Shown: piece after piece, positions 1-64,000 of the stretch
How the letters are laid out: the number at the start of each line of letters is the position of its first letter
Position numbering within the stretch: position 1 is the first letter of the stretch
Source: Ceratodon purpureus
Lineage: Eukaryota > Streptophyta > Bryopsida > Pseudoditrichales > Ditrichaceae
Assembly: GCA_014871385.1 (NCBI GenBank)
Contig: CM026429.1
Coordinates: 16,286,751 to 16,350,750 of the forward strand
DNA length: 64,000 bases
Direction: 5' to 3'
The notes under the pieces: model-generated
What the model was told of the DNA's origin: nothing
The model's database searches: none
Seen by the model: the letters and a program-made list of their open reading frames with translations, nothing else
Translations under genes and position numbers: made by a program

Positions 1-108
1 TTCAAATATTAAGTGAGAACCGTAATACGCACTCAAAAAAACAAAAAAAAATACTCGTTCGAGGCACCCCTCGGATCCAAGGGATGGATTGAGGGTGCCA
101 CTTGCATT

Positions 109-529
109 CACTTTTTTTGACAACTCGCATGGAAAATGACGAGATTTTTTTTTTTTTTTGAAATATGGCTTGTTGTATGTTTTTGGAAAGCTCTTGTCGA
201 GGGCTTTCCAACGATGTATTACATCAAAGATTTGGAAAAAATCTCCATGTGTAGTGCCAATTTGAAGAATTCAAAACAGCATTGTCAGAATATCAGCATA
301 GTTGAGAAATTTCTAATGGTGTCTTTGTGCAATATTTTTCATGGTAGAGCATATGAAGTGGGTAAAAATTTGGACCAAAGGGGTTGTCTCGGATCCGAGA
401 CAAGCCTCAGGTGGGTGGGATTTTGACACTTTTTTTGACAATTCGCATGGAAAATGATGAGATTTTATTTTTTTCTTGGAAATATGGCTTGTTGTATGTT
501 TTTGGAAAGCTTTTGTTGAGGGCTTTCCT
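109..529. repeat. Pair of direct repeats of about 102 bp
   Basis: Bases 109-210 and 427-529 are near-identical direct copies offset by 318 bp. Both run from a CACTTTTTTTGACAA segment through GAAATATGGCTTGTTGTATG to GAGGGCTTTCC. Short open frames across them have no recognisable domain. This looks like a local tandem duplication in non-coding DNA, perhaps a transposon remnant. Confidence 0.75.
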
Positions 530-700
530 GCCAAGGATGCCATTGACAAAAAGGATATTCCGTAGCGTTTCAAGAAGTCGGTGGATGTCTCTAGCAATGA
601 ATGCCTATTTACAAATTATCATAGAAGCAATTTTGGAGCTCCTCACCTCCTTTAGTGTCCTTGGTACCATGAGGTCAAGGAAAATGATATTTGTTACGGG

Positions 701-1120
701 GAGGAGATAGCTCTTAATTCAAGTTGTGAGATTTTAATGAAGTTGCTTGTGGATGAGAATATGGTGAATTTGGAGGAGGATGCCTAGGAGGTTGGTAATG
801 ATGCATCTCTTTCTGAGAGGCAAAGGAAAAAACTGGCAGAGAAGAAGGCTAAGGCTGAGGCAAGGATGAAGGAGAAGGAGGACAAGAAGAAAGAGAAGGA
901 GCAAGAGGTCAAGCTCAAGAAGGAAGTTGCAACAAGGAATAGGGAGTTGACAAAACTTGTTTTAAAGGAAGGACTAGAGAAGTTGATGTCTCATGTTGGC
1001 ATTTCTCCTTCAGGGACTAGCACGTTTGCTGCCATAGTTTCTCTAGTCCCTCATGTGCAGTCGGTGGGGAAAAGGGATGAACAATCACATTGGTGGATCT
1101 ATTATCTCGCGCCATCTTAG
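701..1120 (+). pseudogene. Decayed lysine/glutamate-rich coiled-coil ORF
   Basis: One frame reads through from about 662 to 1120 with a single in-frame TAG at 785-787. Before the stop it gives an ordinary-looking segment (SSCEILMKLLVDENMVNLEE). After it comes a very charged Lys/Glu coiled coil (roughly 815-960), then a short hydrophobic segment (LEKLMSHVGISPSGTSTF). An ATG at 866 could start an 84-aa product, but the sense-like sequence lies on both sides of the stop, so a broken gene is more likely. I do not recognise the family. Similar charged C-terminal segments occur in plant transposon-associated proteins, but nothing here proves that origin. Confidence 0.35.
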
Positions 1121-3160
1121 CAAGATAAGAAGTCCAATTAAAACTCTTGAGCTTCCTCATTATGCTGAGATGCAGGCTCAAGCTTATGTAGCTGCTCCTT
1201 CTCCAAGTATTTCATCTGGTAGAGAATCATAGTATTTGTCGTGACGCTGAGATTTATCTTGATATAGCTGCAGAAGTTGCCAGAGTGGTTTTGTCTAGTG
1301 ATAGTGATTCTTCTCATGTTGGATTGGTACATGTAGCGATGACGATATGTCTACTTGATCATTGCATAGGTACTCTATAGTGCTATCTTATCCCTACTTA
1401 TATATCAGATATTAAGTTTGGCTTTGGATTTTATATTTTGCCGTAACCTCGCTTTACCTTACTCCTATTTAAATTCTTTGCGGCCTTACATTTTAACATT
1501 GACTACATGCATGACTAAATCATAGAGCTCGGACGAATTCATTCTTAAGTTGAATTTCCCTTGGTTAAAGTTTGAAGGCATCCACATTAAAATGTGATTT
1601 TCTCAAAAATTTTCTCAACTTTTTTTTCCTTCTCCACTTCGAAAATACCCCCTCTACAAATCCAAATCCGAAGTCGGTTTTCAAAAATACAGATTATTTT
1701 AGGAGTTATCAACTCGCAATTAATAATTTCTGGTTCTTAAAAAACAGTCATCCAAAAATTGGATGATACTTGATGAAAAATGGATGAACAAGGGATTGGG
1801 TCGGGGGCGGGGGTCGGTAGGGGGCAAGGGGTTGGGAGGGGTGCAAGGGGTCGTGAGGGGGGCCGGGAGTCAATGTACAATGAAGGAAGGGCTTTCTTAG
1901 CATGCAATTTCTGATCAGTTTCTGATTAGTTTCTGATCAGTTTCTGATCAATTGTCTGACTGTTTCGGAAGGAAGGCGAGGGGGGTGGTTTTATTTTTTC
2001 ATTTAATAAGTTTTATTCTTTTTCTTCCTTCTTCTTGATGACGTGGAATTGCTAAGATATATGTTAAAAAAATCACAATTCACTTAAACATGAATAGGGT
2101 GTAAATTTCTACATTGATCAATTTAGAAGCCATTATCTTTGGAAAAAAACCTTAACCACCTTCCACGGTCATAGGTTCCATATATGCCATGTCATGCAAA
2201 ATCATCTCAAAATATTGAGATAAATAGTCAAAAATTTATAAATTTAGTGCTCACTGCTCACTGCTCACCGCTCACAAGATACCATTCCTGCATTGGTTTC
2301 TACATAATCTCTAAAGGTCACTTGACCTCTTTTAATCTATCATTTTATAAATTACACTCATTAAATACTAATAAACACTAATCAAACATAAATTTTCATA
2401 CAAATCATCTTTTTTGTAAACTACATCTTAGACTTGTACAACTTAATCACAAATACTTAACCAACACATCTAAAGTACAACAAAATATATCCGGAAAGAA
2501 ATCCTTCTCACTTTCAGGATTAACAAAAAACTTAGACCATCCCAAGGCTTAAAGAGCAAGAAATACACACTAGTTAGAGCTTAGGAGGGAGCACAATAAA
2601 GTAAACTACAAAGTGCAACCTGTAATCACTAAGACGTGAATATAAAGTGTGGTGTTTTTCAAAACTCAAGGCTGATTTTGAGCATTTTGGGGTAATTTTT
2701 GAGCATTTTAGTCACATTTCAAGGTGTCACTAGGCATCTCACACGCATCTACACTAAAAAAACATCTTCAATTGAAATTTAATCTGACCTCTAAATTCAA
2801 AACTCACAAAAAGCACTCCTGCAGAAGTGACCCTTTCAAAAATCATCTCTGTAGTCCTTTTCGTATCGTGAACAAATTGAAGAGTACATGACTTGACCAT
2901 TTTAGAATATCTCTCAAACATATTAGAAGTGGTTTTAGATAATTTTGATTCTTTTCTAGCCACTTTTCCAAATGACACTTTAATTGGATTTAAAGCCTTC
3001 TTATGATAACTTTAAAGTGTCCACTTTGAACAAAACTTAAAAAAAATGAAAATCCAACTCAGTTACATTTATTCATCACTTTTGCAACACTTAAATTACA
3101 TCTTTCCATTACTTTTGTAACACTTAAATTACATCTTCTCCTTCAGAGACCAAACTTCAA
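1121..3160. other. Gene-free AT-rich stretch with small simple repeats
   Basis: I see no gene here. The stretch holds a G-run-rich block on the + strand at 1792-1867, four imperfect copies of an 11-bp unit (TTTCTGATCAG) at 1908-1950, and four copies of a 7-bp unit (TGCTCAC) at 2248-2275. The rest is AT-rich without sustained coding frames. Confidence 0.6.
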
Positions 3161-3207
3161 CTTCTTCTCCTTCTCCTTCTTCTCCTGCTCCTCCTCCTTC
3201 TCCTTCT
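3161..3207. promoter_or_regulatory. CT-rich tract upstream of the GDI gene
   Basis: An almost pure pyrimidine tract of CTT/CTC units lies about 320 bp upstream of the GDI start codon. Pyrimidine microsatellites of this kind are common in plant core promoters and 5' leaders, so it may mark the promoter region. No TATA box is evident between it and the ATG, and the transcription start cannot be placed from sequence. Confidence 0.35.
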
Positions 3208-3522
3208 ATACATAATATGTTAATGAAATATATTAAATTAATATTAAATAAGAAATATATTAAATCATTATTGTATATTAGTGAAATGTATTAAATTAAA
3301 GAATACTGGAACACACAGCACAGAAGGGGAACACTCAAACAGTGGGGAACAATTCAATGCAAAAAACGACATCCAAATGATGCATGTTATGCAGTTGCCA
3401 TTCCTCTCCTCTTCCTCAAAATTTCCAATCTTTGGTTGCTTTTGAGCACCACATTCCACATTTGCATCATCGATCCATTCTCTGGCCTGATCTGATTCTG
3501 TGGTACCATAATTGTAGCGATC

Positions 3523-6500
3523 ATGGATGAGGAGTATGACCTGATTGTGCTCGGCACCGGCCTCAAGGAATGCATTCTCAGCGGTCTCCTCTCTGTGGAG
3601 CGTCTCAAGGTACGTGGGTCTACTGCTTGGCTCATGTGGGTTGCTGTTTTTTCATGTGGACTGAAGATGATTTTATGTCATGTTGGTTAACAGTGGTTTA
3701 GTTCGTTTGGATAGATGGTTGATCTGATGTTGCGATGAGGTTTTGAGATGTGTGTTGATGGATTTCTGTGAATGATGAGGTTTTTTTTTTTTTTTATCTC
3801 TTCTGGTGATGTTGGGGGTTTAGGTGCTTCATATGGACAGGAATGACTACTATGGTGGAGCTGCAGCGTCTTTGAATCTCAACCAGGTGGGTGTTAGGTC
3901 AGTGGAGTGTGTTGTGTGATTCATGGATTGGTTGTGTCAAGAATTATGTATTGGTGTTTGTGAATGGCAGTTGTGGTTTAGTTCGTGGAAGTGGTTGAAT
4001 TTGAGACTGCGTTATAAGCGTTATGAGCTCACACAGCTTCACAACCCCCGCCACTCTCAATGTTCAATTTCAACGTTTACATGTTTTGTTTGGCTTGGTT
4101 GACTTCCTCTAGTTTAAGTTTCATGCTTGGTCCTGCTTTCTTTTGCGTTGCATGTAGACGTAGTGGTCTCTTTGTATGAGATATATATGTTGAGAGTCTT
4201 ATTCAATTTTGGAGCTGTTCTGAAGATTGGTGCTCCTCAAGCTAGGAAGAAGAAGAAATGCTCTAGCACTGGCTGAACCCTAATTCGTTTTCTGTGCTGG
4301 CAATATCACCGCATTTGATGGTTTGATCTGTCTGAGAATCTTGTATCGAAAAGGCAGCTGGGTTTCATTTGTCTTAAACCTGTGCTTGCTGCAAAACTAC
4401 GCTGGAGAAGGCTCATGCTTACTCCCAGTGTTCTTGGTTGCTTGTCTCAGCTATGGCGGAAGTTCAGGGGTCAGGAAAAGCCTCCTGCGTTTCTGGGGTC
4501 CAGCAAGGATTACAATGTAGACATGGTTCCCAAGGTACTCCGCACTTCCCAAGTTTGATCAGTATTTCGAGAAGTGCTAATTCAGGCATGAATATAAGAA
4601 TTTGGCTTCAGGAACTTTTGTGATATTTTACATTTCTGTCCGGATATTTCCCTTCATATATCTCCAAGAGATTGCTAGACATGATCAATTTTCATGTCCC
4701 TTGCGTGTGTCTCAAGGCTTATTTTTGGATCTACTCAGTGATGAATATAGCCTGTGGTGTTTGAGTTCTATTTCCTGTTTATGAGGTCATAGTAGAATCT
4801 GTGATGGATCTGTGCTTAAGATCGGAAACCACACCTGCAGGCATTAATGCAAGGTCTAAATTGCAGTTTATGATGGCAAACGGCGCTCTAGTGAGGGTTC
4901 TAGTACACACGGATGTTACTAAGTATCTATTGTTCAAGGCTGTGGATGGCAGCTTCGTATACAAGCAGGGAAAGGTACCGCAATTCAAAATTGAGGTTGA
5001 GTTTCTCAAGATGAACACCTCGCAAGATTTTGGTGATTTTGGTGAATTACCATCATAGCATACGCTGTTGAGTTCTACAAGTTATAATGTCTGATTTGTT
5101 CGGTTCACGTGATTTACAAGACATTAGGATGTGTCTATGATTATATATAATATATTGCATAGAAAAAATACCATTTCTAAAGTGCTTGTTCATGATGGTT
5201 TGGACAGATATACAAAGTTCCATCAAATGATGTGGAGGCAGTGAAATCTACATTGATGGGATTGTTTGAAAAGAGACGAGCTCGTAATTTCTTCATATTT
5301 GTCCAGAGTTATGACGAGGAGGACTCTAGGACACACGAAGGCATGGATTTGCGTACAATATCAACCAAGGAGCTTTTCAGGTAATTTATCCCGCTGCAAA
5401 CCCATTTATTTATTGACTGGTAATCCTTTTAGACGTTCGATCGGTAGCCTAAAGTTTCAAGTTCTATACTTTTAGGAGGACGAAGTTCTAAACTGGAAAT
5501 ATGGCTAGGTTTCGACGTGGTCAAGGTTCTCCAAAGGCCTGCGCACAGTAAGGGACAATATGGTGGAAGAGACGAGTATTCAATACTATACATCTTATAA
5601 GTTGTTTGCTAGGCTTCAGTCATCAATTTTCGTGTGGTTCTAAAACTCTTTGAAATATCATGATGTAGCAAATATGGATTGGACGACAACACAATCGACT
5701 TTGTAGGTCATTCACTGGCGTTGCATCGGGATGATCGATTCTTACTGGAGCCAGCTTTGGACACCGTAAAGAGAGTGAAGGTGAGTTGTTTGGTTCGTTG
5801 GCCTCCATATTGTACCCTGTAAAATTAGTTTGAGTAAAGGATTCAAGTCTATTCATGTTCTTTCCGTGTGCAGTTGTATGCTGAATCAATGGCGCGATTT
5901 CAAGGGGGTTCACCGTATATTTATCCGCTGTATGGACTGGGCGAGTTGCCACAGGTTTGTATCATCAATCTGCTGCACAGAAGTCAAGATCTCCAAGTGC
6001 TGTCATAGTAAGATTATACCCCCTGAGGATTTTTCGCGCTTAATTGATACTCATTATCCGTGAAAAATAGTTGAGTGTATCAGTTGAGGTTCTTAAATCA
6101 GGAAAGTATTGGGGCGTCATTTTTCCAAGTGTTTCGACAAAAATTCCTGTATTTGCAACCAAATTAAGAGAGCCAGTTTCCCTGGTTACTATTCAGAATG
6201 ATGTGCTTGATGATTGGCTTGTTCTTACTCCTAAGATAATCCCTATCGTCTCTCAGAGATGTGGTCACGGTTCTTTGCAGGCGTTTGCTCGACTTAGTGC
6301 AGTGCATGGAGGAACCTATATGCTTGGCAAGCCTGATTGCAAGGTATCTGAAACGGGCCATTTTTTTCTGGACCAGTTCCGTATATTGGTGTTTTATCTT
6401 GGTAGACCTAATGATTAGAGAATTTGCTTCATGATGGGGCAGGTTGAATTTGATGAGATGGGTCAAGTCAGAGGAGTAACATCGGAGGGTGAGACAGCAA

Positions 6501-7674
6501 GGGCCAAAAAAGTAGTCTGTGATCCATCATATTTGCCCAACAAGGTTTATGTGCTGATACGGAGAGCCCATCTCACCAAAATGTGTTCATCACTATTATC
6601 CACCTAAAGGTCTGTTCTGATGAATTTCTTATATTCCATTTGTATTCTCCTCAGGTCAGAAGAGTAGGGAAAGTTGTGCGTGCAATATGTTTCATGAGTC
6701 ATCCAATCCCAAACACCGATGACATTGATTCTGTTCAAATTATTCTTCCTCAAAAGCAACTTGGCCGCAGATCAGATATGTAAGTCCCAATTTCAGGCAT
6801 GACATAAAACTGACCTTTGCTCTCATTAGTTGGTTACATACCTTAATTGAATAGTGTTTCAACGAAATCTGACTGTTTTAAATCACATTGCTGACAGGTA
6901 TGTATTTTGCTGTTCCCACTCCCACAATGTGGCACCGAGAGGCAAATACATAGCCTTTGTCTCTGCAGAGGTGGAAACAGACGCTCCGGAGGCTGAGCTT
7001 GAACCAGGGCTTGCACTTCTTGGACTGATTGATGAGAGAATCATTGACATTTATGACATGTATGAGCCAGTCAATGAATCGTCACTCGACAATTGTTTTA
7101 TCTCAAAGGTATTCTTTCCTTAATTACTCGTAAACAAAGTGTATTATGCTTCGGTTTCGAATCTTGAATTCTGGAATGCAGCTTGGGCACTTCAATTCTG
7201 TACCTCTTTTTTCTAGGAATTATGCTAGGACAAATTTTAGAACATAGCAACTATGAAAAAACCAGCAGATTTTGTGCCCGTTGTGTGCTTGTTTTACATG
7301 AGAGTTTTGCAGAGTTATGATCCGACCACACACTTTGAGTCAACAGTTAAAGATGTACTCGCAATGTACACACGTATTACTGGCAAGGTTAGTCTGTCTG
7401 AACACCTAACAAGTAGCATACATGCATAAGTATACATTTTTAGCCGCTGTGAAGTATTTGAGGTGGTCTTTCGTTCACTTAGACATTTTTGATTGAATCC
7501 AAGGCAGTGCTTGTCAATTGTTCTTTCGAGGTGAATGGTGTAGAGTAGAAATTCTAGTACTCTGTTCTTACTTATTAATATGTATACGTCTCTTGATTGT
7601 AGTGTTTGGGTATTAATATGCAGATCCTGGATCTGAGTGTGGATTTGAGTGCTGCAAGCGCTGCTGAGGATTAG
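3523..7674 (+). CDS. GDI1: Rab GDP dissociation inhibitor (Rab GDI), 13 exons
   Basis: GDI extracts prenylated GDP-bound Rab GTPases from membranes and recycles them through the cytosol. Thirteen exons join in frame to 444 aa, the usual length of plant GDI: 3523-3609, 3824-3886, 4451-4534, 4867-4974, 5208-5380, 5669-5780, 5874-5954, 6281-6343, 6443-6544, 6655-6779, 6898-7108, 7313-7387, 7624-7674. All introns are GT-AG and all phases match. The N-terminus ([16 protein letters not shown]) carries the dinucleotide-fold-like GxG motif of the GDI/REP superfamily, followed by MDRNDYYGG. The Rab-binding and later conserved blocks are present ([41 protein letters not shown]), as is the family C-terminus [15 protein letters not shown]. 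The start is the first ATG and matches the family N-terminus. No stops or frameshifts were found. A candidate AATAAA poly(A) signal is at 7895-7900. The symbol is by family; the paralogue is not assigned. Confidence 0.97.
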
Positions 7675-7987
7675 GCTGGGTTAGATGGTAGACGCACCTT
7701 CTGAAATTTGCTTGTCGGGGCTCTCTAACACTTGTTTGTTGCTGGAAATCTCACATCCAAAGCAAATTGTCATTTTTCAGTGGTACGGTATCATGTATCT
7801 TTGATTGGGACGTCTTTATCAAGATTTTGCCAAATTTTTAGGTCCTATTTTTGCGGGTTTTGATCCACTAACCTTGTAGTTGATGATAAGTTGTAATAAA
7901 AGAGACTTTCAACAAAATGGTGTAACATTAAATATAGAACATGCATAATACCTTTTAAGATTTCAAAGGAGATAATCATCATAAGGC

Positions 7988-8164
7988 ACCTTGACACATT
8001 CACCAGGTAGTAAATGGTACAAAAATGACGGTGAATTTGTGGTGTACACTTGCTCAATTTAGTAAGTATTCATCGTAAATTCGTGGTTGCTCAATTTAGC
8101 AAGTATTCACCACAAATTCACTGTCATTTTTGTACCATTTGCTTGGCAGTGAATCAGTCAAGGT
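7988..8164. repeat. Imperfect inverted repeat (57-bp arms) just past GDI
   Basis: The arms at 7988-8044 and 8108-8164 are reverse complements with a few mismatches; the core ATGGTACAAAAATGAC / GTCATTTTTGTACCAT is matched. The 63-bp loop holds two near copies of TGCTCAATTTAG-AAGTATTCA. This is a foldback or MITE-like structure. No clear target-site duplication is visible. Confidence 0.7.
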
Positions 8165-8252
8165 TCCCTCTGCATGCAAGAATGCAATCTTGTGAGTAGT
8201 ACCTCTGCTGCGTGGAGCCTTCTAAGTGCGTCCATTAATGTCTGCAGGTCCG

Positions 8253-9384
8253 TCATGGTCTTAGGGGTATAATCTTGTCGTTTAGCTCCACCAACAAAAA
8301 CAATCGAGGGAGTAAGTCGGGTTTTAAAGGGGCAGTTTGAGGGTCAATGTCGGAGAATAGTTCATGGACCTTCTCCCATGCCTTCTCCAAGCGCTCCGCT
8401 TTAGCTCTAGCAATGGGGTCTCTGGAGAGAGACTCTAACCTTCTTACGCCGTGGCGCTATCTCCTTCACAGTGTCTGAAACCAGGACATATGCCAATGCA
8501 CGGTCTGTTGGCCAAAAACACAAACATTCTTTTCCAAGGTTCCTTCGTTTGTTGCTGTTGGGGTGGTTGCTCCTCGGCCCTACGCCTCTTTGTTGGCGTT
8601 GCCCCAACCGCGTTTGCCATGGCGTCTTTTGTCCATCCTCCCCGGCTTCTACTCTAGCACGCGGGGTTTGCGTATCAAATGACCCTTTGAGGCCGCCCAT
8701 CCCACACTCTCCTCCTTGTCCCCGTCTTGTAGCACATTCAAAATTCCTCGCGGAACCAAGCAAAGCTGATGAGGAATGGCCCCACTTGTCTTCACGGTGG
8801 CTCCGCAAAACATTGCCAATGTTGAGTACCTACTCCACTATCACATTCGTTGAGGTTCAAGTTGACTCCGCGCAGAAACTTGCCACCGAGGGACTCATGA
8901 CGGTCAAAGTGGCCTCCTCCTTGGCTCGTTCAGCAATGTCTAGACTCCCCCCCCCTCCCAAAAAAAAAGCATTTATAGTGGAGAATGAATTGTCCTTGTT
9001 GTTGAAGATGTCATCAACGTCTTGATGCACCTCCTCCTCGACCTCAGCCCATGCATTGTTGATTTGAGTTTCTTTGCTTTACTCAGAGTCAAAGACAATC
9101 AAAGACAACCATTCAAGCGTTGTGTCCAAACAACGCCGTTTTGGCTTCATATGATTCCCAAGCATTTTCCACAGTATACAAAGTTATATTTTTTGAAGAC
9201 CACCTTTGACTCCTTATTACCATCATGCCCTCTCGCAGGATAGATCTTATGAAGCATCATATAGCGGGCAATTATCCATTTGCTGGTGCCACCCAAGGTT
9301 AGCATTGTTGACCATGTCGGCGTTGCAATACTTGCAGATAAAGAGAATCTTCGTCCTCGCCTTCCCCTCCCCATGTGAAGACGC
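8253..9384 (-). pseudogene. Degenerate zinc-finger / transposon-associated ORF relic
   Basis: Read on the minus strand, coding-like pieces sit in order in different frames separated by stops. At about 9384-9255 is a zinc-finger-like segment with C-x2-C...H...C (FICKYCNADMVNN, then WHQQMDNCPLY). At about 8618-8530 is a basic, Gln-rich stretch (TPTKRRRAEEQPPQQQQ). At 8420-8253 is a helical tail ending in a stop (AERLEKAWEKVHELFSDID, then LVELNDKIIPLRP). The order and composition suggest one former gene broken by several frameshifts. A C-x2-C...H...C finger followed by a basic region fits BED-type or hAT-related transposon proteins, but I cannot name a family. The plus-strand open frame 8471-9025 is treated as its antisense shadow. 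Confidence 0.4.
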
Positions 9385-11930
9385 TATCTTCTTCCTCCAC
9401 AATAGGTTCACTTCAATCATAAATCAATCATATTCGGACACCGAGAAAGCATCGCGATTTGGATCATATCTAGTCCATATGCTCTATATTACAATAACCT
9501 CCTCAAGGCTGAACCTACCTTTCACTTTGAGCTGCAGCGCTCATGCAGATATGATTCAATAGCAGGATCATAATAGGGGTGGACGAAGAAATCATCAGGA
9601 CAGAGCAGCAAGGTGTGGATAATGTAGGAGAGGTCAAACTCTTACTCCATGAACCATGCCTGGTTTGAGCTCCACGATTTGGTGTTGCCACTCCATTAAG
9701 AATGTCTTCACATCCAAGACCATAGCCTAGCCTACAACACCGTGCATGCATCTTCAAGCGTAAGGCTAGAAAGATCGAACAGGTTTGGATTGTTTATCTA
9801 CAGAGACAAGAGCGTGCGCATGAGTTTGCCCACGCACTTACAGCAATGGCAATCTAGGATCTCATTTAAGAGGGTGGAAGACAGATCAGAATACCCTAAT
9901 CCCCTCCTTCCTCCCCTAAATCCTAAAGAGTGGACGCAAGGAGTTGTCTAGGTTTAGTTATCGATGAGGCATGGCTAGCCATTGCTTTCGATGCATGCTT
10001 TTTGCGGTAGCTAGTCTCCACACTAAATGTTCTATATCTTGTAACGCCCTTTTTGCAGTCCAATGTCACAAAGTGGTAGAGCTCCGTCACTACCACATAA
10101 CGTTGTTGCGTCAGAACAGATCCCCGTGTTGATCTTGTAGTGACAAATGACATTGTGATTCCCCGATGCTTTGATCTCAGTTCATGCCCTTGCCTCCACT
10201 CAACAGGATAGTTGCGTCCATAGCACTCACTTGTAGCAATGACCCATTGGCTGCAAAAATGCGGATGCGAGCACTACCCGCAACAAAGACCCTCGCCTTG
10301 GCTACCGTCAACGCTCGACTTCTCTGTCTTAACCACTAAAACCCTAATCTTGCATTCAATTCAAACAAGGCTAGAAAAAGAACCTATGCACTAAAAATCT
10401 TCAACTAAGCCATTAGAGCACCTACACCATGACGACCATATTGTAACTATGCCAACAACGTCCACGGTTTTCATAGTGTCTTAAAACATGAGTATACTCC
10501 GCTATAGCCAATCACCCTTCTGCAACGATAGTTCAACACAGCGTGGCGATGGCGAGTGGAGGGAGAGGATTAGGGTAGCAGCAGCGGGGCGGCCGGGATG
10601 AAAATCTCGGGACGACAGAGGATCCAAGGTGCAAGCGGGCTTTGCCATTGCGGGGGTGCATGGACCCTTGGACGAGCGCCATGAGGAGAGGGTGTGGGTG
10701 GAGGGCCACGGTCGGGGAGGAACGCGTTGCCCTTACCTGCAAAGAAGCAAAGTGCAACGTTTGATGGGGGAAATAGAGAGACCCATGAATGAGTGCTAAG
10801 GTGTCTTGAAATTCATTAAGTTTTAACTTTGGACCAAACAGATGTTGCCTAGCATATACATCTTTGATCTTTTGTAACATAATTGATAAAGTTGCAAGTA
10901 TAATGGTGCCTTCCATATTGAAAGCACATCTTATTCCAAAACTAACTAGATCCTCTAAATGATATTGTTTACAGAGAAATGACATACAAACACAAGAAAA
11001 CATGATGAACAATTTGCTCAGAAATCTAGAATTTTTGATGATTTCTTTGAATTAGTGTTAATTGTCTAAAGTTTGGATTCTCCAAAACGTCAGAATAACC
11101 AAGTTTTGGACCACTTTGCCAAAAACAAGCAAAAATTGCAATAGGAGAACGACGGTTTAGGATCTTGAGTTTCAGTACCACCACCAAAGGCAACTCTACA
11201 TCCCGACTTGTTTTTGCATTTTGTAAAGCATACTAGGCCCATTTCCCATGAGTATATGGTGATTTCTTCCTCGTGGCCGCTATACACTACGGTAGAGGAG
11301 TCCTCTACCGCTATCAGCCATGAATTCTTAAAAAATGAAGTAGTTCAATTGGCCAAAAATGGTACATTGACTGATTTGGATCTAGACCATGGCCAAGATT
11401 CCTCTACTGAAACATGGAAGAAAAAAATGACATGGCTTCCAAGATGACAATATCTTTTGTAATGCAAATTCATTTGAGGTCAAGTATTTTTGGCAACCTA
11501 AATGCCTTGGAGAAGAAACTTGGCCTCACAAAATTCCAATTTCATTAAATAATATCTTTAATACTCCAATTTTTAGCCCTTGTCATGTATTATCATCCAT
11601 TATTCAAAGGCCATTTTCAAGTCCTTTGAAGCACTTTCGAGATTTTTAAATTCCACTTATTATACTAACTAATATAGTGTCATGTCATATGTTGATTGTT
11701 TTCCTTACATGCAATTTTCAGGGATTTGCAATCATTTTTGAACTATTAAAGTTGTTCTTTAGATTATGGTCTCTTCCAAAGTACTCTCTTTTGTATTTAC
11801 ACAATGACCGGTCAAATATTCTTTGTAGGTTTTTAAATAAATTTCCATTTTATTGAGCATTCCATCCATTGTCTCAAATAACCATGCATAGGGCAAAAAT
11901 TCTTCACCAAATGGTGCATTACTTTACCGT
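9385..11930. other. No gene recognised
   Basis: Several short open frames occur on both strands, the longest being 159 codons on the minus strand at 10533-11012. None has a recognisable motif or splice-supported extension. A 21-bp near-perfect palindrome (CGGTAGAGGA, G, TCCTCTACCG) lies at 11290-11310. Confidence 0.5.
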
Positions 11931-11950
11931 AGTGTAAAGCGGCCCTCAAA

Positions 11951-12284
11951 GCCAGTTTAGACTATGCCCAAACTTTGAGAGGCCACTAGTTTGAATCAAT
12001 GAAAATGCTCAACTGCCCAAATTCTGGGCTCTAAGCCTTCACATTAAGAGCCGAGGTCCAAAGGACATCACTTTCAAAAAAATACCTAAGTGGTAGTACT
12101 TTTAGAAAGTTATAGCGCCAACACAACGGCCTCTCGAGCAATAGTTCGGGTCGAGCAAAATGTTCGTCCCAAACTTTCGTTGAGGGGCCAATCTTTTTTT
12201 CGTTGTGCTCGGCCTCTATGATATAGTTCGGTCCAGAAAAGTGACGGTCATCCTCTCAACTTGAATTGGGCATAGTCTGAACCG
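11951..12284. mobile_element. MITE-like element with about 32-bp inverted ends
   Basis: The left arm 11951-11982 (CAGTTTAGACTATGCCCAAA... core) and the right arm 12249-12284 are imperfect inverted copies sharing AGACTATGCCCAA and GAGAGG. The outer flanks both carry GGCCCTC-type sequence, so the true ends may lie slightly further out, near 11933 and 12290. There is no coding capacity. Superfamily and target duplication are not resolved. Confidence 0.5.
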
Positions 12285-12289
12285 GCCCT

Positions 12290-13836
12290 CAGTACATAGT
12301 GATTTCTCCTCTACACATGGTGATTTGGGTGCTGAAGAAGGACCAGAGTACTTCTTCCTTTCTGTGGCATCTTGGTGTATGAAAAGCTTGAAATATTCTC
12401 TCATCAAAGAATTATCCTGGTTGATCCCTCTACAGGACTGTATTCTGTATAGTTTGTCCCCATCCTCAGAGTTGGACAATTCAGGTCGTGTTTGACATTG
12501 CTGGAGAGTGCTTACTATAAGTGCCGGATCTTGTCCAGAATGGGTTATCCTGGCGGATGAGAACTTGTTGGAGCAAAGCTCCAAACTTCAGAGATCCTAC
12601 AAAATTTGTTGCCCCCTACCATTCAGAAAGGCTACGCAATTTGTATGGAAAATCATGTTACAGTATACCCTCTCTGAATGTTATCCATTCATAGTAGGAA
12701 AAAATGTATACTTATGGTAAAATAACAGTATTGTATGTATTGGCATGTTATGAGAATCATGAAGTGTAAATAGTTCAAATGATAATAATTGTAGAAAAAA
12801 TTGTACAATCCTTAACAGGGCAAGAGACCATTTTGGGTCTCTTGTGATTTTCAACAAGTTCATGTGACTTATCTTAGTGATATTCCAAATGGCATATAAT
12901 TAATTTCAAAAGTTGAAGATGTTATTATAGCCCAAGGTAAATGTTAAATCTTATGGGTGAAAACAACTATATTTAGTTGTAATTCAACAAAATGGATAAT
13001 ATATATAATTCTAAACAAAAAATATTTTGTAGTATAAATTTTAAGAGAATATGAGAAAATATAATACATCTAGAAAAACAATATTTACAAAGATGAATTG
13101 ATTCTTAGTTTTTTTTAAATCATTTCTCACCTAAAACACTCCAAACTGCCATTTTTAAAACAACAAGCAAAAGAGCTCAAAAAAAGTTTTTTTTCAATTT
13201 CATTCCATATAATCTTGCTTAGGTTTACTATAAAATCAAGCTTGAAATACATCTTGCTAAAATTGACCGCACAAATTGGAAGATTATAGAATTTGAAGTG
13301 AGAAACATTGTTCTTATTCTATCAAACTAAGATCAAAAGACTTTGACTTCTCTTTGTATCAAATGTTTGCAGTTGAAGGTTTTATACCAATATGGTGTTC
13401 ATGATTTTGGTTAATTATATACCAAATTTTAGAGGTTGCAAATGGATGGAACATTGTAAAAAAGAAAATTGTGAAAGGTACATGAGTTCACATTATTGCT
13501 TGACACTCATTTTATTCTATCTTTTAGCCTAGAATTATAGCGTGTGAATTTGTGCGATCAAAATAAAAGTTCATGTCTATGCTTGAAGTAGAAAAATTAA
13601 ATATAAATAGAATAAAGTCTAAATTTTATGTGATAAAAAACGTAGTTTTTGCATCTTGTCCTAAAAGGGTGAAATAACTTTGACTCTTCATGAGATGATA
13701 TTTTTAACTATAAATGATTTATTTTTGACAATTTCAACAAATACCATATTAAATACTTGTAGAAAAATCCAAAAAGATAGTTGAGGGATATAGCAAAAAA
13801 ATTGGAGTTGTTCGACAAGTAAGTTCAACACCCTTC
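12290..13836. other. AT-rich intergenic DNA
   Basis: This is very AT-rich sequence with short random open frames only. I see no RNA gene or repeat with clear ends. Confidence 0.5.
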
Positions 13837-14072
13837 ACCCTTAAACGTCAGACCCAACCCGAGGGGCTGGGTTTTTTTTGGAGAGAATCTTGCTCATAAC
13901 TTACACTCCATTATACCAAATTGGATTTTTAGAATGTCAAACTGAGCACCTTAAAGAGATCTATACTTTCTTAGAATAGAGCTCAAGCAAAATAAAAATA
14001 GAATAATGCTTAAAATGGAGTTTAAAAGAGATTTTGGGAGTGGTATCAGGAAAGCATATGACGTTTAAGGGT
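13837..14072. mobile_element. Short TIR element with telomere-like termini
   Basis: A 14-bp perfect inverted repeat bounds 236 bp: ACCCTTAAACGTCA at 13837-13850 and its complement at 14059-14072. The interior is non-coding. The ends resemble those of the larger elements at 28266-29114, 39204-40134 and 45180-46047, which start A(A)CCCCTAA. It may be a short member of the same group. Confidence 0.5.
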
Positions 14073-15252
14073 TAAAGACAGCATAACTATTTTTTCTAGT
14101 ATTTAATACAAGAAGAATTATAATCATGCAAAGCTTTTGCAATTCGCTACATTTAAAATAAAATAAAAGAAAAATTAAAATCATTCAAAATTGACATCAT
14201 AGGAACATTCCTGAGATTTCAAAAAGTCCATTCTAGGACAATTGTCCTCCAGGGTTTAAAGAAGGTGAATTGTATACGTGTTGGATGTGATTTGAGTTAT
14301 ATCATGAAGCATTCTCATATTCTTGAAATTTTGCCTCTTATTCAATAATTTGGAATTAATTTTAATTTTAATTTTTTAAAATAACATGGAAGAAAAAATT
14401 AAAATTAAATTGATTTCACTCATTCATATAATAGTTATGTGTAGAGGCGTCAGCATTTGACTTGGATACCATGGTAAGATACCAAGGGCTCCTCAAAGTT
14501 CCTCCCATTCAATGTGTCACAAAATGACACCATAGTCATTAGGGGTTTGTAGATCAATTTTCATGCTTTTTCATAGACTTCCTTAGAGATCACACCAAAA
14601 AATTCTTGATAAGATTGGGAATTGTGAGGCTCAAAAATCCACAACCAATCATTGATGAGTTATTTACGTTATTTTTGGAAGTACATCCAAAAAATTCAAC
14701 CCACTTGCCCTTATTTAATGATTTTTCGGGCACAAATCGAACTCCGTTAACCACTTGCCTTACACCATTGGAAGTGAATACGCTGGATCTCAATTTGATT
14801 TTAGCTCTGCCAAACAGAAATAGTTTATGTTCATGTTGGTCTTGGTCATGACTCATGAGCCAAGTGACCATCAGAAATCTTGCCCTTTGATGTAAAGCGG
14901 CCCTCACCTACTATTCTTTTGTTGCACTGGAAAAAATGAGCAAAACCTCCAGAGTCCTGACTTGAATCAAGTTGCCTGCACAACAAAATAGCTGACATCC
15001 TGTGTCATCAGTCTTTGCAATTTGGGGCATATTCCAATGACGAGGGGGCAATGATTCAATAAAATCCAATGATGAGGATGTTTATTCCAGTGCAATATAT
15101 GGGAGTATACATTGCAAGATTGTAAAATTAGGCTGTGGAATATTTTTTGGTAATCACCTTGTCAGCGCTCACATGGCTCCAGAAATGCTGTAAAGTTTGC
15201 ATTGTCACAAAACTTGTGCTTACAAACGTGATCAAATTTTATTACGTGTCTT
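14073..15252. other. AT-rich intergenic DNA
   Basis: No gene is recognised. The two overlapping open frames at 14590-14907, on opposite strands, have no family features. The 16-mer TGTAAAGCGGCCCTCA at 14891-14906 is repeated at 11933-11948, which suggests a shared dispersed repeat end. Confidence 0.45.
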
Positions 15253-15271
15253 CCCCCCCCCAAAAAAAAAG

Positions 15272-15318
<47 letters not shown>

Positions 15319-15599
15319 GATCGGTTGAAAATTAGTTGGGTTGTTCCACCATTTGACTCAAAAAAATTTAATAAATAAATAAATAAATAAAATGTATATA
15401 TAACATAAAAAATGAAATAAATAAAATCAGTTGGGTTGCCAACTGTCCTGTGATCCTGATTCCTGTAGGTCCTTCGTTTGTGTCGGTCCCTTGCCTTGCC
15501 CTCACTGGCCCGGTGTGTACATTGCAAGTTTTTCTGTATAAAGCCGGTGCCCCTTCCTCCTGCCCCCATCCCCCCCAAAAAAAAAAAAACAAAAAAAAA
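15253..15599. repeat. Two poly(C)-poly(A) tracts and an AAAT microsatellite
   Basis: Nine C at 15253-15261 are followed by 55 nearly pure A (15262-15316, one G). A second C7 run (15570-15576) is followed by about 23 A (15577-15599, one C). An (AAAT)n array lies between them at 15368-15391. Long homopolymers are prone to assembly and slippage error, so the exact length is uncertain. Confidence 0.85.
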
Positions 15600-15641
15600 C
15601 TTGCGTTAAAACCCGACACCAAATGGCACTGTAAAAAAAAA

Positions 15642-16013
15642 TGATAATAGAGTTATTCTTAAAGTTACCTTGTGTTTTAAAATGATACCATGAGTTTTGC
15701 TTTATTGTATTATTTTTTTTAATTTCAAATAGTTGGGAGACATGGAAGAACTTGGTGGTCTCACTATATTGAGTTTGTAAGAGCTTGGTGGTCTCTAAAG
15801 TCAAGGAAAATTAATTTTGCCGTCACTTCATCCTTGAAAACTAGTTTACCTTGAGTTTAGAGAACACCAAGCTCTTACACACCCAATATAGTGAGACCAC
15901 CAAGTTCTTTCATGTCTCCCAACTATTTGAAGTTAAAAAAAATAATACAATAAAGCAAAACTCATGGTATCAAAGTCAAATACCGGATGCCTTTACAAAT
16001 AACTCTAATAAGT
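15642..16013. mobile_element. Foldback element with long inverted arms
   Basis: The arms 15684-15806 and 15849-15971 are both 123 bp and strongly complementary. They contain CCATGAGTTTTGCTTTATTG and its complement, and a GGTGGTCTCACTATATTG block. A weaker continuation takes them to 15642 and 16013. The spacer is 42 bp. Transcription across it would give a long hairpin. There is no coding capacity. I do not see a convincing target-site duplication. Confidence 0.75.
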
Positions 16014-19000
16014 GTCAAATTGTATGTAGTGTTATGGCAAATCATTTTATAAGATTTTTTTTTTTATTCATATCCTAGGCTACAACATATTCTGAGCTTT
16101 AGATTTCAAGATTTTTGGGTTTTACAAGGTCCAAAGTGTGAAACTTGGAATACTAAGCAATGTATTTTAATTGACTATTGTGGCTCATTGTTGTTTAGTC
16201 TTAATTTTGGTCATCTGAATAAATAAAAATTTGAAAAATTGAACTTACTAACAGAATTAACTGTTCCAAGCCCATTTTCCATTCCAATTCAATTTTTGAA
16301 AATTCCTAAAATTGAATATTTTGTTGTAATTATAACTTTGTCTCTACTACCATGTCATTATGTATTTTCAAATAACTGTGAAAGTCGAGGACTTGGATCT
16401 ACCATAATGTTCTTCATTGCCATTTGGCATAATGGTAAAATCTTATCCATTTTGGATTATGTGTATTAATTCACACTAGAAAATTTCATGATTTTCATTA
16501 AATAAGAAGATTAATTCTAAAATCTTACAAATTACTACTAAAAAAAATGTTGCTCATAACTAACATACTCATTCATTTTCGAAAAATAAATGATAAATAA
16601 CATTATTATTTCATAGTGACAATATAAAACATTCAAATGAATACAATTGAAGTTTGACTTGACCAATATAGGTCGAGGGGGTTGGAATGGTTTCATATAT
16701 AAGTAAGTAGCTCAGAAACCGCTCAAATTTCAAATTGGCAGGCTCGATGGGGAATTATTGAGGGAATCAAATTTGGAAGATGTGCAAAGTATTTAGAAAA
16801 TTAGACCAATTGAAATGATTAATTTTGGATCAATATTGAATTATTTATAAATTTTAAAAGAGGAACTTGTAGGTGGCTCAAAAATTGCTCTGCCTAAACT
16901 GTACACCATGATTACATAGAAATTTGAAGCTTGAAATGCACCTCTTGCTTGGATAGGTCTAGTGTGCGGTTTTTGGTGCGGCGCTGGTTTTTAGCCACCT
17001 CTTATAATTCTTGAACTCTGGAGGAATTCTTTCATTTTGATCCTGAGCAGTTTCTGACATGAGCAGTAATATCACGCATTATACTTCTTACAAGTACAAC
17101 TTACAAATTACAGCTGCCTGTATACTGATGGCTCAATCTTCTTGATGGAATACTTTGATTTACTCTAGTCTGCAGGTGCCTGATGAGTGTGACATGGTGT
17201 ACGTATTCGCACATAAACTTATGGACTCTCGCATACCAACTGTCCTTCGAGTTAGTCCTGTGACATCTCAAAATATATTTTCTGATTCTATGAGTAGGAC
17301 TGGGGAACGGCCACTTTTACCAGAGTTCATACATGTGCCTCACCAAACAAACTCGGTGCATAAAGAAGCAACCAGGGAAATTCTGAAAAAAAAATCTGTA
17401 ACCAAGGAACTGCATGTGCATAAAGATGTGCATGCTGCACACGTAATTGTAAAATTCTCATGACTTCAGTTTGATCTGTATGGACTCAAGAAAGAGGAAT
17501 ATGGGTGTATTCCGTGTACACTGAATCCAATATTTAGACCATGGGTTTAGGGTTTTCATAGTTAAATTCTATGGACCAACTCATCTTGTTGCCGTGGTGA
17601 ATAGGTTAATCATGAATGCTTTAACCCCTAAATGTGAGAACATGCTTTTGTGGCAGATACAAAGTGTTTTTCTTAAAATCATGTGATGTTCCAAAAAAAA
17701 AATGGTATTCAGCAGCAAAGCTTTCCATTGACACATCGCATTCAAATTATGTTCATCTAGTTGTGAAATATGATCAAATGTATTCTAAAAGAGATACGAG
17801 TTATAAATACTATACATTTAAGGTACAATTCTTCATCTACAAACCACCCAACAGATTGAGATAGAAAAAAAAATGTGTATACACGTGTAGCCACATGTGT
17901 ATACATTCTTTACTACATTGCTACGGTTAGAACTGTTTACTGAGACAACAAAGGCAACTTGGAATTAAGGTAAAGATGGGTATTCTCGTGAGGATTCTGA
18001 ATCGTGCCCTATCATAGCACCAATATTCCAGCAGACATCACTTCACTATCGCACTTAGTAGATTTCATAACAACCTATCATGTTCTTGATGCAAGAATCT
18101 TTGTATTATATGTGCTACTCACGGAAATAGTGGTCTACGCTGTTGCATGAAAATTTGATAAATTTTTGAATTTAAAAAAATTAAAAAATCAGACTTGTGA
18201 TTTATAACCTAACATCTATTTGTATAATTTTTATCCCGATAATTTTATCAATCCTATATATGCTGCATGGCTTAAACTGACGGAAATACCCATCTCTACC
18301 TTATCATATTCCAAGCATATGTATACAAATTGCTGAATCCCACCAGACATTCAAGGGATAAGGTAATAGTAGCACTATAGGTGAATCATCCACCACTGAA
18401 AATATATTTGTATAATTTTTTGGAAAAATAAGGTTTGATTCCAAATTTGAATTTTTTATTTCTATATATTTTTAACATAAATACCAAAAATAATATCACG
18501 TGGCTTGGTAATGATTAAATATGATTCATATTGATTTAATGTTTTTTTATCCTCAATTTGTTTGATTATATTTTTTAGACTTATTTTTAATGAACATATT
18601 TTAGTAAAAAGGTAGTACAAAGAAATAGAAATAGAAACATGCCATTTGATAGACAAAGCCATTTTTAATCACCTTCCAATAAATGACCAATAGACCCACT
18701 AATTTTAAGAAAATCCTAAAGCCAAATAATGTCAATTTTTAAGAAATCTAAAGAAAAATTTCAAGTATTGATTCATTACTAGGGATTTTTTTGTTTATAT
18801 ATTACTAAGGTATGTGGGATTTTATTTCTTTTTGGGTATATAATCAATTGTAGTTTATTTATATAGTGAGTCTTCTATTTATTAAAATTTGAGAAAGACA
18901 TTAGCGCGAACTAAAGGGGCATACTTCCTTATATAATACCATGAAACTTTAAGGGGCGCAATGATAAGCTAGTGCTACGCCCTTTTTTCCGCTTCGCTAA

Positions 19001-20311
19001 GAGGGCTGAAGCTCGATGAAGACTAGTAAGCAAAAATAAAATAATTTTTTTGGAGCCTAAGCTATGCGGTCTTGCTACGATAAGTCATAAATAAAATGGG
19101 TCCTCAAATAAAGCACATAATTGCTTTGGGTCTAGGAGGAATCCAAAAAAGGGGAAGAAAAAAAGTAAAGGTTGGAATGATGGAATGATAAATTGAAGAA
19201 AAGAAAATGAAAAAACCATGAAACGAAGAAATAAAAATAAAAATTGGCTTTTTTTATACGCTAGACTCTGATTGGGGCCATCCAGTCATATTAGTAAGCC
19301 CTAAAGCATTGGACAAAGTAGTGAAAGACGAAGCATCACCAAATTTTAATATCATGGAGTCCATATAAATAAGTTATGTATTGTTAAAATATAAGATAAA
19401 AGTATTTTATATTAAAAAAAGGTTCTAGAACAAATAAATTTAAGTTTTATCACAACCATCTTTAGATAAATAATAAGAAATCAATTTTGGCATTTTACCA
19501 TGTTGAATGTACTTACCTTATTACAAGTATGAATCACAAAGAAATTTACTTTGAAAATTCATAGTGATTCTATGATTGGGAGTTTTTTTAAATTTTTTTT
19601 AAAAATTGTTTTTTATAAATTTTTATTAGTATTTTAAGATACATATTTAAAATTTTCACATGTCTTTTCAAACACATCCCTACCATACATTTACTTAATT
19701 TTTTTAACCTATTGCAAATAGATCATTCAACAATATCCAAAACTATAACAACTCCTTCAGATGTGAAATTGAGGCCAAGACATCCATTCTTACAAAAACA
19801 TGGCCTCAATGTGACAAATTGACCCAAAAATAAATAAATAAATTTCTGAAATAGATATTCCTTTTTTCTTCGGTTGGAGCTCTCTTCCTCACCAAATCAA
19901 AAAATAAAAATAAAAATTCATTGGAAAAATAAAAAAACCTCAAACCACATGACGGCTTCAACTGCTCAATCTTACCTCTTCTGTGAATCTGTATCACCTT
20001 GAACTAAGTTATTACTTCTCAACCTTCACCACTTTTTAACGAAACGCTGCCCAGTGTACCGGTAAGTGCCCGAGCAGCAAAGATTCTGGCTGCAACTGAC
20101 AGATCGGCCATAGACAGTAATTAGTAAGGGCATTTGATTACTCTTCCCGAAGCAAGCGACCCTTTGGAAGACGCCTGGAGTCCTGGACCCACTCCCCACT
20201 CCCCAGGCTCCCAATGCAATGCACAAGCAAAGGAAGAGCTCAGTAGTACAGGGCCTAGCTAGGGTGGGCAGGCCAAGGCCCTCACCTCCCCTCCCCTCCC
20301 CTCCCAACGAG
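16014..20311. other. Gene-poor AT-rich stretch
   Basis: No gene can be supported. An open frame at 17155-17463 (102 codons, containing VPDECDMVYVFAHKLMDS) follows a CTGCAG acceptor-like site and could be a relic exon, but it matches nothing I know. Bases about 16716-16830 resemble 44260-44345 (shared GGCAAGCTC/GGGAATCAA-type segments), so a dispersed repeat is present. Confidence 0.45.
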
Positions 20312-20318
20312 TATATAG
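20285..20318 (+). promoter_or_regulatory. Core-promoter-like region before the miRNA hairpin
   Basis: A run of CTCCC units (about 20285-20305) is followed by a TATA-box-like GTATATAGAC at 20311-20320. The hairpin at 20605 lies about 290 bp downstream, a plausible distance for a pri-miRNA promoter. Downstream leader-like sequence (CTTCTTCATCATTCATTC) and a (TAG)n stretch at 20453-20472 follow. This is inferred from sequence only. Confidence 0.45.
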
Positions 20319-20604
20319 ACGGGGGCTGACGCCCAGCTTCTTCATCATTCATTCTACTTCCTCATCTGCTGGGTTGCAACTTGGAACTTGTTGCTGCAGC
20401 TGCTCTGTTCCTCTTTGAGCATCAGTAGTGCAGTGATGAGTCCACCACTACACTAGTAGTAGTAGTAGTAGTGGTCTAGTTCAGGCAAGCAGTTAGTTGC
20501 CCAGTTAGTTGGGGGAGCCTCCTTCGGGAGCTCCGGAAGTGGCTGCCTGCGCATGGTGGGTGACGTCATGGGAGCATCAGCACCAGCACCAGGGGCAGCG
20601 GCAT

Positions 20605-20694
20605 GGAGAGCTGTACAGACTCTGAGGGAGGGAGGGTGGTGCCACTGAGCTCAATCAGTGAAAGGCTCTCTCGCTCACAGTCTGCACAGCTCTC
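20605..20694 (+). ncRNA. MIR533: Probable MIR533-like microRNA precursor hairpin
   Basis: The 5' arm (20605-20634) and 3' arm (20665-20694) pair over about 22 bp with two mismatches across the putative miRNA duplex and a few more in the lower part. The roughly 30-nt loop contains its own 6-bp stem (CACTGA/TCAGTG). The 5' strand at 20608-20628 reads GAGCTGTACAGACTC then TGAGGG. As I recall moss miR533, it starts GAGCTGT, has CAG and CT in the middle and ends TGAGGG, so about 3 of 21 positions differ. The candidate 3p strand is 20674-20694, giving the usual short 3' offset. Promoter-like signals lie upstream. The family call rests on memory; hairpin quality is seen directly. Neither strand has a convincing coding frame here. 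Confidence 0.65.
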
Positions 20695-21612
20695 TGTGTC
20701 TCCTCCCCTTGCATTCCACATACTGGCCGATGTTTTTCTCCACTTCTAGCTAGACAGACAGAGTTGCAATACTGTGTTCATAAGCAGTGGTGATGCCGAG
20801 TCGGCAGTATATGGTGGACTCGCGATAGCCTTGCTAACTAGTAGCTGCTTTTTTTGTTTTTTATCATTTGCATGTGTTGGTGTCTCTTACTCGATTCATG
20901 GTTGGTTGCTAATAATATGTAGCTTTAGTGCTAGTCTTCACGATAATGAGTCTAGTTTTGAAGACGACGCAAGTTTAGTATTACTTTTCTATATGTTATA
21001 ATATGTAATACTGTCGATCCGGTTATGTGTAGGAGAGAGCCTGATTGCAAGTTGAGCTTCATGAAAGCTTGAGTGCGAAAGAGGCAGCCTTGCAGGACCA
21101 ACTAATTAAAAACGAGTACTTGATATTTTCTTGTAAATGCGATGAGCGTATCTCGGCCAGTGCTTGTTTACTATGTGTCTCACTCATTGTAACCTTGGAA
21201 TTTTCATAAAACTTTGCGAGTCTTGGTTTAAAGAGAGTAACTTAACGAACTATCTGTATTTGCAGTACATTTCAAGAATCAGAACTCCGCTTAGGCAGTC
21301 GTGAAACTGCCAAAGTAATGAGTTTTTCTCCACGTTTCCTTCAATGATCCACTATCTCACATATTCCTTAAAAAGTTTCCCAATCCTAAATACATTTCTG
21401 GAAGAGTATCTGAAACAGCTGCTAATAAACTGCGTAGAGTGCTTTTTTCACAGTAAGTTTGTGCTTCTACAGTATGTACCGTGTCCACTCATTGCTTGAA
21501 AGTCCCTTTTTTCAGCTTAAACCCGTGGACGTCAAGCTTTAATCCCATCATTTACTACCCCTCACACCGAATTTGATGAAATGAAATCAGTTGCGTGATA
21601 ACTGGCGGCACA
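20695..21612. other. Region downstream of the miRNA hairpin
   Basis: A 75-codon open frame at 20774-21001 has no recognisable features. The stretch is probably primary-transcript tail or intergenic DNA. Nothing else can be supported. Confidence 0.4.
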
Positions 21613-21806
21613 ATGTCAGAAACTAGTTGTGTAATACATCATGAGAAACTGGCTGGGTGACACTGTAAAAGATCGGCTGGGTGATAAAGAGCACAAGAAA
21701 CTGGCTGGGTGATAAAGAGCACAAGAAACTGGCTGGGTGATACACCATGCGAGCTTCATAAGAAACTGGTGACGCGCATAATAAGAAACTGGAAGGGTGA
21801 TACACC
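21613..21806. repeat. Minisatellite of about 30-bp units
   Basis: Six to seven tandem copies share the core AGAAACTGGCTGGGTGAT, some followed by AAAGAGCACA and others by ACACCA. Two central copies (about 21680-21740) are almost identical; the outer ones are more diverged. It is non-coding on both strands apart from a short low-complexity frame. Confidence 0.8.
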
Positions 21807-22979
21807 AAAAAGACTGGCTTGCTGGTACAAATATTTGTGTGTTTGTTTACAAATGCAGAACTGGAATTCCAGCAATCTTGAATCCATTATAACATGTTCA
21901 AACCAGAAGATCCGGTAGGCCGAGGTCGGACAATGCAGGCACAATTACGGTCTTAAGGAAAGACCAGTTGTAACATATTAATGTACACAAACTGCATGGT
22001 GTGATAAGATATTACGAAGGATAGATCAGTTGATACTAGTGCATGAACTTGCAGCATATTGATGATGAAAGCAACTGGTGTAAACTGACGTCGGGAAACT
22101 TCCACGTCAGTACCACTGTAGACAAAAGCAACTCACAAACTAAAAGGAACTTGGCTTCCTGTTTCAAGTCTGTAAATAAGAACCATTACAATGCACATGT
22201 CTTTCGGAATCTCTCACTCTTTCTGTTACATGTTTGATGTCGGTTGCACATACCCATTTGGATCTAGTCGACGTATTCCTCTTACGCAACCATAGGGGAA
22301 TCCGACCCCATTGCAGATGTACAGCTCAACCGAAAGCGTTGAGTTTCCGTTTGAGCCACGCGCGCTGAAACAAAGTACCGGCCGTACAAGAATTGCAAGT
22401 GTTGTTTCTAATATGTCACCTAAGATCTTACGAATTCAGTAATTTCTCCCAATTTCTTTCGTTGTAAATTAGATTTCTAGATCACGACCTACCAGCTTCA
22501 TGAAAGAGAGATTTTGCATACATCACGGAGTGACTGATCGGGACGACAGCTATGAACATTCAATATGCATAAAATTATTACCCTCAAAAGCAAGTCCGAA
22601 CTGAATATTTGCACATGTACAATCGTCAATAATCCATGGATCATTCACAATAGAATTTTGAATTGTGGTTCAACATTACAGATGATATGCTGCTCTACGG
22701 TACAAGTCCATGTGAAACTCTGCAAACAAGCCAAAAAAGTGGCTAGTTCTGTCCCTAGCTAAGCCTATGGTTCTTCTTGATCTGTTACCAGTGGTCCGTG
22801 CTGACAACGGAGGCCAATCTCTACCTAACGTACAATCTGAGGGTTTTGTGAAGAAATCTCCTAGACTGTACAAAATAATGACTGATTACGTCATCACCAT
22901 TTTATAACAAATATTTGGACTGTATGGTAATGACATCATCTTCTCAAAAAAATAATGAATACTGATGCAAGGCTAGACT

Positions 22980-25211
22980 TTAGGTGGACTCGTTCAATCT
23001 AGTGGCCTTCTCACCTTTATCGAGACCCTCCAGAGTTTCAAACATAGGCTGGTTCAAGGTCTCAGGAAGGCACAGCGACAAGGCGCTGCCCGCGATGGCC
23101 ATAACTCCGAAAATAGCGAAAGGAAGAGCCGAATGGTACCGTCCAGCGACGACCACGAACGGCGCAATAATCGATCCGATCCCCGACGCCTGAGTCGTGA
23201 AGCCAAGTGCCGCATTCCTTACCACCGTAGGAAACAGCTCCGACGTATAAATATACACTAGATTATACGTCCCAGCCATTCCAAAGATGCCCACTACGCT
23301 GCACAAAATCCTAAGCACTTTCAACACGCCAATTCCAGCGCCTGCAGAAGTAAGAAGCTGCAATCGTAGCGCTCCCCAGGAAGTCCACATATGATGACTT
23401 GTCAACCCATTTAGTGGACTATGAATTCCTTCATCCGTTTCAACAAACAAGAAGCTGCCTGCAAGGCAGCACAGACCACTCAGCATCATGGTTGATGCTA
23501 ACATGGACCTCCGACCAACTCTGTCCAGCAACACAGCCGTGATAGCAAACGCAGGCCATTCGATCATGGCGTTCAAAAACACCCCCACATACAGATTCGT
23601 CCCCAAGTTGACCACATTGAGGTTGATACCATAATACACGATGGCAGTGAGAAACCATATCACCCACATGATCAACAACCGGGACCGGGTTGCAGGATTC
23701 TTCAGCACCATGAGCAAGCTTCCAGAAGCTGCCTTCACAGTTCTAGATTCTTCTCTTGATTCTAGATCTGAAACCACCGTTTCATCCTCTTCGTTTTCGA
23801 CTTCCAAAGTGACTCCCTCGGGGATGAGGGTGCCGTTTCGTTTGGCGAAGGCACGGAGGACATCCATGGCCTCCTTGAGGCGTCCTTGGACTACAAACCA
23901 TCGTGGCGACTCGTAGACGCTGGGGAGGATGAGTGTGGAGTAGACAAGCGCTGGAAGGGAGGTAATGATGTAGAGGTGACGCCATGAGGTGGAGAAGTAA
24001 GCGAGGAGGGGCAGGGACATGATGCCGAGGGAGAAGAAGTAGAATGCGGACATGCCCACTTGACCGCGCTTGGACGGGCCGACTGGCTCGGTTGCGAGGA
24101 CGAAGCTTGAGAGGCCGATGCCAGCGGCGGTGAAGCCGGTTAACCAGCGACAGCCCACGTACACCCAGTAGTTGTTAGCTGAGGCTGTGATCAGACCTGC
24201 TAGGCCTGTGGAAGCGCAGGCTAGAAAGAGGGCTCCTTTGCGTCCTGCTCGGGAGTCTGAAAAATGGCCGAATATTCCCGCCCCTGGCAAAGAGAATTCA
24301 ACACAACATGAATATTTCAGTTTGTCCAAATTTGACTGAATCTCATACTATTGTGGTGATTCTAAGGTAAAGCTTTCATTGCATGTGGCGATTCTGAAGC
24401 AAGGGTAGGACGGGTTTCAAGGTTCCTGGAATCCATCATTGATTGGGTCCTATGCATGCCCGGATTCAACGTGGTATTCCAGGAGGGTTTAAGCTCCCTG
24501 CTGATTATAAATTATGTGCATCTTTGTGCTACTCCTGCTAGACATGCAAAAGCTATCAATATTACGTTTTACGTATAAGAGAAGACTACTTGAGGGTCAT
24601 GAGCTTACCCATAAAGGCTCCAACGAAGAATACAGCCTGAGCAAGGCCTACTTTGTATTCGTCTCCGCAGATGAGGCCCCACTCCGAGACAGTAGAGATT
24701 CCTTTTCCACCCACCCACTCCCATAAACTTGGGTTCATGGAGCAGAGAGACGATGCAGGTGTGCATGACATGTCCATCAGACCTGCACTCAGAATTTCAA
24801 GTCTAACATCGTCACAAATAGAAGTTAACACAATACAATCCTCACAAGTTTTTCAAGTGTGATATGCTTGCTGAGAAAAATGATTAGAGCGCTAGGAGTC
24901 TCACCTGTTGCGACAGATGAATTGGACACAGAATAAGGCGGGGATCCAACAAATGGTCGACATTGCCACTCTGGCTCCCGGTCAGCGAAGATCATGACGA
25001 AGGAGTGCAAGCCCTCCAGACACCACGCCAAACTGACCACGACGAAGTGAACGAGCTGAGCCAAACCGAAATCCCCCACGTACTTGGCGAGGATGTTGTC
25101 AATGGACAACCTTTCATACACACACTCCTCCACATCATTTTCATTTGGAAACTTCTCCCCGCCATTGCTAAGCAACGGTGCCTCCAAGCCTTCTGCCATT
25201 CCACCATCCAT
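22980..25211 (-). CDS. MFS organic cation/carnitine transporter (SLC22-like)
   Basis: This is a plasma-membrane or tonoplast major-facilitator carrier of the plant OCT group; its substrate cannot be read from sequence. Three exons join in frame to 594 aa: 25211-24905, 24782-24609, 24283-22980, with GT-AG introns and matching phases. The ATG at 25211 is the first after an in-frame TGA. Family marks in order: first membrane helix and large outer loop (FADREPEWQC, then NPSLWEWVGG and VSEWGLICG), MFS motif A (GHFSDSRAGRKG), YESPRWFVVQGR after helix 6, a second motif A-like LLDRVGRRSM, then GIFGMAGTYNLVYIYTSELF and the PETLNQP end. The loop before the last conserved block is about 30 residues longer than I expect (SPLNGLTSHHMWTSWG region). 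It might hide a short intron, although no splice pair there keeps the frame well. Confidence 0.9.
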
Positions 25212-28200
25212 GGCTGCTAGACCACTGTTACTCCAACACGAGACCTGGCCCCAGCTATGAACTCAATAATGTGGTAATCTCATTCCATCCATTAATTCTC
25301 CCGATCTTGCCTGAAATGACAACCATCGGGAGTGAGTAGAGTTGATTGAGATGAATTACAAGAAATGTGCCAGAGAAATCAGCCAACGAACTAGCCAGCT
25401 AACCAATCAATATTCAAAATTGAGTTTATCTTTAGTTGAGGGGTAGGTGAGCAGGTATGTAAGGTATCTGGATTGTTAGAGATTGGGTATACTATGCAGA
25501 GCGAACTACAAGCTGTAAGATGTGAACGGATAAGAGGCAAAGTTGATGCTGAAAGCCTGAAACACAGCGAGCACATGCATGCAGCTCGTGGGTCAGGTGC
25601 ACATTGTCCTCTCGCAGAACCTCTCAGCATCATGATGATGGCCCTTGAGTCCGTCACATTGTAAGTACTGTTCTAGATAGTCAGACTTGAACTGATAACA
25701 TGGAGACGTCTCTATAATATTGCAGCGTAGTTAGCAGACCGAATTTCGTTCCTACTCGGCTTTCATGCGAAGCTTCGGAGGAGATTGGCATCTCACGCGA
25801 GTTCACAACTACCGAACGTCACAGTAAATTTGTCAAGTGTGCTAAGCAGGGTCAGAACATAAACAAGGAGTTCACTGGAACGGTTGGCCAAGGCTTCTTC
25901 GAAATGTGTCCGTTTTGAGACATCAGTTCAGAATAGCAAGCAATTCAGCATTCGCCTACTTGTCTGGGAATAGTAAACTGCCGGAAGTGACCCATCCAGG
26001 TCTTGCTAAACTACATTCATGTTTGGCGCAACTAACAGAATCATTCCCGAACTTTCTGCTTGAAACCTTTCGCGCGTAATCGTCTCTGAAAATTCATGAT
26101 TCTAAAGCACTCTCTCATTCTCGCTGTCTCTTCTTCTAAAGCAGAAGAGAAGAATTCTAACCGTGTTCTTACTCATTACAACCCTGTTCGAGAAGACATC
26201 CTGTCTAGCTAGTCTCCAGAGCAGACAGATGACAAGTAACCGTTGCACCTTGGAAGAATCAGAGGGTGAACCCGAAGAGGGTTTAACTCTGCAGCCTAAG
26301 ATACTGCTGCTGCATCCGGATTCTGCAGGCACAGTACTATACACAGCCTGCACCGTTATGCTCCAAATTTTAAAACCAAATTATCAAAGAAAAATAAATC
26401 TATACTGGAGTAATTAACACTGCTCTTCGCCCCACATTTAATAACGGCAGACAGATCGAGCTGGAGAATCTTAGAGTGAAAGATTATCAAGTAAAAACAT
26501 CGTGTTTTGGGGCATGTAAACCATGCCCAAATGTCGTATACCCGGCACCTAGAGTGCAAAAGACGGATTCAGCCGTGGCGGATGGCAAAACTGACTCAGA
26601 TTGCTCAAATACATTCTAAACAAACTCAAAGACAAACCACTCGCAAGCTCCTGATTGCACCTCACAGTTGACTCCAATGACACAAACCATTAAACTCACC
26701 ACTCTCTGCCCAATTCTTCTTCGGCCAGCTCCTAACCCACAATGCAAGCAACCAACATGCAAGTAAAGTGGCCTAATCTTCTCACCCCAAAATCCACTCC
26801 CACTAACACCTCCACTTTCAACAAACACCATCACCCCGGCTCCACATTCACCCACTCCCAAACTGAAAATAAAAAACTAAATCTCCTCTGTCAAAAACCC
26901 TTCCAATCCAAAACCTCAGCACACAAAACATAAGCAAAGCCCAGTGGGTTTACCTTAACATAAGCAGCTGCTAGCTCTCCTTGTGAATCTCCTGCCCGGG
27001 AGTAAGAATATCCTGTGAGATTAAGGAAGGCCCTATGGATATCCTGCTCCAGACTGAGTATATGCTCACCGTCGAGTCGTCGACTAACCAAACACCGCAA
27101 CCGCTACACCGCAGCAGCTCTAGAGCACTGGTAGCTGAGATAACCAGTCTAGCTTAGCTTTGTACCAACCGAGCACGCGCAGGCAGGCAGGCAAGCTGCC
27201 AGATTTGAATAGTGCGTCGCTGTCAATAAACAATCCAGATGTGGTGAGGCCGCATCCGCATATGCATCGGTGCCTCCACCTGAATAGTGGAAATGTGGGA
27301 TTCGGCGTCACGAGGAACTCATGATGCACACTCACTACACTATCATATGCCCACTTGAGTCGGTTATCTCGCGACTTCCCCCTCAAGGCCTCCACATCCC
27401 CTTTCCAAGGCCTTCACGTCTTCGCTCCTGCAACATTTTTCAAACTATTTTTCCCTCTGATGTTTAGTCTTGTTGGAACTAGTTTTGGTAACCTTTAAGT
27501 GCCTGAACTACAACTCTTGGAGTGATTTGGAATGAAATATCAATCTTGAGTGAGTGAAATATCACCGCTTTTCTTTTATAGTTATTTTAGTTGTCTCTTT
27601 TCGTTTTTTCGAAAAAATTTAAAAATTACTTGAAAAAAAAAGTGTTTTTGAGCTTTTTCTTCAATTTTGTATTTGAACTTTGTGCTACAGTCGCCCCACT
27701 TTTATTTTACACATATTGAATAGAAGTTAATTTCCTCATGAAGTGATATAGTTTTTCATGTATTTAGGCACTTTACCATTTGATTTAAAATTATAATAAA
27801 ATTAATTACAATAATTTTTAAAAGACATATTTTTTATTTTTTTTTCAATCCTTTAACATACTACCGTACGTCGTGGTCAGGTTCGGACAGTGTTGTATCG
27901 AAATCTAATTTCCACATCAGATTTTGATAGATCCACGTCATCATAAACCAATCATAAGATGACATGTTGCACCAAGTCTTTTATGACAAAATGTATTAAT
28001 TTATGTCGAAACTGACCACGAGGTAGGACATAATGCACATTCAAAATAGTAAATCTTCCATGTCAAAATACACTCACTCATAATTATTGTGAATTTTATA
28101 AATGGGTGAATCATCAATATACAATTTATGACAAAAATTTGTATGTTGATAAGTGGAAAGAATTGGCATATTGCTTAAAATCACAATGATACAAACCACA

Positions 28201-28265
28201 TTTCTTGAAGTTCATCAAAACAACTTCAATAGTGTCTTTATATCATCAATCTCAATTATAGTCTG
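25212..28265. other. Upstream region of the transporter and intergenic DNA
   Basis: The part nearest the transporter probably holds its 5' leader and promoter on the minus strand. Short open frames on both strands look random. From about 27450 the DNA turns AT-rich. No RNA gene or repeat with defined ends was found. Confidence 0.45.
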
Positions 28266-29114
28266 ACCCCTAAAGTCGAAATCGACCCAATGAAGGTCGA
28301 TTTGGTCAAGCTCTTAGTTACTAATTTTAGATCCTATCAAGTTGATTTTTTTTGGAGGCCCTGGAGTTTTTCCATACCTTTTCAACCTGACCATTCATGC
28401 TTCAAAATTCCTTATAAAGTTATACTTTAGGAGATATTTGCAAACAAAGTTTGAAAACTCTATTATGACATGCTGAAATTTGCCCAAAACTACAGTATAT
28501 GTCCATTTTTCCTCAAAATCTGCCCAAAACTAATTAGACCACAGAAACTTCAAAAATTCACCAAAATTTAAGATTTGACTTTTTTTCAAGTTTTATTTTT
28601 TTCACACGTAAATAAATTTTAAGGCATGATCTCACCGCTTAGATTTTCAATCCAACATTTCTCCATATGCCTTTTTAACTATCGAAGACCGGCATTTGTA
28701 TTTGAATTTCATCCTACATCCCTGTGAAAAATCAAGCATTTCTTTAAGTTTCATCGGTTGTATGAGGAAAAAAAGTGAATGGGCATATTCCTAATCCACC
28801 TAGGAATAAGAATTTGAAGAGCCCCAAATCAAATTTAGTTTTGAAATTGTTTTTTTTTGGCTCACAAAGCACTTGATACCCATTTTGCAACAAATGAAAT
28901 TTTTATTTTTTTCGAACTTTGAACATTACGATTTCAAAAATGATAAGGATTTTGAATCTAAGATTTGAAGTACGTATACATGTACAAGTAAGGTACTAGA
29001 TCCTATGGTTGTTTTCTCCCAAAATACATCAAAACTTGAAAAATCTCACCGTATGTTGAAAAAGGCCAATTTTGAGAGCTTTTGGTAGTTTTGAGGCCTT
29101 TCAACTTTAGGGGT
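28266..29114. mobile_element. Non-coding TIR element with telomere-like ends (copy A)
   Basis: The inverted ends are ACCCCTAAAGTCGAAA at 28266 and the complement of ACCCCTAAAGTTGAAA ending at 29114. The 849-bp interior shares segments with 39204-40134, 42310-43163 and 45180-46047 (CTGCCCAAAACT motifs and a TTGAACATTACGAT-type block followed by AAGGA). No transposase is seen, so it is presumably non-autonomous. The target duplication is not resolved. Confidence 0.55.
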
Positions 29115-29963
29115 TACGAACCCGAAGTACATAATATATCTAAAAAACAAAGAATAGGAAAACTATTGCATTTTTTGAATCTCCCTAATTGTGGTAAATT
29201 GATTTTGCCTTTGCCTAATCAAAAGTTGCACATAATTAATTATTAGAGAAAGGTGCCCAACTGCTAGGAAACTACGGTATGTGGGTATTTGCATACTGTC
29301 GGCAATGTCATCCTCACTGACTCGGCGGCAGTCCTTTCAGCCAGGTCAGTCCAAAGTATGGATATACTGTAATTTGCCTTTGAGCACTGCTAAAATTTCA
29401 TTGCAGAGATTGTGATACATCGCCTCATGGGCCTCGTGAACCTCATGGTCCTAACTGACACCGGCAAAGAGTAGATAATTCCGCAATCGTCCCTTGGCTG
29501 CCTCAAAAGTCAGGCCCGTGCACCAACAGGCATGACTCTGCAATGCTACTGAATGCAAGCGATGATGCTTGAGTACTGGGTTCACCTAGACAGTGTCTTT
29601 TGTGAATCTCAACAAAAGGAGGCTCTTGTATATCTGTTTGTACATACAGACACAAAATTTAGAACCTTCCCAGCGGATGGGCAATGAAATCTACTGCTGA
29701 GCACTAGATGTTGCGCCACTTTAGTGCAACATACACTTAAATGATGCAAGATGATAATGACCAAAACTACAAGCAAACTTATGAGCGACAAGATATAATC
29801 GACCAGTCTCCGCATTTACATTTCAGGTTTCTTCCATATCCTGATCCTCTGTGTTCTTCGTATCCAAGGGGGTCGTAGTTTTGAGATGAAGAGGCTGTGT
29901 TTCACAAGGTTTGCTCAAGACATACCTCTCCAATGGCTCTGTGCAAATAATATGACATCTACT
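29115..29963. other. Intergenic DNA and probable 3' UTR
   Basis: No gene is seen. The part closest to 29964 is likely the 3' untranslated region of the minus-strand gene that ends there. Confidence 0.4.
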
Positions 29964-31215
29964 TCAGAAGTCATCATCGAAGTCGCAGGGAGCATGATGA
30001 GTTGGTGTAGATTTGAAAATACCTCGGACCTCAGATTCCTCAGCAGGGAGGCTGCAAGTGCCATTAGAGATCACTTGCCTTTTATGTGCGGATTCAGAAG
30101 AGATCACAGCCGACATCCCAGTATGATCCATATCCCCAAACACAAGTCGCAATGTATCCTCTAAACTTCTTTTAGAATGAGCACGAGCAACTTGTGACTC
30201 CACTCTGTTGCTTCCCGCTTTGTCGTTCACTGACAAGCCCTTAATAGTCATGGGACCTATGTTCACTGCAAAACAAATACAGTATGATTATCTTACAGTA
30301 CATGCAATTATGAGGCACAGGACGAAATCATCAAGGGCTGACTAAAAAGTCCAACACTGTATAAGTTTACAAACATTCATAACTGGCTACCAATCAAGCT
30401 GGTGCAAATTACTGAACAACGCCCACGTGCTTGCCAGAATCGTGTCCGAAATCTCCAAAAACTATCCACAAGAAAATGGAACACCTCACTATACTGTTTC
30501 TTGCAATTGAATACCCTCAATTTGTGTCGAAATATATATATTTAAAAAACCCCTCATTAACCAGCGGGCACAAACTCTGCATGTCACAACAGAAAAAGAG
30601 TAAAGCTTTAGAAAATTTGGAACATGACTATAAGGAGGCCCACCAACTGCATCACGACCAACCAATGATGGCATGAACTTTTTAATGTGATCCTCTGCTT
30701 CTGTGTCTGCTTTCAACGTCTCACATTCGAAGGTGATAACAGGAGAAGCATCGCCAGATCTATGGCGTTTGTTCGCCTCCACAACTACCTCCTCGTCCCA
30801 CCTGATAAACATGTAAGAAAGATTTCCATGTTATTGCAGCAGGAGCATTCATATGTTCATTCATTGGGAAAAAGAGCTCTCAATAATTGGCCTCCGTTGT
30901 TTTGATCAAGCATGCAGTGTGCTTAAGCCCTGAATCGCCATTCTTGCCATTACTGCCAACTACTACCGTCCATCAAACTATGACATCAACCAACTCTCGA
31001 TTTCTAAGAGAAACCAACCCACAAATATGACGAATATGACGATTCGACTCACAAATGCTAAAGCTACAACACAAAACGTAAAACGTCCGTAAAATGTGTG
31101 AAGAACGGATGTGGACACTAGACAAATACCCATGAAGGTCACACGTAGTAGAGAGACGAGCTGCGTCTTCTCCTTTCCGCTCGACCACAACTGTAGTTTC
31201 CTTCTTTGTCTGCAT
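29964..31215 (-). CDS. Unrecognised three-exon gene (about 186 aa)
   Basis: Three exons join in frame on the minus strand: 31215-31130, 30801-30629, 30265-29964. An ATG at 31215 (MQTKKETTVVVERKG) gives 186 aa. Alternatively the first exon starts at the CAG acceptor before 31209 and the true N-terminus lies further upstream. An in-frame TAA near 31240 limits that exon. The middle exon can end at 30629 (GTCATG donor) or 30644 (GTGGGC donor); both keep frame and differ by five codons (GRDAVGGPPYMNIGPM or GRDAVVNIGPM). The core EAEDHIKKFMPSLVGRDAV and the acidic end CDFDDDF look like a real soluble protein. I see no signal peptide, membrane helix or catalytic motif and do not recognise the family. 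Confidence 0.6.
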
Positions 31216-31884
31216 CCAATGTGTCCCAAAGAAATTTTATTCAGACCGATCATGAAGCAACCTTGCAGAGAAAATAACGATCTAACAGACCCCTTGCGAA
31301 CCCTGTCACCGAGCTCACTTGATTAGCCAAATGATTTATATCCAATATTTGCAATGTGTTTCTCACCGCTGGAGAATACCACTAGCTGTTTCTACAGTGC
31401 ACACCGCATGCAATGCCTTCACACATCGCTCTTCATTGTTAACTTAGGCGCTCCACTGAACACGTGCAATCCATTTGAACATTGTTTCTTAAACCCTAAA
31501 TCCTAAACCCTGCGTAAACAGTAGCAAGAATTGCAATCTCAGGGGTTCTGATGGACGACTTACTTTGAAATTGATGATTGTCAAATTGAGCAAGCGATAG
31601 TCCTCACCTCGACTGCATTCCCTCTCGCATGCTATTTCTGCGGTTCCCAAATCTCACAAAAACAGGCTCAATTAAAAACGCAAGCAATGCATAACCACCC
31701 ATGTTACGCTACATTTGCCTCTTCCGCCTGATGAGCATGACAAAGATCGTATTCATTGAAATTGAAACGCCTAACAATACGAAGTGATTTTGAAAAGGCC
31801 AGCAAACCCTACACTCCAATTGTGGGTTCGTCCAGAAACAAGAGGAATTTCAGGAGGAAATATGCAGATCATGAAGGCACTTAC

Positions 31885-32203
31885 CCGTGCCAAACAAGCC
31901 CCAACAAGAAGATGATGCGGAGTGCAAGAAGTGGCCAGACAGTGAGCCGGAGGGAAACAGAGCTATGGATGCAAATCCATGCACAACTTCCGCCTCCTTG
32001 TCTACGTCCTCCTCCTCCTCTGCCTCAGTCTCGCCCTTCTCCGCTGTTCGCTTCGCATTCTCTTCCGCCTCTCCTTCGTTTTCTGTCTGCTCTTCCTTCC
32101 GTTGCGTCCCTGTCCGTCTCCATCCTTCTCCTTCCGGATTGGTAATGTTGGGCTCCATCAGAACGGCCTTTCCTCTCCCAGCACCCATCTCATGCACGAA
32201 CAT
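31885..32203 (-). CDS. Acidic exon, possibly the 5' exon of the unrecognised gene
   Basis: The ATG at 32203 (MFVHEMGAGRGKAVLMEP) opens a frame of 106 codons to a good GTAAGTG donor at 31884. The middle is a Glu/Lys/Ala-rich stretch (TAEKGETEAEEEEDVDKEAE) and the end reads GSLSGHFLHS then CWGLFGTG. It ends in phase 1, whereas the next exon I trust (31209) begins in phase 0. So either a small exon in between is missing or this belongs to a different transcript. Function is unknown. Confidence 0.4.
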
Positions 32204-32556
32204 CGAATCGGGAATAGACCATGTCAAGAGCACATACTTCGTCTAGTTAATGTCTCTAACACTGGCACGTTAGTGGCGATTCTGGTGACGACTCAGAGAT
32301 ATTGATTCACTGTTTCTCAACTTGATGCATATGCTTGGAACAACGAGTGAGCCTTGTGTCGGCCCTGCTGATTCCATTACTACTTTATGCAATCCAGGAC
32401 ACTTGTATACCTGGTGACACTTGTAACCAAAGCTTACAAGCAACCATGAACAACCTAACTTAGCGTGCATCACAATCTTCGCCGCTACTCGGACCGGTCG
32501 AGTTTGGAACATCTCTCAAGGTATATTCTGTTTCCTCTCTACTGTTGGGGAAAATA

Positions 32557-34564
32557 GCATGCATGGAGATCTGCGGGTTTTCGTGGCAAGTGCGTTGACA
32601 GAAACTCGACAATGGACCAGGACAATGCATTGCAGTTTTGTGTTTAATCTGACTCCCTGATTGCAAAACTCCATCAGCCCTTGGAGAGGCATACATATTG
32701 GGAAGAAAAGGGAAGAAAAGTAGTGCTATTTCAAAACTGGAAACCAGGACTTGCTCTAAAATATATTTTACTCAAAGCTGACAGTAACTGTGAACAAGGT
32801 TCTATTGCCAGGCTAAACTCCCAAGTGTCGATTTCAAAATCGTTACAGCATGCTTTGACGTCATCGCAACCTATAGATTTCTTGATCGTATGAACCCAGA
32901 GACACCTCCGACGATGGGCATTAGTGGCTTCGTCGTTTCTCCTTCTTGACGGCACTTGGGGGATTCTTCGAACAAGCATCAAATATAGGTTTCAGAATGT
33001 CACTATATACATGTTTCATTCTATCCGCTTCTCCGAGCATGATACTCCGTGTACCCTTCATCTGCCCTCCTCCAGAGCTGCAAGCTCCTTGATGGCCCGG
33101 GGAAGGCATTCCCAACTGTCGACAATGCTTTTAACACCCTGCAAGACAAATCCAAATCACTGTCACACTCGGAATATCTCCAACGAGACAAATCTGATCT
33201 CTAGAAGGGACCTCTAACTCAAACCATGCCAACTTTTGACAAGCCTAACAAATTTCATGCAGACTTAGAACTTAGAGAATTTTGTGCTGACCTGATTGTT
33301 TTGGATACATTTAATAGTATCCTCAAAGCAGACCATGATACCTTGAGCAGCGGTGAAATCTAGCTCCTCGGCTTCAGGCTGCAGACCACATCTTTCACTA
33401 TTAAACCAATCAACTGATAGTAACCGGAGTTTCATGAGAGTGAATTTCAGGTATGCATACGGTTGATACTTAGTTCTACCAAAATGTGGAAGAAATAGCT
33501 AACCTTTGGGTTTTGTTGCTGTAACCAATTACTTGTAGATGCCAGGTCGTCGTACACCCACTCTCGAACTTCTTCTAATGATCCACAGTTCGCTTTATAA
33601 ACTGCAAGAAATTACAACATGACATCAAGCCAACATAGTCATTCAACTGGACGCACATTCAAATTCAGAGCACATTGTCAACATGGAGTATAACAAAGTC
33701 ATCACAAAAGAAACAGAGATAGACGTGTTACATTAATCCAGTATTATTGAGCCAGGATTCGAATAACCTACCTGGTAATCTCCACGGCCTTCCCTTGTTC
33801 ATAAGAAACCTGCAACCGGAACAAAGCAGCAGGCTTCATTAACCAGCGATCTTATCCAAATTTATGTATGTCACCTTTATATTTACTGGCTCACAATATG
33901 CAAAACTTCTACTCAAAATCTAATGCACTGATGAGATGATACGATGGGCGTGAATATACCTTTCTATGCTAACAAGTTTTCTTTGCTTGTGGCACTCTGA
34001 TATCCACTCCTGTAAGACATTCAGTAGTATATTTAGGACTCAGATCTAGATCGAACTGGGATACTATATAATGCCAAAACAACAGCATACATAAATGCTT
34101 GTCCTGTCATGCACTACAAAGCAATATATAGTGATCTAAGCATGTTCATTAAAAGAAATATAACACAATCAAAATCATAAAACGTTTCTGAATAGATTAA
34201 TGTTGAATGGAAAACTGCAAACACCTTGGACACAATGCTGCCACCATCTGCTTTGACTTGTTTAAATTTTGGGGTGTTCATGAAAGCACAAACGATGACG
34301 GTGCAATCACTTGTCCAGTCTGGACGGTATTATGCTCCCATTTCCAGCCCTTAAGTACGAAAGAGCCCTCTAGCAGGATTCTCTATTCCTGAAATTGCGG
34401 AGACAACGCCTTCCTGTAACATCGTCGAAGTTTAAAATAAATTATGTGAATAATAGTTTTAGCACAAGAGCAATACAAAGGACGGACATATCATTATTAC
34501 AAGAATAAGGGTTACTCAAAGCGGTTGCAATACCCAAATAGAGAACTGTAGAATACTCAACGAG
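32557..34564. repeat. Segmental duplication, copy 1 (of 47249-49304)
   Basis: About 2.0 kb is repeated in the same orientation at 47249-49304 with high identity in introns as well as exons, so it is a genomic duplication and not a retrocopy. The right ends stop matching at 34564 and 49304, just upstream of the BRCT exon. Differences include a 10-bp deletion at 33060/33061 and several point changes. Confidence 0.9.
32921..34413 (-). pseudogene. XRCC1: XRCC1 3'-half pseudogene (exons 4-9 only)
   Basis: This copy contains the equivalents of XRCC1 exons 4-9, starting with the BRCT exon at 34413-34225 and ending with the last exon near 33138-32921. Exons 1-3 (N-terminal domain and linker) are absent. 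Relative to the intact copy at 47613-51950, two glutamine codons of the BRCT exon have become TAA (34353-34351 and 34332-34330). A 10-bp deletion at 33060/33061 shifts the last exon into an immediate TGA, removing about 50 residues. It has no promoter of its own that I can see. Transcription as a non-coding or antisense RNA cannot be excluded. Confidence 0.9.
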
Positions 34565-35222
34565 AAGCTGAATGAGATCAGGTGTACAATAATAAAGCAG
34601 AGCGTTCAAAACCCGCAACTCCTGAAATATGTTCCTCAGGATGTAACGAAAGCGCTCAAACCATTAGGTCCCGATGCATTGCACTCAAACCTTGAAACAA
34701 AGCGCGAGACGCCCTAAGCCCTCCGAAGCTGGAGAGTTTCATTAACAGACCCAACCTTAGAAATACAAAAGCTAACTCCAGAGTTTTAGCCGGCAACTCG
34801 ACATTGGTGGGACTATACATCATCTCTAGGTCAGAAAATCATATACTAGTGATAGTTTTTCTCTACGGTATGAAAAGCTTGCACTTAACGGAGATAACGC
34901 AAAGCTTCACCCTGGTCTAACTTACCCTCCTGAACGGCTTCCAACTTTCGAATGCAGCTCTCACTGTGACTGAGTAATTAGGGTTAAAATCACCCGTGTT
35001 TCTATTCGGCAACGCAATTACACATAGCTCCATGTCCGACGTCGAACCTCCTCCAACTCCTGACCGGCTCTGATGCTTGTCGTTCTATTTTAGTATCGTC
35101 AAAATTTTAGGGTTTTTTTTTTTGGTATTACTATGAATCAGAGTCCTGATTCTGTTGCTACAGGTTGCTCCGAGATCACATTCCATGGTACATAATCGAG
35201 AAGCAGGCTTTACTGGAGAAGG
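34565..35222. other. Intergenic DNA with the CDPK 3' UTR
   Basis: No gene is recognised. The stretch next to 35222 is probably the CDPK 3' untranslated region. Confidence 0.4.
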
Positions 35223-36728
35223 TCAGTGCTCCTCCAATGTCATTACATCCGTGATACCAAGAGTGCACCGCAGGTTCTGATGGCCCATCCCGCCGTGACC
35301 CTTGCGCATCATGGACACGAACATCTTGTAGTCAATGCTGCCGTCCGCCTCAATGCTCACGTCGTGCAGAAGATCCTCCAAGGAAAGGTCCTCCATGTGA
35401 AACTCGTGGCAGACAGCGAGAAGCTCGTCGGTGGTGATATGCCCGCTGCCGTTCTTATCGAGGATGCCAAAAGCTGCCATGAGATTCTCTTCCATCTCGA
35501 TGTGGTTCAAGCTCAGCGTCGCTGCGAGAAACTCACCGTAATCGATCATACCGTCATGGTCGACATCAGCTGCCTCCATAAGGTCAAAAATCTCGGCCTC
35601 CTTCAGAGAAGTCCCCGCCCTCAGCAGTCCTGCTTTGAGCTCCTCGAAGTTGATGGCGCCGTCGTTGTCGCTGTCCAACTCGGTGAATATCTCCTTCAGA
35701 TTCGCAATCTCCTCCTCCGAGAGTGTCTCTGCGATGATCCGAATCGCCAGCTTCTTGACCTTGTTCAGCGCTGCAAACTGCTTCATCCTAAACTGGACCA
35801 AGGATGCAATTGGTTTACAGGGCGCCACACCGTCCTCACGAATCCACGGGTGCTTCAGAACCTCGTGCGCTTTCAGTCGCTTCTTGGGATCAGGGTTTAG
35901 CATCTTCCGAATTAGGTCCTTGGCCCCCTCGGAAATGTTCGGCCACGGGTCCGCGCTGAAGCTAACCGGCTCTGCTTTCATCACTTTCTCGAAAATCCCT
36001 TGAATACTCTCGGAATAATACGGAGGATATCCACAGAGGAAGATATACAACATCACGCCCGCGCTCCATATATCGACTTCTGGCCCGTAATGTCGATCCA
36101 AAACCTCGGGGGCAACGTAGTAAGGACTTCCAACGATCTCCGTAAACACATCCCCCGGCTCATAAAACCGAGCGGAGCCGAAATCGGCCGCCTTCAACAC
36201 AGAGTCGTTGTCCTTCGTCTTAAACAAGAAATTCTCCGGCTTCAAATCGCGATGCACAACGCCTGATTTGTGGCATGTTTCCACAACACGCACGATCGTC
36301 CTCGTCAAATGCGCGGCCTCCGCTTCGGTATACGTCCCCCGCTCGATGATGCGGTCGAAAAGCTCCCCGCCCTCGCAAAGCTCCATTACGAGATACACCG
36401 CGTCATCGTCCATGTACGTGCCCTTGAGAGTAACAATGTTTGGATCCCCGGAGAGGTGGCACATCACTTCGACTTCACGCCCGACGTCCTCGATCTCCTC
36501 CGGGGAGATGAGCTTCCGCTTCGGAATGCGTTTGCACGCGTATTGCAATCCCGTTGCTAGCTCCGTGCACAGGTAGGTCGTGCCAAATTGGCCCTCGCCG
36601 AGCTTCTGCCCGAGGGAGTAGCTTTTCTCCAAGTCTTCACAAGCATTTTGTAGCAAAGGAAACTGCTCCTGATAGCCGATCGAAAACTGCTCCTGAGAGC
36701 CAATCGAAAACTGCTCGACGTCCGCCAT
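35223..36728 (-). CDS. Calcium-dependent protein kinase (CDPK), intronless
   Basis: This is a Ser/Thr kinase activated by its own calmodulin-like domain. A single uninterrupted frame of 501 aa runs from the first ATG (36728) after an in-frame TGA. Kinase domain is about 37-295, with GEGQFG, catalytic Lys66 (YACK), HRDLKPEN (Asp161), DFG (182-184) and SPYYVAPEV. The autoinhibitory junction is about 296-335. EF-hands 1-3 have intact loops (D352-E363, D388-E399, D424-E435). The fourth (458-469) has Ser at position 1 and Met at position 12, so it probably binds calcium poorly. Residue 2 is Ala, so there is no N-myristoylation site. The N-terminus is instead a short repeat (EQFSIGSQ, EQFSIGYQ, EQFPLLQ). 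The DFG segment reads AADFGSARF where plant CDPKs usually have TDFGLS. An intronless CDPK is unusual and could reflect an old retrocopy; no stop or frameshift suggests decay. Confidence 0.94.
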   Translation of the reverse strand: MADVEQFSIGSQEQFSIGYQEQFPLLQNACEDLEKSYSLGQKLGEGQFGTTYLCTELATGLQYACKRIPKRKLISPEEIEDVGREVEVMCHLSGDPNIVTLKGTYMDDDAVYLVMELCEGGELFDRIIERGTYTEAEAAHLTRTIVRVVETCHKSGVVHRDLKPENFLFKTKDNDSVLKAADFGSARFYEPGDVFTEIVGSPYYVAPEVLDRHYGPEVDIWSAGVMLYIFLCGYPPYYSESIQGIFEKVMKAEPVSFSADPWPNISEGAKDLIRKMLNPDPKKRLKAHEVLKHPWIREDGVAPCKPIASLVQFRMKQFAALNKVKKLAIRIIAETLSEEEIANLKEIFTELDSDNDGAINFEELKAGLLRAGTSLKEAEIFDLMEAADVDHDGMIDYGEFLAATLSLNHIEMEENLMAAFGILDKNGSGHITTDELLAVCHEFHMEDLSLEDLLHDVSIEADGSIDYKMFVSMMRKGHGGMGHQNLRCTLGITDVMTLEEH

Positions 36729-39203
36729 AGCCGCTACTTCGAAATACGAACAGCCTCTCCTCTCAAGACCTACAAGCAAACCTACAACAATCCATGTCAA
36801 TACACTTCACCTAACAACGGCATTATCAAATCAAACGCACTTCATTAACTTCACTCAATAGACTCACAATTTGCAATGAAAGGCACGTCGTCGAATCAGC
36901 TTGCTCACGGGTCGCCGGTATTCGACTTCCACACAGCCATAACTGAAATAGTCTCCACAGAAGCTATATACTCACTGGCGGCTTCAAAAAATGCTCCAGC
37001 CTCCACCGGTAAGCTCCTCAAGGTCCAAAGTCTTCGCCAGTGAGCTTAAGAAACTTATTCATCTCGGAAGTAACGCTTCAACAACAGAAATAGAACACAA
37101 CAACGACCTTCACATACACACGGCAGAAAGAATGCCTTGGGTAACTGGCACAACAACCTGCATCGAGACGAAACCCTCACACACTCCAACACAACTGCCA
37201 CAGCACTAAAAGTGCAACTCAAGTCTAGTTTTCCCTCAATCTGCTCACTCCACAATCACTCAAATGCAAGAATACAGCGATGCGGCAGATCTAAACATAG
37301 ATCGAACTTAGTCGGAGCTGCAAAACGGAAAACGAAAGGACTGAAGCTAGGAAGCTGGAGGAGTAGAGGAATGGTGCAAGTGCAGGGGAGGGCGGCAGAA
37401 CCCAGTTTTGACAGTCCAGAGAGATTCCCCTATGGCCGCGCTTCCCATTGGTCATGGGTGGATAGCGCCCCGATACCGTGATCTTAAACAGTCACATTCT
37501 GTGGACCACGGTACTGTATGTCAAACTTTTACGCTCAGCCTGCCTGTATTCTACTCAAAGTCAAAACTGGCCACTGGCGATCGTTCATAGAAGTAAGTTT
37601 AGAGCTTCAGTCTTTCTTCCCAAAACTGGCATATTCTTGAAGATGCCAGAAGGACATTTCTTCTTGTAGCATTTATTTTGCAAAGTGCAATATATGGTAG
37701 AAGTGAATGTAGAGGGTATTGGATATTTGGATAGGTGTTTGTAAAGTCACTTATGTTATTTTTTTTGTAGATGTGAAAATGACGTATTTTTTAAGGACGT
37801 TGTATTTTCGTAAGGAATCTCTTTTTGTATTGATGAGAGTTTGGCTAGAGTTGGAAAAATTATAAAATAAGCTTGTTGGAAAATGTTATGGTTGACAATG
37901 TTTGAATGTGATATTTTTTTTTTAATTATCTAAAGAGGAATGAAAACATGTCATGTATGTGGTCATGACAAGTTGACCAATCAAGTAGATGACCAACCAT
38001 CAAACTTGACCAATAAAACTTTGTGAGCCACTCACAAAGCTTATAATCTATCTTTTTTGTTTTGAAGTCTTGTAAGTGATGTAGCAAAAAATGGAAGTCA
38101 TTAAGGAGACTCTTGAACAATAAATTGTTTTTATTGAGTTGTAATTGTTGGAGGTAAAAAACTACTTTAACCTTAAACGAAAGTAAGGAGACAAGTTTGG
38201 ATTAACTCACATTCCAATATTAATATGAACAAAAAAATTTCGAGTCTCATACCCAAAGGTTGCCATCCATTTAGAGCATCTTCAGCCATGCAATTTGAAG
38301 TACCCTTGCTCGATAGATAGAAGTGGCTCTTGTTTGAAAATTTTGGAAGCTTCACATTTGTCAACCATGCACTATAATAACTACTTGAGAATTAACTTGG
38401 GTTACTTCCAAAGAAGGTCTTGGAAGCTCTTGGATATTCTTGGAAACTCCACGAAGCTCTTAGAAGCTCGTAGAAACTACTCAGAGGTTCTTAAAGTCCT
38501 TAGGTGATAAAAATTTATAGAAACCTAGTAGTAATAGTCACTATAAATAGTTGAAGGCAACCTCACTCTTTGATAACGCATTTGTTAAAGCTTTAATCCA
38601 TACTTTATGGTGTTATTTGTCTACTTGATGAGTTTATTCGAGTTCTTTTCAGTTTCATCTCAAGTCTCTCATGTAATCCAAAGTTTGCTTGTGTTTTTGT
38701 TTTGTTCCTAAGAGCATCCCTTATGGTCTTTTTCTTAACCGCCCTACAACGCCCAGTTGGCGACTTGGTTGGTGAGGCGCTGATAACACGGGGTGGATTT
38801 AGGGCCGAGAAAAAGGGAGCATTGCACAAATAATATGCAGTGAGTTGTAAGCCGGTAGTGTGCGTGGTGGCGTACATTTTCCAAACTAGCACATATATCT
38901 CCTCATTACGAGAGGATCACAAATACAAATATTTGTCTTTCCCGCATCAAAGGTTGTCATGTTAACTTGACCTCTTACTACTGACTAGAATATGCATTAA
39001 TAATAATTTCTCTCACCAAAAACATTTAACATGGCGTGATGAGGAGTGGGATGGCAACCTTCCACCGCTTGGCAAGGGCAAAGCGCGAGGCGTTGGAGCG
39101 CCTCTTCGAAACCTGACCCACCAAGCACAGTTGGCGGGTCAATCGTATGCTCCCATAACCTTTGCATATCAAATACCTAGTTTACATTTCTAAAAGTTTA
39201 AAA
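36729..39203. other. CDPK upstream region and intergenic DNA
   Basis: The first several hundred bases likely hold the CDPK promoter and leader (minus strand). From about 37600 the DNA is AT-rich without coding signal. A GC-richer patch at 39050-39140 has no clear frame. Confidence 0.4.
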
Positions 39204-40134
39204 TTAACCCCTAAATTTCCTTTTGTTTTTGAGAGCTTGAATCCTCAAAACTGCAATTTTTTACCACTATGCCCTCTCGAGGATATGAAACAAATTTTTT
39301 AACTTTTTTTGGAATTTCAACCGTAAGATCTTGTTCCTTACCCTACTTGGAAGAATTGATCCAAATTTCAACCGTCAGATGTTTTTCATTAGTGAGATCG
39401 TAGTGTTCAAAGTTTCAGCAGATATTTTTTTGGACCTTGGCTGAGAGGCATGGTGCAAATGGACCAAAGGGAGACTTGATGATTATTACTTCAAACATTT
39501 TGGTCACATTTTTTTTCATTTAGCTAACTAGGTTAGGTATGCTCATGCAAAATTTTAGGGACTCAAAACGTTTTTTAGACCTTCATGCAAATTATTTTCC
39601 ATAAGAAGGTATAAAATTGACAAAATAGTAAAACATGCATTACAAAAACAATTTGTGAGCTAAAGAAAAAGTGAATGGTGAGTAGGTACCTTTATAGATT
39701 TTTGATTTTCAAAAAAACAATTTTCAAAAAATTCAAAAATCTCGAATTTTGACAAATTTTTAAGGAAAAATTCAAAAATTACTAAAAACTTTGAAGCTTG
39801 TCTTTGTAAGTTTTGGAGGCTGCCCTTGTAAAATTGGTAAACTTTTTGACTTAGGTCACTATGGAATTTGAGTAGTGATTTTGTTATGAACATATTTCAA
39901 TTTTTGTTTTTTTAAGTAGATCTAATTTTAGACTACCCGATTTGGACTTAAACCTAAAATTTCTAGATGAAGGTTCTAAATTCGAATTTGGCTTCAAATT
40001 TTAACCACATGGACCTTACTATAAAGGCAAGAATCCAGTAAATATCTTGAAAAAAATATTACTTTAACCTCCCCATCCAGGCTGCCCGAAATTACAAACA
40101 CTCATTTTGGGTTTTAAGGATAGTTAGGGGTTAA
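39204..40134. mobile_element. Non-coding TIR element with telomere-like ends (copy D)
   Basis: It begins TTAACCCCTAAATTTCCTTTT and ends with the complement of TTAACCCCTAACTATCC, bounding 931 bp. The interior shares blocks with copies A, B and C (CCGTAAGATCTTG, a TTCAAAGTTT block, CTGCCCGAAATT near the right end). It has no transposase. Confidence 0.55.
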
Positions 40135-40330
40135 GAAATAAGATAATCAGTAAAGTGCACAACAACTACTAGAATGTTGGAAAGTTTTTAGAGAAAGATA
40201 ATAAAATAATTGATTTTGGCTCTTTGATATGAAAATAGGGCAAGTCAAAACTTGATGAGATACAACCACATTGTTTCAAGAAGTGTTTTGGACAAGATTG
40301 ATCAACCTTTTACTCTACTTGAGGAGGTAA

Positions 40331-40590
40331 ATTTCAGAAATATAGAGGGAGTGTGGGTGGATCTTTCCATTTTTAAGCAAGATTTGGTGTACTCCCTCTA
40401 ATGGATTGTGGTGTTTTCAATGGGACATTTCACCTTTGTCAAATTTTTACAATTTTTTTTTACGTGAGAAATATCTCACGTTTATTTTAATGCGCTTCTA
40501 ATGATGGTAATTTCAATGTCTAATTTTAGGTCAGTCAAAAGATAGATTTGGTTTAGAGGGAGGCTTCATTGTGTACGATTGGGGATGCTC
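40331..40590. mobile_element. Partial copy of the foldback MITE of 52557-62242
   Basis: The right terminal sequence ends GATTGGGGATGCTC followed by TTA. The interior matches the split MITE at 52.6-62.2 kb (TAGAGGGAGTGTGGGTGGA, TTTGACTGACC complement, GGTAATTTCAATG). The left arm is missing, so only about half of the palindrome remains. Confidence 0.75.
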
Positions 40591-41868
40591 TTAGTAGTCC
40601 CACCATTAGTGTCATGACCTCTATGCATGCATTCAACGATAGGTTGGAAGGGCACTCTATTCACGCCGGCCGCAAAGCTTCTCTTCGTCTTGGATCATGT
40701 GAAGTTTAAAGTTTTTATTTTTATTTTATTTTTAAAAGACATGTGGAAAGAATGGATGGAGGTACTCTTGAAGGCGGCTCAGTAATTTTTAATTCTTACA
40801 AGGGCGGTTTTGGGTCCCAGCACCTTACAAGTACGAAAAAACCTAATGAGTGTAGATGCCAGCTATCATTTTGGGGGCCCAAATTTGTGGCTGCTGGCAC
40901 ATCCTATCCAAACTGGGCCAACAAGAAGGTTATATCCAGCTGGTTATATTCGTGCGCAGCTGTGTACATGTGTCAACCAATTGAAAGCTCTCTCAAACAG
41001 TATCTATTAAAAAACGATTAAAAAGAACTTAAAATGTAGTTATGAGTACCTTTTAGGAATCTCTGACCAGTCGGTTAATCTCACATACCGGTATATGCCT
41101 CATGTCGCATTGGAATATGCAATTTCACTCGTGAAAGCATGAACAATGTGAATTCCATTTGGCGTCTTGGGAGGAAGTTCAAAAATCTTTTTGAAGACGA
41201 CTCATTTCAATCAAAATTCAAATCCATATTTGTGGGTCCCAAGTAGGGCCGTTTTTCGTTTTCTCCACTGATTCACTCCATGGGCTAAACAATAAGGTAG
41301 AAGCACCTATGACCGATAACTTAAGGATTTTAGCATAGTAAATCTTAGGTTTTCAATAAGGATTTATTTTTTGTGCGTAGTATCATAAGGTTCATGAAGA
41401 ATGAGCATTTTTCCAAAATTAATTCAGTAAAATTCAAATTACTACAAATTTCTTGTCCAAAAGTGGCACTGATCCATGACTGACATATAGGTGTACCAAT
41501 GCCCGACAACAACAAGAGTAGTGAACAACATGTCCATAACACTCACAGAGGCATTCTATTGGAGGATGCATCTTAAATCTATTGTTCATCAATTATCGGT
41601 TATTGGTTTTCTATTGCTCTGCAATGGGGAAGCCTACATATCAGTCATGGGGTAGGTAACCGTCATGGGTGCTTCTACCTTATCAATGCATGCTTCAGAT
41701 TTTACAAGGTCTTCATTAGTTTAGAGATACCAAGAAGAAGATAAATAGATAAGAACTCCAATCTTCAAATCGAAGAATGGCGTGAATATAGTGTCCGTTC
41801 GTAATGTCTTTACCTCGATGGCCACAAGACAAAGTGGTAAAAGAATAGAACTACTCACCCCTTCACTA
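40591..41868. other. Gene-free stretch
   Basis: Short open frames at 40743-41021 overlap in two frames without recognisable features. Nothing further is supported. Confidence 0.4.
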
Positions 41869-41978
41869 GTGGAAAAGGAGTCCTTCCTCTTGAGAACATT
41901 TGGAGGAATTGGTAACAGTTCCTCCAACTACTATCAATTCCTCCAATTTTTTTTCGAGAGGAAGGACTCCTCTCCCAC
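41869..41978. repeat. Hairpin-forming inverted repeat (44-bp arms)
   Basis: The arms 41869-41912 and 41935-41978 are imperfectly complementary, sharing GGAGTCCTTCCTCT and TTGGAGGAATTG blocks, with a 22-bp spacer. It is non-coding. Confidence 0.7.
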
Positions 41979-42309
41979 TACACTAAATTTGATAATTAGT
42001 GCTAGATACACTAATTTACATAAACATGTTGAAAGTTTTTACTGTTGTTCAATATTTTTATTCATTATATTGACCAAGATGGGGGGTCTTTATATAGTAT
42101 TGGAATCAATGTTCTTTATATAGTATTGGAATCAATACTCTTAGGGCTGTCAGTGAGTATATGGCAGGAAAGTACGAAGAAGAAGAATAACAACTCCAAC
42201 CTATTTGAGGTTGCCATAAATAGTGTGTTTGTTCAACTTATCCTTGGATGTATGCGCGGAGGTCGTTTAATACCAATGGTGGGACTACCAACCCTTCTTG
42301 GGGTGAACA

Positions 42310-43163
42310 TTATCCCATAAAGTTTTAAGGGTATTTTTCATCAAAACTGCTTGAAAACAACCCGTCTTCAAAGCAAGGTGGATTTTGCAAAGTTGGGGTC
42401 TTAATTAGTACATCTAACCGTAAGATCTTGTAGCTAACTTCTATGTCTACATGTCCACCAAATCTTACATACTCATTCCTCACCAATTGCAAGATCGTAA
42501 TGTTCAAAGTTGAAAAACAAGTTTTTTTTCCTGAGCAAAAAGGGGACAACAGAGTTTTGAAGTCCCAAAAAACCATTTTTTTGCTTCATGGATTTTGGGG
42601 GTTTTGATGCACGTCAGAGAAGAGTGAGTTAGCTAATTGTGTTAAAAAAATAATATATTCCAAAAAGTTGTGAAAGGTTGCCAAAAAAATCATTTTCCGC
42701 TAGGGGTATACTGAAATTCACAAACAAAGGCTGTTTTTTGACAATAAAAATAGCATATGAAAAAAGTTTGGATTAAAAATCCGAACAGTGGGAACATGCT
42801 CTACTGCTTTTTCTATACATAAAATTTTTTTTTTTGAAAAATATCAAAATCTCAATTTTTGGTGGAATTTCAAAGTTTTGTCTTTGGGCAGATTTTGGTA
42901 ACTTTGGGCAGTTTTGGGTAGAATTTGATGCATTCACTGTCATGCTCATTGGCTAACTAACTGCCCTTGGAGGAGCTTTTGCGGTTCAGAGGTGAATAAC
43001 TTTTCACTCCGACATCGGAATTGAGAATAAAAATTACTGACACAAAGCTCTTACCAAGGCCTACTTTCATTAAAATTTTCATAAAATCTGAGTTCAAATT
43101 GCATTTGCAGGTACATGTCCAAACTCTAAAAAAGCCCCATTTTGCCAAATTGTCCTTTAGGGG
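42310..43163. mobile_element. Relative of the telomere-like-ended elements (copy C)
   Basis: The right end carries CTTTAGGGGTTAT; the left end is poorly conserved. The minus strand at 42325-42576 and the plus strand at 45781-46020 translate to similar sequences (shared KTFFSTLN/KTCFSTLN, YKILRL, CFQ/CFE plus G), so this copy is inverted relative to copy B. The similarity is probably at DNA level rather than evidence of a protein. Confidence 0.5.
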
Positions 43164-44509
43164 TTATGCTAGTTCCTACCTAGACACTGTTATAAGTTTT
43201 TAATGTTGATCAATATTTTTACCCTCCATATTCGTCAAAATGAGAATCTTTCAATAGTATTGGAATCAATGCTTTTGGTAAAAATGTATGTTAAGAGTAA
43301 AAACTTATAACATTTTCAAATCTCAAAACAATGTAACACAAATCAATAACTCTTGTGTAGTTAGTGTATTCCACTCGAGTAGAACGCAATTGTGTGTGAC
43401 TAGTAAAATCCTGAATCTTAACTTGTTTCTTACAATGAAAGTTCATTCTTTTTCGTGTGGAATCTCACGAAATCATGCACGCTCATCTCAAAAATAACTA
43501 CACAAGAGTTGTTGATTAGTGTTCCGTTTTTTTAAGATTTTAAGATTTTGTAAGTTTTTACATAAATATCTACCAAAAGCATTGATTCCATTACTATTGA
43601 AAGATCCCCATATTGACCGATGTAAAGGGTAAAAATACGGATCATCAGTAAAATTTTACAATATGTTTATGTAAGTTAGAGTATCCACACCGATGTCCCT
43701 CATTTGTCCCTCACAAGCCCGGTCCCGGCTTGCTGATGAGGACCCATGTGGATGGCCTTAGTACAAGCAACACCAACCAAAAACTCTTGTATACCGTCCT
43801 ACGACATATTCGGGGTGCACTAATCATGAATACTGGTAGTACAAATTCTAGTGAAAGCAATAATTTATACAACTACGATGATTTCCATGTGAGATAAAAG
43901 AACTCAATGGGCAATGGCGAGGGAGTGTGGGAAAGACGTCTCACAAGCACCAAGAGCACCCATGAAGCCCCTTCAGAAAGTATACAGGGAGTCAGTTATT
44001 TGCATTTGGATTTGTGCTTTTGGTTTTTGTGCAGGTTGCGTGATTGCATAGCTCTTCGCATTCCTGCTGGAGCCACATTACAAGTAATGAATTAATATTC
44101 TACTGGTCACCTGACTATATATTATTTCCTCTGCTAATGTGTTGTAGAACCTAAAAGTCCTTTGCTGTGAACGGCATCAGTAGTAGAGTTGTTTTTATCG
44201 TGCGCATTTACAAGTGTGTTTTATAATTTTGAAAACTGATAAGGTATCATGTTCTATAACCCCATAAATTTCATATTGGCAAGCTCATTGGGGGAGGGGC
44301 TAAGGGAATCAATTTTAAAAATTTTAGGAGATTGGACCAATTGGAATCACAAATTTTGGACGTAGAAACCCATAGGTGTACCTAAAAGCACATAATCTTT
44401 AGTGTAAAGTGTGCGTACATTAAAATCAACATAAAATAATAAATAAAATTGTCATGATCTTCAAGCAAACATTGAAGGATGGGTCGAACAAACAATTTAC
44501 TCACGGCAC
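43164..44509. other. Gene-free AT-rich stretch
   Basis: A short frame at 43907-44095 includes a possible exon after a TTTTGTGCAG acceptor (RLRDCIALRIPAGATLQV), but nothing joins to it. Part of 44260-44345 resembles about 16716-16830. Confidence 0.4.
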
Positions 44510-44655
44510 CTTCATGATAATTTTGGAGTTCTTTTTCTTCCTACTTCATGATAAGTTTGGAGTTCTTATTTTTCTTTTTACTTCATGATAAGTTTGGAGT
44601 TCTTCTTTTTCTTCTTACTTCATGATAAGTTTGGAGTTCTTCTTCTTCTTCTTAC
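44510..44655. repeat. Tandem array, four units of about 36 bp
   Basis: Four copies of CTTCATGATAAGTTTGGAGT plus a variable CTT-rich tail start at 44510, 44544, 44581 and 44618. Confidence 0.8.
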
Positions 44656-45179
44656 ATTAAAATTTGAAAATAGAAGCTAGAACGTATCTCCTTTTTGAAT
44701 GCCTATGTTGTGCGGTTTTTGATCGTGTGTGGTTTTCAAGTATCTTATCTTATATATTCATATTCAAACCTTGTTTGACTAGAGTATCATTACATCAAGT
44801 TGAAGGCGTTAAATGCACTTAGTAGTCTCCAAGTCCTTTGGGATACCATGTCGGGTATCCCTATGGCAATAGTGGCTGGGTAGAAATTAGCATAGAGTCC
44901 ATCCCAAGGGTTAGCAGTTCCATTATTGATGTTATGATCTCCATGCATACATTAAAGGATAGGTCAAACAGATACTCTATTGACGCCAACCTTTGGTGTT
45001 TTTTTTTAAAAAAAAATTATTTATTTATTCATTTTTAAATTTTTTTTCCAACTTAGTAGTTTGACTAAAATAATATTACATCATGAAAACATTAAATGCA
45101 CTTTGTATTAACTTCTTGAATTTAATGAAACCTTATGAGGATAAGGAGCTCAATGTCAAAGTTCATATGTGGTAAATTC

Positions 45180-46047
45180 TTAACCCCTAATTGACCAAAG
45201 TCCTAGAATGGGCGTTTTTGAAATTTGGGCAGGTTCCTAAAAATTCAAATTTACTTCAAATTTTTTGAATTTTTTTGTGGAAAATGGTTTTTTCAAAAGG
45301 TTTATGGGAATATTTTTTTTATTTTTTTTGGATGAAGTGAGCAAAAGTTATGCTCCTCTGAGCATAAAACGCTATTCCACGGGCAGGCTCTCAGCCACTG
45401 TGAATGCAGCAATTTCTGCCCGAAACTGCCCAAAACTGCCCAAAACTGCCAAAATCTGCCCAAATCTGCCTAAAGACAAAACTTTGAAATTCCACCAAAA
45501 ATCGAAGTTTTATTTTTTTCCAAAAATAATAATTCCTATATGTAGAAGAGCCACTAGAGCATGTTTCCACCGTTTGGATTTTTAATCCAAGAATTTTTCA
45601 TATGCTATTTTTATTGTAAAAAAACGGCCTTTGTATGTGAATTTCAGCATACCCCTTTGAGGAAATTGATGATTTTCTCAAGGTTCTACACCTTGTATGG
45701 GTATGAGATTTTGTGGACATGTACCTAACTCACCTAGGAACGAGAATCTAAAGAGACGCCATCCAAATTTACTCAAAAAAATGGTTTTTTTGGACCCCAA
45801 AATACTGCTGTCCTCTTTTTGCAGGGTAAAAAAAACTTTTTTTTCAACTTTGAATGTTATAATCTCTCAAATGGTAAGGAATCAGATTGTGAGATTTGAC
45901 ACGCACATGGACATAGAAGTTAGATACAAGATCTTACGGTTGGAAATACCAAAATTGGTTTCAATTTTTCACTATCCAGCTTGCTTTCAAAAGGGAGTAT
46001 TTGGTGGCAGTTTTGAGCAAAAACATCCTTGGTCAATTAGGGATTAA
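45180..46047. mobile_element. Non-coding TIR element with telomere-like ends (copy B)
   Basis: The termini are TTAACCCCTAATTGACCAA and the complement of TTAATCCCTAATTGACCAA, 18 of 19 matching, which bound 868 bp. This is the clearest member of the group. The interior has repeated CTGCCCAAA units around 45420-45470 and the block shared with copy C. No direct target duplication is obvious. Confidence 0.65.
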
Positions 46048-46067
46048 CACCTAGAAACTTCTAAAAT

Positions 46068-46187
46068 CTTATTCATAATTAGAGTATGTTTCTTGCTATA
46101 ATTCTACATTCTTATTCATAATTAGAGCATGTTTCTTGCTATAATTCTACAATCTTATTCATGATTAGAGCATGTTTCTTGCTATAA
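46068..46187. repeat. Tandem array, three 43-bp units
   Basis: Units start at 46068, 46111 and 46154, each CTTATTCATAATTAGAG... then TGTTTCTTGCTATAA. The array lies 20 bp outside the right end of the TIR element 45180-46047. Confidence 0.85.
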
Positions 46188-46563
46188 AACTAAAGGAAAA
46201 GCACCCAAAACAAGCCACAATAAGTAATTTGCATATGTGGCACGGCCAAAAATTATGAAATATAATTTTCAATTTTTTTCATCAAAAATTGAATTGTATT
46301 TCCCATTTCAAATAGTTTTGTATCCTAATCCCCATGAGCAGCAACTAGACATGTCAATAAATTAAACACTTTTATCTAGAAGTCTACTATTGAATACTTC
46401 ATAGGTGTTATACCTTAGATGTTGTGCTTTCTTTCTAAACACAATATTACATATTTCAGATTTTCAGATACGTGCATAAGTGTGGGAGTTTGGGATAATG
46501 TAGAAAGCAAGAAACAATTAACAAAAAATTCATAAGTGCTGCCTTGTCGACACCAAGAGCCTC

Positions 46564-46973
46564 TAAGGTAGAGGGTTGTATTCCCGAGCGGGTTGCAATC
46601 CCGACCCCTATTGATTAAGGAAGGGGTGTCAGGAACCACCCAGCCTTGCTTGAGAAAGTGACCAAGAAGGTTCTAATTACGTCCATACTTGGGAAAACTG
46701 AAAGTTTATGATTGGTTCTCATTGGTGCCAAAGCATTCTATTTTCAAAATCCAACCGCTCATGAATGTAGGACTCTAGTGAATGATTCATGGCCACTCTA
46801 TGCCTTCAGACTCAAAAATTGATAGAGAATTGTAGAAATGCTCAAAATTTTAATTTTTTGGGGGGATGCCTTTGCAATAGCTTTGCGGAGCATCCAAAAA
46901 TATATAAAAAAATATTTCACAAGTCTAAGTATGCAAATCTGAAATTCACTCGGCAATACAACCCTCTACCTTA
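46564..46973. mobile_element. TIR element flanked by TA dinucleotides
   Basis: The inverted ends TAAGGTAGAGGGTTGTATT (left) and the matching complement (right) agree at 23 of 24 positions with their GCCGAG/CCCGAG continuation. If the element proper begins AGGTAGAGG, it is flanked by TA on both sides, as for Tc1/mariner-type insertions. It is 410 bp and non-coding. Confidence 0.65.
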
Positions 46974-47248
46974 ATCCCAACTCGTATGTGATTGCTGAAA
47001 ATCTGATGCATGTACCAAACCCCGGGCTTAAATGCAACATTCAATCAACTTCTATAACAGAATATGATGTCCAGTTCAAGTGTAAAGAAAAGAAAAGAAG
47101 CATGAAGAAAAGAAAATAAGTGTAATAGTTCTGAATTGGGTTTCGATAATCAAACATATTCTATGTTGTAATCAATTTGGAGTTGAGACAGAAACCTATC
47201 TACAAAATAGAGCTCAGAGTTCTGTCATATTCTCAAATGAAAACGCAA

Positions 47249-49304
47249 GCAATGCATGGAGATCCCGCAGCTTTGTGGCAAGTGCGTTGGCAGAAACTCG
47301 ACAATGGACCAGGACAATGCATTGCAGTTTTGTATTTAAACTGACTCCCTGATTGCAAAACTTCTTCAGCCCTTGGAGAGGCAAACATATTGGGAAAAAA
47401 GGGAAGAAAAGTAGTGCTATCTCAAAACTGGAAACCAGGAGTTCCTCTAAAATATATTTTACTCAAAGCTGACAGTGACTGTGAACAAGAATCTATTGCT
47501 CAGGCTCAATTCCCAAGTGTCGATTTCAAAATCGTTACAGCATGCTTTGACGTCATCGCAACCTATAGAGTTCTTGATCGAATGAACCCAGAGACACCTC
47601 CGACGATGGGCATTAGTGGCTTCGTCGTTTCTCCTTCTTGATGGCACTTGGGGGATTCTTCGAACAAGCATCAAATATAGGTTTCAGAATGTCACTATAT
47701 ACATGTTTCATTCTATCCGCTTCGCCGAGCATGATACTCCGTGTACCCTTCATGTATCCTCCTCTGCCCTCCTCCAGAGCTGCAAGCTCCTTGATGGCCC
47801 GGGGAAGGCATTCCCAACTGTCGACAATGCTTTTAACACCCTGCAAAACAAACCCAAATGACTGTCACACTCGGAATATCTCCAACGAGACAAATCTGAT
47901 CTCTAGAAGGGACCTCTAACTCAAACCATGCCAACTTTTGACAAGCCTAACAAATTTCATGCAGACTTAGAACTTACAGAATTTTGTGCTGACCTGATTG
48001 TTTTGGATACACTTAATAGTATCCTCAAAGCAGACCATGATACCTTGAGCAGCGGTGAAATCTAGCTCCTCGGCTTCAGGCTGCAGACCACATCTTTCAC
48101 TATTAAACCAATCAACTGATAGTAACCAGAGTTTCATGAGAGTGAATTTCAGGTATGCATACGGTTGATACTTAGTTCTACCAAAATGTGGAAGAAATAG
48201 CTAACCTTTGGGTTTTGTTGCTGTAACCAATTACTTGTAGATGCCAGGTCGTCGTACACCCACTCTCGAACTTCTTCTAATGATCCACAGTTCGCTTTAT
48301 GAACTGCAAGAAATTACAACATGACATCAAGCCAACAAAGTCATTCAACTGGACGCACATTCAAATTCAGAGCACATTGTCAACATGGAGTATAACAAAG
48401 TCATCACAAAAGAAACAGAGATAGACGTGTTACATTAATCCAGTATTATTGAGCCAGGATTCGAATAACCTACCTGGTAATCTCCACGGCCTTCCCTTGT
48501 TCATAAGAAACCTGCAACCGGAACAAAGCAGCAGGCTTCATTAACCAGCGATCTTATCCAACTTTATGTATGTCACCTTTATATTTACTGGCTCACAATA
48601 TGCAAAACTTCTACTCAAAATTTAATGCACTGATGAGATGATACGATGGGCGTGAATATACCTCTCTATGCTAACAAGTTTTCTTTGCTTGTGGCACTCT
48701 GATATCCACTCCTGTAAGGAATTCAGTAGTATATTTAGGACTCAGGTCTAGACCGAACTGAGATACTATATAATGCCAAAACAACAGCATACATAAATGC
48801 TTGTCCTGTCATGCACTACAAGGCAATATATAGTGATCTAAGCATATTTATAAAAAGAAATATAACACAAATCAAAACATTAAGCTGAAACTTCTAACTC
48901 TGGCAAACGTTTCTGAACAAGAGCTACTGATGATAGATCCATGTTGAATGGAAAACTGCAAACACCTTGGACACAATGCTGCCACCATCTTCTTTGACTT
49001 GTTTAAATTTTGGGGTGTTCATGAAAGCACAAACAAGGACGGTGCAATCACTTGTCCAGTCTGGACGGTATTGTGCTCCCATTTCCAGCCCTTGAGTACG
49101 AAAGAGTCCTCTAGCAGGATTCTCTATCCCTGAAATTGCGAAGACAACGCCTTCCTGTAACATCGTCACAGTTTAAAATAAATTATGTGAGTTATAGTTT
49201 TAGCACAAGTACAATACAAAGAACGGACATATCATTAGAACAAGAATAAGGCTTACTCAAAGCGGTTGCAATACCCAAACAGAGAACTGTAGAATACTCA
49301 ACGA
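47249..49304. repeat. Segmental duplication, copy 2 (source side)
   Basis: This is the counterpart of 32557-34564. It contains the intact XRCC1 exons 4-9 and about 360 bp of 3' flank. Since it lies inside the complete gene, it is the likely parent. Confidence 0.9.
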
Positions 49305-51950
49305 ACACGCACTACACAACCAGAACCTTAACAGAACTTCACACATGAAGATGAGTTCTCGAAATGGATCTATATCAGGTGCAGGCATCTTTTACACTGT
49401 CTACCTCCCAAATCACAAGCTCTCACAACACCACAAAACTGCCAATATACACACTACTTCTCCTGCAATATGCACAATCCGCAAGCAATGCTACGTTACT
49501 ATTCATGGTCGTACCAGAATTTTTGCAAAGTCGTCTGCTGCGGTTGTTTTCTTAGAACTAGAACCAATTGGACCTTCCTTCCCCAATTCATCTGCCGAGC
49601 GTAATTTAGTATGGGGAGGCGCTTGTGCTGCTACAACACGTCTTTTGGCATATTCTGACTTTCCTACTTCTTGAGCCGCATTGAACCCAATATCAACATT
49701 TTCGGGTTTTCCAATTTTCGAATTCTTCGTAGATGCTTTTGGAGCTTCTCGAGACCTATCCTGTGGGCAGGGAGAAGGCTGGGCATCATCTATGCATTTG
49801 GTTACCTTCGAACCAACCACTACCTGCTCTTCTACGTCCTTCTCAACCTTAGGTTTCCTAATCCCAGCAGTTTCCTTCCGGTCTGGGCTCCGGTTTCTGC
49901 TTTTCGTCTTCGACGCATTGCTATCTTTTCTATGTAATGGTGAGCAATCCAGTTGAGGTGCATGGTTATGCATATCAGTTGTCGCTGTCTCCAAACCGAT
50001 CACTAACTTTGGTTTTACGACCTTCTTGATATTGGGCTCTTTAATTACCCGCAAACCATCCTCTCCGTCCTCTTTCATAACCTTCTGATTACTAGACGTC
50101 CTTTTGCCATCAGTTCCCTTCCGATCTGGGCTCCGGTTTCTGCCTTCCAGCTTGGACACGCTGCCATCCATCCCGGAAATTCGAGAGCTTTCTACTCGAA
50201 GGGCATAGTCCTGTGGTTCAGGCTTTACATTTGGTTTCTGGTATTCGGGTCTTGTAGCGTTTTGCTGCACATTTTGTTTTGGCTTCTTCTGATGTTTCTC
50301 TTCGTGCCTGTCAGTGTCGCATGGCATAACTCCGGAAGGCAACTTTCTTTTTGCTACCGCACTAGAGCTTTTTCCTGCGCTATCAATGTCCTTCTTGCTC
50401 TTAGACACCTCAGAACTTCTAGGTTTGCACGTTGTGAAATTGATGTAAGACAGACCTATACAAGCACGGTGCTCAACTGTGCCAAAGGGTTGGCGACAAA
50501 TTAATCGTAACTTTCTCCACCTGAAAAAAGCAGCAAGTTTGCCACCTTAGAATGTATCTCCTATGGTTGCAGGACATAACTTGCACCTTCGTCTACAATC
50601 GCTTACCACACTCATGTTGAGTGAAAATCCGCGACCCTTAAAAAAGTGATGCTCAGCCAGTTTTCAAGAACGCGAACTACAACGCTCCTTCCACTTTCCA
50701 TCTACATATGATCTTTAACAACTTCCTCGTGAAGACTGGCATTGCAGTACTCTCCAACTCTTCTTCTTGTGGGACTTTCGACGATCGTGATGTAGAGAAC
50801 AATTTCTTACCGCTGCTGGGCTGCAACGGGTGAGAGCTTGTGATTAACATCAATGTCGTACACCAACGCTCGATTCCGATTGACCTTGCTCACCAGATCT
50901 TTCACTGTCATGACCTGGCAGCTCAATCAACCACCACAACTGTTACTCTTCGAATCAAAACATATTTAACTTTACCTTGATTGCCCACTACATACCTCCC
51001 CGGATCAGTAAAGTAAGCAGGTCAACCAAGTACTAGAATACTGATACACCTGGTCATCTATCTCTCATCTTCAAAGCCATTTAATCTGAACAGCAAGACA
51101 AGCCTTCTATAATAACATCTCGTTCATCCATTCAACGAGTTTCAAGAAACTCGCAATCACTGCAAACAGTATCACAGTACAAGCACTGTATCCTTACAGC
51201 ATTGCAAATCCCTTTCATACATAACAAGCATAACACAAACCTGGCTTAGCACCTTCAATCCCTGAAAGCAGTACCCCAATTGAGACACTAAATTGCATAT
51301 CACAGCATAACCAACACACACAAACAACACCTTGTCCCATCTAGACCCTTAATACAGCAAGACAAGTCTCACCAAAGCCTAGTCAAGACCTAGTCCATTC
51401 AGCCGATCCCAACATACCAACGAGCAGCAGACGCAACAACGCAAGACGCATGTCGCCCGCATTGCAAACCTCTCCCCGAGCCAAATTCACCACACCTAAA
51501 CCTCAACCACAAACCCTAACCAGAGCCACAACAACATCGAACCACGACACAGACACCAACTTCCCAAGCTAACAGAGCAGACTCCACATCCAAGAAACAA
51601 GAAACGGCTCCATTCTAGACACACCAGTCCGCCGACGAACCCACCTGTTGCGGCGACAACAGCAGCTCATAATCACCACCACCACCAGCACCGTCGCGCA
51701 GTCCGTGAATCTCCACTAGAGAGGACCCCGCATTGACGATCTCGACGGCGCGAAACGAAGTCGGCGGAGTGGGCTCGACGACGAGCCAGGCCTCCTCGCA
51801 GGGCTGTCCAGTCTGCCAGACGCGGTACCGCTCCGGCTTGAGCACATTGGTGGCCGCGTGGACGTCGGCCTCCGAGGAGCCGTCCGTGACGCGCCATCGC
51901 ACCGGCGCTAGCTCCTCCTCGTCGTCGTCCTCGTCCGCCTTCCCTGCCAT
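47613..51950 (-). CDS. XRCC1: XRCC1 homologue with N-terminal and BRCT domains, 9 exons
   Basis: XRCC1 is a scaffold for base-excision and single-strand-break repair in the nucleus. Nine minus-strand exons join in frame to 701 aa: 51950-51645, 50914-50811, 50520-49515, 49154-48966, 48711-48662, 48511-48474, 48303-48206, 48080-47994, 47840-47613. All introns are GT-AG and phases match. Residues about 15-180 look like XRCC1_N: NVLKPERYRVW, FRAVEIVNAGSSLVEIHG, GDYELLLSP, then WRKLRLICRQPFG and GLSYINF, in the order found in animal XRCC1. A long basic, disordered linker follows (exon 3). The BRCT domain is about 473-564 (GVVFAISGIENPARG, YRPDWTSDCTVLVCAF, GGSIVSKEWISEC, KGRPWR). The C-terminal tail (LEEVREWVYDDL, DSWECLPRAIKELA) matches plant XRCC1 as I remember it. 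Only one BRCT is present, as in other plants. The ATG at 51950 is the first in frame after a stop. Confidence 0.93.
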
Positions 51951-52553
51951 GACTGAAGCCTTCCGCTGCGGCGACGGCGAGCTCAGATCAGACTCCTCCG
52001 CAGCCTGAGCCAACCACCATCGCCACCTTCATGTGGGTCTCCCAAAGCTCCCCCTTCCACTTACTAGCCTAAGTTAAGTCTAGTTTCTTCAGCTCTCAGA
52101 CAGGTTCAAGTTGTTTGTGTGTGTTTTGTTTGTGTGCTTGTTTGTTTGTGTTTGTTTGGTTGGTTTGGAGGCAGTGCGTTAGGCTTGACATGAGTCAATT
52201 GCAACCAAAGAATTAATGTTTTTATTCCAGGGGTTGCTGGAACAGCATCTTGAATTCATGCCATGATCTCATGGTCTGCGCATTTAAAATAGTGGTTGTT
52301 TTGTTTGTTTGTGACGCCTGGTTGTAGGTCTCGCACTGGATCCTCTCCACATTCTTCAGTACTGGGTCCTGTAGTTTTTGTTTTTTAATGTTTTTTTTAG
52401 GTTTTTGGAGGAGGATGGTGGGAAGACTTTTGCGTTAAGGGAAGAGTGGACAAACCAGGTATGAATGGATGTTGCTGAGGTATTGCTGGGGAGTTGGTCA
52501 TGGGAGGGAGCTTTCTTTACCCATGTAAAGGGCCCTTCACACCTGGGCTTATG
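51951..52553. other. XRCC1 upstream region
   Basis: No gene is seen. It probably holds the XRCC1 leader and promoter on the minus strand. A TTTGTTTG-rich stretch at about 52108-52160 is a simple repeat. Confidence 0.4.
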
Positions 52554-52902
52554 TAAGAGCATCCCCAATAGCACACTATAATGCCTCCCTCTAAACCAAA
52601 TCTATCTTTTGACTGACCTAAAATTAGACAATGAAATTACCATCATTAGAAGTGCATTAAAATAAACGTGAGATATTTCTTAAGAAAAAAAAATTGTAAA
52701 AATTTGACAAAGGTGAAATGTCCCATTGAAAATTCCACATTTTCAAATTTTAGAGGGAGTACACCAAATCTTGCTTAAAAATGGAAAGATCCACCCACAC
52801 TCCCTCTATATTTCAGAAAATGTAGAGGGAGTGTGGGTGGATCTTTCCATTTTTAAGCAAGATTTGGTGTACTCCCTCTAAATTTTGAATATGTGGTATT
52901 TT

Positions 52903-53557
52903 TGTTATACTGGGATCTAGGATGGACGGTGAGTGTGAAAGGGGACCAGGGAAGGCAGGGGCTGAGAGAGGTTACGAGCCTAGTGAGTTATCTTGAGTAG
53001 CATAGCAAGGGCGGGAAGAGTCTGAGATGGTTAGAGCGTGGCTAAGAGAGAGAGAAATGGAGAATCCCAAGGGCCCCAAGGAGCCTTGTACGTTATAAGC
53101 TTAGAGTACTGAGAGACTAGATGAATCATGCACAGGTGAGAGAAGTACCCAAGCTAAGGATCAATGTAGACAAGTCAGTGTAGGAAACAGATAGGAATAG
53201 TAATCAGACAGTAAGGTGCGTAGGAAGAAAGGGGGCCAACAGTTATCAAAAGAGGGCTGCTTTACTTAGTCTTAATGGAAGTGTCTCCCTGGGAGTCAAG
53301 GTGTGCCATGGAACCCAAGACCGAGGCCAGGGGCAGTTACAAAACCAGAATCTATCTCTCTATGACCGAACCACGACTCGTACCAACTAAAGAGTGTCTA
53401 CTCTGTAAAGCATCCTAGTATTTATACTACTTGATACTGCCTAGGAGTCCTTGTTGTCACTAGTAGTACCACCGCTGGAACTGAAGTCTACCAACTTCCC
53501 TGCCTTCACTGTGCCTTCCTAGTCTTCCATGCTTCCGAATCCCTTGGGCAGGTAACA
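52903..53557 (-). repeat. 3' LTR of the gypsy element
   Basis: This is 655 bp with TGTTA/TAACA ends, the same as 61411-62065 by eye. In element orientation it is the downstream LTR. It contains the TATAAATA sequence (complement of 53419-53426). Confidence 0.95.
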
Positions 53558-53602
53558 TTTTACCGTTCTTCGAAGCTTGCAATTCGTCCCTGAATTGCTG
53601 AG

Positions 53603-56600
53603 TCATCCTCGGGAGCGTCGGTAGGCGGGGCGTCGATCTGGTCGCGTTTCCTCGCGGGGTACCTGCCCTTGGCGTCGAGGGGGAGCTTGGTCCTGATACA
53701 GTGTGGCTATGGCGGCAGCGACTCCTCGGTGGAGTAAGTTGTGTTTTGACCTAGAGGTCACTGCGTGCTGGTACACATCGTAAACTGTCTTCCCCAGGAG
53801 CCTGTTACAGGCAAGGCATTGCACATTTTCTGACTCGGGATTCCCATAGATGGAGACCAGATCAGCCTGAGCAACAAAATACTTCTTGACTTCACTCACA
53901 GCAGTTTCTAGTTCCTCTTCGGCCTCACTCTCATCACTGGCTTCTACCTCTAGGCTAAACTCCTCTTCAATCTTTTTTAGTGCATCTTTGTGATTTTTAA
54001 TAGGTTGAGAGCGAATGTGTACCGTAGGGCGAGGCGGGCTTGGAGGAGCTGGGGCTGTGATTGGCATACGTGGTGACGGCTGTGGAGTGATCTCAGTGTC
54101 CGTCAGTGAGTCCGGAATGTCGACTCGCTCTGCCGGGTTGGCTTGGTCGAGAATCACGGGGGCTCGGGTATGCAGCGTTGGAAGCTGTACCACGGGATTC
54201 ACCAATAGAGGTGCTGCAGCATCCGGAGCTACCAGTAAGGTCTCACGAGGCGGGGTGTCGAGGAGATCCAGATCCATGGTTTCCCAGTCTGGGTCAGTGT
54301 CTCCACCATCCAAGGTTGCCAGTGCCTGATCGATACATTGGTCAATAAAGTCTTGCGGTGGCTCTGGGGCAGTCGGTGGCGACCCTTGGAGAATACGATA
54401 TGCATGGATGGCGATGGTGCGGGCCGCATCGTGGATCCAGCCAATCTTGTTTGCTTCAAAGGTCTCCCTCGCCTGCTCTGTAGCCATGCGCTCCTGCTGG
54501 ATGCGGGCGATTTCTTGAGCAGTTGGCGGAACCCGGCCGGAACTACCAAGCTTCCGAGTTAGGGCTTCGTGCGCCTCTGTCAACTCCTTGCAACGTGCAC
54601 GAAACTCAAGGATTTGATGCTCCAGTCGCTCTGCTCGTTCCAGAACCCCTTGTTTCTCCTTGGTAAGCATGTCTACCTGTTCCTGGGTCGTTGCGAGCTC
54701 CAAGTCTTGATTAGCAACTCGGTTCCTCAAATTAGCAAGTGTCTGGTTTGCCTCTTCCAACTGCTGTTGAAGCTCGTTCCTTGCTGTTTCGACTTGTGCT
54801 TGTGCCTTGGCTTGGGCTGCTTGGACGGCTAGGCTCAATTGGCGTTGCTGAATGTCCTTCCTGGTCTCCATGTCCTGTTCCGCCCCACTGATGAACTGTA
54901 GCATGTTTGTCATGCAGGTGACCATGGCCTGGACTTGGGCCTGGAATTGTACCGTCCGCGGTCCCTCGTGAATTGTAGCTGGGATTGTCGGTGGCAGGGT
55001 CAACTCCGCGTGTCTTGGGCGTTTGCTTGGGCCAGGGGCTGAAGGATCGGGCTGTGGCCTGGCGGCGAGCTCCTTCTGTACGTCAAGGAACGTTCCCATA
55101 ACCGGGGGCTGGTTGTTGCGGCGCGTAAAAGCCAGGTAGTGCGCAATGTATGCAGTTAGGAATGGGCCAATCGGGCTGGAGTACTCCAAGCTGCGACGGT
55201 GTCCCCGAAGCCGGATGCGAAAATGCTCATCTACCAAAAGTCCCCAGTTTATCTTCTCACCCTGATCCGCCATGAGCAGGATGCACAATTGCTCGGGGGT
55301 GATCCCATTGCAATTGTTCTGGAAGTACACCTGACTGAGGATACCACGCATCCGAGCAAACCAGGGATCCTTCATAACTTCACCCAATGCAAAGACATCA
55401 TACCTGCCATTGTCCTTCACCTGTTCGTCCTTGACATGGGAGGCGAGGTCGGGTTTTGGAAACTTGCAGTCTGCGCTCCACTCGGTGGCTCCAGTACCAT
55501 CCCAGCCGAAGAACTTATGTAAGTATCGGCTGGAGTACTGGACCAGTATCCCCTCCACGACTCCTGCGGGGTGCGGCTCGTCTTCTCGGTGCTCCCTCAT
55601 GGATGCGAGAAAGGCTTGGCAGTGCGCGATGTTGACCTCCCCCTTCATCAAGGAGCAGTACCGATGGAGCCCCGTCTTCGTTTGCCATATGAGATCGGGC
55701 CGTCGCTTCCATTCGATGATCTGTCGCGGAACAAAGATGGGCGGCTGCGGTTTTTTAGGCGACATACTAACTGAGACACTCTCTACTGACTGCAGGAAGA
55801 GATGGAGCAGAATCCGCACCCACGGGGCGAGGAAATGGAGAGGCGGAGATGCGTAGGGATGTGGGAGACAGGGGGCAGGGAAGCTGGAGCAGCGCAACAG
55901 CGTGTGCGCGGAGATGAAGAGCAGGGGGCAGCACGACACCAAGTTTCCAAGACACTGGGGGAAGGGAGGTGGGGGGCCTGAGGAAGAAGAAGGAGAGGAG
56001 GCCAAGGGCTGTGGGGGCGGAGAAGTGACCCGGGGTTTTGGATGGAGACAGCCCGATGGCTTTTTGGTGGGCTGGGAATCATGGAGAGCTAGCGAGGATG
56101 GTGGCGGCCTAGGCCCCATGATTCGGGATGTCTTGAGTACTGGGGGTGTCATGTCGTGCTGAGTTGTAGGGGACTTCAGCTGAACGTGGATATAACTAAC
56201 ATGTATTTCGGGTATGGTGGGTGTGGGGGCAGGGTCCATGGTCTCCAAGGTGGGCGTGGTATCTTGAGCCTCGGCTGCCAAGGACTTGTGGAGATCACCT
56301 AGGCGCATAGCTGGAGCTGGGGCAGGGTCCGAGGTGAAATAATGCTTGAGTTTGTTTGCATTTACCATGGTTGCGTGAGGGTCATAATTTTCATTATTAA
56401 TTAATAACACAGTATTATTTGGAAGTACCAATTGTATTCTATATGGCCCGTGCCAAATAGATTCGAACTTGGATTTTCTTAGCTTAGGATCCCTTGGACA
56501 CCAAAGAACCTGGTCACCTTTCTGGAACAATCTTGGTGGTTGTTTTGCTTGGAAATATTTAGCACTGAGGGCCTGTTTTGCAGTAATGTTTTGGATGGCT

Positions 56601-59600
56601 TGGGCTCTGATTTCTTCCAAGTGGTGTATGTCCTGTATCCGGGCGGCCAGAACTTTGTGGGGTGTATAGTCTCGAGTTTGTAGAGAGCTGAAAGTGGGTG
56701 CAATATATTCCGTGGGTAACAAGGGTTGGGTACCATAAACCATTTCAAATGGGCTGAGCTGCGTGGATGTTTTGGTGGCTACTCTATATGCCCACAGAGC
56801 TGCTGGTAGGCAGTCATCCCAGTCTGCCTGGTTAGCGTGCACGAATCTTCGTAGCATGTTAATGATGGTCTTGTTGGTAGATTCGGCTTGGCCATTACCC
56901 TGGGGATAGTATACGGTACTTGTCCTATGTTTGATAATGTGGTTATTGAGCAGATCCTCTATCACGGCATTAACAAAATGGGATCCTTGGTCCGAGACGA
57001 TTTCCAAGGGGCATCCAAATCTAGTAATGATATTCTCATAAATAAAAGTAGCTGTAACGACAGCAGTGTTATTTCTCAATGGCTTGGCTTCGACCCATTT
57101 TGTGGTATAGTCCGTGGCTGCTAATATATATTTGTATCCCTGTTTGGTAGCAGGGCGGATAGGTCCCACAAAATCCAAGCCCCAACGCTGAAAGGGACCC
57201 AGGGGAGAAATTGGTTTCAAGGGAACCTTGCCTTGGTGTTGAAAATTGGTAGTCGAAACTTGGCATGGGTGGCAATTTTTTACATAGGTATGCACATCTC
57301 TATGTAATGTAGGCCACCAATACTTGGCTAGTAGAATTTTCTTGATGGTTGTCTCGGTCCCTTGGTGACCCCCTGCCGGACCATGGTGTAAGTGGTGAAT
57401 GATTTCCTGCTGCTGAGCTGTCGGCACACATAGTCGAATTTCCTGATCTGCCCCCCTTCTGTACAGTTGTCCTTGGATGAGGGTGTAGGGTAGTGTAGTT
57501 CTCACGAAACTAATTCGCTTGGTTCCCGTGTACTTGGCAGGGACTGTGCCTGTGCTAAGGTACATCATAATATCTGAGTGCCAATCGTCAGGGAAATCAG
57601 GAACCAGGCTGGCTGCTTGGAGGTAGGGTTCGTTGAAGGAATCGTCAATGCCTTCCTCGGTTGCCTTGGAGTCCCTGGAAAGGTAATCAGCCATGACATG
57701 TCTTTTTCCTGGGACATAGACTACCTCAAAATCATATTCCAAGAGAATCATGATCCATCTGGCCACTCGCCCTGTGACCAAGGGCTGGTTTACTAAATAT
57801 GATAAACTATGGTGATCTACCATGAAGCGAAATTTGTTACCTAAAAGGTAATGCCGGAACTTTTTGACAGCGTAGATCATAGCCAAGGCTTCCCTTTCTG
57901 TAGTGGAATAGTTACGTTCTGCTTGATTTAACAATCTACTAGCATATGCTACTGGTTGGTCATTTTTTCCATTGATATTTTGTGCTAACATAACGCCTAC
58001 TGCGATGTTAGACGCATCCGTGTGAACATGGAACGGCTTGGACCAGTCCGGTGCGATTAATATTGGAGCGTTGGAGTAAGCCAGTTTGATTTTTTCCAAG
58101 GCTTCCTGGGCAGCTGGGGTCCAATCCCTGGGATATGTATACTTGGTGTGATTCAAGGCTGTGATGGGAGCCGTGATGTGGGCCAATTTTTCAATGTAGA
58201 TCCTATTAAACTGGGAGAGTCCTAGGAGTCTTTGTACCCCCTTTTGATCAGTGGGAGGAGTCATGTCCAAGATATCCTTGATTTTTGCAGGGTCGGGGAG
58301 TTTTCCATATTTGCAGACAATGTATCCCAGGATAACCCCAGCGAAGAACAAGAACATACATTTATCTGCATTGAGGCTTACTCCATTGGTTCTGCAGGCG
58401 TGGAATATTTGTCTTAGATGCATAACATGGTCTTTCATCTGGCCATAGACTGTTCCATCGTCTAGATAGATTCTGAAAAATTGTTTCAAGTATGGTCTGA
58501 AGATAAGCTCCATGACACGCTGAAATGTCATGGGTGCGTTTTTAGCGCCAAAAGGCATTCTCTCAAATTGATAGGGTCCCCATTCCGTGGAGAACGCGGT
58601 TTTGTTTTTGTCATGTTCGGCCATGGCTACTTGGTAGTATCCCGAGAAACAATCCAAAAAAGAGTACATTTCATGGCCGGCCACTTCATCTATAATTTCT
58701 TCCATATAGGGTAAGGGGTAGTGGTCTTTCTTGGTTGCTGCATTCAGTTTCCGAAAATCCACACAAATACGGAGTGTGCCATTTTTCTTGGGTATGATGA
58801 CCATGGGAGACAACCAAGGAGCCGAGTCTACCGGGGATATGAAATTCGCTTTTAAAAGTTTATCCAATTCTGCTTTGACTCGTTCTGCATAGTTTGGATT
58901 CATTCGATACCGACGTTGCTGCACTGGTATGGCGTCTGGGACTAAATCGATAGTATGTTCAGCCAAGGTACGTGGGATACCCTTAAGATCCTCGTGTCCC
59001 CATGCAAATATATCATGGTATTCATGGAACAACTTGATAGTTTCCTGTTTGATCTGACTTGGGGCATCCGCATTAATTTTGAGGAACTTGGGGTTTTCCG
59101 CTGTTCCCAGATTTACCAGTTCCACTTTATCCTTGGATCCATGTGTCCATCCAGTAATTACCTTGGTTTGTAAGGCTTCCTTGGCTGGTGTCGCATCGAT
59201 GGTGACGGTTTCCTGCGTTTCCTGGGAAAAATGGGCTGGTATGTCCAGTTTTTCCTGTTCCGTGACCAAGCTTGCCAAGTGAATTTCTGCCAAGGAGACC
59301 AAGTCTGGGTTGGCATGGAATACTAGTGCTTCTTGATCCTGCGATAATCCCTGGACCCAGCTTGTACCTGCATTATGACGTATCTGATCGGCTCTAGCTC
59401 TGGTTATGCATCCATCTACTGGGATGACTACGGTTTTTCCTTGCCTATGGATACGGATTTGGTTGCGGGACCAATCGTGGATAGCATTCATGTCTCTGAG
59501 CCATGGTCTTCCCAGAATGACTGGAAAATTACTGCTATTTGGCATCTCTATAATGACAAACGTGGCTGGGGTCGAGACTCCGTGAGTAGTGATAGCGACC

Positions 59601-61339
59601 GTGGATAGTATCCCTAGTGGAGTGACTGGAGCATCATTGGCCATTCTTAGGATAAACTGGGCGGTCTTGGGAGGTGGTAAACCTAGTTGCTTGCGTAAAT
59701 GGTTACTCATTACGTTTACTCCTGATCCCCCATCTACCAGGACATTAGTGAGTTCGTGATTTCCTAGTTGAAGGTGGATTACTGCTGCATCCGGGTCAAG
59801 TGTGGTGGCATTGACTTCAACCACTGCTGGATCGACACTCGTACTAGGTAATGTGGCTTGCTGTAAATATTTTTGGAGCTCAGGGCTGATTTGGATCAAC
59901 TTGGATAATGTAATGGTAACATTAGTGGCATCTAATACTGCTTGCATACCGGGGTCCTTGGTTGACTGTTCTAACCCTCTTTGTAAATCTGTTCTAATTT
60001 CATGCAATCGGTCCCAGTGGCCTTCAGGGAATGGTTTTCGATGTTCCACCACGTGGTCTACCAAGGGAGCCTTGGAGCGGGTACTGACCACGGCGGTACT
60101 AATTGTGGATACGTTTGTTTCAGGACCATGGACTTCCGTGAGCGTCACACCCCCCCTTCGGGGCAGGTTATTATTCCTAGGGCCAGGGGTTGTCGTAGTT
60201 CCTTGGTTATTCGATGGTGGTCGATATTGGGCCCAGCGCTGCCTAACTAGGGGGCATTGGCTCCGATGGTGTTCAAGGGAGCCACATTCCCAACAGGCGT
60301 CACCACGCCCTGGTTGGAATGCATCCACGTTGACCTCGTCTGGGTACATTGCGGCTGCAGTAGCTCTAGGACGTCGATTTTCATCCACTCGGGAATTCCC
60401 AGGGGCGAACCAGCAACGGCCTGGGTGTATTTTGCCACATGTATTGCATGGTTGGGCCGTGGTTTTGGGCTCTGCTCGGTAGGCTGGGAGTGGTAACAAG
60501 GGTGCTTGGTTTTTGTTTAGGACCTCTAGTTCTCGGCTAATGTCATTAGCAGCGGTGAGGATGTCATTTAGTGTCTTGACTCCTCGAATGACAATTCCTT
60601 GCTGTATCCAAGGTAATAGCCCCTTTTTGAACCATTCACACAAATAATCTTCCTCTGGCCTTTGGTTCAGTTTGTCCGCCAATTGTTTAAATCTGTCGTA
60701 AAACTTATCGACTGGTTCATTGCGGTCCTGAGTTATGGTTCCTAGGGCTCTCAAGATTTCTGAACTTGTCTTGAGTTTTCGGAATTTCTGCAAGAAGCTT
60801 CGCTCCATGTCATCCCAGGTTGCGTGGGCGTGGTCTGTCTCAAAATCAATGTACCAATTAATATGGTTTCCTTGGAGTGTTGTGCCAAATATATTTTGTA
60901 AATCTGCAGTATTAGACACCCCGTTTGTGCGAGCAATAACTTTAAAACGGCGGATGTGCCAATCCGGGTCACCTGATTCATCAAATACAGGGTATGGGAT
61001 TTTGGGAAACTTGGCATGTCTCTCTAGGTCACCACCGCTGAGAGATGTAGCAGCGGTGTGGTTTTCTTGGAGAAGTGTAGGGGATCTACTAGCTTCCAAG
61101 GCGTTCCCAGATGTTTGGGGGGGTATGTTATTTACCCCTTGTGTTCTACTGTTTTGGAGATTCTGGTATTGGAGGCTGAGCATCTCTAACTTGGCATTCG
61201 TGGCATCATTTTTGGCAACCAAGTCAGTCATTTGTTGTTTCATCCATTGTAGGAAATCCTTTGTGGGGTCAGGGTCGTCTTGTTGTGCAGTTTCTTCTGC
61301 ATCATTGTTTCTGTCTGCGGCAACTTTTCGTGGCGGCAT
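53603..61339 (-). CDS. Gag-Pol polyprotein with large C-terminal extension
   Basis: One ORF of 2578 codons starts at the ATG at 61339. Gag is about 105-275 ([15 protein letters not shown]). A zinc knuckle C-x2-C-x4-H-x4-C is at 349-362 ([14 protein letters not shown]), preceded by [12 protein letters not shown]. The protease active site is about 536 ([12 protein letters not shown]). Reverse transcriptase is about 810-1000, with [19 protein letters not shown] and YLDD at 958-961. RNase H is about 1100-1222 (VHTDAS, then VMADYLSR). Integrase has an H-H-C-C region ([10 protein letters not shown] to NCHPCQ) and D-D-E residues in [15 protein letters not shown] and GQAEST. After about 1670 come a Pro/Ser-rich linker, then from Met1859 roughly 720 residues I cannot assign: a folded-looking part (about 1865-2080), a coiled coil (about 2150-2265), an acidic segment, and a C-x2-C-x13-H-x7-H finger (2508-2533) before an Arg-rich end. 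The extension may be a separate ORF fused in frame. Confidence 0.97.
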
Positions 61340-61390
61340 GGTGTTATCCTAGGATTTAAATATGTTTTTTCCAAACACTCAACACGCCAT

Positions 61391-61407
61391 CCCCAGCATG
61401 GTCGCCA
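61391..61407 (-). other. Primer-binding site of the gypsy element
   Basis: On the minus strand the sequence three bases inside the 5' LTR reads TGGCGACCATGCTGGGG. It starts with TGG, pairing with the tRNA CCA end, and resembles the complement of a tRNA-Asp 3' end (about 13 of 17 by memory). The tRNA identity is therefore tentative. Confidence 0.7.
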
Positions 61408-61410
61408 AAA

Positions 61411-62065
61411 TGTTATACTGGGATCTAGGATGGACGGTGAGTGTGAAAGGGGACCAGGGAAGGCAGGGGCTGAGAGAGGTTACGAGCCTAGTGAGTTATC
61501 TTGAGTAGCATAGCAAGGGCGGGAAGAGTCTGAGATGGTTAGAGCGTGGCTAAGAGAGAGAGAAATGGAGAATCCCAAGGGCCCCAAGGAGCCTTGTACG
61601 TTATAAGCTTAGAGTACTGAGAGACTAGATGAATCATGCACAGGTGAGAGAAGTACCCAAGCTAAGGATCAATGTAGACAAGTCAGTGTAGGAAACAGAT
61701 AGGAATAGTAATCAGACAGTAAGGTGCGTAGGAAGAAAGGGGGCCAACAGTTATCAAAAGAGGGCTGCTTTACTTAGTCTTAATGGAAGTGTCTCCCTGG
61801 GAGTCAAGGTGTGCCATGGAACCCAAGACCGAGGCCAGGGGCAGTTACAAAACCAGAATCTATCTCTCTATGACCGAACCACGACTCGTACCAACTAAAG
61901 AGTGTCTACTCTGTAAAGCATCCTAGTATTTATACTACTTGATACTGCCTAGGAGTCCTTGTTGTCACTAGTAGTACCACCGCTGGAACTGAAGTCTACC
62001 AACTTCCCTGCCTTCACTGTGCCTTCCTAGTCTTCCATGCTTCCGAATCCCTTGGGCAGGTAACA
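61411..62065 (-). repeat. 5' LTR of the gypsy element
   Basis: This is 655 bp and, in element orientation, the promoter-bearing LTR. A minus-strand TATA box (TATAAATA) lies at 61934-61927. It is equal in length and apparently in sequence to 52903-53557. Confidence 0.95.
61927..61934 (-). promoter_or_regulatory. TATA box of the retrotransposon LTR promoter
   Basis: TATAAATA on the minus strand lies within the 5' LTR, about 590 bp upstream of the polyprotein ATG. It is the only good TATA-box match noticed in the LTR in the right orientation. Confidence 0.55.
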
Positions 62066-62245
62066 ATTTTCAATGAGGGATTTCACCTTTGTCAAATTTT
62101 TGTAATTTTTTTTTCTTAAGAAATATCTCACATTTATTTTAATGCGCTTCTAATGATGGTAATTTCAATGTCTAATTTTAGGTCAGTCAAAAGATAGATT
62201 TGGTTTAAAGGGAGGCTTTTTAGTGTGCTATTGGGGATGCCCTAA

Positions 62246-63277
62246 GGCCCCTACTTACCTGTAAGAATCGGATTTGGAATATCTCTGTTCGTATTCACAT
62301 TGGGGGAGGAAAGGGTTCTGAATACCTAATAATACGGGTGAAAATACGTACGAAGAGTCCACACATACGGGGTCTTACAGTATGGTAAAAGTTGATTTTA
62401 GTAACAACGACGTCGTGGTTTATCGGGCTGTCACACCTGTGGAGTGGGTTTTAGCTGTCCACCATCGTTGTGGCTGCGGAGTGGAGGTTTGTCACTGTCT
62501 TGTGACTCCTTGGCACCCAGCCAGTCCTCTCTTCCAGTTTCATTTCCTCATACCACCACCGTGTTGTTCTGAAATGTGTTTATCTTCGCTTTGAATTTCT
62601 GTTGCGGTGGAGGACTCTATCGACTGCGCTTTGTATTTTGGGAAGGCAAGTTGTTTTTGCGTCTGGAGAGGGCTGTGATTTGGTCGATGTGCGCACAATC
62701 CTCCACGGTCTTTGTGTGTTTTGTTGCACTTGAGGGTTTGGTGGATGCTACTCCGATTCTGTTTTGACGACGTTGTGTACGTGGGGTTTGCTGCGTGCCG
62801 TTCCTTTGAGTACCCAGTGTCACTAGTATTACAAGCGAGGTCTTCGAAAGTCCGTTTTCACGCAATCAGGTTTGGGAATTCGTGGAAACCCCTTTCAGTG
62901 ATTTCTTTGCTTTGTATCCTTTGCTTGCAAGGTTGATGGTATTTGTGGGTATAAATGAGTTTGCATACTTTTAACGCAACGTATAATTGCTGCAGGTGAA
63001 GGAATTCAAATATGCACATCTGACCTTTTAATGTTATTTGTTGCCATTGGTAGGGTTTCGGTGAAGCACCTCGACAGACAGGTCACGTAATTGTGCTCTC
63101 TACAAAATTGGTGAGTTATCCTCTCGTCTGTACCATCGACTTCCCGCTACTTGCAAGCATTTCAATTCTACGACCAGGCCAACAGCTTCTATATTCAGAC
63201 GATTTTCTGAAATTTCTATTTGTCGATTCTGAAAGTTTGTCCATTGTGCGGCTATGGTGCAGGTGTGATTCTGAGCA
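62246..63277 (+). other. Upstream region of the Harbinger transposase
   Basis: No complete ORF is recognised. Acceptor-like CTGCAG/GTGAAGG (near 62997) and GGTGCAG/GTGTG (near 63263) suggest one or more introns in the leader. The element's own terminal inverted repeat is not identified. Confidence 0.35.
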
Positions 63278-64000
63278 ATGGACCCCTCGGTCGACCCTAA
63301 GCTCCCCATTGCGTTCACTGTCTGGACGTTGCTTTTGTTGCTGAATAGTATGGACCTTCCCCGATTGGCCACGGAGATGGAAGCTGAGACTAACGAGGAG
63401 GAACCGATGCTGGACATTGTCCACTCTTTGCAAAGTTCTGATCACGATGCACAGACCGAGATGCGTGCAACTCTTAACCACTTCAGGTTGTTTCTTTCCT
63501 TTAATTTTTTGGACGATGACATAGGCTACTGGGTAAAGCCTAGATCAACCACATGGTTCAGCCGATTTCTTCTTGAGCAGTATGATAATGCGAGATGGGT
63601 CCAGATGTTTAGAATGACTAAACCTGCGGTGATGTCATTAGCGGATGTGCTCAGGCCTCATATTGAGAGACATAACACACGATACAGGCTTGCGATTCCG
63701 GTATTGATTCGGGTAGCCTGCACGTTGTTTAAGCTCTCGCATGGGGCCAATACCACTGTCTGTAGCGAGATGTTCGCGATAGGACGTAGTACCGTTTCCA
63801 TGGTGCTCAGAGAGGTAGTACACGCTGTAAACGAGACTCTGCGGCACCAAATCCTCTGGCCGAGTGGTCAGAGGTTGCGTGACACAGAAGCAAAGTTTAA
63901 TCAGCTTTGCGGATTACCAGGTGTCATTGGGGCCATTGACGGAATGCACGTAGCAATTTCGAAGGCACAGGAGGGACCAGCAGATTATTATTATTTTAAA
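63278..64000 (+). CDS. PIF/Harbinger transposase (HARBI1-like), 3' end off the window
   Basis: An uninterrupted frame of 241 codons runs from the ATG at 63278 to the window edge. After an acidic N-terminus comes the helical region typical of HARBI1-like nucleases (ARWVQMFRMTKPAVMSLADV, RYRLAIPVLIRVACTLFKL, a helix-turn-helix-like FAIGRSTVSMVLREVV). Then comes the start of the DDE nuclease domain, LPGVIGAIDGMHVAI, with the first catalytic Asp at residue 221 (63938-63940). The second Asp and the Glu lie beyond the window. No stop or frameshift is seen, so the gene may be intact. It could be a domesticated HARBI1-like gene or an active transposon. No partner Myb-like ORF is seen in the window. 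Confidence 0.9.
   Translation, partial: MDPSVDPKLPIAFTVWTLLLLLNSMDLPRLATEMEAETNEEEPMLDIVHSLQSSDHDAQTEMRATLNHFRLFLSFNFLDDDIGYWVKPRSTTWFSRFLLEQYDNARWVQMFRMTKPAVMSLADVLRPHIERHNTRYRLAIPVLIRVACTLFKLSHGANTTVCSEMFAIGRSTVSMVLREVVHAVNETLRHQILWPSGQRLRDTEAKFNQLCGLPGVIGAIDGMHVAISKAQEGPADYYYFK

What the first reader, a model, noticed from the sequence alone, without database searches (positions are those of the whole stretch)
47613..51950. Plant XRCC1 that keeps the XRCC1 N-terminal domain
Angiosperm XRCC1 (Arabidopsis, rice) is known for a single BRCT and no N-terminal domain. Here exons 1-3 encode a full XRCC1_N-like region (NVLKPERYRVW, VEIVNAGSSLVEIHG, LRLICRQPFG, GLSYINF) joined in phase to a plant-type BRCT and tail. 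In animals this domain binds DNA polymerase beta. Its retention in a seed-free plant implies loss in the angiosperm line and raises the question of its partner in plants.
Basis: partly seen in the sequence, partly recalled or inferred. Interest (0 to 1): 0.75.

Follow-up and report, generated by a model that had tools for sequence, protein, structure and literature searches.

The report
Moss XRCC1 retaining its N-terminal domain
This moss gene encodes the DNA-break-repair scaffold XRCC1 with the front domain that animals use to hold a repair polymerase, a domain reported as missing from the Arabidopsis protein, so when plants lost it and what it binds in a plant become testable questions.

Summary
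On the minus strand, 51950 to 47613, nine GT/AG exons join in frame into a 701-residue protein. Residues 21-165 match Pfam XRCC1_N (E 1.6e-22, profile positions 9-148 of 148), followed by one BRCT. The domain's only significant matches among solved structures are XRCC1 N-terminal domains (48 of 140 aligned residues identical); the BRCT's best match is human XRCC1 BRCT1. Exon 3 alone encodes the domain's end and the linker up to the BRCT, so a two-transcript artefact is very unlikely. A diverged second copy on contig C8 keeps the domains and exon phases. The N-terminal domain is 62% identical between copies, against 71% for the BRCT and 24% for the linker.

Reviews say Arabidopsis XRCC1 lacks this domain. 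My searches listed no report of it in plants. Loss in angiosperms is parsimony, untested here. PAR-pocket residues are conserved. Pol-beta-contact residues F67 and V86 are only conservatively kept, and C12/C20 (recalled redox pair) are absent. No X-family polymerase was found in this genome, by searches that lacked a positive control, so the partner stays open. A broken BRCT-and-tail duplicate lies at 32.6-34.6 kb.

The parts
51645..51950 (-). exon 1: start codon, acidic leader, first ~57% of the XRCC1_N domain (residues 1-102)
   Evidence: in-frame ATG, GT donor; Pfam and PDB alignments cover it
50811..50914 (-). exon 2: XRCC1_N domain, residues 103-137 (last codon split)
   Evidence: AG acceptor, GT donor; same length and phase in the C8 copy
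49515..50520 (-). exon 3: end of XRCC1_N (WRKLRLICRQPFG...GLSYINF, to about 50436), then a poorly conserved linker up to the BRCT boundary
   Evidence: one open frame of 347 aa holds both the domain's C-terminal part and the linker
48966..49154 (-). exon 4: core of the BRCT (BRCT1-type), with PAR-pocket residues equivalent to S328, R335 and K369
48662..48711 (-). exon 5: BRCT continued
48474..48511 (-). exon 6: end of BRCT region (RFLMNKGRPWRLP)
48206..48303 (-). exon 7: C-terminal tail
   Evidence: conserved with the C8 copy; no Pfam match for the tail up to E 0.1
47994..48080 (-). exon 8: C-terminal tail
47613..47840 (-). exon 9: C-terminal tail and stop codon
32559..34563 (-). partial tandem duplicate of 47252-49304 (exons 4-9 and 3' flank, no N-terminal domain), with two in-frame stops in the BRCT exon and a disrupted last exon: pseudogene
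   Evidence: 94.2% DNA identity over 2056 columns, sequence read

Best explanation
This is the XRCC1 single-strand-break and base-excision repair scaffold of a moss, most likely Ceratodon purpureus, keeping the order N-terminal domain, linker, BRCT1, with a tail where animals have a second BRCT. Most likely mechanism: the BRCT docks on poly(ADP-ribose) at a break, the linker tethers, and the N-terminal domain holds a repair factor over the gap. I think the most likely factor is an X-family polymerase (Pol lambda, the only X-family member reported for higher plants), bound through the same face that holds Pol beta in animals but without the redox switch. Shown here: identity, gene structure, domain content, conservation in two paralogues, conservation of pocket residues. 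Inferred: PAR recruitment, polymerase binding, ancestral retention.
For: Gene model and domains. Only XRCC1 N-terminal-domain chains match the domain significantly in the PDB, and human XRCC1 BRCT1 is by far the best match for the BRCT (9.6e-30 against 4.6e-11 for the next; 47 of 90 residues identical). The paralogue on C8 has nine exons with the same phases and both domains. Between the paralogues 93 of 149 N-domain residues are identical (pN 0.23, pS 0.75), BRCT 66 of 93 (pN 0.16, pS 0.68), linker 51 of 217 (pN 0.55, pS 0.84); the bootstrap ranges of pN/pS for N domain (0.23-0.41) and BRCT (0.15-0.34) overlap and lie below the linker's (0.56-0.76). [quoted passage not shown] The strands that carry the pocket positions are largely kept. 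Papers report no Pol beta in plants, and Pol lambda as the only X-family polymerase of higher plants (PMC6728418 and PMC10787897 passages).
Against: Human Pol lambda is reported to bind XRCC1 mainly through its own BRCT and the central region of XRCC1, although the form lacking that BRCT still bound, about 15-fold more weakly (PMC11241748 passages). The segment of human Pol lambda aligned with the Pol beta V303 loop is different. The pocket residues F67 and V86 are substituted, and R109 (role recalled) becomes L or F. No X-family polymerase turned up in this genome in six answered searches, which had no positive control there. Retention against regain was not tested with other plants. No expression data.
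Confidence: 0.65

Rival explanations
1. The N-terminal domain is kept for direct binding of nicked or gapped DNA, not for a polymerase; flowering plants lost it because BRCT and tail took over DNA contact.
For: [quoted passage not shown] The polymerase-pocket residues are substituted and the recalled redox cysteines absent. No Pol beta reported in plants.
Against: A later study cited in PMC3546746 suggests that Pol beta binding to the oxidised domain excludes its contact with gapped DNA (passage), so DNA binding may be secondary. The hydrophobic character of both pocket positions is kept in both paralogues.
Confidence: 0.25
2. Mosses keep a Pol-beta-like polymerase that the N-terminal domain binds as in animals.
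For: The domain is well kept in two paralogues; the exon-by-exon searches here had no positive control and cannot exclude a polymerase.
Against: Papers state that plants have no Pol beta, though I saw no statement that mosses were examined. None of six answered searches found one.
Confidence: 0.06
3. Gene-model artefact: the N-terminal exons belong to a different gene from the BRCT exons.
For: No RNA evidence was available here.
Against: Exon 3 alone is an open frame running from the end of the domain through the linker to the BRCT boundary; all splice signals are canonical; the C8 copy has the same phases throughout and the same lengths for exons 2, 4, 5, 6 and 8.
Confidence: 0.02
4. Not exclusive of the above: the domain is not rare in plants. 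It is present in many land plants and charophytes and lost only in angiosperms or parts of them, so the finding is ordinary and simply unremarked.
For: XRCC1 is inferred to have emerged in early eukaryotes (PMC3969565 passage), so presence in non-seed plants is what one would expect. The statements of absence that I saw are about Arabidopsis; rice is recalled.
Against: None of the listings that I saw names it, in a library of open-licence papers only.
Confidence: 0.5

Closest known systems
Animal XRCC1 (PDB 1xna, 3k77, 3k75/3lqc for the N-terminal domain, 2d8m for BRCT1)
   Same: N-terminal domain over nearly its full length, linker, BRCT1 with identical PAR-pocket residues
   Different: no second BRCT found by Pfam, a conserved tail instead; C12 and C20 absent; F67 and V86 replaced by L/V and L
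Arabidopsis XRCC1 (At1g80420), and rice XRCC1
   Same: no second BRCT, as described for plant XRCC1 in PMC6728418 and for Arabidopsis in PMC10573277 (passages)
   Different: the Arabidopsis protein is described as lacking the N-terminal domain that is present here; for rice this is recalled. I had no angiosperm sequence to align, so a shared tail is assumed, not tested
Paralogous XRCC1 on contig C8 of the same genome
   Same: nine exons, all phases, N-terminal domain, BRCT, tail
   Different: 612 aa; 62% identity in the N domain; linker 24% identical over aligned codons; its 3' end is uncertain

Membership tests
XRCC1 | XRCC1_N domain (PF01834) at the N-terminus | tested here: met
   1.6e-22, 80.6 bits, profile 9-148/148
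XRCC1 | central BRCT of the XRCC1 BRCT1 type | tested here: met
   best of 10 PDB sequences matched is human XRCC1 BRCT1, 9.6e-30; next 4.6e-11
XRCC1 | PAR-binding pocket residues S328, R335, K369 | tested here: met
   identical in both copies; numbering set with a recalled human sequence, which has S, R and K at these positions as PMC4538820 states
Animal-type XRCC1 | second, C-terminal BRCT that binds DNA ligase III | tested here: not met
   Pfam finds one BRCT region only and nothing in the tail
Animal-type XRCC1 | C12-C20 redox disulfide of the N-terminal domain (recalled) | tested here: not met
   G24/A32 in this copy, V/S in the C8 copy
Animal-type XRCC1 | Pol beta pocket F67 and V86 | tested here: inconclusive
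   L78 and L96 here, V and L in C8: hydrophobic but changed
Animal-type XRCC1 | binding of a DNA polymerase by the N-terminal domain | not testable with these tools
   needs protein; the genome searches for partners gave nothing and had no positive control
Plant-type XRCC1 as described for Arabidopsis | no N-terminal domain, no second BRCT | tested here: not met
   second BRCT absent as described, but N-terminal domain present

The most novel reading that the evidence does not exclude
In mosses, and perhaps all seed-free plants, XRCC1 still has a working N-terminal docking domain that was rewired from Pol beta to another partner (Pol lambda or a plant-specific factor) after plants lost Pol beta, and was then discarded in the seed-plant or flowering-plant line.
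Probability: 0.35. Interest if true: 0.65.

Novelty: new variant of a known kind. Interest (0 to 1): 0.42.

Why it matters
Reviews describe Arabidopsis XRCC1 as lacking the domain that in mammals recruits the gap-filling polymerase, and note that plants have no Pol beta and no ligase III. A land plant that keeps the domain in two conserved copies shows that the Arabidopsis description does not hold for all plants. It separates loss of the domain from loss of Pol beta, and offers a moss system (targeted deletion is routine in Physcomitrella, recalled) in which a function of the domain other than Pol beta binding can be isolated.

Tried and rejected
Three further PF01834 matches on C6 (27.3-27.7 bits, over the Pfam cut-off) were rejected: the two of three that I translated are AT-rich and broken by six stops each; the third has the same number of stops in the table.

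Pol X partner search in the own genome. Palm PF14792: none at E 0.001. Thumb PF14791: one match at 15.6 bits, E 3.4, below the cut-off, whose surrounding open frames gave me no sign of a polymerase by eye. PF10391: three matches at 17.1-18.6 bits, E 0.67-1.8, below the cut-off. tblastn with human Pol lambda on all ten loci fetched around these four places gave one 20-residue alignment at E 0.44, which I take as chance. HHH_8 PF14716: none at E 10. Human Pol lambda core: none. A recalled plant Pol lambda fragment: none. As plants are reported to have Pol lambda, I take this as insensitivity to short exons and draw no conclusion about presence or absence. I had no positive control in this genome for Pol X; the same kind of search did find one exon of each XRCC1 copy.

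Shared neighbours of the C8 and C9 copies: tblastn of 607 window open frames (45 aa or more) against 150 kb of C8 gave 28 rows. Apart from XRCC1 itself and its broken duplicate there were a 39% match to the kinase and scattered short matches; no clear colinearity. Origin of the duplicates is undecided.

Structure: AlphaFold2 on exon 1 alone (a partial domain, no alignment) gave mean pLDDT 61.9, too poor to use. Fold search did not complete.

Short motif scan of the window protein for PIP, APIM and RIR patterns (recalled forms): none.

A search for BRCT-and-tail relatives elsewhere in the genome did not complete, so further XRCC1 copies without the N-terminal domain are not excluded.

Full report
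What is there. The gene lies on the minus strand. From ATG at 51950 to the stop ending at 47613, nine exons (306, 104, 1006, 189, 50, 38, 98, 87 and 228 nt) join in frame to a 701-residue protein; all eight introns are GT..AG. Pfam finds XRCC1_N over residues 21-165 at 1.6e-22, covering profile positions 9-148 of 148, and a BRCT around residues 470-541. Against solved structures the first 170 residues match only XRCC1 N-terminal-domain chains significantly (3k77, 1xna, 3k75; 3.8e-16 to 5.9e-16; two further matches are at E 0.27 and 0.29). The BRCT matches human XRCC1 BRCT1 at 9.6e-30; the other nine of ten sequences listed are BRCTs of other proteins at 4.6e-11 or weaker. Over the printed alignment, 48 of 140 aligned residues of the N-terminal domain are identical to the animal protein.

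Is it one gene? Exon 3 lies in a single open frame that starts with the end of the N-terminal domain and runs through the linker to the residues before the BRCT, so domain and BRCT side are joined by coding sequence, not only by a splice guess. A second gene on contig C8 (14319864-14323572, minus strand) shows nine exons with the same phases: 288, 104, 754, 189, 50, 38, 113, 87 and 216 nt; exons 2, 4, 5, 6 and 8 have the same length as here. Its protein has XRCC1_N at 6.7e-21 and a BRCT at 1.6e-9. Its 3' end is uncertain, since a splice signal overlaps the stop codon I used.

Is it under selection? Between the two copies, amino-acid identity over aligned codons is 93 of 149 in the N-terminal domain, 66 of 93 in the BRCT region, 66 of 134 in the tail and 51 of 217 in the linker. 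The proportion of nonsynonymous differences is 0.23, 0.16, 0.31 and 0.55, while synonymous differences are near saturation throughout (0.68-0.84) (codons opposite gaps were left out). Within the domain the exon-1 part is the least conserved (48 of 85) and the exon-3 part the most (22 of 29). The N-terminal domain has been held nearly as tightly as the BRCT over a long time. This is a comparison of two sequences only, by simple counting, without a model of saturation.

Host. The assembly has 362,488,568 bases with one 110.5-Mb contig, about 30% of the total. A review says the UV sex chromosomes of Ceratodon purpureus make up about 30% of the genome, but lists 349.5 and 358 Mb for the two assemblies (PMC13120521 passages), so the size does not match that table exactly. 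The window carries MIR533, a moss family by recall. I take the host as Ceratodon purpureus, probably the male isolate GG1; this rests partly on recall.

Mechanism. [quoted passage not shown] All three residues are identical in both moss copies. The N-terminal domain of animal XRCC1 holds Pol beta through a pocket spanning F67 and V86 (PMC6614843 passages). These positions are L and L here and V and L in the C8 copy; the neighbouring G64, S65, E69, D83, Y84, E85, L87 and L88 are identical in all three proteins, while C12 and C20, the redox pair by recall, are absent. Papers report that plants lack Pol beta and that Pol lambda is the only X-family polymerase of higher plants (PMC6728418, PMC10787897 passages). 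I therefore favour a moss scaffold recruited by poly(ADP-ribose) whose N-terminal domain holds a repair factor, most likely an X-family polymerase. Against this, human Pol lambda is reported to bind XRCC1 mainly by way of its own BRCT (PMC11241748 passages; the form without it still bound, about 15-fold more weakly), and the segment of human Pol lambda aligned with the Pol beta V303 loop is different. Direct DNA binding by the domain is the main rival.

Partner search. Six answered searches of the genome for X-family polymerase pieces gave nothing convincing. The search is exon by exon and I had no positive control for this family in this genome; I conclude nothing about Pol beta or Pol lambda here.

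What is known. [quoted passage not shown] Eight literature searches bear on the domain in plants: 7 papers; 26; 11; 1; 5; 4; 12 listed of 37; 5. No title or opening lines of an abstract in these listings concern the N-terminal domain in plants. I opened eight of these papers for passages only (PMC6728418, PMC10573277, PMC3969565, PMC6614843, PMC3546746, PMC11241748, PMC10787897, PMC8258418) and none of the rest; the library holds open-licence papers only. Public protein databases may well carry the domain annotation already; I could not check. The view that XRCC1 emerged in early eukaryotes (PMC3969565 passage) makes retention unsurprising and loss in angiosperms the derived event, but no other plant was compared.

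Verdict. It is a useful correction and a good experimental handle, rather than a surprise of kind.

Noticed in passing
window 32559-34563: A 94.2% identical partial tandem copy of the 3' half of XRCC1 (BRCT and tail exons), without the N-terminal domain and with stops in the BRCT exon: a fairly recent pseudogene.
   Followed up: yes
window 53603-61348, minus: One 2581-residue open frame with gag, reverse transcriptase, RNase H and integrase domains of a Ty3-type retrotransposon, about 1.6 kb upstream of the XRCC1 start.
   Followed up: partly
window 20592-20708, plus: MIR533 microRNA precursor (87.7 bits against a cut-off of 80).
   Followed up: no
window 35223-36806, minus: One open frame with a protein kinase domain and EF hands (calcium-dependent protein kinase type), next to the broken XRCC1 duplicate.
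   Followed up: no
window 22980-24347, minus: One open frame of the sugar-transporter (MFS) family.
   Followed up: no
window 52554-52902 and 40328-40593: A repeat shared by the XRCC1 upstream region and the 40-kb region: 92.5% over 267 columns inverted and 89.6% over 96 columns direct. Looks like a small dispersed element with a hairpin layout.
   Followed up: no
L006:2520-2885 (C8 copy, minus strand): The stop codon used for the C8 gene overlaps a GTAAGT donor-like signal, and an acidic open stretch follows downstream; the C8 protein may have one more exon.
   Followed up: no
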